64,000 nucleotides of DNA from Arenicola marina (Eukaryota; Annelida; Polychaeta; Arenicolidae): contig OZ025248.1 of assembly GCA_964019135.1 (NCBI GenBank), forward strand, positions 30,683,670 to 30,747,669, written 5' to 3'. Each line of letters begins with the position of its first letter. Position 1 is the first letter of the stretch. Shown piece by piece: positions 1-64,000 of the stretch. Both the position numbers and the translations under genes were made by a program. The notes under the pieces were generated by a model, which saw only the letters and a list, made by a program, of their open reading frames with translations, made no database searches and was not told the origin of the DNA.

Positions 1-257
1 TTCCTTTTCCTTGATTCCGTTATGATTCACACATTACTATAGCAACAACTCAAGCTATGACTGTCCTTTTTGTCTGACAACTAGGAAATGATTAGCTCAT
101 TCCTTGACCACTGCTCCCTTTTCTTGAGACTTTGCTCCACATTCCCGCCGCCATCCCTTTCCCTTCAGATGAAAGCGTGATCCGGTTCAATCCGATCAAC
201 ACAGTAGAGTGGACCTTCGTTTTCCATTGATAAGAGGATACATATGGAAAGGCTAAC
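1..257 (+). promoter_or_regulatory. Spacer and 5' flank of SRP RNA copy 1
   Basis: Spacer of the long type, cut by the window edge. Its last about 110 bp are nearly identical to the same stretch before every other copy: a 'gatccggttcaatcc' block, then 'gtagagtggaccttcg', then 'ccattgataagagg' and a TATA-like 'gatacatatgg' just before +1. Conservation in spacer that is otherwise free to vary suggests promoter function, but homogenisation of the array would also explain it. The TATA-like motif sits at about -20 relative to my start, closer than usual for an upstream Pol III TATA box, so its role is uncertain. Confidence 0.5.
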
Positions 258-595
258 GGCTGGGAGCGGTGGCCTGCTCCTGTAATCCTGCTAAATGGAG
301 GCCGGAGTTGGAGGACGGCTTGAGGTCGGTGGTTCTTGCCCTCGTCGCGCTATGTCGATTGGGCGTCCGCACTAGGATAGGCATCGATATGGTGGCTCCG
401 GGGGAGCCAAGGGTCACCAGGTCGTCTAAGGAGGGTCGAATCGGCCCAGGGTCACCAGGTCGTCTAAGGAGGGTCGAATCGGCCCAGGGCGGTAACGCAG
501 CAGGCAAAAGTCCCCGTGTCTGGCAGTAGTGGGATCGCGCCCATGAATAGGCGGCGCCGGCTAGCCCGAGCAAAACAGCGGGACCCAATTCTTTT
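258..595 (+). ncRNA. RN7SL: SRP RNA copy 1, internal duplication
   Basis: SRP RNA gene carrying a 38-bp tandem duplication in the S domain that doubles the 'gtcaccaggtcgtctaagg' helix 6 strand and loop. It also has changes in the Alu domain ('ctaaatgg' for 'ctacctgg') and next to the B-box-like motif ('ggtggttcttgcc'). It is the most altered full-length copy. Correct helix 6/8 folding, and so SRP19/SRP54 binding, is doubtful, so it is a candidate pseudogene. Confidence 0.9.
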
Positions 596-813
596 TCTTT
601 CTTTCTTGGCTTCCTTTCACATTTTTCAATGTAAAACTAGGAAATGATTAGCTCATTCCTTGACCACAGCTACCTTTTCTTGAGACTTTGCTCCACATTC
701 CCGCCGCCATCCCATTCCCTTCAGATGAAAGCGTGATCTGGTTCAATCCGATCAACACAGTAGAGTGGACCTTCGTTTTCCATTGATAAGAGGATACATA
801 TGGAAAGGCTAAC

Positions 814-1113
814 GGCTGGGAGCGGTGGCGTGCTCCTGTAATCCTGCTACCTGGAGGCCGGAGTTGGAGGACGGCTTGAGGTCGGGGGTTCTAGCCCTCG
901 TCGCGCTATGTCGATTGGGCGTCCGCACTAAGACAAGCATCGATATGGTGGCTCCGGGGGAGCCCAGGGTCACCAGGTCGTCTAAGGAGGGTCGAATCGG
1001 CCCAGGGCGGTAACGCAGCAGGCAAAAGTCCCCGTGTCTGGCAGTAGTGGGATCGCGCCCATGAATAGGCGGCGCCGGCTAGCCCGAGCAAAACAGCGGG
1101 ACCCAATTCTTTT
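814..1113 (+). ncRNA. RN7SL: SRP RNA copy 2
   Basis: Complete 300-nt SRP RNA gene. It matches vertebrate 7SL RNA in order along its whole length. The Alu domain has 'ggtggcgtgc' and the 'tgtaatcc' turn. The central stem has 'gcgctatgtcgattgggcg' and 'tccgcactaag'. Helix 6 has 'caccagg..tctaaggaggg'. Helix 8 has a GNRA loop ('ggtaac') and the SRP54-binding 'agcagg'. The 3' strand has 'cagtagtgggatcgcgcc' and ends 'gggaccc' before the T-run. An internal B-box-like 'gggttctagcc' is present. One private change is 'aagacaagc'. Confidence 0.97.
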
Positions 1114-1331
1114 TCTTTTTTTCTTGGCTTCCTTTTACATTTTTCAATGTAAAACTAGGAAATGATTAGCTCATTCCTTGACCACAGCTACCTTTTCTTG
1201 AGACTTTGCTCCACATTCCCGCCGCCATCCCTTTCCCTTCAGATGAAAGCGTGATCCGGTTCAATCCGATCAACACAGTAGAGTGGACCTTCGTTTTCCA
1301 TTGATAAGAGGATAGATATTGAAAGGCTAAC

Positions 1332-1631
1332 GGCTGGGAGCGGTGGCGTGCTCCTGTAATCCTGCTACCTGGAGGCCGGAGTTGGAGGACGGCTTGAGGT
1401 CGGGGGTTCTAGCCCTCGTCGCGCTATGTCGATTGGGCGTCCGCACTAAGACAGGCATCGATATGGTGGCTCCGGGGGAGCCCAGGGTCACCAGGTCGTC
1501 TAAGGAGGGTCGAATCGGCCCAGGGCGGTAACGCAGCAGGCAAAAGTCCCCGTGTCTGGCAGTAGTGGGATCGCGCCCATGAATAGGCGGCGCCGGCTAG
1601 CCCGAGCAAAACAGCGGGACCCAATTCTTTT
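1332..1631 (+). ncRNA. RN7SL: SRP RNA copy 3 (array consensus)
   Basis: Matches the array consensus at every position I compared, so it is the best reference copy for the family in this window. It is followed by a long spacer and a T-run terminator ('tttttc'). Confidence 0.97.
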
Positions 1632-2003
1632 TCTTCTTTTTTTGGCTTCCTCTTACATTTTTCAATGTATTCGGGTAAATATCAATCGACAGCCTTATTC
1701 GACTAATTTATATCTGGCACACAAATGACCCAGAATTAATATTTTCATTTTCCTTGATTCCGTTATGATTCACACATTACTATAGCAACAACTCAAGCTA
1801 TGACTGTCCTTTTTGTCTGACAACTAGGAAATGATTAGCTCATTACTTGACCACAGCTCCCTTTTCTTGAGACTTTGCTGCGCCACGTTCCCGCCGCCAT
1901 CCCTTTTCCTTCAGATGAAGGCGTGATCCGGTTCAATCCGATCAACACAGTAGAGTGGACCTTCCTTTTCCATTGATAAGAGGATACATATGGAACGGAT
2001 AAC

Positions 2004-2303
2004 AGCTGGGAGCGGTGGCGTGCTCCTGTAATCCTGCTACCTGGAGGCCGGAATTGGAGGACGGCTTGAGGTCGGGGGTTCTCGCCCTCGTCGCGCTATG
2101 TCGATTGGGCGTCCGCACTAAGATAGGCATCGATATGGTGCCTCCGGGGGAGCCCAGGGTCACCAGGTCGTCTAAGGAGGGTCGAATCGGCCCAGGGCGG
2201 TAACGCAGCAGGCAAAAGTCCCCGTGTCTGGCAGTAGTGGGATCGCGCCCATGAATAGGCGGCGCCGGCTAGCCCGTGCAAAACAGCGGGACCCAATTCT
2301 TTT
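2004..2303 (+). ncRNA. RN7SL: SRP RNA copy 4
   Basis: Full length. Differs from the consensus by A instead of G at +1, 'ggaattgg', 'ttctcgccc' in the B-box region, 'agatagg', 'ggtgcctcc' and 'cccgtgcaaa'. Its 5' half was reused in chimeric copy 27. Confidence 0.95.
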
Positions 2304-2672
2304 TCTCTTTTTCTTGGCTTCCTCTCACATTTTTCAATGTATTCGGGTAAATATCAATCGACAGCCTTATTCGACTAATTTATATCTTGCACACAAATGA
2401 CCCAGAATTAATATTTTCATTTTCCTTGATACCGTTATGATTCACACATTACTATAGCAACAACTCAAGCTATGATTGTTCCTATCGTCTGGCAACTAGG
2501 AAATGATTAGCTCCTTCCTTGACCACAGCTCCCTTTTCTTGAGACGTTGCTCCACATTCCCGCCCCCATCCCTTTTCCTTCAGATGAAGGCGTGATCCGG
2601 TTAAATCCGATCAACACAGTAGAGTGGACCTTCGTTTTCCATTGATAAGAGGATACATATGGAAAGGCTAAC

Positions 2673-2972
2673 GGCTGGGAGCGGTGGCGTGCTCCTGTAA
2701 TCCTGCTACCTGGAGGCCTGAGTTGGAGGACGGCTTGAGGTCGGGGGTTCTAGCCCTCGTCGCGCTATGTCGATTGGGCGTCCGCACTAAGACAGGCGTC
2801 GATATGGTGGCTCCGGGGGAGCCCAGGGTCACCAGGTCGTCTAAGGAGGGTCGAATCGGCCCAGGGCGGTAACGCAGCAGGCAAAAGTCCCCGTGTCTGG
2901 CAGTAGTGGGATCGCGCCCATGAATAGGCGGCGCCGGCTAGCCCGAGCAAAACCGCGGGACCCAATTCTTTT
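2673..2972 (+). ncRNA. RN7SL: SRP RNA copy 5
   Basis: Full length. Private changes are 'ggcctgag', 'aggcgtcg' and 'aaaaccgcggg'. The GNRA loop and 'agcagg' of helix 8 are intact. Confidence 0.95.
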
Positions 2973-3341
2973 TCTTCTTTTTTTGGCTTCCTCTTACATT
3001 TTTCAATGTATTCGGGTAAATATCAATCGACAGCCTTATTCGACTAATTTATATCTTGCACACAAATGACCCAGAATTAATATTTTCATTTTCCTTGATT
3101 CCGTTATGATTCACACATTACTATAGCAACAACTCAAGCTATGATTGTTCCTATCGTCTGACAACTAGGAGATGATTAGCTCCTTCCTTGACCACAGCTC
3201 CCTTTTCTTGAGACTTTGCTCCACATTCCCGCCGCCATCCCTTGTCCTTCAGATGAAGGCGTGATCCGGTTAAATCCGATCAACACAGTAGAGTGGACCT
3301 TCGTTTTCCATTGATAAGAGGATAGATATTGAAAGGCTAAC

Positions 3342-3641
3342 GGCTGGGAGCGGTGGCGTGCTCCTGTAATCCTGCTACCTGGAGGCCGGAGTTGGAGGAC
3401 GGCTTGAGGTCGGGGGTTCTAGCCCTCGTCGCGCTATGTCGATTGGGCGTCCGCACTAAGACAGGCATCGATATGGTGGCTCCGGGGGAGCCCAGGGTCA
3501 CCAGGTCGTCTAAGGAGGGTCGAATCGGCCCAGGGCGGTAACGCAGCAGGCGAAAGTCCCCGTGTCTGGCAGTAGAGGGATCGCGCCCATGAATAGGCGG
3601 CACCGGCTAGCCCGAGCAAAACAGCGGGAGCCAATTCTTTT
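3342..3641 (+). ncRNA. RN7SL: SRP RNA copy 6
   Basis: Full length, with 'ggcgaaag' in place of 'ggcaaaag' beside helix 8, 'cagtagaggg', 'ggcaccgg' and 'gggagccaatt' at the 3' end. It resembles copies 17 and 30. Confidence 0.95.
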
Positions 3642-4008
3642 TCTTTGTTCTTGGCTTCCTCTCACATTTTTCAATGTATTCGGGTAAATATCAATCGACA
3701 GCCTTGTTCGACTAATTTATATCTTGCAGACAAATGACCCAGAATTAATATTTTCCTTTCACTTGATTCCGTTATGATTCACACATTACTATAGCAACAA
3801 CTCAAGCTATGACTGTCCTTTTTGTCTGACAACTAGGAAATGATTAGCTCATTCCTTGACCACTGCTCCCTTTGCTTGAGACTTTGCTCTACATTCCCGC
3901 CGCCATCCCTTTCCCTTCAGATAAGGCGTGATCCGGTTCAACCCGATCAACACAGTAGAGTGGACCTTCGTTTTCCATTGATAAGAGGACACATATGGAA
4001 AGGCTAAC

Positions 4009-4308
4009 GGCTGGCAGCGGTGGCGTGCTCCTGTAATCCTGCTACCTGGAGGCCGGAGTTAGAGGACGGCTTGAGGTCGGGGGTTCTAGCCCTCGTCGCG
4101 CTATGTCGATTGGGCGCCCGCACTAAGATAGGCATCGATATGGTGGCTCCGGGAGAACCCAGGGTCACCAGGTCGTCTAAGGAGGGTCGAATCGGCCCAG
4201 GGCGGTAACGCAGCAGGCAAAAGTCCCCGTGTCTGGCAGTAGTGGGATCGCGCCCATGAATAGGCGGCGCCGGCTAGCCCGAGCAAAACAGCGGGACCCA
4301 ATTCTTTT
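4009..4308 (+). ncRNA. RN7SL: SRP RNA copy 7
   Basis: Full length. Variants are 'ggctggcagcgg' at the 5' end, 'gttagagg', 'gggcgcccgc', 'agatagg' and 'ctccgggagaaccc'. Shares these with copy 19, marking a segmental duplication of copies 7-11 as 19-23. Confidence 0.95.
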
Positions 4309-4677
4309 TCTTTTTTTCTTGGCTTCCTCTCACATTTTTCAATGTATTCGGGTAAATATCAATCGACAGCCTTATTCGACTAATTTATATCTTGGAGACA
4401 AATGATCCAGAATTAATATTGTCCTTTTCCTTGATTCCGTTATGATTCACACATTACTATAGCAACAACTCAAGCTATGACTGTCCTTTTTGTCTGACAA
4501 CTAGGAAATGATTAGCTCATTCCTTGACCACAGCTCCCTTTTCTTGAGACTTTGCTCCACATTCCCGCCGCCATCCCTTTCCCTTCAGATGAAGGCGTGA
4601 TCCGGTTCAATATGGTTAACACGGCAGAGAGGACCTTCGTTTTCCATTGATAAGAGGATACATATGGAAAGGCTAAC

Positions 4678-4977
4678 GGCTGGGAGCGGTGGCCTGCTCC
4701 TGTAATCCTGCTACCTGGAGGCCGGAGTTGGAGGACGGCTTGAGGTCGGGGGTTCTAGCCCTCGTCGCGGTATGTCGATTGGGCGTCCGCACTAAGACAG
4801 GCATCGATATGGTGGCTCCGGCGGAGCCCAGGGTCACCAGGTCGTCTAAGGAGGGTCGAATCGGCCCAGGGCGGTAACGCAGCAGGCAAAAGTCCCGGTG
4901 TCTGGCAGTAGTGGGATCGCGCCCATGAATAGGCGGCGCCGGCTAGCCCGAGCAAAACAGCGGGACCCAATTCTTTT
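4678..4977 (+). ncRNA. RN7SL: SRP RNA copy 8
   Basis: Full length. Variants are 'ggcctgc' in the Alu domain, 'gcggtatg', 'ctccggcggagccc' and a private 'gtcccggtg'. Close to copy 20. Confidence 0.95.
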
Positions 4978-5346
4978 TCTTTTTTTCTTGGCTTCCTCTC
5001 ACATTTTTCAATGTATTCGGGTAAATATCAATCGACAGCCTTATTCGACTAATTTATATCTTGCACACAAATGACCCAGAATTAATATTTTCCTTTTCCT
5101 TGATTCCGTTATGATTTACACATTACTATAGCAACAACTCAAGCTATGACTGTCCTTTTTGTCTGACAACTAGGAAATGATTAGCTCATTCCTTGACCAC
5201 AGCTCCCTTTTCTTGAGACTTTGCTCCACATTCCCGCCGCCATCCCTTTCCCTTCAGATGAAGGCGTGATCCGGTTCAATACGGTTAACACGGCAGAGTG
5301 GACCTTCGTTTTCCATTGATAAGAGGATACATATGGAAAGGCTAAC

Positions 5347-5647
5347 GGCTGGGAGCGGTGGCGTGCTCCTGTAATAGTGCTACCTGGAGGCCGGAGTTGG
5401 AGGACGGCTTGAGGTCGGGGGTTGTAGCCCTCGTCGCGGTATGTCGATTGGGCGTCCGCACTAAGACAGGCATCGATATGGTGGCTCCGGCGGAGCCCAG
5501 GGTCACCAGGTCGTCTAAGGAGGGTCGAATCGGCCCAGGGCGGTAACGCAGCAGGCAAAAGTCCCCGTGTCTGGCAGTAGTGGGATCGCGCCCATGAATA
5601 GGCGGCGCCTGGCTAGCCCAAGCAAAACAGCGGGTCCCAATTCTTTT
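5347..5647 (+). ncRNA. RN7SL: SRP RNA copy 9, altered Alu domain
   Basis: 301 nt. The conserved Alu-domain sequence 'tgtaatcctgc' reads 'tgtaatagtgc', and the B-box-like core reads 'gggttgtagcc', which may weaken internal promoter function. A one-base insertion gives 'gcgcctggctagcccaagc', and the 3' end reads 'gggtccc'. Possibly a weak or dead copy. Confidence 0.9.
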
Positions 5648-6016
5648 TCTTTTTTTCTTGGCTTCCTCTCACATTTTTCAATGTATTCGGGTAAATATCA
5701 ATCGACAGCCTTATTCGACTAATTTATATCTTGCAGACAAATGACCCAAAATTAATATTTTCCTTTTCCTTGATTCCGTTATGATTCACACATTACTATA
5801 GCAACAACTCAAGCTATGACTGTCCTTTTTGTCTGACAACTAGGAAATGATTAGCTCATTCCTTGACCACTGCTCCCTTTTCTTGAGACTTTGCTCCACA
5901 TTCCCGCCGCCATCCCTTTCTCTTCAGATGAAGGCGTGATCCGGTTCAATACGGTTAACACGGCAGAGTGAACCTTCGTTTTCCATTGATAAGAGGATAC
6001 ATATGGAAAGGCTAAC

Positions 6017-6316
6017 GGCTGGGAGCGGTGGCGTGCTCCTGTAATCCTGCTACCTGGAGGCCGGAGTTGGAGGACGGCTTGAGGTCGGGGGTTCTAGCCC
6101 TCGTCGCGCTATGTCGATTGGGCGTCCGCACTAAGACAGGCATCGACATGGTGGCTCCGGGGGAGCCCAGGGTCACCAGGTCGTCTAAGGAGGGTCGAAT
6201 CGGCCCAGGGCGGTAACGCAGCAGGCAAAAGTCCCCGTGTCTGGCAGTAGTGGGATCGCGCCCATGAATAGGCGGCGCCGGCTAGCCCGAGCAAAACAGC
6301 GGGACCCAATTCTTTT
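6017..6316 (+). ncRNA. RN7SL: SRP RNA copy 10
   Basis: Full length and near consensus; the one clear change is 'catcgacatgg'. Matches copy 21. Confidence 0.96.
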
Positions 6317-6685
6317 TCTTTTTTTCTTGGCTTCCTCTCACATTTTTCAATGTATTCGGGTAAATATCAATCGACAGCCTTATTCGACTAATTTATATCT
6401 TGGAAACAAATGATCCAGAATTAATATTGTCCTTTTCCTTGATTCCGTTATGATTCACACATTACTATAGCAACAACTCAAGCTATGACTGTCCTTTTTG
6501 TCTGACAACTAGGAAATGATTAGCTCATTCCTTGACCACAGCTCCCTTTTCTTGAGACTTTGCTCCACATTCCCGCCGCCATCCCTTGTCCTTCAGATGA
6601 AGGGGTGATCCGGTTAAATCCGATCAACACAGTAGAGTGGACCTTCGTTTTCCATTGATAAGAGGATACATATGGAAAGGCTAAC

Positions 6686-6985
6686 GGCTGGGAGCGGTGG
6701 CCTGCTCCTGTAATCCTGCTACCTGCAGGCCGGAGTTGGAGGACGGCTTGAGGTCGGGGGTTCTTGCCCTCGTCGCGCTATGTCGATTGGGCGTCCGCAC
6801 TAGGACAGGTATCGATATGGTGGCTCCGGGGGAGCCCAGGGTCACCAGGTCGTCTAAGGAGGGTCGAATCGGCCCAGGGCGGTAACGCAGCAGGCAAAAG
6901 TCCCCGTGTCTGGCAGTAGTGGGATCGCGCCCATGAATAGGCGGCGCCGGCTAGCCCGAGCAAAACAGCGGGACCCAATTCTTTT
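6686..6985 (+). ncRNA. RN7SL: SRP RNA copy 11 (higher-order repeat marker)
   Basis: Full length. It has 'ctacctgcaggcc', a change shared only with copies 23 and 33, plus 'ggcctgc', 'gttcttgccc' and 'actaggacaggtatcg'. It is followed by a short spacer. The three marker copies lie 7,722 and 6,390 bp apart. Confidence 0.96.
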
Positions 6986-7203
6986 TCTTTTTTTCTTGGC
7001 TTCCTCTCACATTTTTCAATGTAAAACTAGGAAATGATTAGCTCATTCCTTGACCACAGCTACCTTTTCTTGAGACTTTGCTCCACATTCCCGCCGCCAT
7101 CCCTTTCCCTTCAGATGAAAGCGTGATCCGGTTCAATCCGATCAACACAGTAGAGTGGACCTTCGTTTTCCATTGATAAGAGAATACATATGGAAAGGCT
7201 AAC

Positions 7204-7503
7204 GGCTGGGAGCGGTGGCGTGCTCCTGTAATCCTGCTACCTGGAGGCAGGAGTTGGAGGACGGCTTGAGGTCGGGGGTTCTAGCCCTCGTCGCGGTATG
7301 TCGATTGGGCGTCCGCACTAAGACAGGCATCGATATGGTGGCTCCGGCGGAGCCCAGGGTCACCAGGTCGTCTAAGGAGGGTCGAATCGGCCCAGGGCGG
7401 TAACGCAGCAGGCAAAAGTCCCCGTGTCTGGCAGTAGTGGGATCGCGCCCATGAATAGGCGGCGCCGGCTAGCCCGAGCAAAACAGCGGGACCCAATTCT
7501 TTT
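7204..7503 (+). ncRNA. RN7SL: SRP RNA copy 12
   Basis: Full length, with 'ggaggcagg', 'gcggtatg' and 'ctccggcggag'. Counterpart of copy 24. Confidence 0.96.
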
Positions 7504-7872
7504 TCTTTTTTTCTTGGCTTCCTCTCACATTTTTCAACGTATTCGGGTAAATATCAATCGACAGCCTTATTCGACTAATTTATATCTTGGAAACAAATGA
7601 TCCAGAATTAATATTGTCCTTTTCCTTGATTCCGTTATGATTCACACATTACTATAGCAACAACTCAAGCTATGACTGTCCTTTTTGGCTGACAACTAGG
7701 AAATGATTAGCTCATTCCTTGACCACAGCTCCCTTTTCTTGAGACTTTGCTCCACATTCCCGCCGCCATCCCTTGTCCTTCAGATGAAGGGGTGATCCGG
7801 TTAAATCCGATCAACACAGTAGAGTGGACCTTCGTTTTCCATTGATAAGAGGATACATATGGAAAGGCTAAC

Positions 7873-8172
7873 GGCTGGGAGCGGTGGCCTGCTCCTGTAA
7901 TCCTGCTACCTGGAGGCCGGAGTTGGAGGACGGCTTGAGGTCGGGGGTTCTTGCCCTCGTCGCGCTATGTCGATTGGGCGTCCGCACTAGGACAGGTATC
8001 GATATGGTGGCTCCGGGGGAGCCCAGGGTCACCAGGTCGTCTAAGGAGGGTCGAATCGGCCCAGGGCGGTAACGCAGCAGGCAAAAGTCCCCGTGTCTGG
8101 CAGTAGTGGGATCGCGCCCATGAATAGGCGGCGCCGGCTAGCCCGAGCAAAACAGCGGGACCCAATTCTTTT
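7873..8172 (+). ncRNA. RN7SL: SRP RNA copy 13
   Basis: Full length, with 'ggcctgc', 'gttcttgccc' and 'actaggacaggtatcg'. Followed by a short spacer. Counterpart of copy 25. Confidence 0.96.
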
Positions 8173-8390
8173 TCTTTTTTTCTTGGCTTCCTCTCACATT
8201 TTTCAATGTAAAACTAGGAAATGATTAGCTCATTCCTTGACCACAGCTACCTTTTCTTGAGACTTTGCTCCACATTCCCGCCGCCATCCCTTTCCCTTCA
8301 GATGAAAGCGTGATCCGGTTCAATCCGATCAACACAGTAGAGTGGACCTTCGTTTTCCATTGATAAGAGGATACATATGGAAAGGCTAAC

Positions 8391-8690
8391 GGCTGGGAGC
8401 GGTGGCGTGCTCCTGTAATCCTGCTACCTGGAGGCCGGAGTTGGAGGACGGCTTGAGGTCGGGGGTTCTAGCTCTCGTCGCGCTATGTCGATTGGGCGTC
8501 CGCACTAAGACAGGCATCGATATGGTGGCTCCGGGGGAGCCCAGGGTCACCAGGTTGTCTAAGGAGGGTCGAATCGGCCCAGGGCGGTAACGCAGCAGGC
8601 GAAAGTCCCCGTGTCTGGGAGTAGAGGGATCGCGCCCATGAATAGGCGGCGCCGGCTAGCCCGAGCAAAACAGCGGGACCCAATTCTTTT
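8391..8690 (+). ncRNA. RN7SL: SRP RNA copy 14
   Basis: Full length, with 'ttctagctctcg', the helix 6 variant 'caccaggttgtc' (closer to vertebrate 7SL), 'ggcgaaag' and 'ctgggagtagaggg'. Counterpart of copy 26. Confidence 0.96.
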
Positions 8691-9058
8691 TCTTTGTTCT
8701 TGGCTTCCTCTCACATTTTTCAATGTATTCGGGTAAATATCAATCGACAGCCTAATTCGACTAATTTATATCTTGCAGACAAATGACCCAGAATGAATAT
8801 TTTCCTTTCCCTTGATTCCGTTATAATTCACACATTACTATAGCAACAACTCAAGCTATGACTGTCCTTTTTGTCTGACAACTAGGAAATGATTAGCTCA
8901 TTTCTTGACCACAGCTCCCTTTTCTTGAGACTTTGCTCCACGTTCCCGCCGCCATCCCTTTTCCTTCAGATGAAGGCGTGATCCGGTTAAATCCGATCAA
9001 CACAGTAGAGTGGACCTTCGTTTTCCATTGATAAGAGGATAGATATTGAAAGGCTAAC

Positions 9059-9358
9059 GGCTGGGAGCGGTGGCGTGCTCCTGTAATCCTGCTACCTGGA
9101 GGCCGGAGTTGGAGGACGGCTTGAGGTCGGGGGTTCTAGCCCTCGTCGCGCTATGTCGATTGGGCGTCCGCACTAAGATAGGCATCGATATGGTGCCTCC
9201 GGGGGAGCCCAGGGTCACCAGGTCGTCTAAGGAGGGTCGAATCGGCCCAGGGCGGTAACGCAGCAGGCAAAAGTCCCCGTGTCTGGCAGTAGTGGGATCG
9301 CGCCCATGAATAGGCGGCGCCGGCTAGCCCGTGCAAAACAGCGGGACCCAATTCTTTT
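9059..9358 (+). ncRNA. RN7SL: SRP RNA copy 15
   Basis: Full length, with 'agatagg', 'ggtgcctcc' and 'cccgtgcaaa'. Counterpart of copy 28. Confidence 0.96.
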
Positions 9359-9727
9359 TCTCTTTTTCTTGGCTTCCTCTAACATTTTTCAATGTATTCG
9401 GGTAAATATCAATCGACAGCCTTATTCGACTAATTTATATCTTGCACACAAATGACCCAGAATTAATATTTTCATTTTCCTTGATACCGTTATGATTCAC
9501 ACATTACTATAGCAACAACTCAAGCTATGATTGTTCCTATCGTCTGGCAACTAGGAAATGATTAGCTCCTTCCTTGACCACAGCTCCCTTTTCTTAAGAC
9601 GTTGCTCCACATTCCCGCCCCCATCCCTTTTCCTTCAGATGAAGGCGTGATCCGGTTAAATCCGATCAACACAGTAGAGTGGACCTTCGTTTTCCATTGA
9701 TAAGAGGATACATATGGAAAGGCTAAC

Positions 9728-10027
9728 GGCTGGGAGCGGTGGCGTGCTCCTGTAATCCTGCTACCTGGAGGCCGGAGTTGGAGGACGGCTTGAGGTCGGG
9801 GGTTCTAGCCCTCGTCGCGCTATGTCGATTGGGCGCCCGCACTAAGATAGGCATCGATATGGTGGCTCCGGGAGAACCCAGGGTCACCAGGTCGTCTAAG
9901 GAGGGTCGAATCGGCCCAGGGCGGTAACGCAGCAGGCAAAAGTCCCCGTGTCTGGCAGTAGTGGGATCGCGCCCATGAATAGGCGGCGCCGGCTAGCCCG
10001 AGCAAAACAGCGGGACCCGATTCTTTT
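9728..10027 (+). ncRNA. RN7SL: SRP RNA copy 16
   Basis: Full length, with 'gggcgcccgc', 'agatagg', 'ctccgggagaaccc' and 'gggacccgattc'. Counterpart of copies 29 and 35. Confidence 0.96.
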
Positions 10028-10396
10028 TCTTTTTTTCTTGGCTTCCTCTCACATTTTTCAATGTATTCGGGTAAATATCAATCGACAGCCTTATTCGACT
10101 AATTTATATCTTGCACACAAATGACCCAGAATTAATATTTTCCTTTTCCTTGATTCCGTTATGATTCACACATTACTATAGCAACAACTCAAGCTATGAC
10201 TGTCCTTTTTGTCTGACAACTAGGAAATGATTAGCTCATTTCTTGACCACAGCTCCCTTTTCTTGAGACTTTGCTCCACATTCCCGCCGCCATCCCTTGT
10301 CCTTCAGATGAAGGCGTGATCCGGTTAAATCCGATCAACACAGTAGAGTGGACCTTCGTTTTCCATTGATAAGATGATAGATATTGAAAGGCTAAC

Positions 10397-10696
10397 GGCT
10401 GGGAGCGGTGGCGTGCTCCTGTAATCCTGCTACCTGGAGGCCGGAGTTGGAGGACGGCTTGAGGTCGGGGGTTCTAGCCCTCGTCGCGCTATGTCGATTG
10501 CGCGTCCGCACTAAGACAGGCATCGATATGGTGGCTCCGGGGGAGCCCAGGGTCACCAGGTCGTCTAAGGAGGGTCGAATCGGCCCAGGGCGGTAACGCA
10601 GCAGGCGAAAGTCCCCGTGTCTGGCAGTAGAGGAATCGCGCCCATGAATAGGCGGCGCCGGCTAGCCCGAGCAAAACAGCGGGAGCCAATTCTTTT
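10397..10696 (+). ncRNA. RN7SL: SRP RNA copy 17
   Basis: Full length, with 'gattgcgcg', 'ggcgaaag', 'cagtagaggaatcg' and 'gggagccaatt'. Counterpart of copy 30. Confidence 0.95.
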
Positions 10697-11062
10697 TCTT
10701 TGTTCTTGGCTTCCTCTCACATTTTTCAATGTATTCGGGTAAATATCAATCGACAGCCTTATTCGACTAATTTATATCTTGCAGACAAATGACCCAGAAT
10801 TAATATTTTCCTTTCACTTGATTCCGTTATGATTCACACATTACTATAGCAACAACTCAAGCTATGACTGTCCTTTTTGTCTGACAACTAGGAAATGATT
10901 AGCTCATTCCTTGACCACTGCTCCCTTTTCTTGAGACTGCTCCACATTCCCGCCGCCATCCCTTTCCCTTCAGATGAAGGCGTGATCCGGTTCAATACGG
11001 TTAACACGGCAGAGTGAACCTTCGTTTTCCATTGATAAGAGGATACATATGGAAAGGCTAAC

Positions 11063-11362
11063 GGCTGGGAGCGGTGGCGTGCTCCTGTAATCCTGCTACC
11101 TGGAGGCCGGAGTTGGAGGACGGCTTGAGGTCGGGGGTTCTAGCCCTCGTCGCGCTATGTCGATTGGGCGTCCGCACTAAGACAGGCATCGACATGGTGG
11201 CTCCGGCGGAGCCCAGGGTCACCAGGTCGTCTAAGGAGGGTCGAATCGGCCCAGGGCGGTAACGCAGCAGGCAAAAGTCCCCGTGTCTGGCAGTAGTGGG
11301 ATCGCGCCCATGAATAGGCGGCGCCGGCTAGCCCGAGCAAAACAGCGGGACCCAATTCTTTT
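11063..11362 (+). ncRNA. RN7SL: SRP RNA copy 18
   Basis: Full length, with 'catcgacatgg' and 'ctccggcggag'. Counterpart of copy 31. Confidence 0.96.
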
Positions 11363-11730
11363 TCTTTTTTTCTTGGCTTCCTCTCACATTTTTCAATGTA
11401 TTCGGGTAAATATCAATCGACAGCCTTGTTCGACTAATTTATATCTTGCAGACAAATGACCCAGAATTAATATTTTCCTTTCACTTGATTCCGTTATGAT
11501 TCACACATTACTATAGCAACAACTCAAGCTATGACTGTCCTTTTTGTCTGACAACTAGGAAATGATTAGCTCATTCCTTGACCACTGCTCCCTTTGCTTG
11601 AGACTTTGCTCTACATTCCCGCCGCCATCCCTTTCCCTTCAGATAAGGCGTGATCCGGTTCAACCCGATCAACACAGTAGAGTGGACCTTCGTTTTCCAT
11701 TGATAAGAGGACACATATGGAAAGGCTAAC

Positions 11731-12030
11731 GGCTGGCAGCGGTGGCGTGCTCCTGTAATCCTGCTACCTGGAGGCCGGAGTTAGAGGACGGCTTGAGGTC
11801 GGGGGTTCTAGCCCTCGTCGCGCTATGTCGATTGGGCGCCCGCACTAAGATAGGCATCGATATGGTGGCTCCGGGAGAACCCAGGGTCACCAGGTCGTCT
11901 AAGGAGGGTCGAATCGGCCCAGGGCGGTAACGCAGCAGGCAAAAGTCCCCGTGTCTGGCAGTAGTGGGATCGCGCCCATGAATAGGCGGCGCCGGCTAGC
12001 CCGAGCAAAACAGCGGGACCCAATTCTTTT
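11731..12030 (+). ncRNA. RN7SL: SRP RNA copy 19
   Basis: Full length. Carries the same set of variants as copy 7, including 'ggctggcagcgg' and 'gttagagg'. Confidence 0.95.
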
Positions 12031-12399
12031 TCTTTTTTTCTTGGCTTCCTCTCACATTTTTCAATGTATTCGGGTAAATATCAATCGACAGCCTTATTCG
12101 ACTAATTTATATCTTGGAGACAAATGATCCAGAATTAATATTGTCCTTTTCCTTGATTCCGTTATGATTCACACATTACTATAGCAACAACTCAAGCTAT
12201 GACTGTCCTTTTTGTCTGACAACTAGGAAATGATTAGCTCATTCCTTGACCACAGCTCCCTTTTCTTGAGACTTTGCTCCACATTCCCGCCGCCATCCCT
12301 TTCCCTTCAGATGAAGGCGTGATCCGGTTCAATATGGTTAACACGGCAGAGAGGACCTTCGTTTTCCATTGATAAGAGGATACATATGGAAAGGCTAAC

Positions 12400-12700
12400 G
12401 GCTGGGAGCGGTGGCCTGCTCCTGTAATCCTGCTACCTGGAGGCCGGAGTTGGAGGACGGCTTGAGGTCGGGGGTTCTAGCCCTCGTCGCGGTATGTCGA
12501 TTGGGCGTCCGCACTAAGACAGGCATCGATATGGTGGCTCCGGCGGAGCCCAGGGTCACCAGGTCGTCTAAGGAGGGTCGAATCGGCCCAGGGCGGTAAC
12601 GCAGCAGGCAAAAGTCCCCGTGTCTGGCAGTAGTGGGATCGCGCCCATGAATAGGCGGCGCCTGGCTAGCCCAAGCAAAACAGCGGGTCCCAATTCTTTT
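12400..12700 (+). ncRNA. RN7SL: SRP RNA copy 20
   Basis: 301 nt. The 5' half resembles copy 8; the 3' end has the 'gcgcctggctagcccaagc' insertion and 'gggtccc' of copy 9. This suggests deletion of one unit by unequal crossing-over between counterparts of copies 8 and 9. Confidence 0.94.
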
Positions 12701-13069
12701 TCTTTTTTTCTTGGCTTCCTCTCACATTTTTCAATGTATTCGGGTAAATATCAATCGACAGCCTTATTCGACTAATTTATATCTTGCAGACAAATGACCC
12801 AAAATTAATATTTTCCTTTTCCTTGATTCCGTTATGATTCACACATTACTATAGCAACAACTCAAGCTATGACTGTCCTTTTTGTCTGACAACTAGGAAA
12901 TGATTAGCTCATTCCTTGACCACTGCTCCCTTTTCTTGAGACTTTGCTCCACATTCCCGCCGCCATCCCTTTCTCTTCAGATGAAGGCGTGATCCGGTTC
13001 AATACGGTTAACACGGCAGAGTGAACCTTCGTTTTCCATTGATAAGAGGATACATATGGAAAGGCTAAC

Positions 13070-13369
13070 GGCTGGGAGCGGTGGCGTGCTCCTGTAATCC
13101 TGCTACCTGGAGGCCGGAGTTGGAGGACGGCTTGAGGTCGGGGGTTCTAGCCCTCGTCGCGCTATGTCGATTGGGCGTCCGCACTAAGACAGGCATCGAC
13201 ATGGTGGCTCCGGGGGAGCCCAGGGTCACCAGGTCGTCTAAGGAGGGTCGAATCGGCCCAGGGCGGTAACGCAGCAGGCAAAAGTCCCCGTGTCTGGCAG
13301 TAGTGGGATCGCGCCCATGAATAGGCGGCGCCGGCTAGCCCGAGCAAAACAGCGGGACCCAATTCTTTT
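13070..13369 (+). ncRNA. RN7SL: SRP RNA copy 21
   Basis: Full length and near consensus, with 'catcgacatgg' as in copy 10. Confidence 0.96.
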
Positions 13370-13738
13370 TCTTTTTTTCTTGGCTTCCTCTCACATTTTT
13401 CAATGTATTCGGGTAAATATCAATCGACAGCCTTATTCGACTAATTTATATCTTGCACACAAATGACCCAGAATTAATATTTTCCTTTTCCTTGATTCCG
13501 TTATGATTCACACATTACTATAGCAACGACTCAAGCTATGACTGTCCTTTTTGTCTGACAACTAGGAAATGATTAGCTCATTCCTTGACCACAGCTCCCT
13601 TTTCTTGAGACTTTGCTCCACATTCCCGCCGCCATCCCTTTCCCTTCAGATGAAGGCGTGATCCGGTTCAATACGGTTAACACGGCAGAGTGGACCTTCG
13701 TTTTCCATTGATAAGAGGATACATATGGAAAGGCTAAC

Positions 13739-14038
13739 GGCTGGGAGCGGTGGCCTGCTCCTGTAATAGTGCTACCTGGAGGCCGGAGTTGGAGGACGGC
13801 TTGAGGTCGGGGGTTCTAGCCCTCGTCGCGGTATGTCGATTGGGCGTCCGCACTAAGACAGGCATCGATATGGTGGCTCCGGCGGAGCCCAGGGTCACCA
13901 GGTCGTCTAAGGAGGGTCGAATCGGCCCAGGGCGGTAACGCAGCAGGCAAAAGTCCCCGTGTCTGGCAGTAGTGGGATCGCGCCCATGAATAGGCGGCGC
14001 CGGCTAGCCCGAGCAAAACAGCGGGACCCAATTCTTTT
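13739..14038 (+). ncRNA. RN7SL: SRP RNA copy 22, altered Alu domain
   Basis: Full length. Shares 'tgtaatagtgc' with copy 9 in the otherwise invariant Alu-domain turn, but keeps a consensus B-box-like motif. Also has 'ggcctgc', 'gcggtatg' and 'ctccggcggag'. Confidence 0.93.
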
Positions 14039-14407
14039 TCTTTTTTTCTTGGCTTCCTCTCACATTTTTCAACGTATTCGGGTAAATATCAATCGACAGC
14101 CTTATTCGACTAATTTATATCTTGGAAACAAATGATCCAGAATTAATATTGTCCTTTTCCTTGATTCCGTTATGATTCACACATTACTATAGCAACAACT
14201 CAAGCTATGACTGTCCTTTTTGTCTGACAACTAGGAAATGATTAGTTCATTCCTTGACCACAGCTCCCTTTTCTTGAGACTTTGCTCCACATTCCCGCCG
14301 CCATCCCTTGTCCTTCAGATGAAGGGGTGATCCGGTTAAATCCGATCAACACAGTAGAGTGGACCTTCGTTTTCCATTGATAAGAGGATACATATGGAAA
14401 GGCTAAC

Positions 14408-14707
14408 GGCTGGGAGCGGTGGCCTGCTCCTGTAATCCTGCTACCTGCAGGCCGGAGTTGGAGGACGGCTTGAGGTCGGGGGTTCTTGCCCTCGTCGCGC
14501 TATGTCGATTGGGCGTCCGCACTAGGACAGGTATCGATATGGTGGCTCCGGGGGAGCCCAGGGTCACCAGGTCGTCTAAGGAGGGTCGAATCGGCCCAGG
14601 GCGGTAACGCAGCAGGCAAAAGTCCCCGTGTCTGGCAGTAGTGGGATCGCGCCCATTAATAGGCGGCGCCGGCTAGCCCGAGCAAAACAGCGGGACCCAA
14701 TTCTTTT
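14408..14707 (+). ncRNA. RN7SL: SRP RNA copy 23 (higher-order repeat marker)
   Basis: Full length with the 'ctacctgcaggcc' marker; one private change, 'cgcccattaatagg'. Followed by a short spacer, as is copy 11. Confidence 0.96.
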
Positions 14708-14925
14708 TCTTTTTTTCTTGGCTTCCTCTCACATTTTTCAATGTAAAACTAGGAAATGATTAGCTCATTCCTTGACCACAGCTACCTTTTCTTGAGACTT
14801 TGCTCCACATTCCCGCCGCCATCCCTTTCCCTTCAGATGAAAGCGTGATCCGGTTCAATCCGATCAACACAGTAGAGTGGACCTTCGTTTTCCATTGATA
14901 AGAGAATACATATGGAAAGGCTAAC

Positions 14926-15225
14926 GGCTGGGAGCGGTGGCGTGCTCCTGTAATCCTGCTACCTGGAGGCAGGAGTTGGAGGACGGCTTGAGGTCGGGGG
15001 TTCTAGCCCTCGTCGCGGTATGTCGATTGGGCGTCCGCACTAAGACAGGCATCGATATGGTGGCTCCGGCGGAGCCCAGGGTCACCAGGTCGTCTAAGGA
15101 GGGTCGAATCGGCCCAGGGCGGTAACGCAGCAGGCAAAAGTCCCCGTGTCTGGCAGTAGTGGGATCGCGCCCATGAATAGGCGGCGCCGGCTAGCCCGAG
15201 CAAAACAGCGGGACCCAATTCTTTT
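14926..15225 (+). ncRNA. RN7SL: SRP RNA copy 24
   Basis: Full length; same variant set as copy 12 ('ggaggcagg', 'gcggtatg', 'ctccggcggag'). Confidence 0.96.
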
Positions 15226-15594
15226 TCTTTTTTTCTTGGCTTCCTCTCACATTTTTCAACGTATTCGGGTAAATATCAATCGACAGCCTTATTCGACTAA
15301 TTTATATCTTGGAAACAAATGATCCAGAATTAATATTGTCCTTTTCCTTGATTCCGTTATGATTCACACATTACTATAGCAACAACTCAAGCTATGACTG
15401 TCCTTTTTGGCTGACAACTAGGAAATGATTAGCTCATTCCTTGACCACAGCTCCCTTTTCTTGAGACTTTGCTCCACATTCCCGCCGCCATCCCTTGTCC
15501 TTCAGATGAAGGGGTGATCCGGTTAAATCCGATCAACACAGTAGAGTGGACCTTCGTTTTCCATTGATAAGAGGATACATATGGAAAGGCTAAC

Positions 15595-15894
15595 GGCTGG
15601 GAGCGGTGGCCTGCTCCTGTAATCCTGCTACCTGGAGGCCGGAGTTGGAGGACGGCTTGAGGTCGGGGGTTCTTGCCCTCGTCGCGCTATGTCGATTGGG
15701 CGTCCGCACTAGGACAGGTATCGATATGGTGGCTCCGGGGGAGCCCAGGGTCACCAGGTCGTCTAAGGAGGGTCGAATCGGCCCAGGGCGGTAACGCAGC
15801 AGGCAAAAGTCCCCGTGTCTGGCAGTAGTGGGATCGCGCCCATGAATAGGCGGCGCCGGCTAGCCCGAGCAAAACAGCGGGACCCAATTCTTTT
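15595..15894 (+). ncRNA. RN7SL: SRP RNA copy 25
   Basis: Full length; same variant set as copy 13. The flanking spacer also shares its 'tttttggctgac' change with the spacer before copy 13, so the duplication took in spacer as well. Confidence 0.96.
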
Positions 15895-16112
15895 TCTTTT
15901 TTTCTTGGCTTCCTCTCACATTTTTCAATGTAAAACTAGGAAATGATTAGCTCATTCCTTGACCACAGCTACCTTTTCTTGAGACTTTGCTCCACATTCC
16001 CGCCGCCATCCCTTTCCCTTCAGATGAAAGCGTGATCCGGTTCAATCCGATCAACACAGTAGAGTGGACCTTCGTTTTCCATTGATAAGAGGATACATAT
16101 GGAAAGGCTAAC

Positions 16113-16412
16113 GGCTGGGAGCGGTGGCGTGCTCCTGTAATCCTGCTACCTGGAGGCCGGAGTTGGAGGACGGCTTGAGGTCGGGGGTTCTAGCCCTCGT
16201 CGCGCTATGTCAATTGGGCGTCCGCACTAAGACAGGCATCGATATGGTGGCTCCGGGGGAGCCCAGGGTCACCAGGTTGTCTAAGGAGGGTCGAATCGGC
16301 CCAGGGCGGTAACGCAGCAGGCGAAAGTCCCCGTGTCTGGGAGTAGAGGGATCGCGCCCATGAATAGGCGGCGCCGGCTAGCCCGAGCAAAACAGCGGGA
16401 CCCAATTCTTTT
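16113..16412 (+). ncRNA. RN7SL: SRP RNA copy 26
   Basis: Full length; as copy 14 in 'caccaggttgtc' and 'ctgggagtagaggg', with a private 'gtcaattggg'. Confidence 0.96.
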
Positions 16413-16783
16413 TCTTTGTTCTTGGCTTCCTCTCACATTTTTCAATGTATTCGGGTAAATATCAATCGACAGCCTAATTCGACTAATTTATATCTTGCAG
16501 ACAAATGACCCAGAATGAATATTTTCCTTTCCCTTGATTCCGTTATAATTCACACATTACTATAGCAACAACTCAAGCTATGACTGTCCTTTTTGTCTGA
16601 CAACTAGGAAATGATTAGCTCATTACTTGACCACAGCTCCCTTTTCTTGAGACTTTGCTGCGCCACGTTCCCGCCGCCATCCCTTTTCCTTCAGATGAAG
16701 GCGTGATCCGGTTCAATCCGATCAATACAGTAGAGTGGACCTTCCTTTTCCATTGATAAGAGGATACATATGGAACGGATAAC

Positions 16784-17083
16784 AGCTGGGAGCGGTGGCG
16801 TGCTCCTGTAATCCTGCTACCTGGAGGCCGGAATTGGAGGACGGCTTGAGGTCGGGGGTTCTCGCCCTCGTCGCGCTATGTCCATTGGGCGCCCGCACTA
16901 AGATAGGCATCGATATGGTGGCTCCGGGAGAACCCAGGGTCACCAGGTCGTCTAAGGAGGGTCGAATCGGCCCAGGGCGGTAACGCAGCAGGCAAAAGTC
17001 CCCGTGTCTGGCAGTAGTGGGATCGCGCCCATGAATAGGCGGCGCCGGCTAGCCCGAGCAAAACAGCGGGACCCGATTCTTTT
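16784..17083 (+). ncRNA. RN7SL: SRP RNA copy 27, recombinant
   Basis: Full length. The 5' half has the copy 4 variants (A at +1, 'ggaattgg', 'ttctcgccc'). The 3' half has the copy 16 variants ('gcgcccgc', 'gggagaaccc', 'gggacccgattc'). The switch lies near 'gtccattggg' at about 16,880. It is the extra unit in the second higher-order block, so it looks like the product of unequal crossing-over or gene conversion. Confidence 0.94.
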
Positions 17084-17455
17084 TCTTTTTTTCTTGGCTT
17101 CCTCTCACATTTTTCAATGTATTCGGGTAAATATCAATCGACAGCCTTATTCGACTAATTTATATCTTGCACACAAATGACCCAGAATTAATATTTTCCT
17201 TTTCCTTGATTCCGTTATGATTCACACATTACTATAGCAACAACTCAAGCTATGACTGTCCTTTTTGTCTGACAACTAGGAAATGATTAGCTCATTTCTT
17301 GACCACAGCTCCCTTTTCTTGAGACTTTGCTGCGCCACGTTCCCGCCGCCATCCCTTTTCCTTCAGATGAAGGCGTGATCCGGTTAAATCCGATCAACAC
17401 AGTAGAGTGGACCTTCGTTTTCCATTGATAAGAGGATAGATATTGAAAGGCTAAC

Positions 17456-17755
17456 GGCTGGGAGCGGTGGCGTGCTCCTGTAATCCTGCTACCTGGAGGC
17501 CGGAGTTGGAGGACGGCTTGAGGTCGGGGGTTCTAGCCCTCGTCGCGCTATGTCGATTGGGCGTCCGCACTAAGATAGGCATCGATATGGTGCCTCCGGG
17601 GGAGCCCAGGGTCACCAGGTCGTCTAAGGAGGGTCGAATCGGCCCAGGGCGGTAACGCAGCAGGCAAAAGTCCCCGTGTCTGGCAGTAGTGGGATCGCGC
17701 CCATGAATAGGCGGCGCCGGCTAGCCCGTGCAAAACAGCGGGACCCAATTCTTTT
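17456..17755 (+). ncRNA. RN7SL: SRP RNA copy 28
   Basis: Full length; same variants as copy 15 ('ggtgcctcc', 'cccgtgcaaa'). Confidence 0.96.
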
Positions 17756-18124
17756 TCTCTTTTTCTTGGCTTCCTCTAACATTTTTCAATGTATTCGGGT
17801 AAATATCAATCGACAGCCTTATTCGACTAATTTATATCTTGCACACAAATGACCCAGAATTAATATTTTCATTTTCCTTGATACCGTTATGATTCACACA
17901 TTACTATAGCAACAACTCAAGCTATGATTGTTCCTATCGTCTGGCAACTAGGAAATGATTAGCTCCTTCCTTGACCACAGCTCCCTTTTCTTAAGACGTT
18001 GCTCCACATTCCCGCCCCCATCCCTTTTCCTTCAGATGAAGGCGTGATCCGGTTAAATCCGATCAACACAGTAGAGTGGACCTTCGTTTTCCATTGATAA
18101 GAGGATACATATGGAAAGGCTAAC

Positions 18125-18424
18125 GGCTGGGAGCGGTGGCGTGCTCCTGTAATCCTGCTACCTGGAGGCCGGAGTTGGAGGACGGCTTGAGGTCGGGGGT
18201 TCTAGCCCTCGTCGCGCTATGTCGATTGGGCGCCCGCACTAAGATAGGCATCGATATGGTGGCTCCGGGAGAACCCAGGGTCACCAGGTCGTCTAAGGAG
18301 GGTCGAATCGGCCCAGGGCGGTAACGCAGCAGGCAAAAGTCCCCGTGTCTGGCAGTAGTGGGATCGCGCCCATGAATAGGCGGCGCCGGCTAGCCCGAGC
18401 AAAACAGCGGGACCCGATTCTTTT
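18125..18424 (+). ncRNA. RN7SL: SRP RNA copy 29
   Basis: Full length; same variants as copies 16 and 35. Confidence 0.96.
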
Positions 18425-18793
18425 TCTTTTTTTCTTGGCTTCCTCTCACATTTTTCAATGTATTCGGGTAAATATCAATCGACAGCCTTATTCGACTAAT
18501 TTATATCTTGCACACAAATGACCCAGAATTAATATTTTCCTTTTCCTTGATTCCGTTATGATTCACACATTACTATAGCAACAACTCAAGCTATGACTGT
18601 CCTTTTTGTCTGACAACTAGGAAATGATTAGCTCATTTCTTGACCACAGCTCCCTTTTCTTGAGACTTTGCTCCACATTCCCGCCGCCATCCCTTGTCCT
18701 TCAGATGAAGGCGTGATCCGGTTAAATCCGATCAACACAGTAGAGTGGACCTTCGTTTTCCATTGATAAGATGATAGATATTGAAAGGCTAAC

Positions 18794-19093
18794 GGCTGGG
18801 AGCGGTGGCGTGCTCCTGTAATCCTGCTACCTGGAGGCCGGAGTTGGAGGACGGCTTGAGGTCGGGGGTTCTAGCCCTCGTCGCGCTATGTCGATTGCGC
18901 GTCCGCACTAAGACAGGCATCGATATGGTGGCTCCGGGGGAGCCCAGGGTCACCAGGTCGTCTAAGGAGGGTCGAATCGGCCCAGGGCGGTAACGCAGCA
19001 GGCGAAAGTCCCCGTGTCTGGCAGTAGAGGAATCGCGCCCATGAATAGGCGGCGCCGGCTAGCCCGAGCAAAACAGCGGGAGCCAATTCTTTT
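18794..19093 (+). ncRNA. RN7SL: SRP RNA copy 30
   Basis: Full length; same variants as copy 17, including 'gattgcgcg' and 'gaggaatcg'. Confidence 0.95.
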
Positions 19094-19459
19094 TCTTTGT
19101 TCTTGGCTTCCTCTCACATTTTTCAATGTATTCGGGTAAATATCAATCGACAGCCTTATTCGACTAATTTATATCTTGCAGACAAATGACCCAGAATTAA
19201 TATTTTCCTTTCACTTGATTCCGTTATGATTCACACATTACTATAGCAACAACTCAAGCTATGACTGTCCTTTTTGTCTGACAACTAGGAAATGATTAGC
19301 TCATTCCTTGACCACTGCTCCCTTTTCTTGAGACTGCTCCACATTCCCGCCGCCATCCCTTTCCCTTCAGATGAAGGCGTGATCCGGTTCAATACGGTTA
19401 ACACGGCAGAGTGAACCTTCGTTTTCCATTGATAAGAGGATACATATGGAAAGGCTAAC

Positions 19460-19759
19460 GGCTGGGAGCGGTGGCGTGCTCCTGTAATCCTGCTACCTGG
19501 AGGCCGGAGTTGGAGGACGGCTTGAGGTCGGGGGTTCTAGCCCTCGTCGCGCTATGTCGATTGGGCGTCCGCACTAAGACAGGCATCGACATGGTGGCTC
19601 CGGCGGAGCCCAGGGTCACCAGGTCGTCTAAGGAGGGTCGAATCGGCCCAGGGCGGTAACGCAGCAGGCAAAAGTCCCCGTGTCTGGCAGTAGTGGGATC
19701 GCGCCCATGAATAGGCGGCGCCGGCTAGCCCGAGCAAAACAGCGGGACCCAATTCTTTT
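19460..19759 (+). ncRNA. RN7SL: SRP RNA copy 31
   Basis: Full length; same variants as copy 18. The preceding spacer shares the 'gagactgctcc' deletion with the one before copy 18. Confidence 0.96.
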
Positions 19760-20128
19760 TCTTTTTTTCTTGGCTTCCTCTCACATTTTTCAATGTATTC
19801 GGGTAAATATCAATCGACAGCCTTATTCGACTAATTTATATCTTGCACACAAATGACCCAGAATTAATATTTTCCTTTTCCTTGATTCCGTTATTATTCA
19901 CACATTACTATAGCAACGACTCAAGCTATGACTGTCCTTTTTGTCTGACAACTAGGAAATGATTAGCTCATTCCTTGACCACAGCTCCCTTTTCTTGAGA
20001 CTTTGCTCCACATTCCCGCCGCCATCCCTTTCCCTTCAGATGAAGGCGTGATCCGGTTCAATACGGTTAACACGGCAGAGTGGACCTTCGTTTTCCATTG
20101 ATAAGAGGATACATATGGAAAGGCTAAC

Positions 20129-20428
20129 GGCTGGGAGCGGTGGCGTGCTCCTGTAATCCTGCTACCCGGAGGCCGGAGTTGGAGGACGGCTTGAGGTCGG
20201 GGGTTCTAGCCCTCGTCGCGGTATGTCGATTGGGCGTCCGCACTAAGACAGGCATCGATATGGTGGCTCCGGCGGAGCCCAGGGTCACCAGGTCGTCTAA
20301 GGAGGGTCGAATCGGCCCAGGGCGGTAACGCAGCAGGCAAAAGTCCCCGTGTCTGGCAGTAGTGGGATCGCGCCCATGAATAGGCGGCGCCGGCTAGCCC
20401 GAGCAAAACAGCGGGACCCAATTCTTTT
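20129..20428 (+). ncRNA. RN7SL: SRP RNA copy 32
   Basis: Full length, with 'ctacccggagg', 'gcggtatg' and 'ctccggcggag'. The terminator is a longer first T-run ('cttttttatttttt'). Confidence 0.96.
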
Positions 20429-20797
20429 TTATTTTTTCTTGGCTTCCTCTCACATTTTTCAACGTATTCGGGTAAATATCGATCGACAGCCTTATTCGAC
20501 TAATTTATATCTTGGAAACAAATGATCCAGAATTAATATTGTCCTTTTCCTTGATTCCGTTATGATTCACACATTACTATAGCAACAACTCAAGCTATGA
20601 CTGTCCTTTTTGTCTGACAACTAGGAAATGATTAGCTCATTCCTTGACCACAGCTCCCTTTTCTTGAGACTTTGCTCCACATTCCCGCCGCCATCCCTTG
20701 TCCTTCAGATGAAGGGGTGATCCGGTTAAATCCGATCAACACAGTAGAGTGGACCTTCGTTTTCCATTGATAAGAGGATACATATGGAAAGGCTAAC

Positions 20798-21097
20798 GGC
20801 TGGGAGCGGTGGCCTGCTCCTGTAATCCTGCTACCTGCAGGCCGGAGTTGGAGGACGGCTTGAGGTCGGGGGTTCTTGCCCTCGTCGCGCTATGTCGATT
20901 GGGCGTCCGCACTAGGACAGGTATCGATATGGTGGCTCCGGGGGAGCCCAGGGTCACCAGGTCGTCTAAGGAGGGTCGAATCGGCCCAGGGCGGTAACGC
21001 AGCAGGCAAAAGTCCCCGTGTCTGGCAGTAGTGGGATCGCGCCCATGAATAGGCGGCGCCGGCTAGCCCGAGCAAAACAGCGGGACCCAATTCTTTT
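20798..21097 (+). ncRNA. RN7SL: SRP RNA copy 33 (higher-order repeat marker)
   Basis: Full length with the 'ctacctgcaggcc' marker of copies 11 and 23, and again followed by a short spacer. It opens the third, incomplete higher-order block. Confidence 0.96.
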
Positions 21098-21315
21098 TCT
21101 TTTTTTCTTGGCTTCCTCTCACATTTTTCAATGTAAAACTAGGAAATGATTAGCTCATTCCTTGACCACAGCTACCTTTTCTTGAGACTTTGCTCCACAT
21201 TCCCGCCGCCATCCCTTTCCCTTCAGATGAAAGCGTGATCCGGTTCAATCCGATCAACACAGTAGAGTGGACCTTCGTTTTCCATTGATAAGAGGATACA
21301 TATGGAAAGGCTAAC

Positions 21316-21615
21316 GGCTGGGAGTGGTGGCGTGCTCCTGTAATCCTGCTACCTGGAGGCAGGAGTTGGAGGACGGCTTGAGGTCGGGGGTTCTAGCCCT
21401 CGTCGCGCTATGTCGATTGGGCGTCCGCACTAAGACAGGCATCGATATGGTGGCTCCGGGGGAGCCCAGGGTCACCAGGTCGTCTAAGGAGGGTCGAATC
21501 GGCCCAGGGCGGTAACGCAGCAGGCAAAAGTCCCCGTGTCTGGCAGTAGTGGGATCGCGCCCATGAATAGGCGGCGCCGGCTAGCCCGAGCAAAACAGCG
21601 GGACCCAATTCTTTT
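21316..21615 (+). ncRNA. RN7SL: SRP RNA copy 34
   Basis: Full length. Has 'gggagtggtgg' in the Alu domain and shares 'ggaggcagg' with copies 12 and 24, but its 3' half is consensus, so it is partly converted. Confidence 0.95.
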
Positions 21616-21984
21616 TCTTTTTTTCTTGGCTTCCTCTCACATTTTTCAATGTATTCGGGTAAATATCAATCGACAGCCTTATTCGACTAATTTATATCTT
21701 GCACACAAATGACCCAGAATTAATATTTTCATTTTCCTTGATACCGTTATGATTCACACATTACTATAGCAACAACTCAAGCTATGATTGTTCCTATCGT
21801 CTGGCAACTAGGAAATGATTAGCTCCTTCCTTGACCACAGCTCCCTTTTCTTAAGACGTTGCTTCACATTCCCGCCCCCATCCCTTTTCCTTCAGATGAA
21901 GGCGTGATCCGGTTAAATCCGATCAACACAGTAGAGTGGACCTTCGTTTTCCATTGATAAGAGGATACATATGGAAAGGCTAAC

Positions 21985-22284
21985 GGCTGGGAGCGGTGGC
22001 GTGCTCCTGTAATCCTGCTACCTGGAGGCCGGAGTTGGAGGACGGCTTGAGGTCGGGGGTTCTAGCCCTCGTCGCGCTATGTCGATTGGGCGCCCGCACT
22101 AAGATAGGCATCGATATGGTGGCTCCGGGAGAACCCAGGGTCACCAGGTCGTCTAAGGAGGGTCGAATCGGCCCAGGGCGGTAACGCAGCAGGCAAAAGT
22201 CCCCGTGTCTGGCAGTAGTGGGATCGCGCCCATGAATAGGCGGCGCCGGCTAGCCCGAGCAAAACAGCGGGACCCGATTCTTTT
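21985..22284 (+). ncRNA. RN7SL: SRP RNA copy 35, last complete copy
   Basis: Full length; same variants as copies 16 and 29. Last copy with a complete 3' end and terminator. Confidence 0.96.
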
Positions 22285-22653
22285 TCTTTTTTTCTTGGCT
22301 TCCTCTCACATTTTTCAATGTATTCGGGTAAATATCAATCGACAGCCTTATTCGACTAATTTATATCTTGCAGACAAATGACCCAGAATTAATATTTTCC
22401 TTTCACTTGATTCCGTTATGATTCACACATTACTATAGCAACAACTCAAGCTATGACTGTCCTTTTTGTCTGACAACTAGGAAATGATTAGCTCATTCCT
22501 TGACCACAGCTCCCTTTTCTGGAGACTTTGCTCCACATTCCCGTCGCCATCCCTTTCCCTTCAGATGAAAGCGTGATCCGGTTAAATCCGATCAACACAG
22601 TAGAGTGGACCTTCGTTTTCCATTGATAAGAGGATACATATGGAAAGGCTAAC

Positions 22654-22877
22654 GGCTGGGAGCGGTGGCGTGCTGCTGTAATCCTGCTACCCGGAGGCCG
22701 GAGTTGGAGGACGGCTTGAGGTCGGGGGTTCTAGCCCTCGTCGCGCTATGTCGATTGGGCGTCCGCACTAAGACAGGCATCGATATGGTGGCTCCGGGGG
22801 AGCCCAGGGTCACCAGGTCGTCTAAGGAGGGTCGAATCGGCCCAGGGCGGTAACGCAGCAGGCAAAAGTCCCCGTGT
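22654..22877 (+). pseudogene. RN7SL: SRP RNA copy 36, 3'-truncated
   Basis: About 224 nt of SRP RNA sequence ending abruptly after 'agtccccgtgt'. The last about 76 nt, including the 3' strand of the central stem, the 'gggaccc' end and the terminator, are missing. The break joins directly to a diverged spacer at its 'tctcaca' motif. Other changes are 'gtgctgctg' and 'ctacccggagg'. It cannot form a normal SRP RNA, and it marks the end of the array. Confidence 0.93.
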
Positions 22878-23145
22878 TCTCACACTTTTTTCCGTGTATT
22901 CATATAAAAATTTCAATCAATATCCTCCTTTGATTAAATTATGTATTGCAGACAAATGACCCAGAATTCATATTTCTATTTTTCTTGATTCCGTCATGAT
23001 TCACGCATTAGCACTACTATAGCGACAACTCAAGCTATTAGGGTCTTCTCGTCTGATAACAAGAACATGATTCGCTCACTCCGCGAACACAGGTCCCTTT
23101 TCTTGATACTTTGCTCCACATGCCGCCACCATCCCCTGGAAGTAC
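22878..23145 (+). repeat. Diverged SRP-array spacer remnant
   Basis: Still alignable to the array spacer: 'gcagacaaatgacccagaatt', 'cttgattccgtcatgatt', 'ctatagcgacaactcaagct' and 'ctttgctccacatgccgcc'. It is far more diverged than any internal spacer. This is expected at the edge of a tandem array, where homogenisation no longer reaches. Confidence 0.85.
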
Positions 23146-23636
23146 CCAATGTGTGATGGAGCAGGAGAACGCGTCACATTCTTACCCCAATCTAGGCAAA
23201 TGGGCTTCACACTTTATTCGTGACGCAAAACGTATTTGGATTAATTCGAAGTTGGCATAAGCGCCTTGAAAGATATTTAATCTGCTTCACGGTGGAAAAA
23301 TTTATGCGTGAATATTAGATAGGCGCGAGCTACGGACGATTTTCTGCATTGATTGAAGGTTCCATTTGGAAAGGTAAACAGGTTGCTATTCACAAGCGAG
23401 GATAAAACGTGTGTGCATAGAGCGACTTCATAGTAATCCTCGTGATCCGTGCGCCGTCTGTTCACCATTCCCATTGCGATGGAATGTTGGTATAGGCGGA
23501 CTCCACTCAGTCGACTAGCATGGTCGCCAGACAGTCCATGTCTCTCTGACCTCGCATTAGGCTGATCCGCCCTCGGGATGTACAGGTGGCGTTTGAACAG
23601 GTGGGTGGAGGTAAATACTGCGTGTATTGTACAAAT
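23146..23636. other. Intergenic, nothing recognised
   Basis: Unique-looking sequence between the SRP array and the first minisatellite. A 65-residue open frame on the minus strand here has no recognisable features. Confidence 0.5.
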
Positions 23637-23862
23637 TATGGATTTATATGTTATGGGTTTATATGTTATCAGTTTATGTGTTATGGGTGTATATGTTATG
23701 GGTTTATATGTTATGGTTTTATATGGTTGGGTTTATATTTTTGGGTTTATATGTTATGTGTTATGGGTTTATATGTTATGGGTTTATATGTTATGGGTTT
23801 ATATGTTATGTGTTTATATGTTACGTGTTTATATGTTATGGGTTTGTGTGTTATGGGTTTGC
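23637..23862 (+). repeat. 15-bp minisatellite
   Basis: About 15 imperfect copies of 'atgggtttatatgtt'. Fifteen is a multiple of three and the unit lacks stops on the plus strand in several frames, so it creates overlapping Tyr/Met/Val-rich pseudo-reading frames. Confidence 0.9.
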
Positions 23863-24068
23863 GCAGGGAAGGGACATCAGGGGAAATTGGCACTAATTTT
23901 TGGACATCTTAATTGTCTCTGGCGCTAATAAAAAAAAAGTTGTATCGGCCTGACTTCTATTACTATAACTATTATCATCGTCATTCTAAAAACTTAATGG
24001 CCATGTAATTTCTTAATGTAAACTTGGTGAAATGAAGTTATCAATCAATCGGAACACGGAGCACGGGA

Positions 24069-24598
24069 CACTGTGAGACCGGGCTAACCGTTCACTGTGA
24101 GACCGGGCTAATCGTTCACTGTGAGACCGGGCTAATCGATTACTGCGAGACCGGGCTAACCGTTCACTGTGAGACCGGGCTAATCGTTCACTGTGAGGCC
24201 GGGCTAATCGTTCACTGTGAGGCCGGGCTAATCGTTCACTGTGAGACCGGGCTAATCGTTCACTGTGAGGCCGGGCTAATCGTTCACTGTGAGACCGGGC
24301 TAATCGTTCACTGTGAGGCCGGGCTAATCGTTCACTGTGAGGCCGGGCTAATCGTTCACTGTGAGGCCGGGCTAACCGTTCACTGTGAGACCGGGCTAAT
24401 CGTTCACTGTGAGACCGGGCTAATCGTTCACTGTGAGACCGGGCTAATCGTTCACTGTGAGACCGGGCTAACCGTTTACTGTGACACCGGGCTAACCGTT
24501 CACTGTGACACCGGGCTAACCGTTCACTGTGACACCGGGCTAACCGTTCACTGTGACACCGGGCTAACCGTTCACTGTGACACCGGGCTAATCGTTCA
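24069..24598 (+). repeat. 24-bp minisatellite, about 22 copies
   Basis: Unit is 'cactgtgagaccgggctaat' followed by 'cgtt'. The last five or six copies carry 'gacacc' in place of 'gagacc', so variants are clustered at the right end. Confidence 0.95.
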
Positions 24599-24639
24599 AC
24601 AGGTTCTCTTGCCTGAATGCCGATGACACCGAAGATAGA

Positions 24640-24965
24640 AGGAAGGCAAGAAGGCGAGAGAGAGAGGTAGAGAGATGATAACGAGAAAAGACAAAACGAT
24701 GGACGGGATGAGAATCAGGGAGATACGTACGTTCAGCCAGATAAACAGAGGCAGAAAAATAGTGTGAGATAGGATACATATTGAGAGAGAGAAAGAGCGA
24801 GGCATGGGGAGATACAAATGGAAAGAGAGAGGTGAAGAGAGAGATTGAAGCCTAGGGAGGGAGAGAGAGACAGAGAGAGGGAAGGAGAGAGACAGGGAGA
24901 GAGAGAGAGCATGTAAACGATGGACGGAAGGAGAGAGAGAAGGCGGGGCGAGCGAGAGATCGATT
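24640..24965. repeat. GA-rich simple repeat
   Basis: Purine-rich 'gagagaga' tract with interruptions. On the minus strand it produces a long Ser/Leu/Pro-rich open frame (24,596-25,135) that I do not regard as coding. Confidence 0.85.
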
Positions 24966-26384
24966 GTCAGAGAGGAAACCATCCGTCTCTCGCCAGTAAT
25001 AAAACAGTCAATCCCACTCACGTTGGGCGCAATATCGCGCCATGCATGGGCAACAGGCGAACACACCCACTGCGCTGATCGGAACCTGACCCGACTTATA
25101 ACGGACATTTCAATTGACTGCCGACCACAGTTCATAAGCGCTTACCACTGGATTAATTAGTTGGTGGCAGTGAGGTGAGGCCGGTCTCTTCCGCCCCCCA
25201 CCCCCGCCCCCCAGAGGGTCGCTCTCCATTGATCAGGGGTGCATAGGGGCGTCGGCAGGTGGTATTATACGTGTGTCAGACTTCCACGTCCATGTGCTGG
25301 TGTATATGTATGTATGTATGTATGTATGCGTGGCCGGCTGCGGCATAAAAAAGGAAGTTCTTGTCAGTGAAGACCCCTCCCGGAGTGTTTGCCGACGACA
25401 CCGCGTAGTGGCGACCCACAATAATATGCGCGCGTCCCGAGCGACAGCTCGAGATAACCGGGTATCAATGATATCGATAGAGCTTATGGGAACAGAGTTT
25501 TATCGAGCGTGGACCACACACTGCTGAAGGCGCCGTCTGCAGGAGTCGCCGTCTGCAGGAGTCGCCGCTAGACCTGTAACGTTGGATTGCGAGGCATCGA
25601 AGGCAAGACGTGTATACATTTTATTCTGGACAGTGTCTTTTTATACGGGTCTAGCTGGGCGCGTTTTGTGGCATCTGATCAATTTATTGGACGTGTGGGT
25701 GTGCTTAACCAGACAAGTTATGCCTCTCAACGCATGGCTGATATACCGTGGGATCGTGTTTTTTTTTCAGCAGACAGTACGTGTTTTTGCGCCGGTATGT
25801 GAAACCCTCTCCGGTCGGGTGCGGATCCCATTCGTCAAACTTTGGCGGTGAAGACTGGGGGTGACATCGACAGAGAAAGCTCTTGTCAATATTGTGTTGA
25901 CTCGGATCGGCGGCCGACGGCGGGCTCGACGTCGAATGTTGCGTTTGTGTATGTTTTGGTAGCTAAGTGAGGGTTTCGGTGGCGGTGGTGGGGGTGAGGG
26001 GTGAGATCGGTGGCAATAATATGATGGCCAGACATATATACCACCTGTCTGTAGGATAGACAGGGACGACCAGAGATACGTGACACCATGCAGAGCCTTA
26101 AGGATATGTCAAACCTTATAAGGTATAGTGCTTCGACAGGTCGAAATACGGAGTAAGTGGGATTGTAACGGGGTCCGCACGTCTTTTATGGCTGGGTAAG
26201 TGACTACAATTACCACGTAAGTTCGACTATAGCACTGGGTAAGTTTGGATGTGGTTAGGTAAGTTCGACCAGAACCATGTAACTTTGAATATGCTGAGCT
26301 TGAGGTAAGATTGAACAAAAGAGGGGTAAATTACGTATTAAGCAGATGTCATGTTGACTGAGGCAGGGGCAAGTTAAGATGTGA
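24966..26384. other. Intergenic with short simple repeats
   Basis: Contains a (tgta)n run at about 25,302-25,328, a short duplication of 'gccgtctgcaggagtc' at about 25,530-25,566, and a degenerate repeat at 26,190-26,330 in which 'gtaagt' recurs about every 20-24 bp. No gene recognised. Confidence 0.5.
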
Positions 26385-28063
26385 GGTGTCCAAGGAATGT
26401 CCGTAATTAGAAGTTGTCTATGCAATGTCCGTAATGAGAAGTTGTCTATGCAATGTCCGTAATGAGAAGGTGTCTAAGGAATGTCCGTAATGATAAGATG
26501 TCTAAGGAATGTCCGTAATGATAAGGTGTCTAAGGTATGTCCGTAATGATAAGGTGTCTAAGGAATGTCCGTAATGATAAGGTATCTAAGGAATGTTCGT
26601 AATGATAAGGTGTCTAAGGAATGTCCGTAATGATAAGGTGTCTAAGGAATGTCCGTAATGATAAGGTATCTAAGGAATGTCTGTAATGATAAGGTGTCTA
26701 ACGAATGTCTGTAATGATAAGGTGTCTAAGGAATGTCCGTACTGATAAGGTGTCTAAGGAATGTCCGTAATGATAAGGTGTCTAATGAATCTCCGTAATG
26801 ATAAGGTGTCTAAGGAATGTCCGTAATTATAAGGTGTCTGAGGAATGTCCGCAATGATAAGGTGTCTAAGGAATGTCCATACTGATAAGGTGCCTAAGGA
26901 ATGTCCATACTGATAAGGTGTCTAAGGAATGTCCGTAATGATAAGGTGTCTAAGGAATGTCCGTAATGATAAGGTGTCTAAGGAATGTCTGTAATGATAA
27001 GGTGTCTAAGGAATGTCCGTAATGATAAGGTGTCTAAGGAATGTCCGTAATGATAAGGTGTCTAAGGAATGTTCGTAATGATAAGGTGTCTAAAGAATGT
27101 CCATAATGATAAGGTGTCTAAGGAATGTCTGTAATGATAAGGTGTCTAAGAAATGTCCGTAATGACAAGGTGACTAAGGAATGTCCGTAATGATAAGGTA
27201 TCTAAGGAATGGCCGTAATGATAAGGTGTCTAAGGAATGTCCGTAATGATAAGATGTCTAAGGAATGTCCGTAATGATAAGGTGTCTAAGGAATGTCTCT
27301 AATAATAAGGTGTCTAAGGAATGTCCGTAATGATAAGGCGTCTAAGGAATGTCCGTAATGATAAGGTGTCTAAGGAATGTCCATAATGATAAGGTGTCTA
27401 AGGAATGTCCGTAATGATAAGGTGTCTAGGGAAGGTCCGTCATGATAAGGCGTCTAAGGAATGTCCGTAATGATAAGGTGTCTAGGGAATGTCTATAATG
27501 ATAAGGTGTCTAAGGAATGTCTGTAATGATAAGGCGTCTAAGGAATGTCCGTAATGATAAGGTGTCTAAGGAATGTCCATAATGATAAGGTGTCTAAGGA
27601 ATGTCTGTAATGATAAGGCGTCTAAGGAATGTCCGTAATGATAAGGTGTCTAGGGAATGTCTATAATGATAAGGTGTCTAAGGAATGTCTGTAATGATAA
27701 GGTGTCTAAGGAATGTCCGTAACGATAAGGTGTCTAAGGAATGTCCGTAACGATAAGGCGTCTAAGGAATGTCTGTAATGATAAGGTGTCTAGGGAAGGT
27801 CCGTCATGATAAGGCGTCTAAGGAATGTCCGTAATGATAAGGTGTCTAGGGAATGTCTATAATGATAAGGTGTCTAAGGAATGTCTGTAATGATAAGGCG
27901 TCTAAGGAATGTCCGTAATGATAAGGTGTCTAAGGAATGTCCGTAACGATAAGGCGTCTAAGGAATGTCTGTAATGATAAGGTGTCTAAGGAATGTCCGT
28001 ACTGATAAGGTGTCTAAGGAATGTCCGTACCGATAAGGTGTCTAAGGAATGTCCGTAATGGGA
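26385..28063 (+). repeat. 28-bp minisatellite, about 60 copies
   Basis: Unit is 'ggtgtctaaggaatgtccgt' followed by 'aatgataa'. Variants such as 'ctagggaaggtccgtcatg' and 'ggcgtctaagg' recur in the same order (for example near 27,430 and 27,790), so blocks of several units were duplicated together. Confidence 0.96.
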
Positions 28064-29247
28064 ATATGTTTAGATAATATTGCCAATAGGCAGGCCGGTA
28101 GGCGTCTAATGAAAATATACAGAGTGGATGCCGTTTTGTGGACTTTATGTGGATGTATTTGTTGCCGAATTTTTTTCTCTCGAAATTGCCCTGTTGTAGA
28201 AAGTTCCCAGTGATATTTAAATATTCGTTGTGGAAAAGCAGGGTTTTTTTAAGGATAGAGAAACCCCTTACGTAAGTTTATCAGGTTAAGGCAAACGGTG
28301 CCAACTCGTGGACATTGCCTTCCAAGCACGGGATAAATTAACAGCTCAATTATTCAGTCGCACGCGTGTGTTTAGCAAAATGTTGGCTTCAGCATCATCA
28401 TCTGATACAAGTGTGGCAAACATGTTTTGGGACTCACCCCTTTTATATGTGACAATACGTCCTACATGAGAAAATGTCGGTGCTGGCCAGCTGTTCTCAA
28501 AGGTTAAAACGACGGTCGGTGTCGATAAAGTGCATGAGCATATCTGATCAAGTAAAACTGCCCCCTTTAGAAATAAAATAAAACCCAACAAACCTGGATT
28601 CAAGTGTTCCGGGCATGATCTACTTGATTGACTACGGTTATTGCAATCAATCTACGGTTATTTTATGATTGACTTATTATTTAGCTTTCCAATACGAAGG
28701 CAAGCCTCATATTATATCTAAGCTAGTGACGTATACAGATTTAGCAATGCCCGACTTTTACTCGAGGTTAAGCTGTACTTCGGCAGCTGGCAATGCCGTA
28801 TCGTTTACTGTGTGAGCGGCTTAACCCATTTATAAAGTGCCTACCAACAAGAGTACTAAGCTCCCTGTCCCGGGTGTAATGAAGTCATAGCCGTTTTATC
28901 ACCGTTTTATCGCCTTTTATCCTGCATAGAAAGCCGTGGTTTTCTAACATACAAAAACAATTCATTTCTTCACGAATACAAAAGATATATGTGCTCGGCT
29001 AGGCCTCGGGTAAATCTCTTTGATATAGATGATGGAGCAGATTAAGTTAAATATAGGCGTTAATTCGAAGATAAGATAACGATGAACTGTTTGTCAACTA
29101 AACAATCAGCACTGAGTGAATTTGGCACCGCTTTCATATTGGCCGCGTGCAGTTCAATTAATAATTTATAAGGAAATTTACTGCAATACCATGGTTACAA
29201 ATTGATCATGCCTACTCACTGACGACTATACTTAAGACCATACTTAA
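28064..29247. other. Intergenic, no gene recognised
   Basis: AT-rich sequence. A minus-strand open frame of 85 residues (28,346-28,603) has no start context, domain or neighbour that supports it. Confidence 0.4.
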
Positions 29248-29466
29248 CCACCCCACCAGTTAGTGACCTACCACCCCACCAGTGAGTCACCTACCATCCC
29301 ACCAGTGATTCACCTACCACCCCACCAGTGAGTCACCTACCATCCCACCAGTGAGTCACCTACCACCCCACCAGTGAGTCACCTACCACCCCACCAGTGA
29401 GTCACCTACCACTCCACCAGTGAGTCACCTACCACCCCACCAGTGAGTCACCAACCACCCCACCTG
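29248..29466 (+). repeat. 23-bp minisatellite, about 9-10 copies
   Basis: Unit is 'cacctaccaccccaccagtg' followed by 'agt'. Each unit includes 'ccagtgagt', which resembles a splice donor, but I find no exon beside it. Confidence 0.93.
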
Positions 29467-31013
29467 TCCTGCCAATGTACTTTCTGTGCTGACGATGGTC
29501 AATCCACGGTTATTAAACCCCTTCTACCCCCCCCCCCTCCCCCACCCAACCACTCAGTTGTATAACCACCCGCATCTTTTTATTATTGTCTCTTTATCCC
29601 TGGTTTCTATAACCGAGACCGCAACAATGCGAACCAAGGGACGAATGCTGGTACCACCACCACCAAAAGCCACCTACCCCTCTCTTCTGCCTGCTTCCTG
29701 ATCCAACCCTCCCTCTCAACTCAGCTCTTACTTGGCCAGTGGCAGCATCCGACTGAAACGCTGCGTACACAAACGCGAAGCCACGCGCGAATGTACGAGA
29801 TTGGGAATAAACAACCGCGGCCTCAGACCGTGAAAAAATAACTCCTCTATCGGGACGTTATCAACTCAGGTACGTACCTCAATCCGACATGTCCCCAACC
29901 AGACATACAGCAGACCTGGTGACCCCGTCGTTCTGTTACAACCATTGACAACAGCCATCGCTTATTGCGTGGGATAGAGCCCCGCGGACGGCGGCATTAT
30001 CCCCAGTCGCCTCACATGGGAACCAAGGCAATCGGCCTCACACGACAGCTGGTAGACACGTCGGCAGCCGGTATGTAGGACGTACGCTCGGCTCAGAGGA
30101 ACGCTTCTCGGCCAGCCACTAAAGGATATTGCAGGCGTGCTTTAAACATATTATAACATCCCTGCTACGTGTTGTGGCGTTATGTCACATTATGGCTGCC
30201 ATATAGTGACATGCATATATAGGCGAGGAGCCTCTTTGGATCAGGTGGTAAGCAGGTCGAGCGGCACAGCAACAGGTCGTGGGGACGCGCCCTGCATCTG
30301 CGGCATTTTTCGTCGAACCCCGTTTAATCATAACAATCCCAGAGGGATTATTGACCCAGCCATCAGCCTTCTTATATGTGTATTATAACTGGCCCAAAAC
30401 ACCAATGTTTCACTACATTGCCGTATGGGAAGAGCCGATGTTCGTGGTCGAGAGGCAGTAGACGTAAAAGGTTGTAGACCAACAGGTTATATTACCGGTT
30501 CAACCCCACTTCGTCTGGGTCCGAACCATATTTTTATAGATCACTGTCATGAGTTCCCAGGCGCGGTGTAGTCATATTTATGCAGTATATAGGTTGCTTA
30601 GCGCGGTCATGGAACCGCATATACTATATATACATTGGGTCCATTCTGCGGTGTCAGTCTGCGTGGTGTGACGTCACAGTCGTGGGGGGTAGGGCGACAC
30701 AGGATACACGGCACACGAGGCAGTAGCAGCCCTCTACGGCCATTAGTTCAACTTGATAGTTCACCGCAGAAACAAAAAGTATAAGTATAAATATAGCGAC
30801 CGCGAGGAAAGCGCAAAGTTCACAGTATTCGAAGGCAGCGATAACCGCTTTGCACATTCAGTATGGCGATCCTTTAACCCACAATTCCCGCCCCCTCCAC
30901 CCTCATACTTTCATGCGCACGCAGCCATGACGTTGCATTATTCTTGTATTTGTTTACATAAATGTCAACGCCCTGTGCTATAGTCACGTTTGCCTCCTTT
31001 GTATGTATGTCAG
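29467..31013. other. Intergenic, contains a SINE-like element
   Basis: C/A-rich at 29,525-29,720, otherwise mixed composition. Holds the tRNA-like element described at 30,441. No protein gene recognised. Confidence 0.45.
30441..30560 (+). mobile_element. tRNA-derived SINE-like sequence
   Basis: A-box-like 'tggtcgagagg' at 30,445 and B-box 'ggttcaaccc' at 30,497, spaced about 50 bp as in tRNA genes. No acceptor stem is obvious, so this is more likely a SINE head or tRNA relic than a tRNA gene. Ends not defined. Confidence 0.4.
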
Positions 31014-31438
31014 TGTTATACTGATGTACATCGTGTTATACTGATTGAACATCGTGGGTTATACTGATGTACATCATGTGTTATACAGATGTACATCGTG
31101 GGTTATACTGATTGTACATCGTGTTATACTGGTGGAACATCGTGGGTTATACTGATTGTACATCGTGTTATACTAATTGAACATCGCGGGTTATACTGAT
31201 GTACATCGTGGTTATACTGATTGAACATTGCGGGTTATACTGATGTACATCGCGGGTTATACTGATTGAACATCGTGGGTTATACTGATGTACATCGTGG
31301 GTTATACTGATTGCACATCGTAGGTTATACTGATGTACATCATGTGTTATACTGATTGTACATCGTGTTTTACTGATTGTATATCGTGTTATACTGATTG
31401 TACATCGTGTTATACTGACTGTACATCGTGGGTTGTAT
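31014..31438 (+). repeat. 21-25-bp minisatellite, about 18 copies
   Basis: Built on 'gttatactgatgtacatcgtg' and 'gttatactgattgtacatcgtg', with or without an extra 'gg'. Unit length alternates, giving a two-unit rhythm in part of the array. Confidence 0.9.
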
Positions 31439-32571
31439 ACAGCAATGTATCCCCGTTTATATTGTTTAGCTATACCCCGCATTCGTAACTCGTCACAGGC
31501 GGGTGAGGAAAAGCTCTGATTACACATAAGCAGCGGCTGTCTGCGAACAGCCAAATATCTCCCATACACTCTATGAAAACCTAGCGACGCAAAGGCGTGA
31601 TTGGCATTTGTAGGGCTTGGAGACGTGTGAGAGCGGATGTTACGCCAGCATCGGTTTATTGGACGGGAAAAAGACAAAGATCTGAGTCATGCTTATCAAT
31701 TTATATTACTTAAGTGAGTAGGTCTCCCGTCGGTTTGGACGGTTCGTCTTGTTGCGCACGTCAAGGTATTGACAAGGGTTCTCACCTGAATGCAGGTAAC
31801 ACAAGGTATAACAGAGATACGGCATGTTGGGCGATAGCCGGCGAGATTATTGCTGTAATGGTAGGGGTGAATGAAGACGGGGGATTGACAGGTGTGTCGG
31901 ACTGGGGGGTCGGGGTACCTGGGGCGGGTGGAGGTGCTCCCATGCACCTGTCAGAGCCGAGGTGTCAATTAGACTAATTAGTGGTGCCTGTGAGTGGCAG
32001 GGTGAGTGCGTGGACTGATTCGCGCAACGTTGATTAAAACGGTACCGTAATCATGACAACGTAAACCAAGGGCCCTGATCGAGCGCGCCGGTAAGAATGG
32101 ATATTATTTATGTGTGTGTTGTGAGCCAAATTGTATGTATTTTATTATTGCATACTGGATGACTGAAAAATAATGAAGTATTTGGGTACATACGGCTTGC
32201 CGTTACCGAGAGAAATGGTTTGTTTACCGACACCGTGTGCGGAGTCTCATGCTATGAAAACAGTGACATTATTGCCTCATGCTTCTCGATGGTTACAGAT
32301 GCGGTTGCGACTGCACACGGGACCACGTGGCGTGTCAGAGCGATAGCACAGTCGGCATTTATGGGTCGAGGACTGTACAAGTGATAATCACAGCTGGACA
32401 CAGGCGACGACCACCAATGTGATCATGACTCATGGATAGAATGGGAACAATTTTCACGTCACCCCCTGCATAGACAGAATGTCTTCTGCCTTCTGCGGTC
32501 GGAATAAAGCTGCTACAGTTGTGATTCACTAGGATATATATATTTATATTGATATACGTCATTGAGTCAAC
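31439..32571 (+). promoter_or_regulatory. 5' flank of the TTC41-like gene
   Basis: About 1.1 kb between the last minisatellite and the start codon. It must hold the promoter and 5' UTR unless there is a distant non-coding exon. I see no clear TATA box or CpG cluster close to the start codon. 'gatatatatatttatattg' at 32,532 is AT-rich but not a convincing core promoter. Confidence 0.3.
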
Positions 32572-32676
32572 ATGGGTTCTAGGCGTGGATCGAGAAAATA
32601 CGTCAACATCGGGAAGAAATTGAAGTACCGAAAACCCCTGCGTCCCTTTGTCTGCTCCACATTTCAAGACTTTCAG
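32572..32676 (+). CDS. TTC41: TTC41-like exon 1
   Basis: Residues 1-35, phase 0 at the donor. The start was chosen because the 35-residue leader ending in 'RPFVCSTFQDFQ' has the length and motif seen in vertebrate TTC41. It joins directly to 'EERD' in exon 2. The donor is CAG|GTATAT. Confidence 0.85.
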
Positions 32677-35600
32677 GTATATATGTCGACACTATGACTG
32701 GGAACCCGACTAAAGGACAAGTGCTACACCTAGTTTACAAAAATAATCTTCTACATTTTTTCCTTAAACTTTTAGAGATTGATTGTTGTTATTATAGCTT
32801 TAAAAAAAAAAAAAAAAAAATCATACCTCACCATACTATATTTTTTAGACACAAAGGGATGAATATTTAATATTTCACCATTGGTCATAATGAAAAAATC
32901 ATGCAATTATTCACATTTTATACTGTTAAGCTTGTGGGTTTATTAAGATTGATTGTTGGCGTTGCTTGTTGTGGTATACATTAGGTTCTGATATGTAGGC
33001 CATATGGATTCCAAAGGCGAATTCAGGTGGGGCCCCCCCAATTCAGGAGCAAAGTGATCACTGGTGGTCACTGGCGTTGCTCAACATGCAACAGGGTTGG
33101 GATTTTTTTCGGAAAATGATGATTTCTTCAACTACATATTACAAAATCTATCTTTGATGTGTTAAATGTTGCGCCCCTTGAGGGATGAATAATAATGGGG
33201 GGGGGGGGGGGGCCTTTTGCGTACGTGTTAACAAGTTTACGTTTGTTCATTTCAGGAGGAACGCGACATTTTAGTGAAGAAAGTATTCCCAGCGATCGAC
33301 GCCCTCTGCCGGCTGAGAGGCACATACTGCGCACCCGTTGACCTCAGATGGGGCATAAACGACAGTCAGGCCAAATCCGGTCACGTGGTCACGCTGTGTC
33401 TGGACTACGTCACGCAGTGCGCTCCCTTTTTCGTGTGTCTGCTCGGCGAACGCTACGGGTCTCACCGACCGCCGGACTCGAACCCACTACCGCCCGGCTT
33501 CAAAGACCTGTCCGAGGAATCTCACTGGCTGGATAAAAACCTCGTTATGGCGTCCGCCTCGGGATATGACTGGGTGACGTCTGAGCGCTTCCGAAACTGC
33601 AGCGTGACGGAGTTGGAGTGCGAGCAGAGGGAGTTCCTTGCGGCGGAGTACGGAGATAACTTTTCGCACTATTATTTCCGTCAACCGAGTCACGTGGAGC
33701 TCCTCCATACGGAACTCCCGGATGCGGAACGCGATGCGAAACTAAAAGTCTTCGAGGCTGAATCCGAATATTGCGCAAGGAAAATGGCGGAACTGAAGGC
33801 GCGCATAGTTAAGAAGGCTCTTCCCGTGAAGTACTTCCGGACACCAGAGGAGCTCTGCATGATGGCTCTCCAGGACTGGAAGGCAGTCGTCGATACTCTG
33901 TACCCGCCCTTCTACCGCTCGGTGTCCTCCAGTAAGTGATCCAGATGCTAATATTCTCGGTAATCCTCAGTAACCGATAACAACAGATTAAGAACGGTAA
34001 TGGATGGTTAGAATAATACTCGTGCATTGCATATATAATGGGGAAATGCTGCAAATGGGAAATACTGCAAATGCGGAGTATTAGATACTATACATATACT
34101 ATACTATACAGGTATAAATATAGTACAAATCACCCTAAGTAGTTTGCATTTGTCGATTGTGGGTTTTTTCGCACTTGAATCTTGATTAAGCCAAAACGTC
34201 TGCGCACCGAATGTATATCTTATTGTCTCGATCTCCTTCAGCTTTTCACATTCAGCTGCTAAAGTGATATTCATATTTTGCCGCGATACTGCTATCACGG
34301 TAATTTATCAAGTAGTGTTTATTTCACTGATTATTTTATCAAAAGAGGTTGAAAAAACCTTTATTAAGTAAACTTCTTAAAGGTTCCACTGGTGCTGCAT
34401 ATTATAGGTATCGATCTACACCTGTTCAGTACACCTTGTCTTTATGTCTATAGAAACGGAGATGGTAGCAGAACTGCTTTCGCACGCCGCTTTTGTGGAG
34501 ACGCGCCGACGTGTCTACGTCAGAACCCGTGACCTCGAGGACCTCTTCAATGACCTGACCCAGTTTGCCCTCACGGCATTGGTCAAAGCGCCGGAAGTAC
34601 CGATACCGCCTCCCCCGACCGCGTTTTCTATCAGCCGACGACTGAGAAACAAGTGAGTCTTGTATGGTTTTATTTGCTTTGTTTTTTAAGGGCGCCTCCC
34701 TAGCTTAGTTAGCCAAGCAGAGTTGCAAATCCACAGGTCATTGGTTTGCGCCTTAAGTTGGCACTTAGGGTATGTTTCATCCAATCACATGTCATTGTCC
34801 TGAGAGTTTCGTTGGCCCAATAAGCCTTTAAAATCGGTTCAATCATCAATATTTTAGTTTAGTACTCGATCTGTCAGTGGATTTATATAGTGGTGCCTTA
34901 TCGGTCACTTAAGAAGATACATGTATCTTCGAAGAGATTAAAGGGTAATCCTTGTCCTTTGAGGACGCTGGTTAACGACAGGGGCGGAGATGCGCCATAT
35001 TGGCACATTTTCTCTGATGCACGAAACGATATGTAACTCTATGAGTATAAGATGTTATCCTGACTACTGATAACTGTATATGGCCACTGATAATGCGCAA
35101 ATCGTATTACAATCAACACTTAGCCATGTCGACATGACAATAGCAAAGTCGACATTAGCAATGTCGACGCGGCATTGTAAGACGTTCGATAGCGTATATT
35201 CGACATTTTGAAGCAGTATAGAATGCAGTTTGCCTGCGCGCAGAAACATTCACCTTATAAGACAGTCGTGAACTTGACATAACCTTTTGACCGTTCATAA
35301 TCCTCCTTCAGTACAACGAGAGGCATGACTGATGCCAATGCTAATACACGCATTAAACCACACATATATAATACTTAGTCGCCGGTCAATAAGCCCAAAG
35401 CCGCCAATAGGACCATTTATGTTGGATTATGAGCTCACCTAGTTACTTGATGGGTTGAAAATCAGCCTGCCTGGTAACTCAATGGTTACCAGATACTTCT
35501 AAATCTTCATACTTAAAAGTCATTATGCTTACTAAATGGCATAATGGTCGTTTTCCTTGGGTTGATGCGAGGTTGCAAAGGAAATTATCTTCTTTGTGTT

Positions 35601-38600
35601 CGGCGGTGCAATGTACACTAGTCAACTCGTCCAGCGATGTGTGTCCTTGTTATTGGCACAGATGAGTTCAATGAATGTTATGTTTTGCCAGTACCTGATT
35701 AGTCCACATGCTCACAGTGGTAGTATCGCTGAGCTCTTCTCACAACCCATTAATTGTGTACAACACCCTCTGCAGTTTCAGGCTATCGGTTTTATCAGCC
35801 GATGACCTACATCATGGGAAATCTTCGCTGTAAGATTCTAAGAAGAAGCTGACCAACTACAAAGCGCATTATAAATGTCCACATACGATCGACCTATCGC
35901 TGCACGTTACTCCGACACGGGGGTAACTTCTGTCTCTCAAGAGACCTCGATATGTTCCACCCCATGACAGTTATGACCTAGTGAACCCAGAGTAGGGTCT
36001 CATAGACTTCGACCGGCTGGTTCCCTGGTAAAATATTTCATACGCCTTTCTGCCGACAATAATTAGCCATATTATTTTATTTTGAGACATACCGGAGACA
36101 TATATGGCACACCTTTGGGCACTGATTTCTCATTTCGGGGGCGCCCACCCCCACTCCTACCCCCTCCTCCCCCTCCTCCTCCCGATTCCACGAATCATTA
36201 TCTAGCTTCCAGGTGTTCAGTGCATTGTCTTTAGCACCATCCCATCAGCTAGTCACATATAATTCCCAAAAAATAACATGATAAATGTATCTAGTCTCTT
36301 CTTTGAGCTGTTTCATCCATGGTGATGTCAAACCTATCCAGTGAGAGTGCATGGACCGCACCTTTAACCTCATCGGGGGACGATCCTGTTTATTCTGCTT
36401 ACTATAAATACACAGGGTATCTATCGATCCCGCCACCAATCCGCCTTCCATCGCCGCCATTCTGAGGCCGTTATCGAGCGGTGGGCACCCATAGAACGAA
36501 ATCCGTCATCGATACGTTCACTGCGTGCAATCACTGTGGGTATTGCTCACACACCGACCCAGGCGAGGATGAAAGAAGCCACGTGACACAGACCGCCCCA
36601 GAGGCTCCTGTTCTCGACACGGTCATCCAACCTTCATTCAGTCACTGAACTACGACTTTCACATTTTTTACAATAGAAATGGATAACTTAATTTGTAACC
36701 TATTATTTTAAAATTATATACATGCTGATACATTTTCTGCTGTAATTTGGCGGGTATACATTATGGATGGATAGATGGATTTTTGCAATAGAAATGGATA
36801 ACTTTATTTCTGCACTATTACTTTCAAGGAATATACAAGTTAATACATGCGTCGCTGTAATTTGGCGGGTAAAAATGATGGATGGATGGATGGGTGGATG
36901 TTGTAGTGTACAAGGCCATGTAGTGGCACGCATAGGCTAAACCGGGCTTGGGAACACCTCGGTAGTGAGAGGCAAGGATACGATGATTCCATGCACAGGT
37001 GTGGGGTTCGAATCCGCAGTCTCTAGTCTATATTACGCTACCCTCTCGATCACGGCGCGTCTCCCATGCCGTTATTAAAGGAGATATATAGACCTATAAA
37101 AATTCATGGGCGCAGAGAGTAAGAGCGAGCGGAGAGCGACAAATGAAAAGCAGTTGGCATGCTGGAGTTGGAAAATAATTATTCCGAATTCGCCAACGCA
37201 AGCTAACGTTTTTTGGGTTTTTTTTGCGAATTTGGGCTGTTGTGTTATTTTTTCGTCATCATAGCAAAGGAAGGAGGGTCATGATTTGAGCATGTATGAT
37301 TTCTTCATTTGTCGGACCGGGCAAATAAAGCTGCGTCGGTCTGCTTTTCAACGCTGATAAAAAAACGACCAATTGCCTTCCTTTATTTGTTTGCCTCGCA
37401 ACAACTTTATTGGCTCCCTGACGTTCCTGGGTGAGTCTGTTTGTATTTGTTTGCGTTGGCGATATGGAAATAGAAAAGCAATCGAAGGAAATCACCGGCA
37501 AGTTACTTGCGTTCCACACGATCGATTGCGTCACCCTGGAATGTAAATCAGATCTAGAGGGATACGCACGATCTATTACGACCAGTGATGCTGATGAAAC
37601 ACAGCTCAACAAACCAAGTACCAATCCACGGGCCTCAATCGAAAATATGCCACGACGATTAAGACAAGCGTTAGAACAGGTACTTATTAATCAAGATGTA
37701 CTGAACAGGGTCTGAACAGTTCAATTTCAAGGCTGTTCTATAACAATTTAGACACCATCAAGAAATACATTCTAACGTTAGTCAAACGGAAAATATTTAT
37801 TGGTGCGCTTATTGCATAATTAAATGAATGTTACTAAAAATGTGGCTGATGTTAAAAGACAATGTCTGAAGGATATGAAGGAAAAGGTAGTGTCCCAGTG
37901 CATTTCGTCATCAAGATAAGGGAATTTTTGTCTCTCAGTGCCATCGTCAGAAGATGGTAATATCAGAGTAACCCTAAAAAACAGAATGCAATAATTTTCA
38001 AAACAAACATTCTGTGACTGTTAAACGTCGTTCGGAAAGGTAAAAAGAGCGCAATGGATTTTTTCCGTTTGTATGTTATTGAATGACTGAGGCTAAATGT
38101 GTTCCTTGAGCTTCTATTGTGATAACCCGGCTTACGGTTACTGTCGCGGCCGTATCTGTATCACTCACGGAAACCCATTAGACGCACTTAACCTCGCCTC
38201 GAATATACACTCGACAAAATCCCCAGCCCCCAAAATCACACACACACTTACACCCCTGACGCACCATCACTGCCTCCACCCCAATTCCCATTCACACCCC
38301 CACCCCCACCTCTCGCGCGTGACTATAGAGCTATCGGCCCCACCACGAGCCCCACCCTCTCGCACCTGACTCAAAAGCTCCCTCTGCTCTCACCCCGAAC
38401 CCCCCCGCCCACCTCCACCCCCCCCCCCCACCCCCCTTCAACCCCCCGCCCACGGCTCTTGGGTTGATTCTGGCTCTCGCGGCCTCTCACTCCAGTTAAG
38501 TGCCATGAAAGGCTCTCTGAATGGGCCTAATCACCGGGATTGAGATATGAGACAACATTGCCGGCTGTATGTTTTGTCCCCGGTCTTTCACACTGTGTGT

Positions 38601-41600
38601 CTTGGTCCTTGTTCTGAGAGTAGCGCTACGGAGTGTGTGGATTCTTCACTCATCACTTCACTTCACGCAAGATCGACTTCTTTACCACTCCGTCTGGCAA
38701 TTCCGTGCACAGGTGGCTGGTTACCCGACTCGGGTCCCATCCTGAAAAATGCAATTTGGATGCATTCGGCCGCTTGTTGTGATATCGGTCGTGCTATATG
38801 AGGGTTACGAGATATACACCTGAGGTACCGGCCGCACGCGCTTGTTGCCGTGTATTTTATAATTGCTGAATTTTAGCATGCCATGATACTTCATTGCTGT
38901 AGTATGTGACAACATTCTACCAATTAGCTTTATTATCAAGTTTAAGTTAGACCTAAGATGTACTACTCACAAAGTAATCATAATTAATAGTAAAAGTGAA
39001 CTAGTACTAAACTAGCTTAACATCTCTGTCTATCATATAGTTGAAAAGTAGTTTTTACAGACAAATCGGTCTATATATACAGATCTCTCTCCATTCTACA
39101 GGCTTCGTGACTCACATCTTGACGTCTCAGTGTTTGAATTAAAGCAATTCTTATCGAAGTCGTTGCCTTCTTTACCACTATAGGCCCGAGCCGCAGGCCT
39201 CCAGAATCACCTCGGTACTGCTCCTGGTCGGTGAGCGGGGATCCGGAAAGACATCCGTTCTCGCCAACTGGATCGGCGACTTCCAGGGTTGCCATGACGA
39301 GATGCGCGTCATCTCGCATTTCGTCGGCAGTTCTGCGCAGAGTACAGATGTCGTGTCGCTCATGCGCAGATGTACCGTGGAGCTGCGCGAGGAACGCTTG
39401 GGAATGGGTGAGCATGGCGGGAATCTACTAGGCCAAGGAAAGCGCGTGTTTGCTTCTTCCGGGTTCCACACTCACTCGGGTTTGGTTTTCATTCTCGCTG
39501 TGTGTGTGGTATCAGCAATTGTTAATAAAGCAACAATGTCACGCAAGTAAGATGTTTTCTATGGTCCAGCTGAAAAGGTATTATATGAATTTGATGTATC
39601 ACTACTGGTGATTTAGCGCCTCGAAGCCGAAGTAATAGGTTAAAGTCCCTCTTGTGTAAACTGAGTTACTATACCAGAGGTTGCTTTCAACTCATTTGTC
39701 TTTCTCTCTCCCCCTCCTTCCCCGTCTCTGTGTTTCTCTCTATACATTTTGTTCACTCTCTTTTTTTTATTTACTATTTATAATCCTATCGAGCCAGACG
39801 CCAACTGAACATTTCTGTGTTTAGACACCCGTAGTGGTTCGGTGACGGAAACTGACCCCAACGACTTCCTGCACGTGTCGGAGGCCTTCCACGCCGCTCT
39901 AAGTCTGGGTCCCTGTGTCCTCGTGTTCGACGGGGTGGACGAGCTCGGAGAGACCTACAGCCACTCCGTCCAACAGGTGAGTCAGTCCTACAGCCACTCC
40001 GTCCAACAGGTGAGTCAGTCCTACAGCCACTCCGTCCAACAGGTGAGTCAGTCCTACAGCCACTCCGTCCAACAGGTGAGTCAGTCCTACAGCCACTCCG
40101 TCCAACAGGTGAGTCAGTCCTACAGCCACTCCTTCCAACAGGTGAGTCACTCCTACAGCCACTCCGTCCAACAGGTGAGTCAGTCCTACAGCCACTCCGT
40201 CCAACAGGTGAGTCAGTCCTACAGCCACTCCGTCCAACAGGTGAGTCAGTCCTACAGCCACTCCTTCCAACAGGTGAGTCAGTCATACAGCCACTCCGTT
40301 CAACAGCTGAGTCAGCCCTACAGCCACTCGGCCTAACAGGTGAGTCAGTCCTACAGCCACTCCGTCCAACAGGTGAGTCAGCCCTACAGCAACTCTGTCC
40401 AACAGGTGAGTCAGTCCTACGGCCACTCCCTCCAACAGGTGAGTCAGTCCTACGGCCACTCTGTCCAACAGGTGAGTCAGCCCTACAGCCACTCCGTCCA
40501 ACAGGTGAGTCAGTCCTACAGCCACTCCCTCCAACAGGTGAGTCAGTCCTACGGCCACTCCGTCCAACAGGTGAGTCAGTCCTACAGCCACTCTGTCCAA
40601 CAGGTGAGTCAGTCCTACAGCCACTCCGTCCAACAGGTGAGTCAGTCCTACAGCCACTCCGTCCAACAGGTGAATCAGCCCTACAGCCACTCTGTCCAAC
40701 AGGTGAGTCAGTCCTACAGCCACTCCGTCCAACAGGTGAGTCAGTCCTACGGCCGCTCCGTCCAACAGGTGAGTCAGCCCTACAGCCACTCCCTCCAACA
40801 GGTGAGTCAGTCCTACAGCCACTCCGTCCAACAGGTGAGTCAGTCCTACGGCCGCTCCGTCCAACAGGTGAGTCAGCCCTACAGCCACTCCGTCCAACAG
40901 GTGAGTCAGCCCTACAGCTGCTCCGTCCAACAGGTGAGTCAGTCCTACAGCCACTCCGTCCAACAGGTGAGTCAGCCCTACAGCCACTCTGTCCAACAGG
41001 TGAGTCAGCCCTACAGCCACTCCGTCCAACAAGTGAGTCAGTCCTACAGCCACTCCGTCCAACAGGTGAGTCAGTCCTACAGCCACTCCGTCCAACAGGT
41101 GAGTCAGTCCTACAGCCACTCCGTCCAACAGGTGAGTCAGTCCTACAGCCACTCCGTCCAACAGGTGAGTCAGTCCTACAGCCACTCCGTCCAACAGGTG
41201 AGTCAGTCCTACAGCCACTCCGTCCAACAGGTGAGTCACTCCTACAGCCACTCCGTCCAACAGGTGAGTCAGTCCTACAGCCACTCCGTCCAACAGGTGA
41301 GTCAGTCCTACAGCCACTCCGTCCAACAGGTGAGTCAGTCCTACAGCCACTCCTTCCAACAGGTGAGTCAGTCATACAGCCACTCCGTTCAACAGCTGAG
41401 TCAGCCCTACAGCCACTCGGCCTAACAGGTGAGTCAGTCCTACAGCCACTCCGTCCAACAGGTGAGTCAGTCCTACAGCCACTCTGTCCAACAGGTGAGT
41501 CAGTCCTACAGCCACTCCGTCCAACAGGTGAGTCAGTCCTACAGCCACTCCGTCCAACAGGTGAATCAGCCCTACAGCCACTCTGTCCAACAGGTGAGTC

Positions 41601-44600
41601 AGTCCTACAGCCACTCCGTCCAACAGGTGAGTCAGTCCTACGGCCGCTCCGTCCAACAGGTGAGTCAGCCCTACAGCCACTCCCTCCAACAGGTGAGTCA
41701 GTCCCACAGCCACTCCGTCCAACAGGTGAGTCAGTCCTACGGCCGCTCCGTCCAACAGGTGAGTCAGCCCTACAGCCACTCCGTCCAACAGGTGAGTCAG
41801 CCCTACAGCCGCTCCGTCCAACAGGTGAGTCAGTCCTACAGCCACTCCGTCCAACAGGTGAGTCAGCCCTACAGCCACTCTGTCCAACAGGTGAGTCAGC
41901 CCTACAGCCACTCCGTCCAACAAGTGAGTCAGTCCTACAGCCACTCCGTCCAACAGGTGAGTCAGTCCTACAGCCACTCCGTCCAACAGGTGAGTCAGCC
42001 CTACAGCCACTCCGTCCAACAGGTGAGTCAGTCCTACAGCCACTCCGTCCAACAGGTGAGTCAGTCCTACAGCCACTCCGTCCAACAGGTGAGTCAGTCC
42101 TACAACCACTCCGTCCAACAGGTGAGTCAGCCCTACAGCCACGCTGTCCAACAGGTGAGTCAGCCCTACAGCCACTCCGTCCAACAGGTGAGTCAGTCCT
42201 ACAGCCACTCCGTCCAACAGGTGAGTCAGCCCTACAGCCACTCTGTCCAACAGGTGAGTCAGCCCTACAGCCACTCTGTCCCACAGGTGAGTCAGTCCTA
42301 CAGCCACTCCGTCCAACAGGTGAGTCAGCCCTACAGCCACTCCCTCCAACAGGTGAGTCAGTCCTACGGCCACTCCGTCCAACAGGTGAGTCAGTCCTAC
42401 AGCCACTCTGTCTAACAGGTGAGTCAGCCCTACAGCCACTCCGTCCAACAGGTGAGTCAGTCCTACAGCCACTCCCTCCAACAGGTGAGTCAGTCCTACA
42501 GTCACTCCCTCCAACAGGTGAGTCAGTCATACAGCCACTCCCTCCAACAGGTGAGTCAGTCCTACAGCCACTCCGTCCAACAGGTGAGTCAGTCCTACAG
42601 CCACTCCGTCCAACAGGTGAGTCAGCCCTACAGCAACTCTGTCTAACAGGTGAGTCAGCCCTACAGCCACTCTGTCCAACAGGTGATTCAGTCCTACAGC
42701 CATTCCCTCCAACAGGTGAGTCAGCCCTACAGCCACTCCCTCCAACAGGTGTGTCAGCCCTACAGCCACTCCCTCCAACAGGTGAGTCAGCCCTACAGCC
42801 ACTCCCTCCAACAGGTGAGTCAGCCCTACAGCCACTCGGTCCAACAAGTGAGTCAGCCCTACAGCCACTCTGTCCACTAGGTGAGTCAGCCCTACAGCCA
42901 CTCTGTCCCACAGGTGAGTCAGTCCTACAGCCACTCCGTCCAACAGGTGAGTCAGCCCTACAGCCACTCCCTCCAACAGGTGAGTCAGTCCTACGGCCAC
43001 TCCGTCCAACAGGTGAGTCAGTCCTACAGCCACTCTGTCTAACATCTGAGTCAGCCCTACAGCCACTCCGTCCAACAGGTGAGTCAGTCCTACAGCCACT
43101 CCCTCCAACAGGTGAGTCAGTCCTACAGTCACTCCCTCCAACAGGTGAGTCAGTCATACAGCCACTCCCTCCAACAGGTGAGTCAGTCCTACAGCCACTC
43201 CGTCCAACAGGTGAGTCAGTCATACAGCCACTCCCTCCAGCAGGTGAGTCAGTCATACAGCCACTCTAACAGGTGAGTCAGCCCTACAGCCACTCCGTCC
43301 AACAGGTGAGTCAGCCCTACAGCCACTCCGTCCAACAGGTGAGTCAGCCCTACGGCCGCTCCCTCCAACAGGTGAGTTCGCATGATACAGTAGAAATTGA
43401 TATCACATCCCCTCTACGAATTAATGATGTTCAATTTCCATCCAATCAAGGTAAATATGTCTTCACAGATACCTTTGATTGTTTCAGGTGAAGGAGATGG
43501 GATGGCTACCTCACCCACTTCCACCACAATGTAAGATTATTGTGACGTCATCCAAGTCAGATGCCACTCATCTCTCGCTGGGTCAGAGAAAAGACACACA
43601 GACGCTGCAGGTATACGTTATGACTTAATTCTGTCCACATGCACTACAGGTCGGCGTTATGATTTCACGTGTAATAACTTGGATGGTGAGAATGATGATA
43701 CAATCGTGGACGAAATTTGAGACATGGGCTGGCTGCAGTTACCGCTACATCAACGAGGTCGTTATGATGGTTTCCAGACGTTGATTGGGGGCGCAGTCAT
43801 GCCCTTGCGACATCTATGATTGATACAGTGGGTTACACATTGTTGTTATACTCTGTACGCACCTAAATTCACGCATTGGTACAAGTCTATGAAATTATAC
43901 TTACACCCCTTAACGATAGTCATCTGCACTGACAGCCAGACCACGCCCCCTTATCGGCAGTACATCTGCACTTGCCGCCAGGTCCCGCCCCTTTTACAAC
44001 TGTACACGTGCGTTCACACGCAGACTCCGCCCCCTCTAACGACAGTACATATGCACTCACAGCCAGACCACGCCCCCTTATCGGCAGTACATCTGCACTT
44101 GCCGCCAGGTCCCGCCCCCTATAAAAGCAGTACATCTGCACTCACAACCAGACCCCGCCCCCTTTTACAACAGTACATATGCACTCGCCGCTAGGTCCCG
44201 CCCCTCAACGATGATGTCACCAAGTCTGACGTCGTCCGCCGACACCTCTCCATCCACTGCAAGAGTCTCGACGAGCAGCAGTTGGACCGCATCGTTAGCT
44301 GCAAGCTCTCTGATAGGCCATTATTCCTGACCGTGCTGGCCAATGAGCTGCGTCTCTACGGCGTCTACAGCCAGCTGGACTCCTATCTGGAATCTTATCT
44401 TGAGGCCACGAGTCTGCGAGACCTCTGGAGCAAGATCGTCCGGCGCTGGATTCGGGATTACAGCTGCTTCCATGAGGGTGCCGGGCCCGACGTGGACTCG
44501 GATGTGTCAATGGGTGAGTTTGCGCCTAAATAATTGTCATAATGATGACAACTTGCCTTCACATATGTCAAGATCACATTGCCACACGTACCAATTATTA

Positions 44601-47600
44601 CATTTATCTGTGATGAAGTAAAAGGTTGTTGCAAACATCTGGAATCGTGTGGACATTTGACTGAAGCAAAATAAGGTTATTATATTGATGATAATCAATA
44701 AACCATTTCTCAGAATTTCTAGATATACATTAAAATAACTAACAATATGTACGATATTGTGTTTAGGGATTGGTATGTTCATTTCGTATGGTCGCTTCGA
44801 CAAAGGCTCAGTGATTTTGATCTTAGTTACATGAAGGCCTCCATAAGATGAAGTTCAAATAATTGTAAATGACATTCGCAGTGAATTAAATAATTGCATT
44901 AGTTTAAATTCATGTTTCGTATGACCACCAAAGGACATTTCATTTAAATACATTTAAATAAATTCATTTAAATTGATTAGAATGATCAATTGCGCTCCGA
45001 CCCTAAATGTTAATGGGTGATTCGGGGGGGGGGGGGGGGATAACGGGAAGACCCCGTATGGGTGACGGAAAACAATGCAAATGCAAACATAGCAGACAGA
45101 TTATTCACGCGATGTTATGACCTTGACCCCGCTCACAGAGCTGACGGGCTGGGTGGCCGACGCCCTGAGGCTGATCGCCGTTTCCAAACACGGCCTCAGC
45201 AAAACGGAAATCCTCGGCATGCTAGAGATGCTGGGTTTCCATGGTGACGACAAAGTGACGTCACTGGCCTGGGCGATGTTCCGGTCGGCGGCCCAGGAGT
45301 CGCTTATCGAGAGGCCTGGCGGCTGTATCACCTTCTTCCATCAGCACTTCAAGGAGGCCGTCGAACACACGTTGTTCGGTAAGAACACGTTTTGGAAAGC
45401 TTTGATGTTAGCTCTGCAATGCTTCCCAGCGCTAGTTATATATGTATTTTTGCGTCATAAGTGAAATTACTTCCACTATAATGATGCAGCAAATCTTACA
45501 TTATGCATGAAAGTTTTTGTAGATCTGTTGAGCACCCTGGTCGTAAACCTTCCGGGGAACTCGTCCCCAACCCCAGGGACCCTCAATCCCCCCCCCCCCC
45601 TCCCCCCTTTTATTATACAATATAATGGATCCGTCCTTGCTCACTGAGGGAAGTAGAAGAAGACTTACAACTTTGGGTCGGGACGCGGTATTGGATCGAA
45701 TTCCTCTAAACATCGCTGCTTTACCTTTTGCCCCAGCCTCGGCCACGCCATCCGTGTTCCACGACAAGCACACCTTCGCGAAGCCCCAAGTGTCCCTGAC
45801 GCCGCTGGAGCCGAGTGTCAACGAGAGACTGCCCTCCCCACAAATCTTCCACCACCACGTGGCTCAGTACTTCCTGCCTAAGCAACACTGCGCGCGCAGG
45901 ACGGAAGAGCTGCCATGGCAACTGGAACGCGCGGGGGACTTTCACACCCTGGAAACAGTCTTGGCCGAACCGAAGTATGTTGACCTTGCAGCATCAGATT
46001 GTGATTGACTGTTTCGTAAAAATTTGCTGATTACAACATATAGCATTTTGTAGTTGCTTGGGACAGTTTGGCGATAACAGGTCGAGACCACGATCAGGGT
46101 ACATATCACGTCTATATAATAGCCGATTGCAAAATTCTGTATCATGAAAAAGCAAAGGGAAAGAAGGCAGACGAAGCTTAAACTTCCAACCACGTCAGGC
46201 CCGCTCCATGACATGTATATATATATGATGATATGTCGTGCCAATCGCATGTGAGCAACTTAATTCTTGCTGGCAGAGTCTTCATCGACATCGCCGGAGA
46301 TAAGCTGCTTCACCCTCGGCGGATAGAGATGCTGCAGTACTGGGCGGTGCTGAAGCAGGCCGGCCACGACCCCGCCGTCACCTACTGGCGCATGCTCAAA
46401 AGGGCCTTGGGCTGGAATGAGGAGGAGACGCGCCGCATGCTGTGCCAGAGCGCCGACAACAGCTCAGACCTCCACTCCACGGGAAGCTCCCTGTCCTCGG
46501 CAGCAGAGGTACATTAATATTGACAACTCTTCACGGAGGGGCGTGGGTCGGCAACAGAGGTACATTAATATTGACAACTCTTCACGGAGGGGCGTGGGTC
46601 GGCAACTGAGGTACATTAATATTGATAACTCTTTACGGAGATGGGTGGGTCGGCAACAGAGGTACATTAATATTGATAACTCTTTACGGAGGTGGGTGGG
46701 TCGGCAGCAGAGGTACATTAATATTGATAACTCTTTACGGAGGTGCGTGGGTCGGCAACAGAGGTACATTTTTATTGACAACTCTTCACGGAGGGGCGTG
46801 ACTCGGCAACATAATTACATTATATTGATAACTCTTTACGGAGGTGGGTGGGTCGGCAACAGAGGTACATTAATATTGATAACTCTTTACGAAGGTGGGT
46901 GGGTCGGCAGCAGAGGTACATTAATATTGATAACTCTTTACGGAGGTGCGTGGGTCGGCAACAAAGGTACATTTTTATTGACAACTCTTCACGGAGGGGC
47001 GTGACTCGGCAACACAATTACATTATATTGATAACTCTTTACGGAGGTGGGTGGGTCGGCAGCAGAGGTACATTAATATTGATAACTCTTTACGGAGGGG
47101 CGTGGGTCAGCAACAAAGGTACATTAATATTGACAATTCTTTACGGAGGGGCGTGGGTCAGCAACAGAGGTACATTAATATTGACAATTCTTCACGGAGG
47201 GGCGTGAGTCGGCAACATAGGTACATTTATATTGATAACTCCTCACGGAGGTGCGTGGGTCGGCAACAGAGGTACATTAATATTGATAACTCTTTACGGA
47301 GGTGCGTGGGTCGGCAACAGAGGTACATTTTTATTGACAACTCTTCACGGAGGGGCGTGACTCGGCAACATAATTACATTATATTGATAACTCTTTACGG
47401 AGGTGGGTGGGTCGGCAACAGAGGTACATTAATATTGATAACTCTTTACGGAGGGGCGTGGGTCAGCAACAGAGGTACATTAATATTGACAATTCTTTAC
47501 GGAGGGGCGTGGGTCAGCAACAGAGGTACATTAATATTAAAAGTTCTTCACGGAGGGGCGTGAGTCGGCAACATAGGTACATTTATATTGATAACTCCTC

Positions 47601-50600
47601 ACGGAGGTGCGTGGGTCGGCAACAGAGGTACATTAATATTGATAACTCTTCACGGAGGTGCGTGGGTCGGCAACAGAGGTACATTCATATTGATAACTCT
47701 TTACGGAGATGGGTGGGTCGGCAACAGAGGTACATTAATATTGATAACTCTTTACGGAGATGGGTGGGTCGGCAACAGAGGTACATTAATATTGATAACT
47801 CTTTACGGAGGTGGGTGGGTCGGCAGCAGAGGTACATTAATATTGATAACTCTTTACGGAGGTGCGTGGGTCGGCAACAGAGGTACATTAATATTGATAA
47901 CTCTTTACGGAGATGGGTGGGTCGGCAACAGAGGTACATTAATATTGATAACTCTTTACGGAGGTGGGTGGGTCGGCAGCAGAGGTACATTAATATTGAT
48001 AACTCTTTACGGAGGTGCGTGGGTCGGCAACAGAGGTACATTTTTATTGACAACTCTTCACGGAGGGGCGTGACTCGGCAACATAATTACATTATATTGA
48101 TAACTCTTTACGGAGGTGGGTGGGTCGGCAACAGAGGTACATTAATATTGATAACTCTTTACGAAGGTGGGTGGGTCGGCAGCAGAGGTACATTAATATT
48201 GATAACTCTTTACGGAGGTGCGTGGGTCGGCAACAAAGGTACATTTTTATTGACAACTCTTCACGGAGGGGCGTGACTCGGCAACACAATTACATTATAT
48301 TGATAACTCTTTACGGAGGTGGGTGGGTCGGCAGCAGAGGTACATTAATATTGATAACTCTTTACGGAGGGGCGTGGGTCAGCAACAAAGGTACATTAAT
48401 ATTGACAATTCTTTACGGAGGGGCGTGGGTCAGCAACAGAGGTACATTAATATTGACAATTCTTCACGGAGGGGCGTGAGTCGGCAACATAGGTACATTT
48501 ATATTGATAACTCCTCACGGAGGTGCGTGGGTCGGCAACAGAGGTACATTAATATTGATAACTCTTTACGGAGGTGCGTGGGTCGGCAACAGAGGTACAT
48601 TTTTATTGACAACTCTTCACGGAGGGGCGTGACTCGGCAACATAATTACATTATATTGATAACTCTTTACGGAGGTGGGTGGGTCGGCAACAGAGGTACA
48701 TTAATATTGATAACTCTTTACGGAGGGGCGTGGGTCAGCAACAGAGGTACATTAATATTGACAATTCTTTACGGAGGGGCGTGGGTCAGCAACAGAGGTA
48801 CATTAATATTAACAGTTCTTCACGGAGGGGCGTGAGTCGGCAACATAGGTACATTTATATTGATAACTCCTCACGGAGGTGCGTGGGTCGGCAACAGAGG
48901 TACATTAATATTGATAACTCTTCACGGAGGTGCGTGGGTCGGCAACAGAGGTACATTAATATTGATAACTCTTCACGGAGCTGGGTGGGTCGGCAACAGA
49001 GGTACATCAATATTGATAACTCTTCACGGAGGGGCGTGACTCGGCAACATAGTTACATTAATATTGATAACTCTTTACGGAGGTGGGTGGGTCGGCAACA
49101 GAGGTACATTCATAGTGATAACTCCTTACGGGGGTTGGTGGGTCGGCAACAGAGGTACATTAATATTTTTTACGGAAGTGCGTGGGAGGGCGTAAAGCTA
49201 CGTTTGTTATCATTTAAATATATTATAGTAACAGGATGTAACTGGGTAATGGGTGGGGAGGGCCAAAAGAAACCTGTGACCCCCCACCACTAAGCGGTCA
49301 ATTGCCCCCCACCCCCTCACAGCCTTCGTCGCATTCCAGCTATTACACATCAACGAATAAAGTTCATATTATAGCAGATCATCAGCCAGTTTTATGTTGC
49401 TGAACATTAAAGGACCAAGACTTGGAAGACTTCCTCTCGGCTACCGACCCCGCCGCCATACCCCGGATCACGATGACGTCACCCTCCAGCCGGGATTCCA
49501 GGACGACAGCTGGCCAGGACTCCGTGCTGAGACCCGCTCTGACGGACCGCGGTCCCTCTCCCACATACTCTGAGGATGACGTCATAAACGCGACGACAGA
49601 GGCGCCTGACGGGGACGGTGTGAACTATAGAACGCCGCCACCCGAAACCGAAAGTGAAAACAATATTCATGATAGTCGGGACGATGATGGCGAAGATGAT
49701 GATGACGAAGATGATGAAGATGAATCATGTGCAGCAGATAACCAATCAGAGTCGCCGATCGGTCTGGTGAGGGCTACGATTTTATCTTTGACGTAACGTC
49801 TTGCACGGGTGAAATCCAGGTAATATTAATGAAAAGATATAACAGTACGCATGGATAAATTGACCGCTTAAAAGCGATGTTCACAACCATTCAGCGTTAT
49901 TTGTTTGTAACCCATTGCGTGCGAACTTTTCATGTGGGACCATGCAGGCTGCGGCGGAATTTGCAACCTGGATGAAGTGCATATCTCATTTCTTCATTTG
50001 CAGAGGACTGAAACGATTGACGGTGATGAAGACAGCGAAGATGAAGGTGGGTAGATATGATGATCCTGGCTAGACTGACCACACTAACTATTCCCCTTGT
50101 CTCGGTAGGCTTCGTGGAGGCCGGGCCTCCTGCCCCATGGCCCTGGCTAGACTGACCACACTAACTATTGCCCTTGTCTCGGTAGGCTTCGTGGACGGCC
50201 GGGCCTCCTGCCCCATGGCCCTGGCTAGACTGACCACACTAACTATTGCCCTTGTCTCGGTAGGCTTCGTGGAGGCCGGGCCTCCTGCCCAATGGCCCTG
50301 GTTAGACTGAACACACTAACTATGGCCCTTGTCTCGGTAGGCTTCGTGGACGTCCGGGCCTCCTGCCCCATGGCCCTGGCTAGACTGACCACACTAACTA
50401 TTGCCCTCGTCTCGGTAGGCTTCGTGGACGGCCGGGCCTCCTGCCCCATGGCCCTGGCTAGACTGACCACACTAACTATTGCCCTTGTCTCGGTAGGCTT
50501 CGTGGAGGCCTGGCCTCCTGCCCCATGGCCCTGGCTAGACTGACCACACTAACTATTGCCCTTGTCTCGGTAGGCTTCGTGGAGGCCGGGCCTCCTGCCC

Positions 50601-53600
50601 CATGGCCCTGGCTAGCCTGACCACACTAACTATTGCCCTTGTCTCGGTAGGCTTCGTGGACGGCCGGGCCTCCTGCCCCATGGCCCTGGCTAGACTGACC
50701 ACACTAACTATTGCCCTTGTCTCGGTAGGCTTCGTGGACGGCCGGGCCTCCTGCCCCATGGCCCTGGCTAGACTGGCCACACTAACTATTGCCCTCGTCT
50801 CGGTAGGCTTCGTGGACGGCCGGGCCTCCTGCCCCATGGCCCTGGCTAGACGGAGCGCACTAACTATTGCCCTTGTCTCGGTAGGCTTCGTGGACGGACG
50901 GGCCTCCTGCCCCATGGCCCTGGCTAGCCTGACCACACTAACTATTGCCCTTGTCTCGGTAGGCTTCGTGGAGGCCGGGCTTCCTGCCTCATGGCCCTGG
51001 TTAGACTGAACACACTAACTATTGCCCTTGTCTCAGTAGGCTTCGTGGAGGCCGGGCCTCCTGCCCCATGGCCCTGGCTAGACTGGCCACACTAACTATT
51101 GCCCTTGTCTCGGGAGGCTTCGTGGACGGCCGGGCCTCCTGCCCCATTGCGCTGGCTAGACTGGCCACACTAACTATTGCCCTTGTCTCGGTAGGCTTCG
51201 TGGAGGCCGGGCCTCCTGCCCCATGGCCCTGGCTAGACTGGCCACACTAACTATTGCCCTTGTCTCGGGAGGCTTCGTGGACGGCCGGGCCTCCTGCCCC
51301 ATTGCGCTGGCTAGACTGGCCACACTAACTATTGCCCTTGTCTCGGTAGGCTTCGTGGACGGACGGGCCTCCAGCCCCATGGCCCTGGCTAGACTGACCA
51401 CACTAACTATTGCCCTTGTCTCGGTAGGCTTCGTGGAGGCCGGGCCTCCTGCCCCATGGCCCTGCCTAGACTGACCACACTAACTATTGCCCTTGTCTCG
51501 GTAGGCTTCGTGGAGGCCGGGCCTCCTGCCCCATGGCCCTGGCTAGACTGACCACACTAACTATTGCCCTTGTCTCGGTAGGCTTTGTGGACGGCCGGGC
51601 CTCCTGCCCCATGGCCCTGGCTAGACTGACCACACTAACTATTGCCCTTGTCTCGGTAGGCTTCGTGGACGGACGGGCCTCCAGCCCCATGGCCCTGGTT
51701 AGACTGACCACACTAACTATTGCCCTTGTCTCGGTAGGCTTCGTGGACGGCCGGGCCTCCTGCCCCATGGCCCTGGCTAGACTGACCACACTAACTATTG
51801 CCCTTGTCTCGGTAGGCTTCGTGGAGGCCTGGCCTCCTGCCCCATGGCCCTGGCTAGACTGGCCACACTAACTATTGCCCTTGTCTCGGTAGGCTTCGTG
51901 GAGGCCGGGCCTCCTGCCCCATGGCCCTGGCTAGACTGACCACACTAACTATTGCCCTTGTCTCGGTAGGCTTCGTGGAGGCCGGGCCTCCTGCCCCATG
52001 GCCCTGGCTAGACTGACCACACTAACTATTGCCCTTGTCTCGGTAGGCTTCGTGGAGGCCGGGCCTCCTGCCCCATGGCCCTGGCTAGACTGACCACACT
52101 AACTATTGCCCTTGTCTCGGTAGGCTTTGTGGACGGCCGGGCCTCCTGCCCCATGGCCCTGGCTAGACTGACCACACTAACTATTGCCCTTGTCTCGGTA
52201 GGCTTCGTGGACGGACGGGCCTCCAGCCCCATGGCCCTGGTTAGACTGACCACACTAACTATTGCCCTTGTCTCGGTAGGCTTCGTGGAGGCCTGGCCTC
52301 CTGCCCCATGGCCCTGGCTAGACTGACCACACTAACTATTGCCCTTGTCTCGGTAGGCTTCGTGGAGGCCGGGCCTCCTGCCCCATGGCCCTGGCTAGAC
52401 TGACCACACTAACTATTGCCCTTGTCTCGGTAGGCTTCGTGGACGGCCGGGCCTCCTGCCCCATGGCCCTGGCTAAACTGACCACACTAACTATTGCCCT
52501 CGTCTCGGTAGGCTTCGTGGACGGACGGGCCTCCAGCCCCATGGCCCTGGTTAGACTGAACACACTAACTATTGCCCTTGTCTCGGTAGGCTTCGTGGAG
52601 GCCGGGCCTCCTGCCCCATGGCCCTGGCTAGACGGAGCGCACTAACTATTGCCCTTGTCTCGGTAGGCTTCGTGGAGGCCGGGCCTCCTGCCCCATGGCC
52701 CTGGCTAGACTGACCACACTAACTATTGCCCTTGTCTCGGTAGGCTTCGTGGAGGCCGGGCCTCCTGCCCCATGGCCCTGGTTAGACTGAACACACTAAC
52801 TATTGCCCTTGTCTCGGTAGGCTTCGTGGACGGCCGGGCCTCCTGCCCCATGGTCCTGGTTAGACTGACCGCACTAACTATTGCCCTTGTCTCGGTAGGC
52901 TTCGTGGACGGCCGGGCCTCCTGCCCCATGGCCCTGGCTAAACTGACCACACTAACTATTGCCCTTGTCTCGGTAGGCTTCGTGGACGGCCGGGCCTCCT
53001 GCCCCATGGCCCTGGCTAGACTGGCCACACTAACTATTGCCCTTGTCTCGGGAGGCTTCGTGGACGGCCGGGCCTCCTGCCCCATGGCCCTGGCTAGACT
53101 GACCACACTAACTATTGCCCTTGTCTCGGTAGGCTTTGTGGACGGCCGGGCCTCCTGCCCCATGGCCCCGGCTAGACTGACCACACTAACTATTGCCCTT
53201 GTCTCGGTAGGCTTCGTGGACGGCCGGGCCTCCTGCCCCATGGCCCTGGCTAGACTCACCATCAGTGTGGGACAGCTACTGGCCGTCCTCTCATATTTCC
53301 GCGACGCCGAAAAGATGTTACTGACAGCGCACAGGAAATTAAAACAGGTTGGTGAAGCTTCCGGTCAGTCGGAGAACAGTTTCAGAATCGGTTTAAGTTT
53401 ACATATATATGTCTGCACCAGCGACAAAAAACTACTGGTTCCAGCAGCAGTTGAATTATGTTGAGTGTACTTTGTTACCTTCGCCATTGCATGGTTTCAG
53501 CTTCACATGAGCAACCCGGAGTTCAAGCAGCTGTTATGCGGTCTGGAAGAAGGTGTCGGAAACATGTACCGATTTCAGCTGCGCAACAGGGATGCCTCCG

Positions 53601-56600
53601 ACTGGTACCACCGGGCCCTAGAGTCCGTGGACGAGGTCTTGATGGAGCTGCAGGATGCTGAGACCATCCGCTTCATGAAGGAAATGAAAGGTCAGTTGAT
53701 ATTATTACACAGGTTCTCCGGAATCGTGCTCGGTGATTATATTGATCTTGGTGGCCTGTGTATTGACACTGGTACACTTTACAAAGCAATTTCAATGTCT
53801 ATTATAACTTCAATGGCAACAGGTGCAGCCGATCAAGGCATAAGCAAGCAAAGTTTGACCAACTTGAGCACATACCGCTGGAACAATGTCAGGAGGCATG
53901 TTGTTGTTTGATATCTTGGCGTCCATGTCTTTGTGTCTAATGAGCTGTCATGCCACGGATACGTGGAACAGTAATAAGTGGGACGCAACGTTCCGTATGA
54001 TACACAATGGTTTACGAAAAGAAACGCCGAAGAAGCAATAAATGAGCTATTCACCGCCTATCTTTGTTTCTTCGTGAATGCCGACGATGACGATGTGATT
54101 TGCAGCAACGAATTGATTAAACTTCCTCACCACAATTATGTATAATGCCCCATATATATAACATCTAAATTATATATGTCATGTAACCTCATATAGAGCC
54201 TGGTGGGTTTGTGGGTCTTTCCGCGGCCACGGTGGGGCGGCTTCGTGGACCGAGTGGTAGAACAATCGGCTGCACATCAATAGTTTCCTTGATCGAAACC
54301 CGGACATATTTCATCCAAATCGTTCATTGTCCGCGGAAGTTCTTTGTCCAAATTTGGCCCTTGTGTGCACAAAACTGGCCTTAAGGAACAATAATCTCTT
54401 TCCAGGGCGTCTATTGGACTATATTGGGTTCATGAGGAGTCACAGTCGGCAGTTTAGCGAGGCAGAGAGACTGCTGGGCCAAGCCATGATGTGCTTCAAG
54501 GAGTCCGGCAGTCTCATAGGCAAGGCCAACGCCGCTCACCACATAGGTTACCTCAGGTAAATGTCCCGCCAATAAATATTGTAAATGCGATTGTTCGCAA
54601 CGTTAATTTACGTTGGTTTAAACTGAAGACAATTTTCTCCAGTAGAACTGAATGCCACATTGTGACGATTAAGACCATTACGTGCATTACTAATTATATT
54701 ATATATATCAAAGAACACATTCTAAAGTATCTTGCCCTTGTTTTTACATAAATAATCGAGAGATAATATTAACTGACTGAAGACCAATTTGAAATGCGTG
54801 TGGCGTGATTGATCCTAACTTGACATCGGTTAGCTTGGTCATGGGAGAGTTTTCTTCATTTCCTGTTGAAGCCATTTTAAAATGATGTTTCTTACCGTCC
54901 AATCAGGATGAAGCAAGGTCGATGGTCCGAGGCTGAGAGTCTCTTCAGGCAGTCCTTAGCAACGCTTGAGGTGTGGTTTGGGACGTCTCATCCGCGAGTC
55001 TCAGAGGTCCTCGACGACTTTGGAATCCTCCTCTGCCATCCGAGAAACAAACACAGGTAAGATATCTATACGTGCTACGATACTTCCTTTATAAGGGGCC
55101 TGAGCTGCCGATCAACATGTCAAGGAAAGGATTCAAGCTTTGGTACCAGCATCTGGGGCATCCCTCATACGGCCCCACTTTATTTCCATGTGAACCAGTT
55201 TCCTCCTTGGCCCAAATTAGGCTTCATTTGCATATAAGTGGCCTAAATCTCCAACGTTATATTGCATTATGCTAAGTAATGGACTTGATCGTTGCACAGG
55301 CGACTTGGTGATGATTATTTGTAACAAATTATATTACAATTGTTGAGTCATGAAACACTAGTATCACCCAGTACGATAAACCCCTATTCGTGTACTCTGT
55401 CGCAAACGGTTTCCCCAGCTATGGGAATTACACAATGACGTGTTTCCATTGCTATGTCCAACATTTAGTCCGGACCTGACTGAAGCGGAGTTCAAGTTCC
55501 GGAGAGCCCTCCAGATCAGGGAGCAGTGCTTTGGTCCGGATCATCTTCTCGTGGCCACCACGCTCTTCAACCTAGGTGGGTTAACAATGGTGGAGGTGGG
55601 CGTGCATTCCTCGAAACTTGGCGCAATTCCCCTGACACAGCCTCTCGCCCATAATTTAGGCTAAACAGAAAAACTTTGTGTTGCAGCAACACTTTCCCAT
55701 GCGTGCTGCATGTTATTAATTGCACATTGCGTATTTGTATTCATGCAATTACTTTTTTCCATTTAAGATATTTACTATGTTTCTTGGGGACAATTATTAT
55801 TAAAGGGCCACCAATCTGCTGTAAATGAGTTTTAGAATGAAGAGCTCGGTCCAGGATGTAGGTTCATTGATGTGTCTGTCTCACGTAGGTCGACTGTTGA
55901 AGGGTAAGACTGGGCGGATGGCGAAAGCAGAGTCACGGGACATGCTAAAAAGATCTCTAGACGTCCGAAGTCAACAACTGGGTACGTTAAAGCGAAAGTG
56001 ACGTCACACCAGTAACTTCCTTTGTGTAAACCCCAATAAGAGTATTATCATTATTTGCTAACAATAACTGATATTGGTTCTAGTAAAAGTGCAAGTCAAA
56101 TTATATACGGGAGCATTGATAAACTATCGAACTACAGAGCGTAAAGTGAACTATCGGATTGTAGAGCGCAAAGTGAACTATCGAACTACATAGCGCAAAT
56201 TGAGCTATCGAAGTATGGAACGCAACGTGAAAAATCGAACTATAGAGCGCTAAGTGAACTATCGAATTATAGAGTGCGAAGTAACCTATCGAATTGTACA
56301 GCGCAAAGCAAATTAACGATTTTCTCTGTTAAGACAGTAAACTATCTTTCCTGTAGGTGTTGACCATGCCTTGACACAAGCGGTACGCCGCTGTTTAAAT
56401 GACCTTGAAATGTCATTGAAGCAGCGTCCGTCTGAGATTTTGAAGAGACGTTCAGGCGATTACCCATACAGCCGTCTAAGTTGGCACGAAGATGACCTGA
56501 GAAGGTTATCGGCGAAGATGACAGAGAAAGGATTCGATAACGTCACTCACAGGACCAAAACTAGTGACGTCACTGACGGAGCGAAGCCAGATGTAATGGT

Positions 56601-57345
56601 GCAAGGTTACAATGGTGATGTCATTCAAGGCATGCCGCTCGCGGTCGCGTTACCCCGACAAACAAGCCTACTAACCGGAAGTACGTCACTGAAACAAGGT
56701 GACAAGGGACTTAGCAACGAGTCTACGCGGATTGAGGTTGTAACTGATGCCGGACAGGGCACCAAGGAGGACGAGGAGTATTTAGATAACTTTTCCAGTA
56801 CATCTAGCCGGGTTCAGAACGAACACCTCCGGGGAAAGATGAGAGTATCCTGGGCGTCGATCCAGAAATCACGGCGAGTTCAGAGTGCGCCATACAGACC
56901 CGAACCCACATCTCTGTTGAATCGACGGCTGCTCTCCCGAGAGCGTGTCGCCGCGACCTCGACCTCAACCTCAACCTTGACCTCACTGACGCTGAGACAG
57001 AGGCGACACAGCGCGCCCCCTATAGGGAGAAGCCAGCACGTGGCGCCGCTGGACCCCACGCGATCTCACCGCGACCGTTGTCGACCGCCCACAGCGCACT
57101 CCATTGACATACACAACACTTACTCCCTGACCAGGGGACCCAATTCCTCCATCGCCAGCCTGGTGATTGGCCCCAGGGGCGCCGAGGTCAGTCCTGGTCC
57201 CATGTCCCCGGAATGCGCCAGGTCCGCGTGGTATGGAGTCGCCAGCAGGAAACCAATCTTCGCGACCAATCCTCTCAGGCGCGATAACGCTGGGGTCGGT
57301 TTCAGGCGCGGGATTTCCATTGAATCGGCGGGGGATCCACACTGA
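32572..57345 (+). CDS. TTC41: TTC41-like NACHT/TPR protein, 19 exons
   Basis: Spliced model of 4,722 nt (1,573 residues plus stop). All exon phases agree and all introns are GT-AG. The product is probably a cytosolic STAND-type NTPase with a TPR sensor; its substrate is unknown. Domains: DUF4062-like N-terminus at about 24-120 ('FVCSTFQDFQEERD', 'VDLRWGI'); NACHT with Walker A GERGSGKT at 343-350 and Walker B CVLVFDGVDE at 432-441; 'LPPQCKIIVTSS' sensor-like strand near 470; winged-helix/helical part at about 490-830; acidic linker at about 837-968; TPR-like helices at about 990-1245; disordered Ser/Arg-rich tail. Order and motifs match vertebrate TTC41 (about 1,300 residues; human copy a pseudogene) from memory of the family. 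NPHP3-like or TEP1-like proteins share the N-terminal domain but fit less well. Introns 5, 6, 10 and 12 contain minisatellites built from the gene's own splice sites. Confidence 0.88.
33256..33931 (+). CDS. TTC41: TTC41-like exon 2 (DUF4062-like domain)
   Basis: Residues 36-260. Contains 'VDLRWGINDSQA', 'LCLDYVTQCAPFFVCLLGER' and 'NCSVTELECEQREF', the hallmark core of the family. Acceptor is 'cattt cag' before GAGGAACGC; donor is CCA|GTAAGT, phase 1. The most strongly conserved exon of the gene. Confidence 0.93.
34454..34652 (+). CDS. TTC41: TTC41-like exon 3
   Basis: Residues 261-326. Helical, with 'HAAFVETRRRVYV' and 'DLEDLFNDLTQFAL', linking the N-terminal domain to the NACHT domain. Acceptor 'gtctatag', donor CAA|GTGAGT, phase 2. 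Confidence 0.88.
34690..34800 (+). mobile_element. tRNA-derived SINE, family with 54,236 copy
   Basis: A-box-like 'tagcttagttagc' at 34,701 and degenerate B-box 'ggtttgcgcc' at 34,743. The tail 'atgtttcatccaatcacatg' then 'tcattgtcc' matches the tail of the element at 54,236, so both are one SINE family. Confidence 0.6.
36672..36900 (+). repeat. 116-bp direct duplication
   Basis: Two adjacent diverged copies, each beginning 'caatagaaatggataact' and including 'gctgtaatttggcggg' and a 'gatggatgg' run. Confidence 0.8.
36944..37030 (+). mobile_element. tRNA-like SINE head or tRNA relic
   Basis: Perfect B-box 'ggttcgaatcc' at 37,005-37,015 and A-box-like 'tcggtagtgagagg' at 36,959. The spacing is tRNA-like, but I cannot close a convincing cloverleaf, so it is called SINE-like rather than a tRNA gene. 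Confidence 0.45.
38209..38450 (+). repeat. C/A-rich low-complexity tract
   Basis: Runs of C interrupted by A ('cacccccacccccacc'), within intron 3. Confidence 0.8.
39184..39407 (+). CDS. TTC41: TTC41-like exon 4 (Walker A)
   Basis: Residues 327-401. 'VLLLVGERGSGKTSVLANWI' is a clear P-loop (GERGSGKT, 343-350). Acceptor 'ccactatag', donor ATGG|GTGAGC, phase 1. Confidence 0.92.
39825..39976 (+). CDS. TTC41: TTC41-like exon 5 (Walker B)
   Basis: Residues 402-452. 'GPCVLVFDGVDELGETYS' gives the Walker B strand with the DGVDE signature of NACHT proteins. The last 21 nt (TACAGCC...CAACAG) and the donor GTGAGT form the first unit of the 33-bp minisatellite. Joining this first donor to exon 6 gives 'VDELGETYSHSVQQVKEMGW', which fits the family. 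Confidence 0.9.
39956..43377 (+). repeat. 33-bp splice-donor minisatellite, about 104 copies
   Basis: Unit is 'tacagccactccgtccaaca' then 'ggtgagtcagtcc'. It begins inside exon 5 and covers the exon-intron junction, so almost every unit repeats CAG|GTGAGT. A few units have a damaged donor (for example 'cagctgag' near 40,302 and 41,391). A 33-unit block is duplicated: the 'cggcctaacag' marker recurs 1,089 bp apart. A second block is repeated at 627 bp (19 units) near 42,480 and 43,107. The unit has no stop in most frames, which explains the long reading frames on both strands. Confidence 0.97.
43488..43610 (+). CDS. TTC41: TTC41-like exon 6
   Basis: Residues 453-493. 'VKEMGWLPHPLPPQCKIIVT' matches the segment after Walker B in TTC41-type NACHT domains. 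Acceptor 'gattgtttcag', donor CAG|GTATAC, phase 0 on both sides. Confidence 0.9.
43900..44207 (+). repeat. 42-43-bp splice-acceptor minisatellite, 7 copies
   Basis: Unit is 'catctgcacttgccgccagg' then 'tcccgcccccttatcggcagta'. The last unit contains the real exon 7 acceptor (CTAG|GTCCCGCCCC), and earlier units carry the same 'gccgccag' plus 'gtcccgcccc' or decayed 'acaaccagaccccgcccc'. The repeat therefore copies the acceptor and the first about 13 nt of exon 7. Confidence 0.88.
44195..44513 (+). CDS. TTC41: TTC41-like exon 7
   Basis: Residues 494-599. 'VPPLNDDVTKSDVVRRHL' and 'LSDRPLFLTVLANELRLYG' form the helical part after the NACHT core. I chose the start at GTCCCG for phase and fit; the 'ctag' acceptor has a poor pyrimidine tract. 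Donor ATGG|GTGAGT, phase 1. Confidence 0.85.
45139..45378 (+). CDS. TTC41: TTC41-like exon 8 (winged-helix-like)
   Basis: Residues 600-679. 'LRLIAVSKHGLSKTEILGML' and 'CITFFHQHFKEAVEHTLFG' are typical of the winged-helix segment after a NACHT domain. Acceptor 'cgctcacag', donor TTCG|GTAAGA, phase 1. Confidence 0.9.
45737..45974 (+). CDS. TTC41: TTC41-like exon 9
   Basis: Residues 680-758. Contains 'HHHVAQYFLPKQHCARRTEE' and 'LPWQLERAGDFHTLETVL', the helical region known from NPHP3/TTC41-type proteins. Acceptor 'ttttgccccag', donor CGAA|GTATGT, phase 2. Confidence 0.9.
46277..46508 (+). CDS. TTC41: TTC41-like exon 10
   Basis: Residues 759-836. 'RRIEMLQYWAVLKQAGHDPA' followed by a polar segment. 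Its last 12 nt (TCGGCAGCAGAG) and the donor GTACAT belong to the 51-bp minisatellite. Phase 0. Reading past the donor meets TAA after two codons. Confidence 0.87.
46497..49175 (+). repeat. 51-bp splice-donor minisatellite, about 53 copies
   Basis: Unit is 'tcggcaacagaggtacatta' then 'atattgataactctttacgg' then 'aggtgggtggg'. The exon 10 donor GCAGAG|GTACAT is the first unit; most later units keep GAG|GTACAT, while some have 'cataattac' without GT. A block of 1,272 bp (about 25 units) is tandemly duplicated: the runs at 46,848-47,563 and 48,120-48,835 match closely. Confidence 0.96.
49413..49766 (+). CDS. TTC41: TTC41-like exon 11 (acidic linker)
   Basis: Residues 837-954, phase 0 on both sides. 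Low-complexity and probably disordered; residues 926-940 are almost all Asp/Glu ('DDDGEDDDDEDDEDE'). Acceptor 'gaacattaaag', donor CTG|GTGAGG. Length and sequence are not conserved in what I recall of the family, so the boundaries are less certain than for other exons. Confidence 0.75.
50004..50046 (+). CDS. TTC41: TTC41-like exon 12, 43-nt micro-exon
   Basis: Residues 955-968 ('RTETIDGDEDSEDE'), continuing the acidic linker. Acceptor 'ttcatttgcag', donor GAAG|GTGGGT, phase 1. Its inclusion is needed for exon 13 to be read in the right frame. Confidence 0.72.
50066..53210 (+). repeat. 77/78-bp splice-acceptor minisatellite, about 41 copies
   Basis: Each unit contains an intron end and exon start: 'accacactaactattgccc' (CTAAC is a good branch-point match), a short pyrimidine stretch, 'ctcggtag' and then exon-like 'gcttcgtgga'. 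Units with 'ggacggcc' are 78 bp, those with 'ggaggcc' 77 bp. The last unit supplies the real acceptor of exon 13. The five 78-bp units just before it, with acceptors at 52,820, 52,898, 52,976, 53,054 and 53,132, are in frame with exon 13. Confidence 0.96.
53211..53347 (+). CDS. TTC41: TTC41-like exon 13
   Basis: Residues 969-1014. The first 48 nt are the exon-side part of the minisatellite unit ('GFVDGRASCPMALARL'). The rest, 'SVGQLLAVLSYFRDAEKMLL', is a TPR-like helix pair. Donor CAG|GTTGGT, phase 0. Confidence 0.82.
53501..53690 (+). CDS. TTC41: TTC41-like exon 14
   Basis: Residues 1015-1077, helical, with 'NMYRFQLRNRDASDWYHRAL'. Acceptor 'gcatggtttcag', donor AAAG|GTCAGT, phase 1. Confidence 0.86.
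53691..54405 (+). other. Intron 14
   Basis: Contains the SINE at 54,236 and otherwise AT-rich sequence. No further exon is needed by the reading frame. Confidence 0.7.
54236..54332 (+). mobile_element. tRNA-derived SINE, family with 34,690 copy
   Basis: A-box 'tggaccgagtggt' at 54,246 and B-box-like 'gatcgaaaccc' at 54,291, 45 bp apart as in a tRNA. Tail 'atatttcatccaaatcg' then 'ttcattgtcc' matches the 34,690 element. The head resembles a Ser/Leu-type tRNA. Confidence 0.65.
54406..54556 (+). CDS. TTC41: TTC41-like exon 15 (TPR)
   Basis: Residues 1078-1127. 'FSEAERLLGQAMMCFKESGS' and 'KANAAHHIGYLR' are TPR helices A/B. Acceptor 'tctctttccag', donor TCAG|GTAAAT, phase 2. Confidence 0.88.
54907..55056 (+). 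CDS. TTC41: TTC41-like exon 16 (TPR)
   Basis: Residues 1128-1177. 'QGRWSEAESLFRQSLATLE' and 'GTSHPRVSEVLDDFGILL' follow the kinesin-light-chain-like TPR pattern. Acceptor 'gtccaatcag', donor ACAG|GTAAGA, phase 2. Confidence 0.9.
55057..55468 (+). other. Intron 16
   Basis: 412 bp with no repeat or RNA gene recognised. A 100-residue open frame starting in exon 16 (54,973-55,275) is not in the coding phase. Confidence 0.6.
55469..55575 (+). CDS. TTC41: TTC41-like exon 17 (TPR)
   Basis: Residues 1178-1213. 'AEFKFRRALQIREQCFGPDH' then 'LVATTLFNLG' is a textbook kinesin-light-chain-type TPR. Acceptor 'aacatttag', donor CTAG|GTGGGT, phase 1. Confidence 0.92.
55576..55888 (+). other. Intron 17
   Basis: 313 bp, AT-rich, nothing recognised. 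Confidence 0.6.
55889..55981 (+). CDS. TTC41: TTC41-like exon 18
   Basis: Residues 1214-1244. 'KAESRDMLKRSLDVRSQQLG' is a last TPR-like helix pair. Acceptor 'gtctcacgtag', donor CTGG|GTACGT, phase 1. Confidence 0.87.
55982..56356 (+). other. Intron 18
   Basis: 375 bp. Has a degenerate repeat at about 56,120-56,310 in which 'gagcgcaaagtgaactatcg' recurs about every 29 bp (about 6-7 copies). Confidence 0.65.
56357..57345 (+). CDS. TTC41: TTC41-like exon 19, C-terminal tail
   Basis: Residues 1245-1573 and stop TGA at 57,343. Starts with 'GVDHALTQAVRRCLNDLEMS', a last helix, then becomes Ser/Thr/Arg-rich and probably disordered ('TSTSTSTLTSLTLRQRR'). The tail makes the protein longer than vertebrate TTC41. 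Acceptor 'tctttcctgtag'. Confidence 0.84.
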
Positions 57346-58310
57346 TGAAACGATCAACCTGCCGCCAGCGGTCACCCGCAGCCCTATGGCGCAGGCCGGG
57401 TATGGCTCTCGCGTGGACACCATGGAGCGCGATATGGCCACCCGGCGTTCAGATCTCCCCGTGACGTCATATTAAAGACGTCCAGACTTCGCCGTGACGT
57501 CATATTCAAGGCGTCCAGCCTGCACCGTGATGTCATATTAAAGGCGTCCAGACTTCGCCGTGACGTCATATTAAAGGCGTCCAGACTTCACCGTGATGTC
57601 ATATTAAAGGCGTCCAGGCTTCGCCGTGACGTCATATTAAAGGCGTTCAGACTTCGCCGTGACGTCATATTAAAGGCGTCCAGACTTCGCCGTGACGTCA
57701 TATTAAAGGCGTCCAGGCTTCGCCGTGATGTCATATTAAAGGCGTCCAGACTTCGCCGTGACGTCATATTAAAGGCGTCCAGACTTCGCCGTGATGTCAT
57801 ATTAAAGGCGTCCAGACTTCGCCGTGACGTCATATTAAAGGCGTCCAGACTTCACCGTGATGTCATATTAAAGGCGTCCAGGCTTCGCCGTGACGTCATA
57901 TTAAAGGCGTCCAGACTTCGCCGTGACGTCATATTAAAGGCGTCCAGACTTCGCCGTGACGTCATATTAAAGGCGTCCTGACTTCACCGTGATGTCATAC
58001 TAAACATTCATTTAATTGAACAATTGAATACTACTGGCTAGACAAGTACTTGCACGAAGCTGGCTTCGCCCTAATATTCGATGTATACAATATATTTATG
58101 TTCCTCGTAAACTTACGATCAGTCGTTAAGTTAGCCTATGACTGTTGACTGTCCACCTGTCATGCGTGTATGGATGTATTGATAACACGTCATTGTAAAA
58201 GTCAAGTCGGGCGAATCATTTAGCCTTTATTTAGCGTTTGCTAAGAATATACTTTTACTTTAGACCGAGCAGTTTTGAAACTCACAAAACAATAAAGCGA
58301 TGACCGTGTG
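57346..58310 (+). promoter_or_regulatory. Probable 3' UTR with polyA signal
   Basis: AATAAA at 58,291-58,296, with GT-rich sequence after it. It is the first clear hexamer after the stop. If used, the 3' UTR is about 1 kb and contains the CRE-rich minisatellite. Confidence 0.5.
57455..58003 (+). repeat. 33-bp CRE-containing minisatellite, about 16 copies
   Basis: Unit is 'gtgacgtcatattaaaggcg' then 'tccagacttcgcc'. Most units contain the perfect palindrome TGACGTCA (CREB/ATF consensus); the others have TGATGTCA. The array starts about 110 bp after the stop codon. Confidence 0.94.
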
Positions 58311-59157
58311 TCATATTTCGAAATTATAAAATATTGTCGATTTGTCGTCATGGATTGTTTTAAGATTAATTCAGCTGTCCTGTAGCGGCATGTCAATACA
58401 TCGGTAAGTGCACATCGGGAGCGGACCCACGAATTTCATAGAGAGTGGGGGAAGGTGGCATTAATAATTGACAATGGGAATCCCTTTCAAAACTGATGAC
58501 AGGTGAAGGGTGAGGGTGTGCTGTCCGAGTCTTGGTGGGCGCCATATCGAAAATGGTGGGCCGTTAAAAATATCATTTTCCGATGCCAATGTTACAATAC
58601 GGGTAACAAACTATAGTAAATTTCAATTACAATCCAATTTTCATGCATCACGTACTGTCGGACAATAGGGCTTGTAAATACAACTGTAAATACCGAAAAT
58701 AAATAAAGCCTTATCTTACCGTATCGCGGTTGAATGGCAGAACATGTGTAGCTATTGATTGACGTTTTTAAATCATTAAAATCAGATATTGGAATAAAGA
58801 GAGATGAATTAATAATGATCGGCTGGCTCGTCCGCAGCTTGTTCACTGGCCATAACATGAATCAGCTAGCACACCACGTTACCGCCACGTGGCGAAATGT
58901 GGCGCTTTGGTGGAGGTGAACTGTCACGTGGTTTCCACGGAAATAACTTTGAAATTTATGTTAATATTAACACCAAATATCACATGTATACTCCATAGAT
59001 TCCGGCATATTCTCGTGCCCGGATATTTCACTGAATCAGCTGGCCCCTTTACCCAGTATTTACGTTACTTAACTGTTTCTAATTTGCGGATGCGATTTTT
59101 GTAACCAAGTTTTCTTTACCGATGAATCGAGTAGTCTGGACGTATTTTTCTCTCGCT
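58311..59157. other. Intergenic, nothing recognised
   Basis: AT-rich. Includes an 'aataaataaagcc' motif near 58,698 that could be an alternative polyA signal. Confidence 0.4.
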
Positions 59158-59493
59158 CTCCATATGCAGATATGCCCTGTTTGGTATGGGCGGCACTCCA
59201 AGGAGCGGGTCCCGGGGGGTGGGGGGGTCCCGCGGGTTCGGCCCCCCTTTTCTAATTCCTGTATCCGCCCCTGTACACCCACCACTGCAGAAAGGTAGCT
59301 CAGCCCCGGGCTCATCCTCCATATGCAGATATGCTCTGCTTGGCATGGGCGGTACTCCCAGGGGCGGGTCCAGGGGGAGTGGGGTGGGGAGGTGCGGGGT
59401 TCGGACCCCCCCCCCCCCCGGCCCCCCTTTTCTAGTTCCTGGATCCGCCCCTCCACACCCACCACTGCAAATAGGTAGCGCCACCCCGGGCTT
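59158..59493 (-). repeat. Interspersed repeat in two tandem copies
   Basis: Copy 1 at 59,158-59,316 and copy 2 at 59,317-59,493, both starting 'ctccatatgcagatatg' and containing 'ggccccccttttctaatt' and 'atccgcccctg'. Read on the minus strand, 'aggaactagaaaagggggg' is typical of a short G-rich repeat that I recall from many marine invertebrate genomes. Orientation is by that resemblance only. Confidence 0.65.
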
Positions 59494-60020
59494 ATGGGCG
59501 CCTTTATCAAGTGTAACCCGCTTCGTCAACGAAATGGGCATTCCGAAAATGAGGCATTCGGACGAAATATGAGCCCGTTAAAACATTTCGTCGAAACTGT
59601 TAACCTAAGTGGCGCGGACACTGTCACCTGTCCTTCAGCTGACAACTGAACAACCTCTGAATGAGCTGGTTATATCGGCAAACATGCATAGCCTCCGTCA
59701 AAATGGAGAAAACCCCCCTCTGGACTAAAATGGCGACAAGTAGGCTATCTGATTGAGAAAAAGGGTTAGGAAATTGACAAGGGGGGGGGGGGGAGTGCGA
59801 CCACAAAATGTCACTTTACGATGTATTTCGTCGGAAAACTCGACTTTTACAGTGTATGCGCAAGTTCCCAAGGCATGGGGTTGCAACACCTTCCACTCAC
59901 CCCCCCCCCCCCCCCCTTAGAACCGCCCCTGCAAACGATGCCCGATCTCTCCACGCAAGACAAATACGCCCAAATATCCGGTTTTGTATATGGCGCAAAA
60001 CGTTGGCGCCATACATAAAA
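59494..60020. other. Intergenic with homopolymer runs
   Basis: A G-run at about 59,780-59,794 and a C-run at about 59,900-59,918. No gene recognised. Confidence 0.4.
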
Positions 60021-60442
60021 TTCGCTCGTTGAGCCCGCGACGTCGCGGTAACATATGGGGGGGGGGGGTCATATTCCTAAATCACGAGGAATATATTTCT
60101 TTGTTCACAGTTCACAGTGAAGTAAGAGATGAACTCCACGCATACAATAATGAGGGCGGATATATGATATAAATTGGCGATTTCCCGATTCCCGGTTATT
60201 TAATATTCAAATTCCCGGTTCACAATAAATGGAAACCTCTGATCACGAGGGTCGGCTAATGCACCGTTCCGAGTTCACGAAGAATTATTTTCCTTATACC
60301 CAGTTCGCGAAGAAGTATTTTCCTTATTCCCAGTTCACGATGAAATGAAATGAAAACCCCTTTTCCGAGGAACGCAAATACCCCTTGCCCCCCCCCCCCC
60401 ACCCCCCATATCTTACCACGACGTCGCGGGCTCAACGTGCGA
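60021..60442. mobile_element. Fold-back (inverted-repeat) element, MITE-like
   Basis: Left arm 60,021-60,062 ('ttcgctcgttgagcccgcg', 'acgtcgcggtaacatatggg') is the near-perfect inverse of the right arm 60,402-60,442 ('cccatatcttaccacgacg', 'tcgcgggctcaacgtgcgaa'). The arms are about 40 bp plus a G/C run, with about 340 bp between. There is no transposase inside, and I could not define target-site duplications. Confidence 0.65.
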
Positions 60443-60446
60443 ATAG

Positions 60447-60552
60447 CCACGACGCGATTTTGATGGTAGCTGGAAAGTGTAAATACCACGTGGCCACGAC
60501 GTGATTTGTTATAATAGCTGGAACGTGGAAATACCACGTGGCCACGACGTGA
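60447..60552 (+). repeat. Short tandem duplication beside the fold-back
   Basis: Units share 'taccacgtggccacgacgtg' and 'agctggaa'; about two copies, with a degenerate start. Confidence 0.7.
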
Positions 60553-62195
60553 TCTTGTATGGACAAGAGACAAATTTAAAGGCATGGGCCTGGCAAATAA
60601 CCATCAACACCATTTAATTCCATGCACCTGCTTCAAGAAAGAAATAGCAGCCTTCTACATACCTAGTACTTAGATCCACTCCGTTTTTTCTGGGCATCCT
60701 TCAGGACTTTCCCCAGCTCTCCCTCCACCCTCCTCCTCCCGATTTCGAAGAAAGAATACTTTTCATGCAGGCTCCTGATATAGATAGCGATCATAAAGGG
60801 AATTATTTATACTTAACCAAAGAGAAACCAGCTATACTCATTCCTATATCCGTAAATTATTTCTGGCTGAATTAGAACAAAAAAATAACATATACAGGGT
60901 AACCAGGGTTACAAAAATTAAAAATATATGTAACTGGCTCGAGAAACTAATTATTGCATTGATGTAAACACTAAGTCTTCTTTTTGTCGATCATGTTTTA
61001 TTGCTGTTGTGAATATTTCAACTGGAATTAAGCAACAGGGAAGTGTCTATAGCCTGCATATGTATGAATTAAGGGTTTTGGTAAAAGTACTCACTACTCG
61101 CAACCGAGGCACGGAGAGCGCGGAGGGGAGACTGCCCAAGAGCCTCATTTTAGTGGATATATAGGTAACCCGATTTACTACGACATCTGAAATATCCACA
61201 AGTTGTTTCGGAACGATTACTTAGGATTTACAAGTGGCCAACATTGTAGTTAAATCTTCCCATACTTCGACGCCCTACTGTCTATATAAGCTACTCTAGC
61301 CAGTAAAGCCGTACTTCAGTTTGTGTCCAATTGAGATACAGTAACCTATGTTGTATTCTGTCATTTTGTTGTCAAACACGGATTCAAGTGAGAAACCGCG
61401 GTCCTGACACGCGACTGTGTTTGAATATTTGATTTTTCATACACATTACGGCGGGAACGGCGAGAAAAGAACCAGGCGGTAAATATGGAAATGATAGCAT
61501 CTGTATAGACAATAGAGGGGTTGCTCGACCAGATGGTAGTGGGGTGAGAAGGAACATCTTTAGGCGGCAGATGTGTAGCGGGGCGGGAGGCAGTATATAT
61601 GTATAAATATATCTATATAATTATGTATATATATACATGTATATATATAGGCGACCGAGGGATGGGGAGGGGCTGTTGTAGGCGGTAGAAGCTGGAGGGT
61701 GTATCTAAAGACGACAGACGAACGGGTTGGGTGCAGGCGGTAAATAGGTTGAGATGGACAAGGTGCAAGTGGGATGGATGGGCAGAAATAGGCGGCACAG
61801 GGTGACCTGGAACAGGGTGAGACAGGGGTGGCTGCTGGGAGGGAACATAGCCGGGGCAGGGGTGGGAGAGGGGCGTCTGTTTGGGAATAGAGGAGCGGAA
61901 GGCAATTACGAGCGACACAAGAGATATGCCAGCGTGACCACAGGCTACGGGGTGGGCTCATTAACAGATTCAGAGGTACTACATGTCATGTGACCTATTT
62001 TCCGCATGCATACCGGTGTCTGTGAAACGCAAAACTTCGGCGCTAGCCAATGTGCTGGACTGTACTACCCAAAACGAATATTGTATAGACCTATTTAGCA
62101 TTCTTCGATAATTCGTTGATCAAACAGTCACATGCAAAGTGGTCTTTGGAAGTTATTAGTGCAGCGGTCGATGCTATATGGCTACAACAACAATC
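60553..62195. other. Intergenic, AT-rich microsatellite
   Basis: Contains an AT microsatellite at about 61,594-61,650 ('tatgtatatatatacatg'). No gene, RNA or element recognised otherwise. Minus-strand open frames near 61,560-61,961 are low-complexity. Confidence 0.45.
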
Positions 62196-62354
62196 ATGAT
62201 TCGGAAGAAGGCGGTGGCGATTAGGCATGCACCACCGACAAGAAAACAAGAAGTCAGTGAGGACACTGATGATGAAGAAAATCGACTTTGGGTCAAAGAG
62301 CGTGTCTTTCTGAACATGGTGATCCAAACCGCGACCCTCCACGATGATTATTAA
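62196..62354 (+). pseudogene. Possible short transposase-like fragment
   Basis: A 53-codon open frame with 'DTDDEENRLWVKERVFLNMV'. The 'RxWV' pattern after an acidic stretch vaguely recalls the start of PIF/Harbinger-type DNA transposases, but the match is short and lacks the catalytic domain. It may equally be chance. Confidence 0.15.
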
Positions 62355-62789
62355 GGGAATGAGGGCCATTTCTAGATTCCGGTACATTGAGTACATATGC
62401 TCGGTCCCCTGGCTTGAACTTTACATTGAATATGATAGCGTGGTTTTGAGGTCAAGACAGGGCCTCGGAATTAGGTCAGCGGCTTGAGTGAATGGTATTA
62501 CAAATGCTCGTGCCGACCTAGTGTGGACTTAAAAAAAAAAAAAAGTAAAAAGTTAGTAGCCCAAATGGTGTGTATTGTTGCCCAAGGTCGTCTCTTACAT
62601 TGCCGCTGCATGACATTTTTGTGAAATGTTCCCCAAATTTTGTTTCCGGATTTCCTGGGTGTATGTGTTGGGAGGACAGCACCGTGGCCAATGGTCATTC
62701 ATTAGAGGACTAAACAAAATCACCCCCCTGAAGTGATCAGGCGTGTATCGATGATGCCTTGGCTTGTCCTCCGCTAGTGGCGGTCCGCA
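62355..62789. other. Intergenic, nothing recognised
   Basis: Mixed composition with an A-run at about 62,530-62,543. Confidence 0.4.
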
Positions 62790-64000
62790 GGGTCTTCGAA
62801 TGGGGATGCGGGAGCTCTAATCAGGATTCGTGGGACCAATAGGGATCTGATGGGTCGATTAGGGTTGTGTGGGACAAATCGAGCTTTGTGCAGGGTCGAA
62901 TTCGACGGTTCGAAACGGGATCCGTGGGACACATTGGTATACGACGGGTCAAACCTGGTTTCGTTGGGTTCAATCTGGATTAGCAATGTTCAATCAGGAT
63001 CACCAAGGTCGAATCGGGATCTGAAGGTCAAATAGGGATGCGACGGGTCAATCTGCATCCTATTTGTCAAATCTCTATCTAGCGGCTTCCATCAGTTTCT
63101 GAGGGAGTCAATAAGAATCATATGAGTCCAATCTGGATCCGACAGATTAAATCTGGGTCTGACGGGTCTAGTGGGGATGCCAGATCTGAGAGGCAAAATA
63201 GGCGTCTGTGAATGATATCTGGATCTGAGGGATCATTCTGGATCTGAGAGGTCAATTCTGGATCTGAGATGTCCAATGTGGATCTGAAGGATCAAATCTG
63301 GATCTGAGGGTCAAATCTAGATCTGAGGGGTCAATATGGATCTGAGAGGTCAAATCTGGATCTGAGAGGTCCAATCTGGATCTGAAGGATCAAATCTGGA
63401 TCTGAGGGTCAAATCGGGATCTGAGGGGTCAATATGGATCTGAGAGGTCAAATCTGGATCTGATGGATCAAATCTGGATCTGAGGGTCAAATCTGGATCT
63501 GAGGGGTCATTCTGGATCTGAGAGGTCAAATCTGGATCTGATGGATCAAATCTGGATCTGAGGGTCAAATCTGGATCTGAGGGGTCAATCTGGATCTAAG
63601 AGGTCAAATCTGGATCTGATGGATCAAATCTGGATCTGAGAGTCAAATCTGAATCTGAGGGGTCATTCTGGATCTGAGAGGTCAAATCTGGATCTGATGG
63701 ATCAAATCTGGATCTGAGGGTCAAATCTGGATCTGAGGAGTCAATCTGGATCTGAGAGGTTAAATCTGGATCTGAGGGATCAAATCTGGGTCTGAAGGGT
63801 CAAACTTGGATCCGAGGGTCAAATCTGGATCTGAGGGATCAAATCTGGATCTGAAGGGTCAAATCTGGATCTGAGGGTCAAATCTGGATCTGAGGGGTCA
63901 ATCTGGATCTGAAAGGTCAAATCTGGATTCGAGAAGTCAAATCTGGATCTGAGGGATCAAATCTGGATCTGAGGGGTTAAATCTGGATCTGAGAGGTCAA
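62790..64000 (+). repeat. 20-bp minisatellite, runs off the window
   Basis: From about 63,195 the unit 'ggatctgagaggtcaaatct' (19-20 bp) repeats about 40 times to the window end. From 62,790 to 63,195 it is degenerate ('gggatctgatgggtcgatt'), an old eroded flank. Variants 'gagggtcaaat', 'gagaggtc' and 'gatggatc' recur in a fixed order about every 100-120 bp, giving a higher-order period of five or six units. Confidence 0.93.

Follow-up and report, generated by a model that had tools for sequence, protein, structure and literature searches.

Minisatellite arrays over splice sites in a TTC41-like gene and other genes of the annelid Arenicola marina

Splice-site-spanning arrays in a TTC41-like gene

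A TTC41-like gene (DUF4062-NACHT-TPR) lies at 32572..57345 on the forward strand of the window, the 64,000-nucleotide stretch of Arenicola marina DNA analysed here (OZ025248.1, positions 30,683,670 to 30,747,669). It comprises 19 exons and 18 introns, all of them GT-AG, and retains a single intact open frame of 1573 aa. The best homologue of its protein is found in Lingula anatina (43% identity over 82%), and in a TTC41 tree the gene adjoins Lingula (SH-aLRT 88) on a long branch. Comparison of TRF arrays with the splice sites of the gene model places minisatellites over four live junctions, the donors of introns 5 and 10 and the acceptors of introns 6 and 12, which are the introns named in the original prediction from the bare sequence. 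That prediction had the arrays starting or ending exactly on the splice site; instead, all four cross the junction and extend about 9-50 bp into the exon.

The arrays all run on the forward strand. The intron 5 array (39954..43377; 33 bp, 104 copies, unit CCTACAGCCACTCCGTCCAACAG|GTGAGTCAGT) covers the donor at 39976 and reaches ~22 bp into exon 5 (39825..39976, forward strand), the last ~22-23 bp of which are the exonic portion of the first unit. A two-unit probe of this array gave 57 matches in the genome, all inside the array, in a search that skips very common words. The intron 10 array (46497..49167; 51 bp, 52.5 copies) covers the donor at 46508, extends 11 bp into exon 10, and carries a stop (TAA) directly after the donor of its unit. 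At the other type of junction, the intron 12 array (50065..53261; 78 bp, 41 copies) covers the acceptor at 53211 and ~50 bp of exon 13 (53211..53347, forward strand), whose first ~50-51 bp form the tail of the array. Its units contain a branch-point-like CTAAC, a pyrimidine stretch, AG and exon 13 sequence, with GGAG in place of GTAG in a few units. Higher-order periods of 356 bp (7 units) in intron 10 and 310 bp (4 units) in intron 12 point to past block duplications. The intron 6 array (43906..44204; ~42-43 bp, degenerate) covers the acceptor at 44195 and 9 bp of exon 7, and is weak, with 6.7 copies and 70-73% matches at the base period. The exonic copy is identical to the array consensus for intron 5 and differs from it by 7.8% for intron 10 and 1.3% for intron 12. 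The other 14 introns lack a boundary array, as had been claimed: an array of at least three copies is present in intron 18 alone (56122..56308, forward strand; 27 bp, 6.9 copies), where it touches no splice site and so provides a counter-example within the gene, and the repeats of intron 3 have merely 2-2.5 copies.

Exons 5|6 and 6|7 join without a gap relative to eight homologous proteins, and junctions 10|11 and 12|13 fall in poorly conserved linkers of the homologue alignment. The first 11 units of the intron 5 array and about the last 7 of the intron 12 array are open in the TTC41 frame, so use of an inner site there would lengthen the protein. When single cells rather than whole positions are tested, the splice cores of inner units carry fewer changes than the rest of the unit (Fisher 1e-7 for intron 5 and 5e-4 for intron 12); by position permutation, conservation of the cores is not clear (0.08-0.46 for intron 5, 0.43-0.62 for intron 10 and 0.025-0.44 for intron 12), so that selection on the inner copies is possible at most. 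A rise of divergence with distance from the exon, expected if arrays grow from the exon end, was significant in just two of seven arrays.

Boundary-spanning arrays in other genes

Junction-spanning arrays are widespread in this annelid genome. Beyond TTC41, ten boundary-spanning arrays of up to ~180 copies were found in eight other genes, which bears out the expectation of a general process. ALDH1L holds three: an acceptor array (100 bp, 60 copies) whose opposite end was not reached and whose preceding exon was not seen; a 39-bp donor array at 605765-612308, with about 168 copies if continuous, 607602-611500 being covered by pattern matches alone and 608.98-610.82 kb by none; and a second donor array (28 bp, 24 copies). 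Both exon joins over the ALDH1L donor arrays (DKIQ|GKTIP and KPAQ|VTPLT) are gapless relative to a solved 10-formyltetrahydrofolate dehydrogenase (E=2e-149). The remaining seven are donor arrays, in CFAP54 (44 bp, 8.0 kb), an axonemal dynein heavy chain gene (42 bp), an antistasin-domain gene (34 bp), a claudin-like gene (27 bp) and an exon at C2:37.05 Mb (45 bp), and, from a 100-kb sample picked by position only, in a WASH-complex subunit exon (~70 bp) and a probable exon (62 bp); several of these gene names are based on one or two exons. Across TTC41 and ALDH1L, copy number is higher in spanning than in other arrays (p=0.03; 0.06 without the ascertained array), which is a hint.

Assemblies can misstate the copy number of long arrays, which makes an assembly artefact one rival explanation. 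However, all four TTC41 arrays are flanked by readable exons within a single intact gene, arrays of this type with differing units occur in nine genes in total on contigs 1 and 2, and the comparable amphioxus cases had RT-PCR support for splicing (PMC3087553). An artefact is therefore very improbable.

It has also been considered that the arrays are functional, for instance by supplying a reserve of alternative or dual-specific splice sites through which protein length or intron removal would vary. The model for this is the human polyubiquitin gene UBC, which is reported to splice stochastically across tandem dual-specific sites (PMC10809524). AG|GT is present in all six donor consensus units of one test set, several unit lengths keep the frame (33, 51, 78, 39, 27, 42 and 45 bp), and some of the inner units in introns 5 and 12 lie in open frame. 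Yet only seven of the 11 donor arrays contain AG|GT in the unit, the others having CG|GT (claudin-like and dynein), AA|GT (WASH) or GG|GT (L051), so that AG|GT in each unit, as in a dual-specific array, is not a feature of the donor arrays as a set. Frame-keeping lengths likewise show no clear excess over one third (7/14 periods are multiples of 3 by hand count, with the WASH unit taken as 70). The stop in the intron 10 unit, the lack of clear core conservation and the single copy in homologues where tested also speak against a function, which we regard as improbable.

Possible explanations for arrays at splice sites

The original prediction held that four boundary arrays in one gene were hard to explain by chance. 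In TTC41, four of five arrays span a splice site, where 0.71 would be expected (P=0.0015 to 0.0017); the P value is post hoc, the gene having been picked for this very feature. The calculation is restricted to arrays inside the gene that have three or more copies and a period of 12 or more, and lets the seed unit fall at any place in the gene, with arrays collapsed, other than entirely within an exon. ALDH1L shows no such excess: three of ten arrays span versus 2.05 expected (P=0.33; 2/9, P=0.59 without the ascertained array). Pooled, the two genes have 7/15 spanning arrays (P=0.009), or 6/14 (P=0.024) when the ascertained array is removed.

The lack of excess in ALDH1L is what would be expected if minisatellites arose everywhere, were lost in coding exons, and were kept in introns and across junctions where splicing buffers them, with splice sites playing no role in their start. 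Arrays are indeed abundant, 18 of them occupying 30.1 kb of the position-only sample, and 16 of these 18 have no donor score of at least 5, while L049, one of the other two, has no exon on the one flank that was inspected. The eight CFAP54 introns surveyed (2540 bp) are without any array. Set against such uniform birth are the TTC41 and pooled values and the genome-wide distribution of tandem donors. Tandem CAGGTRAGT gives 3713 matches in the genome versus 1464 for the reversed pattern, and the first four loci of the tandem-donor pattern fall within 22.5 Mb, compared with 119.8 Mb for the reversed control, a 5.3-fold higher density (P=0.015); the control is imperfect, since TGAGT sits in GTGAGT and, as the reverse complement, the pattern may run over the end of an exon. 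Two of three inspected control loci (from four, one flank each) themselves proved to be donor-spanning arrays. Uniform birth with survival buffered by splicing comes close to an even chance.

Alternatively, tandem duplication may be concentrated at donors, with R-loops formed during transcription or breaks at intron 5′ ends among the conceivable triggers. Seeding at splice sites, one of the two causes put forward in the original prediction, is suggested by the TTC41 value and the tandem-donor excess. Inspection of TTC41, ALDH1L and 14 of the 18 sample arrays showed four non-spanning arrays that start 3, 15, 17 and 17 bp past a donor, and none was noticed equally close to an acceptor. Among the spanning arrays not found via the donor pattern, with C2:37.05 also excluded, six lie at donors and three at acceptors. 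A comparison of donor strength by weight matrix was set aside: scores of at least 5 occur in 4/32 array units and 0/32 reversed units, but two of the four are TTC41 arrays that had prompted the analysis. However, ALDH1L shows no excess, the numbers are small and partly post hoc, the genome-wide pattern search used the donor motif only, and a filter more tolerant of donors than of acceptors would yield the same lean. Seeding linked to splice sites is accordingly entertained tentatively, at rather less than an even chance.

The second cause put forward, survival of arrays that preserve a working junction, necessarily contributes, but survival alone cannot lift the density of boundary arrays over that of purely intronic arrays. 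Some bias of array birth toward splice sites is possible, at only slightly under an even chance. A wider joint reading is more speculative and leans toward doubtful: the 5′ splice site might be a genome-wide hot spot of minisatellite birth in this annelid, where transcription or splicing at donors would provoke tandem duplication, and hundreds to thousands of introns might have grown by copying their own first junction, a mode either common to lancelets and annelids or re-evolved in them.

Proposed growth of the arrays and comparison with known systems

The arrays are best explained, with good confidence, as junction-spanning 'mirage'-type minisatellites that grew by tandem duplication and whose extra copies are spliced out with the intron. 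We infer the start of duplication, the site used by the spliceosome and any re-splicing as follows. A short segment containing a splice site would first be duplicated in tandem by slippage, unequal exchange or repair, and further tandem duplication, including that of blocks of 4-7 units, would enlarge the array. The functional site would be kept at the exon edge, where it is the first of the repeated donors or the last of the repeated acceptors, so that extra copies would land in the intron and be removed with it; expansion would thereby lengthen the intron and leave the protein unaltered. Judged from protein alignments, the segment is single-copy in homologues at the testable junctions (TTC41 5|6 and 6|7 and the two ALDH1L donor arrays), and since homologues join these exons gaplessly where homology is strong, the extra copies are probably spliced out, with inner-unit use possible in some transcripts. 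In the seven donor arrays with AG|GT, each such site is potentially dual-specific, and a wrongly used downstream donor could be re-spliced away. As a general cause of tolerance, re-splicing through AG|GT is ruled out by the four donor arrays that lack it.

The closest known systems are the 'mirages' of amphioxus (Adh3, troponin C, globins BflGb6 and BflGb9, and PGBD5), described in two reports as minisatellite-like repeats over an exon-intron boundary, at the donor in BflGb9 and at the acceptor in BflGb6, with splicing reportedly undisturbed and length unstable (PMC3087553, PMC3902484). The amphioxus Adh precedent named in the original prediction is thus real, and the acceptor type, for which no precedent was named there, had already been reported. 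The annelid arrays resemble mirages in spanning exon-intron boundaries at both donors and acceptors (two of each in TTC41; two donors and one acceptor in ALDH1L). They differ from the reported mirages in reaching ~180 copies and 8 kb, versus six units in one BflGb6 haplotype and three in the other, and in occurring as four and three arrays per gene in two genes. The genome analysed here is not that of an amphioxus, an origin rejected on protein and COX1 searches: its COX1 matches Pilargis wolfi best (91%), the best named matches are annelids, and together with the TTC41 tree this indicates a polychaete close to Pilargidae. The mirage reports found all concern cephalochordate hosts, a difference of host range rather than of structure, and no arrays of such kind and length were found outside cephalochordates in the literature searched. 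Mirage arrays are hereby extended from a handful of lancelet genes to a second animal phylum, in which they are longer and common enough to be treated statistically. With many near-identical splice sites in a row, such arrays lend themselves to testing how the spliceosome chooses among equivalent candidates, and they display one way in which introns can grow and possibly be gained. If donors were seeding hot spots, transcription or splicing would be tied to the origin of minisatellites.

In humans, internal tandem repeats at exon-intron boundaries within segmental duplications have ~30-bp units and four copies on average, and are reported to give rise to novel introns or to alternative forms among recent paralogues (PMC2812944). 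Minisatellite expansion at the boundary is common to both systems; unlike the human repeats so described, the annelid arrays lie in conserved genes and probably leave the protein unaltered where this is testable. For UBC, the authors argue that tandem expansions are less harmful since they can be spliced out (PMC10809524). Seven of the 11 annelid donor arrays share with UBC an AG|GT tandem at unit spacing, whereas the UBC units are coding and partly retained in mRNA, and the extra annelid units are predicted to be intronic.

Minisatellites across splice junctions of the TTC41-like gene

Exon-by-exon modelling of the TTC41-like gene (32572-57345, + strand) gives 19 exons and 18 GT-AG introns with an intact frame of 1573 aa. 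The homologues of its product are TTC41-like proteins, with the top match in Lingula anatina (43% identity over 82%) followed by Ptychodera and Branchiostoma belcheri (38% each). DUF4062 is found in exon 2, and in the TTC41 tree the window protein adjoins Lingula (SH-aLRT 88) on a long branch. The window occupies 30.68-30.75 Mb of contig 1. The mitochondrial COX1 of the assembly (contig 762) has Pilargis wolfi as a match at 91%; among the 120 matches listed of 7773, the leading named ones below it are also annelids, and a mollusc is first named at about rank fifty, with 83%. These results place the genome with the polychaete annelids, close to Pilargidae, and not with amphioxus.

TRF reports 38 tandem-repeat rows in the window, and five arrays in the gene have three or more copies with a period of 12 or more. 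When set against the gene model, four of these cover a live splice site: a 33-bp unit ×104 at the intron 5 donor (39976), reaching 22 bp into the exon; a ~43-bp unit ×6.7 at the intron 6 acceptor (44195), 9 bp into the exon; a 51-bp unit ×52.5 at the intron 10 donor (46508), 11 bp into the exon; and a 78-bp unit ×41 at the intron 12 acceptor (53211), 50 bp into the exon. The remaining array lies in intron 18 and includes no splice site. The original prediction placed the ends of the four arrays exactly on the splice sites; all four junctions are covered, but the arrays run across them, 9-50 bp into the exon. Higher-order periods of 356 bp (seven units) and 310 bp (four units), also from TRF, point to past block duplications.

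Exon joins 5|6 and 6|7 are gap-free in protein alignment against eight homologues, pointing to a single copy in the ancestral coding sequence, so the intron 5 array beyond its first copy, together with the intron 6 array, would be intronic. Junctions 10|11 and 12|13 fall in unconserved linkers and were placed from the reading frame and the homology on either side. At intron 5 the exonic copy matches the array consensus exactly; the corresponding copies differ from their consensus by 7.8% at intron 10 and by 1.3% at intron 12. The first 11 units of intron 5 and about the last seven of intron 12 are open in the frame of the gene; in intron 10, a stop directly follows the donor. Judged from sequence, inner splice sites of the arrays may be used in some transcripts. 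The simplest reading of how the arrays are tolerated is that the outermost splice site would be used, with the remaining array forming intron.

Other repeats flank the gene. At 259-22930 (+), 36 matches to the Metazoa_SRP (7SL) RNA gene above gathering score stand in a single tandem array that occupies the left third of the window, most of them 0.5-0.7 kb apart. Starting 99 bp past the stop codon of TTC41, a 33-bp ×17 array (57444-58004, +) may belong to the 3′ UTR or lie shortly after it, and a 20-bp repeat (63217-64000; TRF) continues off the right end.

Donor-spanning arrays elsewhere in the genome

The 867-Mb assembly (762 contigs) was searched for three CAGGTRAGT motifs 10-40 bp apart, with the reversed pattern as control, giving 3713 matches versus 1464. 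One hundred of the 3713 were placed, at four loci that lie within the initial 22.5 Mb of contig 1; sequence from all four was examined. At three, the donor of an open exon is spanned by the matching array itself: a 39-bp array in ALDH1L (605765-612308), a 34-bp ×13.5 array in an antistasin-domain gene, and a 44-bp array in CFAP54 (22498663-22506661, minus strand). ALDH1L was identified by Pfam and by a match at E=2e-149 to a solved 10-formyltetrahydrofolate dehydrogenase, CFAP54 by a match at 2e-59, and the antistasin domain by Pfam in the exon preceding the array. Across 607602-611500 the ALDH1L 39-bp array is known from pattern matches alone, with none at 608.98-610.82 kb, and its ~168 copies assume continuity. 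At the fourth locus, a 27-bp donor-spanning array is followed by a 42-bp array holding the single pattern match; the gene, which we take to be claudin-like from a W-GLW-CC motif alone, gave no Pfam match. These two different arrays adjoin in one intron, the 42-bp array immediately following the other and extending for at least 12.9 kb (contig 1, 1090030 to beyond 1103000; fetched stretches L044, L041, L045 and L062).

Extrapolation from ~25 matches per locus gives on the order of 150 tandem-donor loci among the 3713 matches. The first four loci of the reversed control take 119.8 Mb versus 22.5 Mb, a 5.3-fold difference (one-sided P=0.015). One flank was examined at each of three control loci; two are themselves donor-spanning arrays, in an axonemal dynein heavy chain and at an unnamed exon at 37.05 Mb of contig 2, and the third has no exon on the single flank examined.

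Ten 10-kb stretches chosen by position as the sole criterion (L047-L056) contain 18 arrays amounting to 30.1 kb. Among the 14 whose flanks were examined, with exons recognised by visual inspection of reading frames and splice motifs, two span a donor: a ~70-bp array reaching 30 bp into a WASH-complex exon (Pfam WASH-7_mid, 5.5e-9), and a 62-bp array reaching 14 bp into a probable exon that had no Pfam match (L051). A further two begin downstream of a donor, by 3 and 17 bp. Minisatellite makes up ~30% of the 100 kb sampled, including one stretch in its entirety, and an 84-bp ×9.9 array (L056:5186-6015) has a consensus that, read by eye on the minus strand, looks like a tandem run of C2H2 zinc fingers.

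AG|GT lies within the unit in seven of 11 donor arrays (introns 5 and 10, ALDH1L 39 and 28 bp, antistasin, CFAP54 and the contig 2 exon) and is absent from four (claudin-like, dynein, WASH and L051). The seven could in principle be re-spliced.

Possible seeding at splice sites

ALDH1L, with ten exons modelled and ten arrays of at least three copies in 597503-622000, served as a second gene. Three arrays span junctions: a 100-bp ×60 acceptor array that includes 58 bp of exon, the 39-bp donor array, and a second donor array of 28 bp ×24. Two more begin 15 and 17 bp past a donor. Homologue alignment is gap-free over both donor arrays; the exon preceding the acceptor array lies outside the model. 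In one ALDH1L intron, a 63-bp array starts 17 bp after a donor and runs for over 10 kb (contig 1, from 616344 to past 626500; L057 and L060).

The original prediction raised the possibility of a general process. Since a survival filter can strip arrays from coding sequence and cannot lift junction-spanning density above that of mid-intron, the test is for excess over uniform seeding. The TTC41 arrays are real and more than chance in that gene (4/5 spanning against an expected 0.71; P=0.0015 in a post hoc test). No excess is seen in ALDH1L (3/10 spanning, 2.05 expected, P=0.33; 2/9, P=0.59 minus the 39-bp array that led to this gene). Pooled, the two genes give 7/15 (P=0.009), or 6/14 (P=0.024) minus the ascertained array. 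The eight CFAP54 introns upstream of its array (2540 bp) contain no arrays. The gene-wise counts and the pattern test suggest, without establishing, a seeding bias, perhaps towards donors; a bolder reading would make splice sites seeding hot spots.

Relation to known boundary repeats

In amphioxus, minisatellite-like tandem repeats across exon-intron boundaries, termed mirages, are described in Adh3, the globins BflGb6 (acceptor) and BflGb9 (donor), troponin C and PGBD5 (PMC3087553, PMC3902484), and the globin paper already suggests them as a path to new introns. Human exon-intron boundary repeats (PMC2812944) and tandem dual-specific splice sites in UBC (PMC10809524) have also been described. 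No report of mirage-like arrays in annelids was found in the literature searched, which is thin on subscription journals. The Arenicola marina arrays extend a known type of structure to a new phylum, where they are unusually long and frequent.
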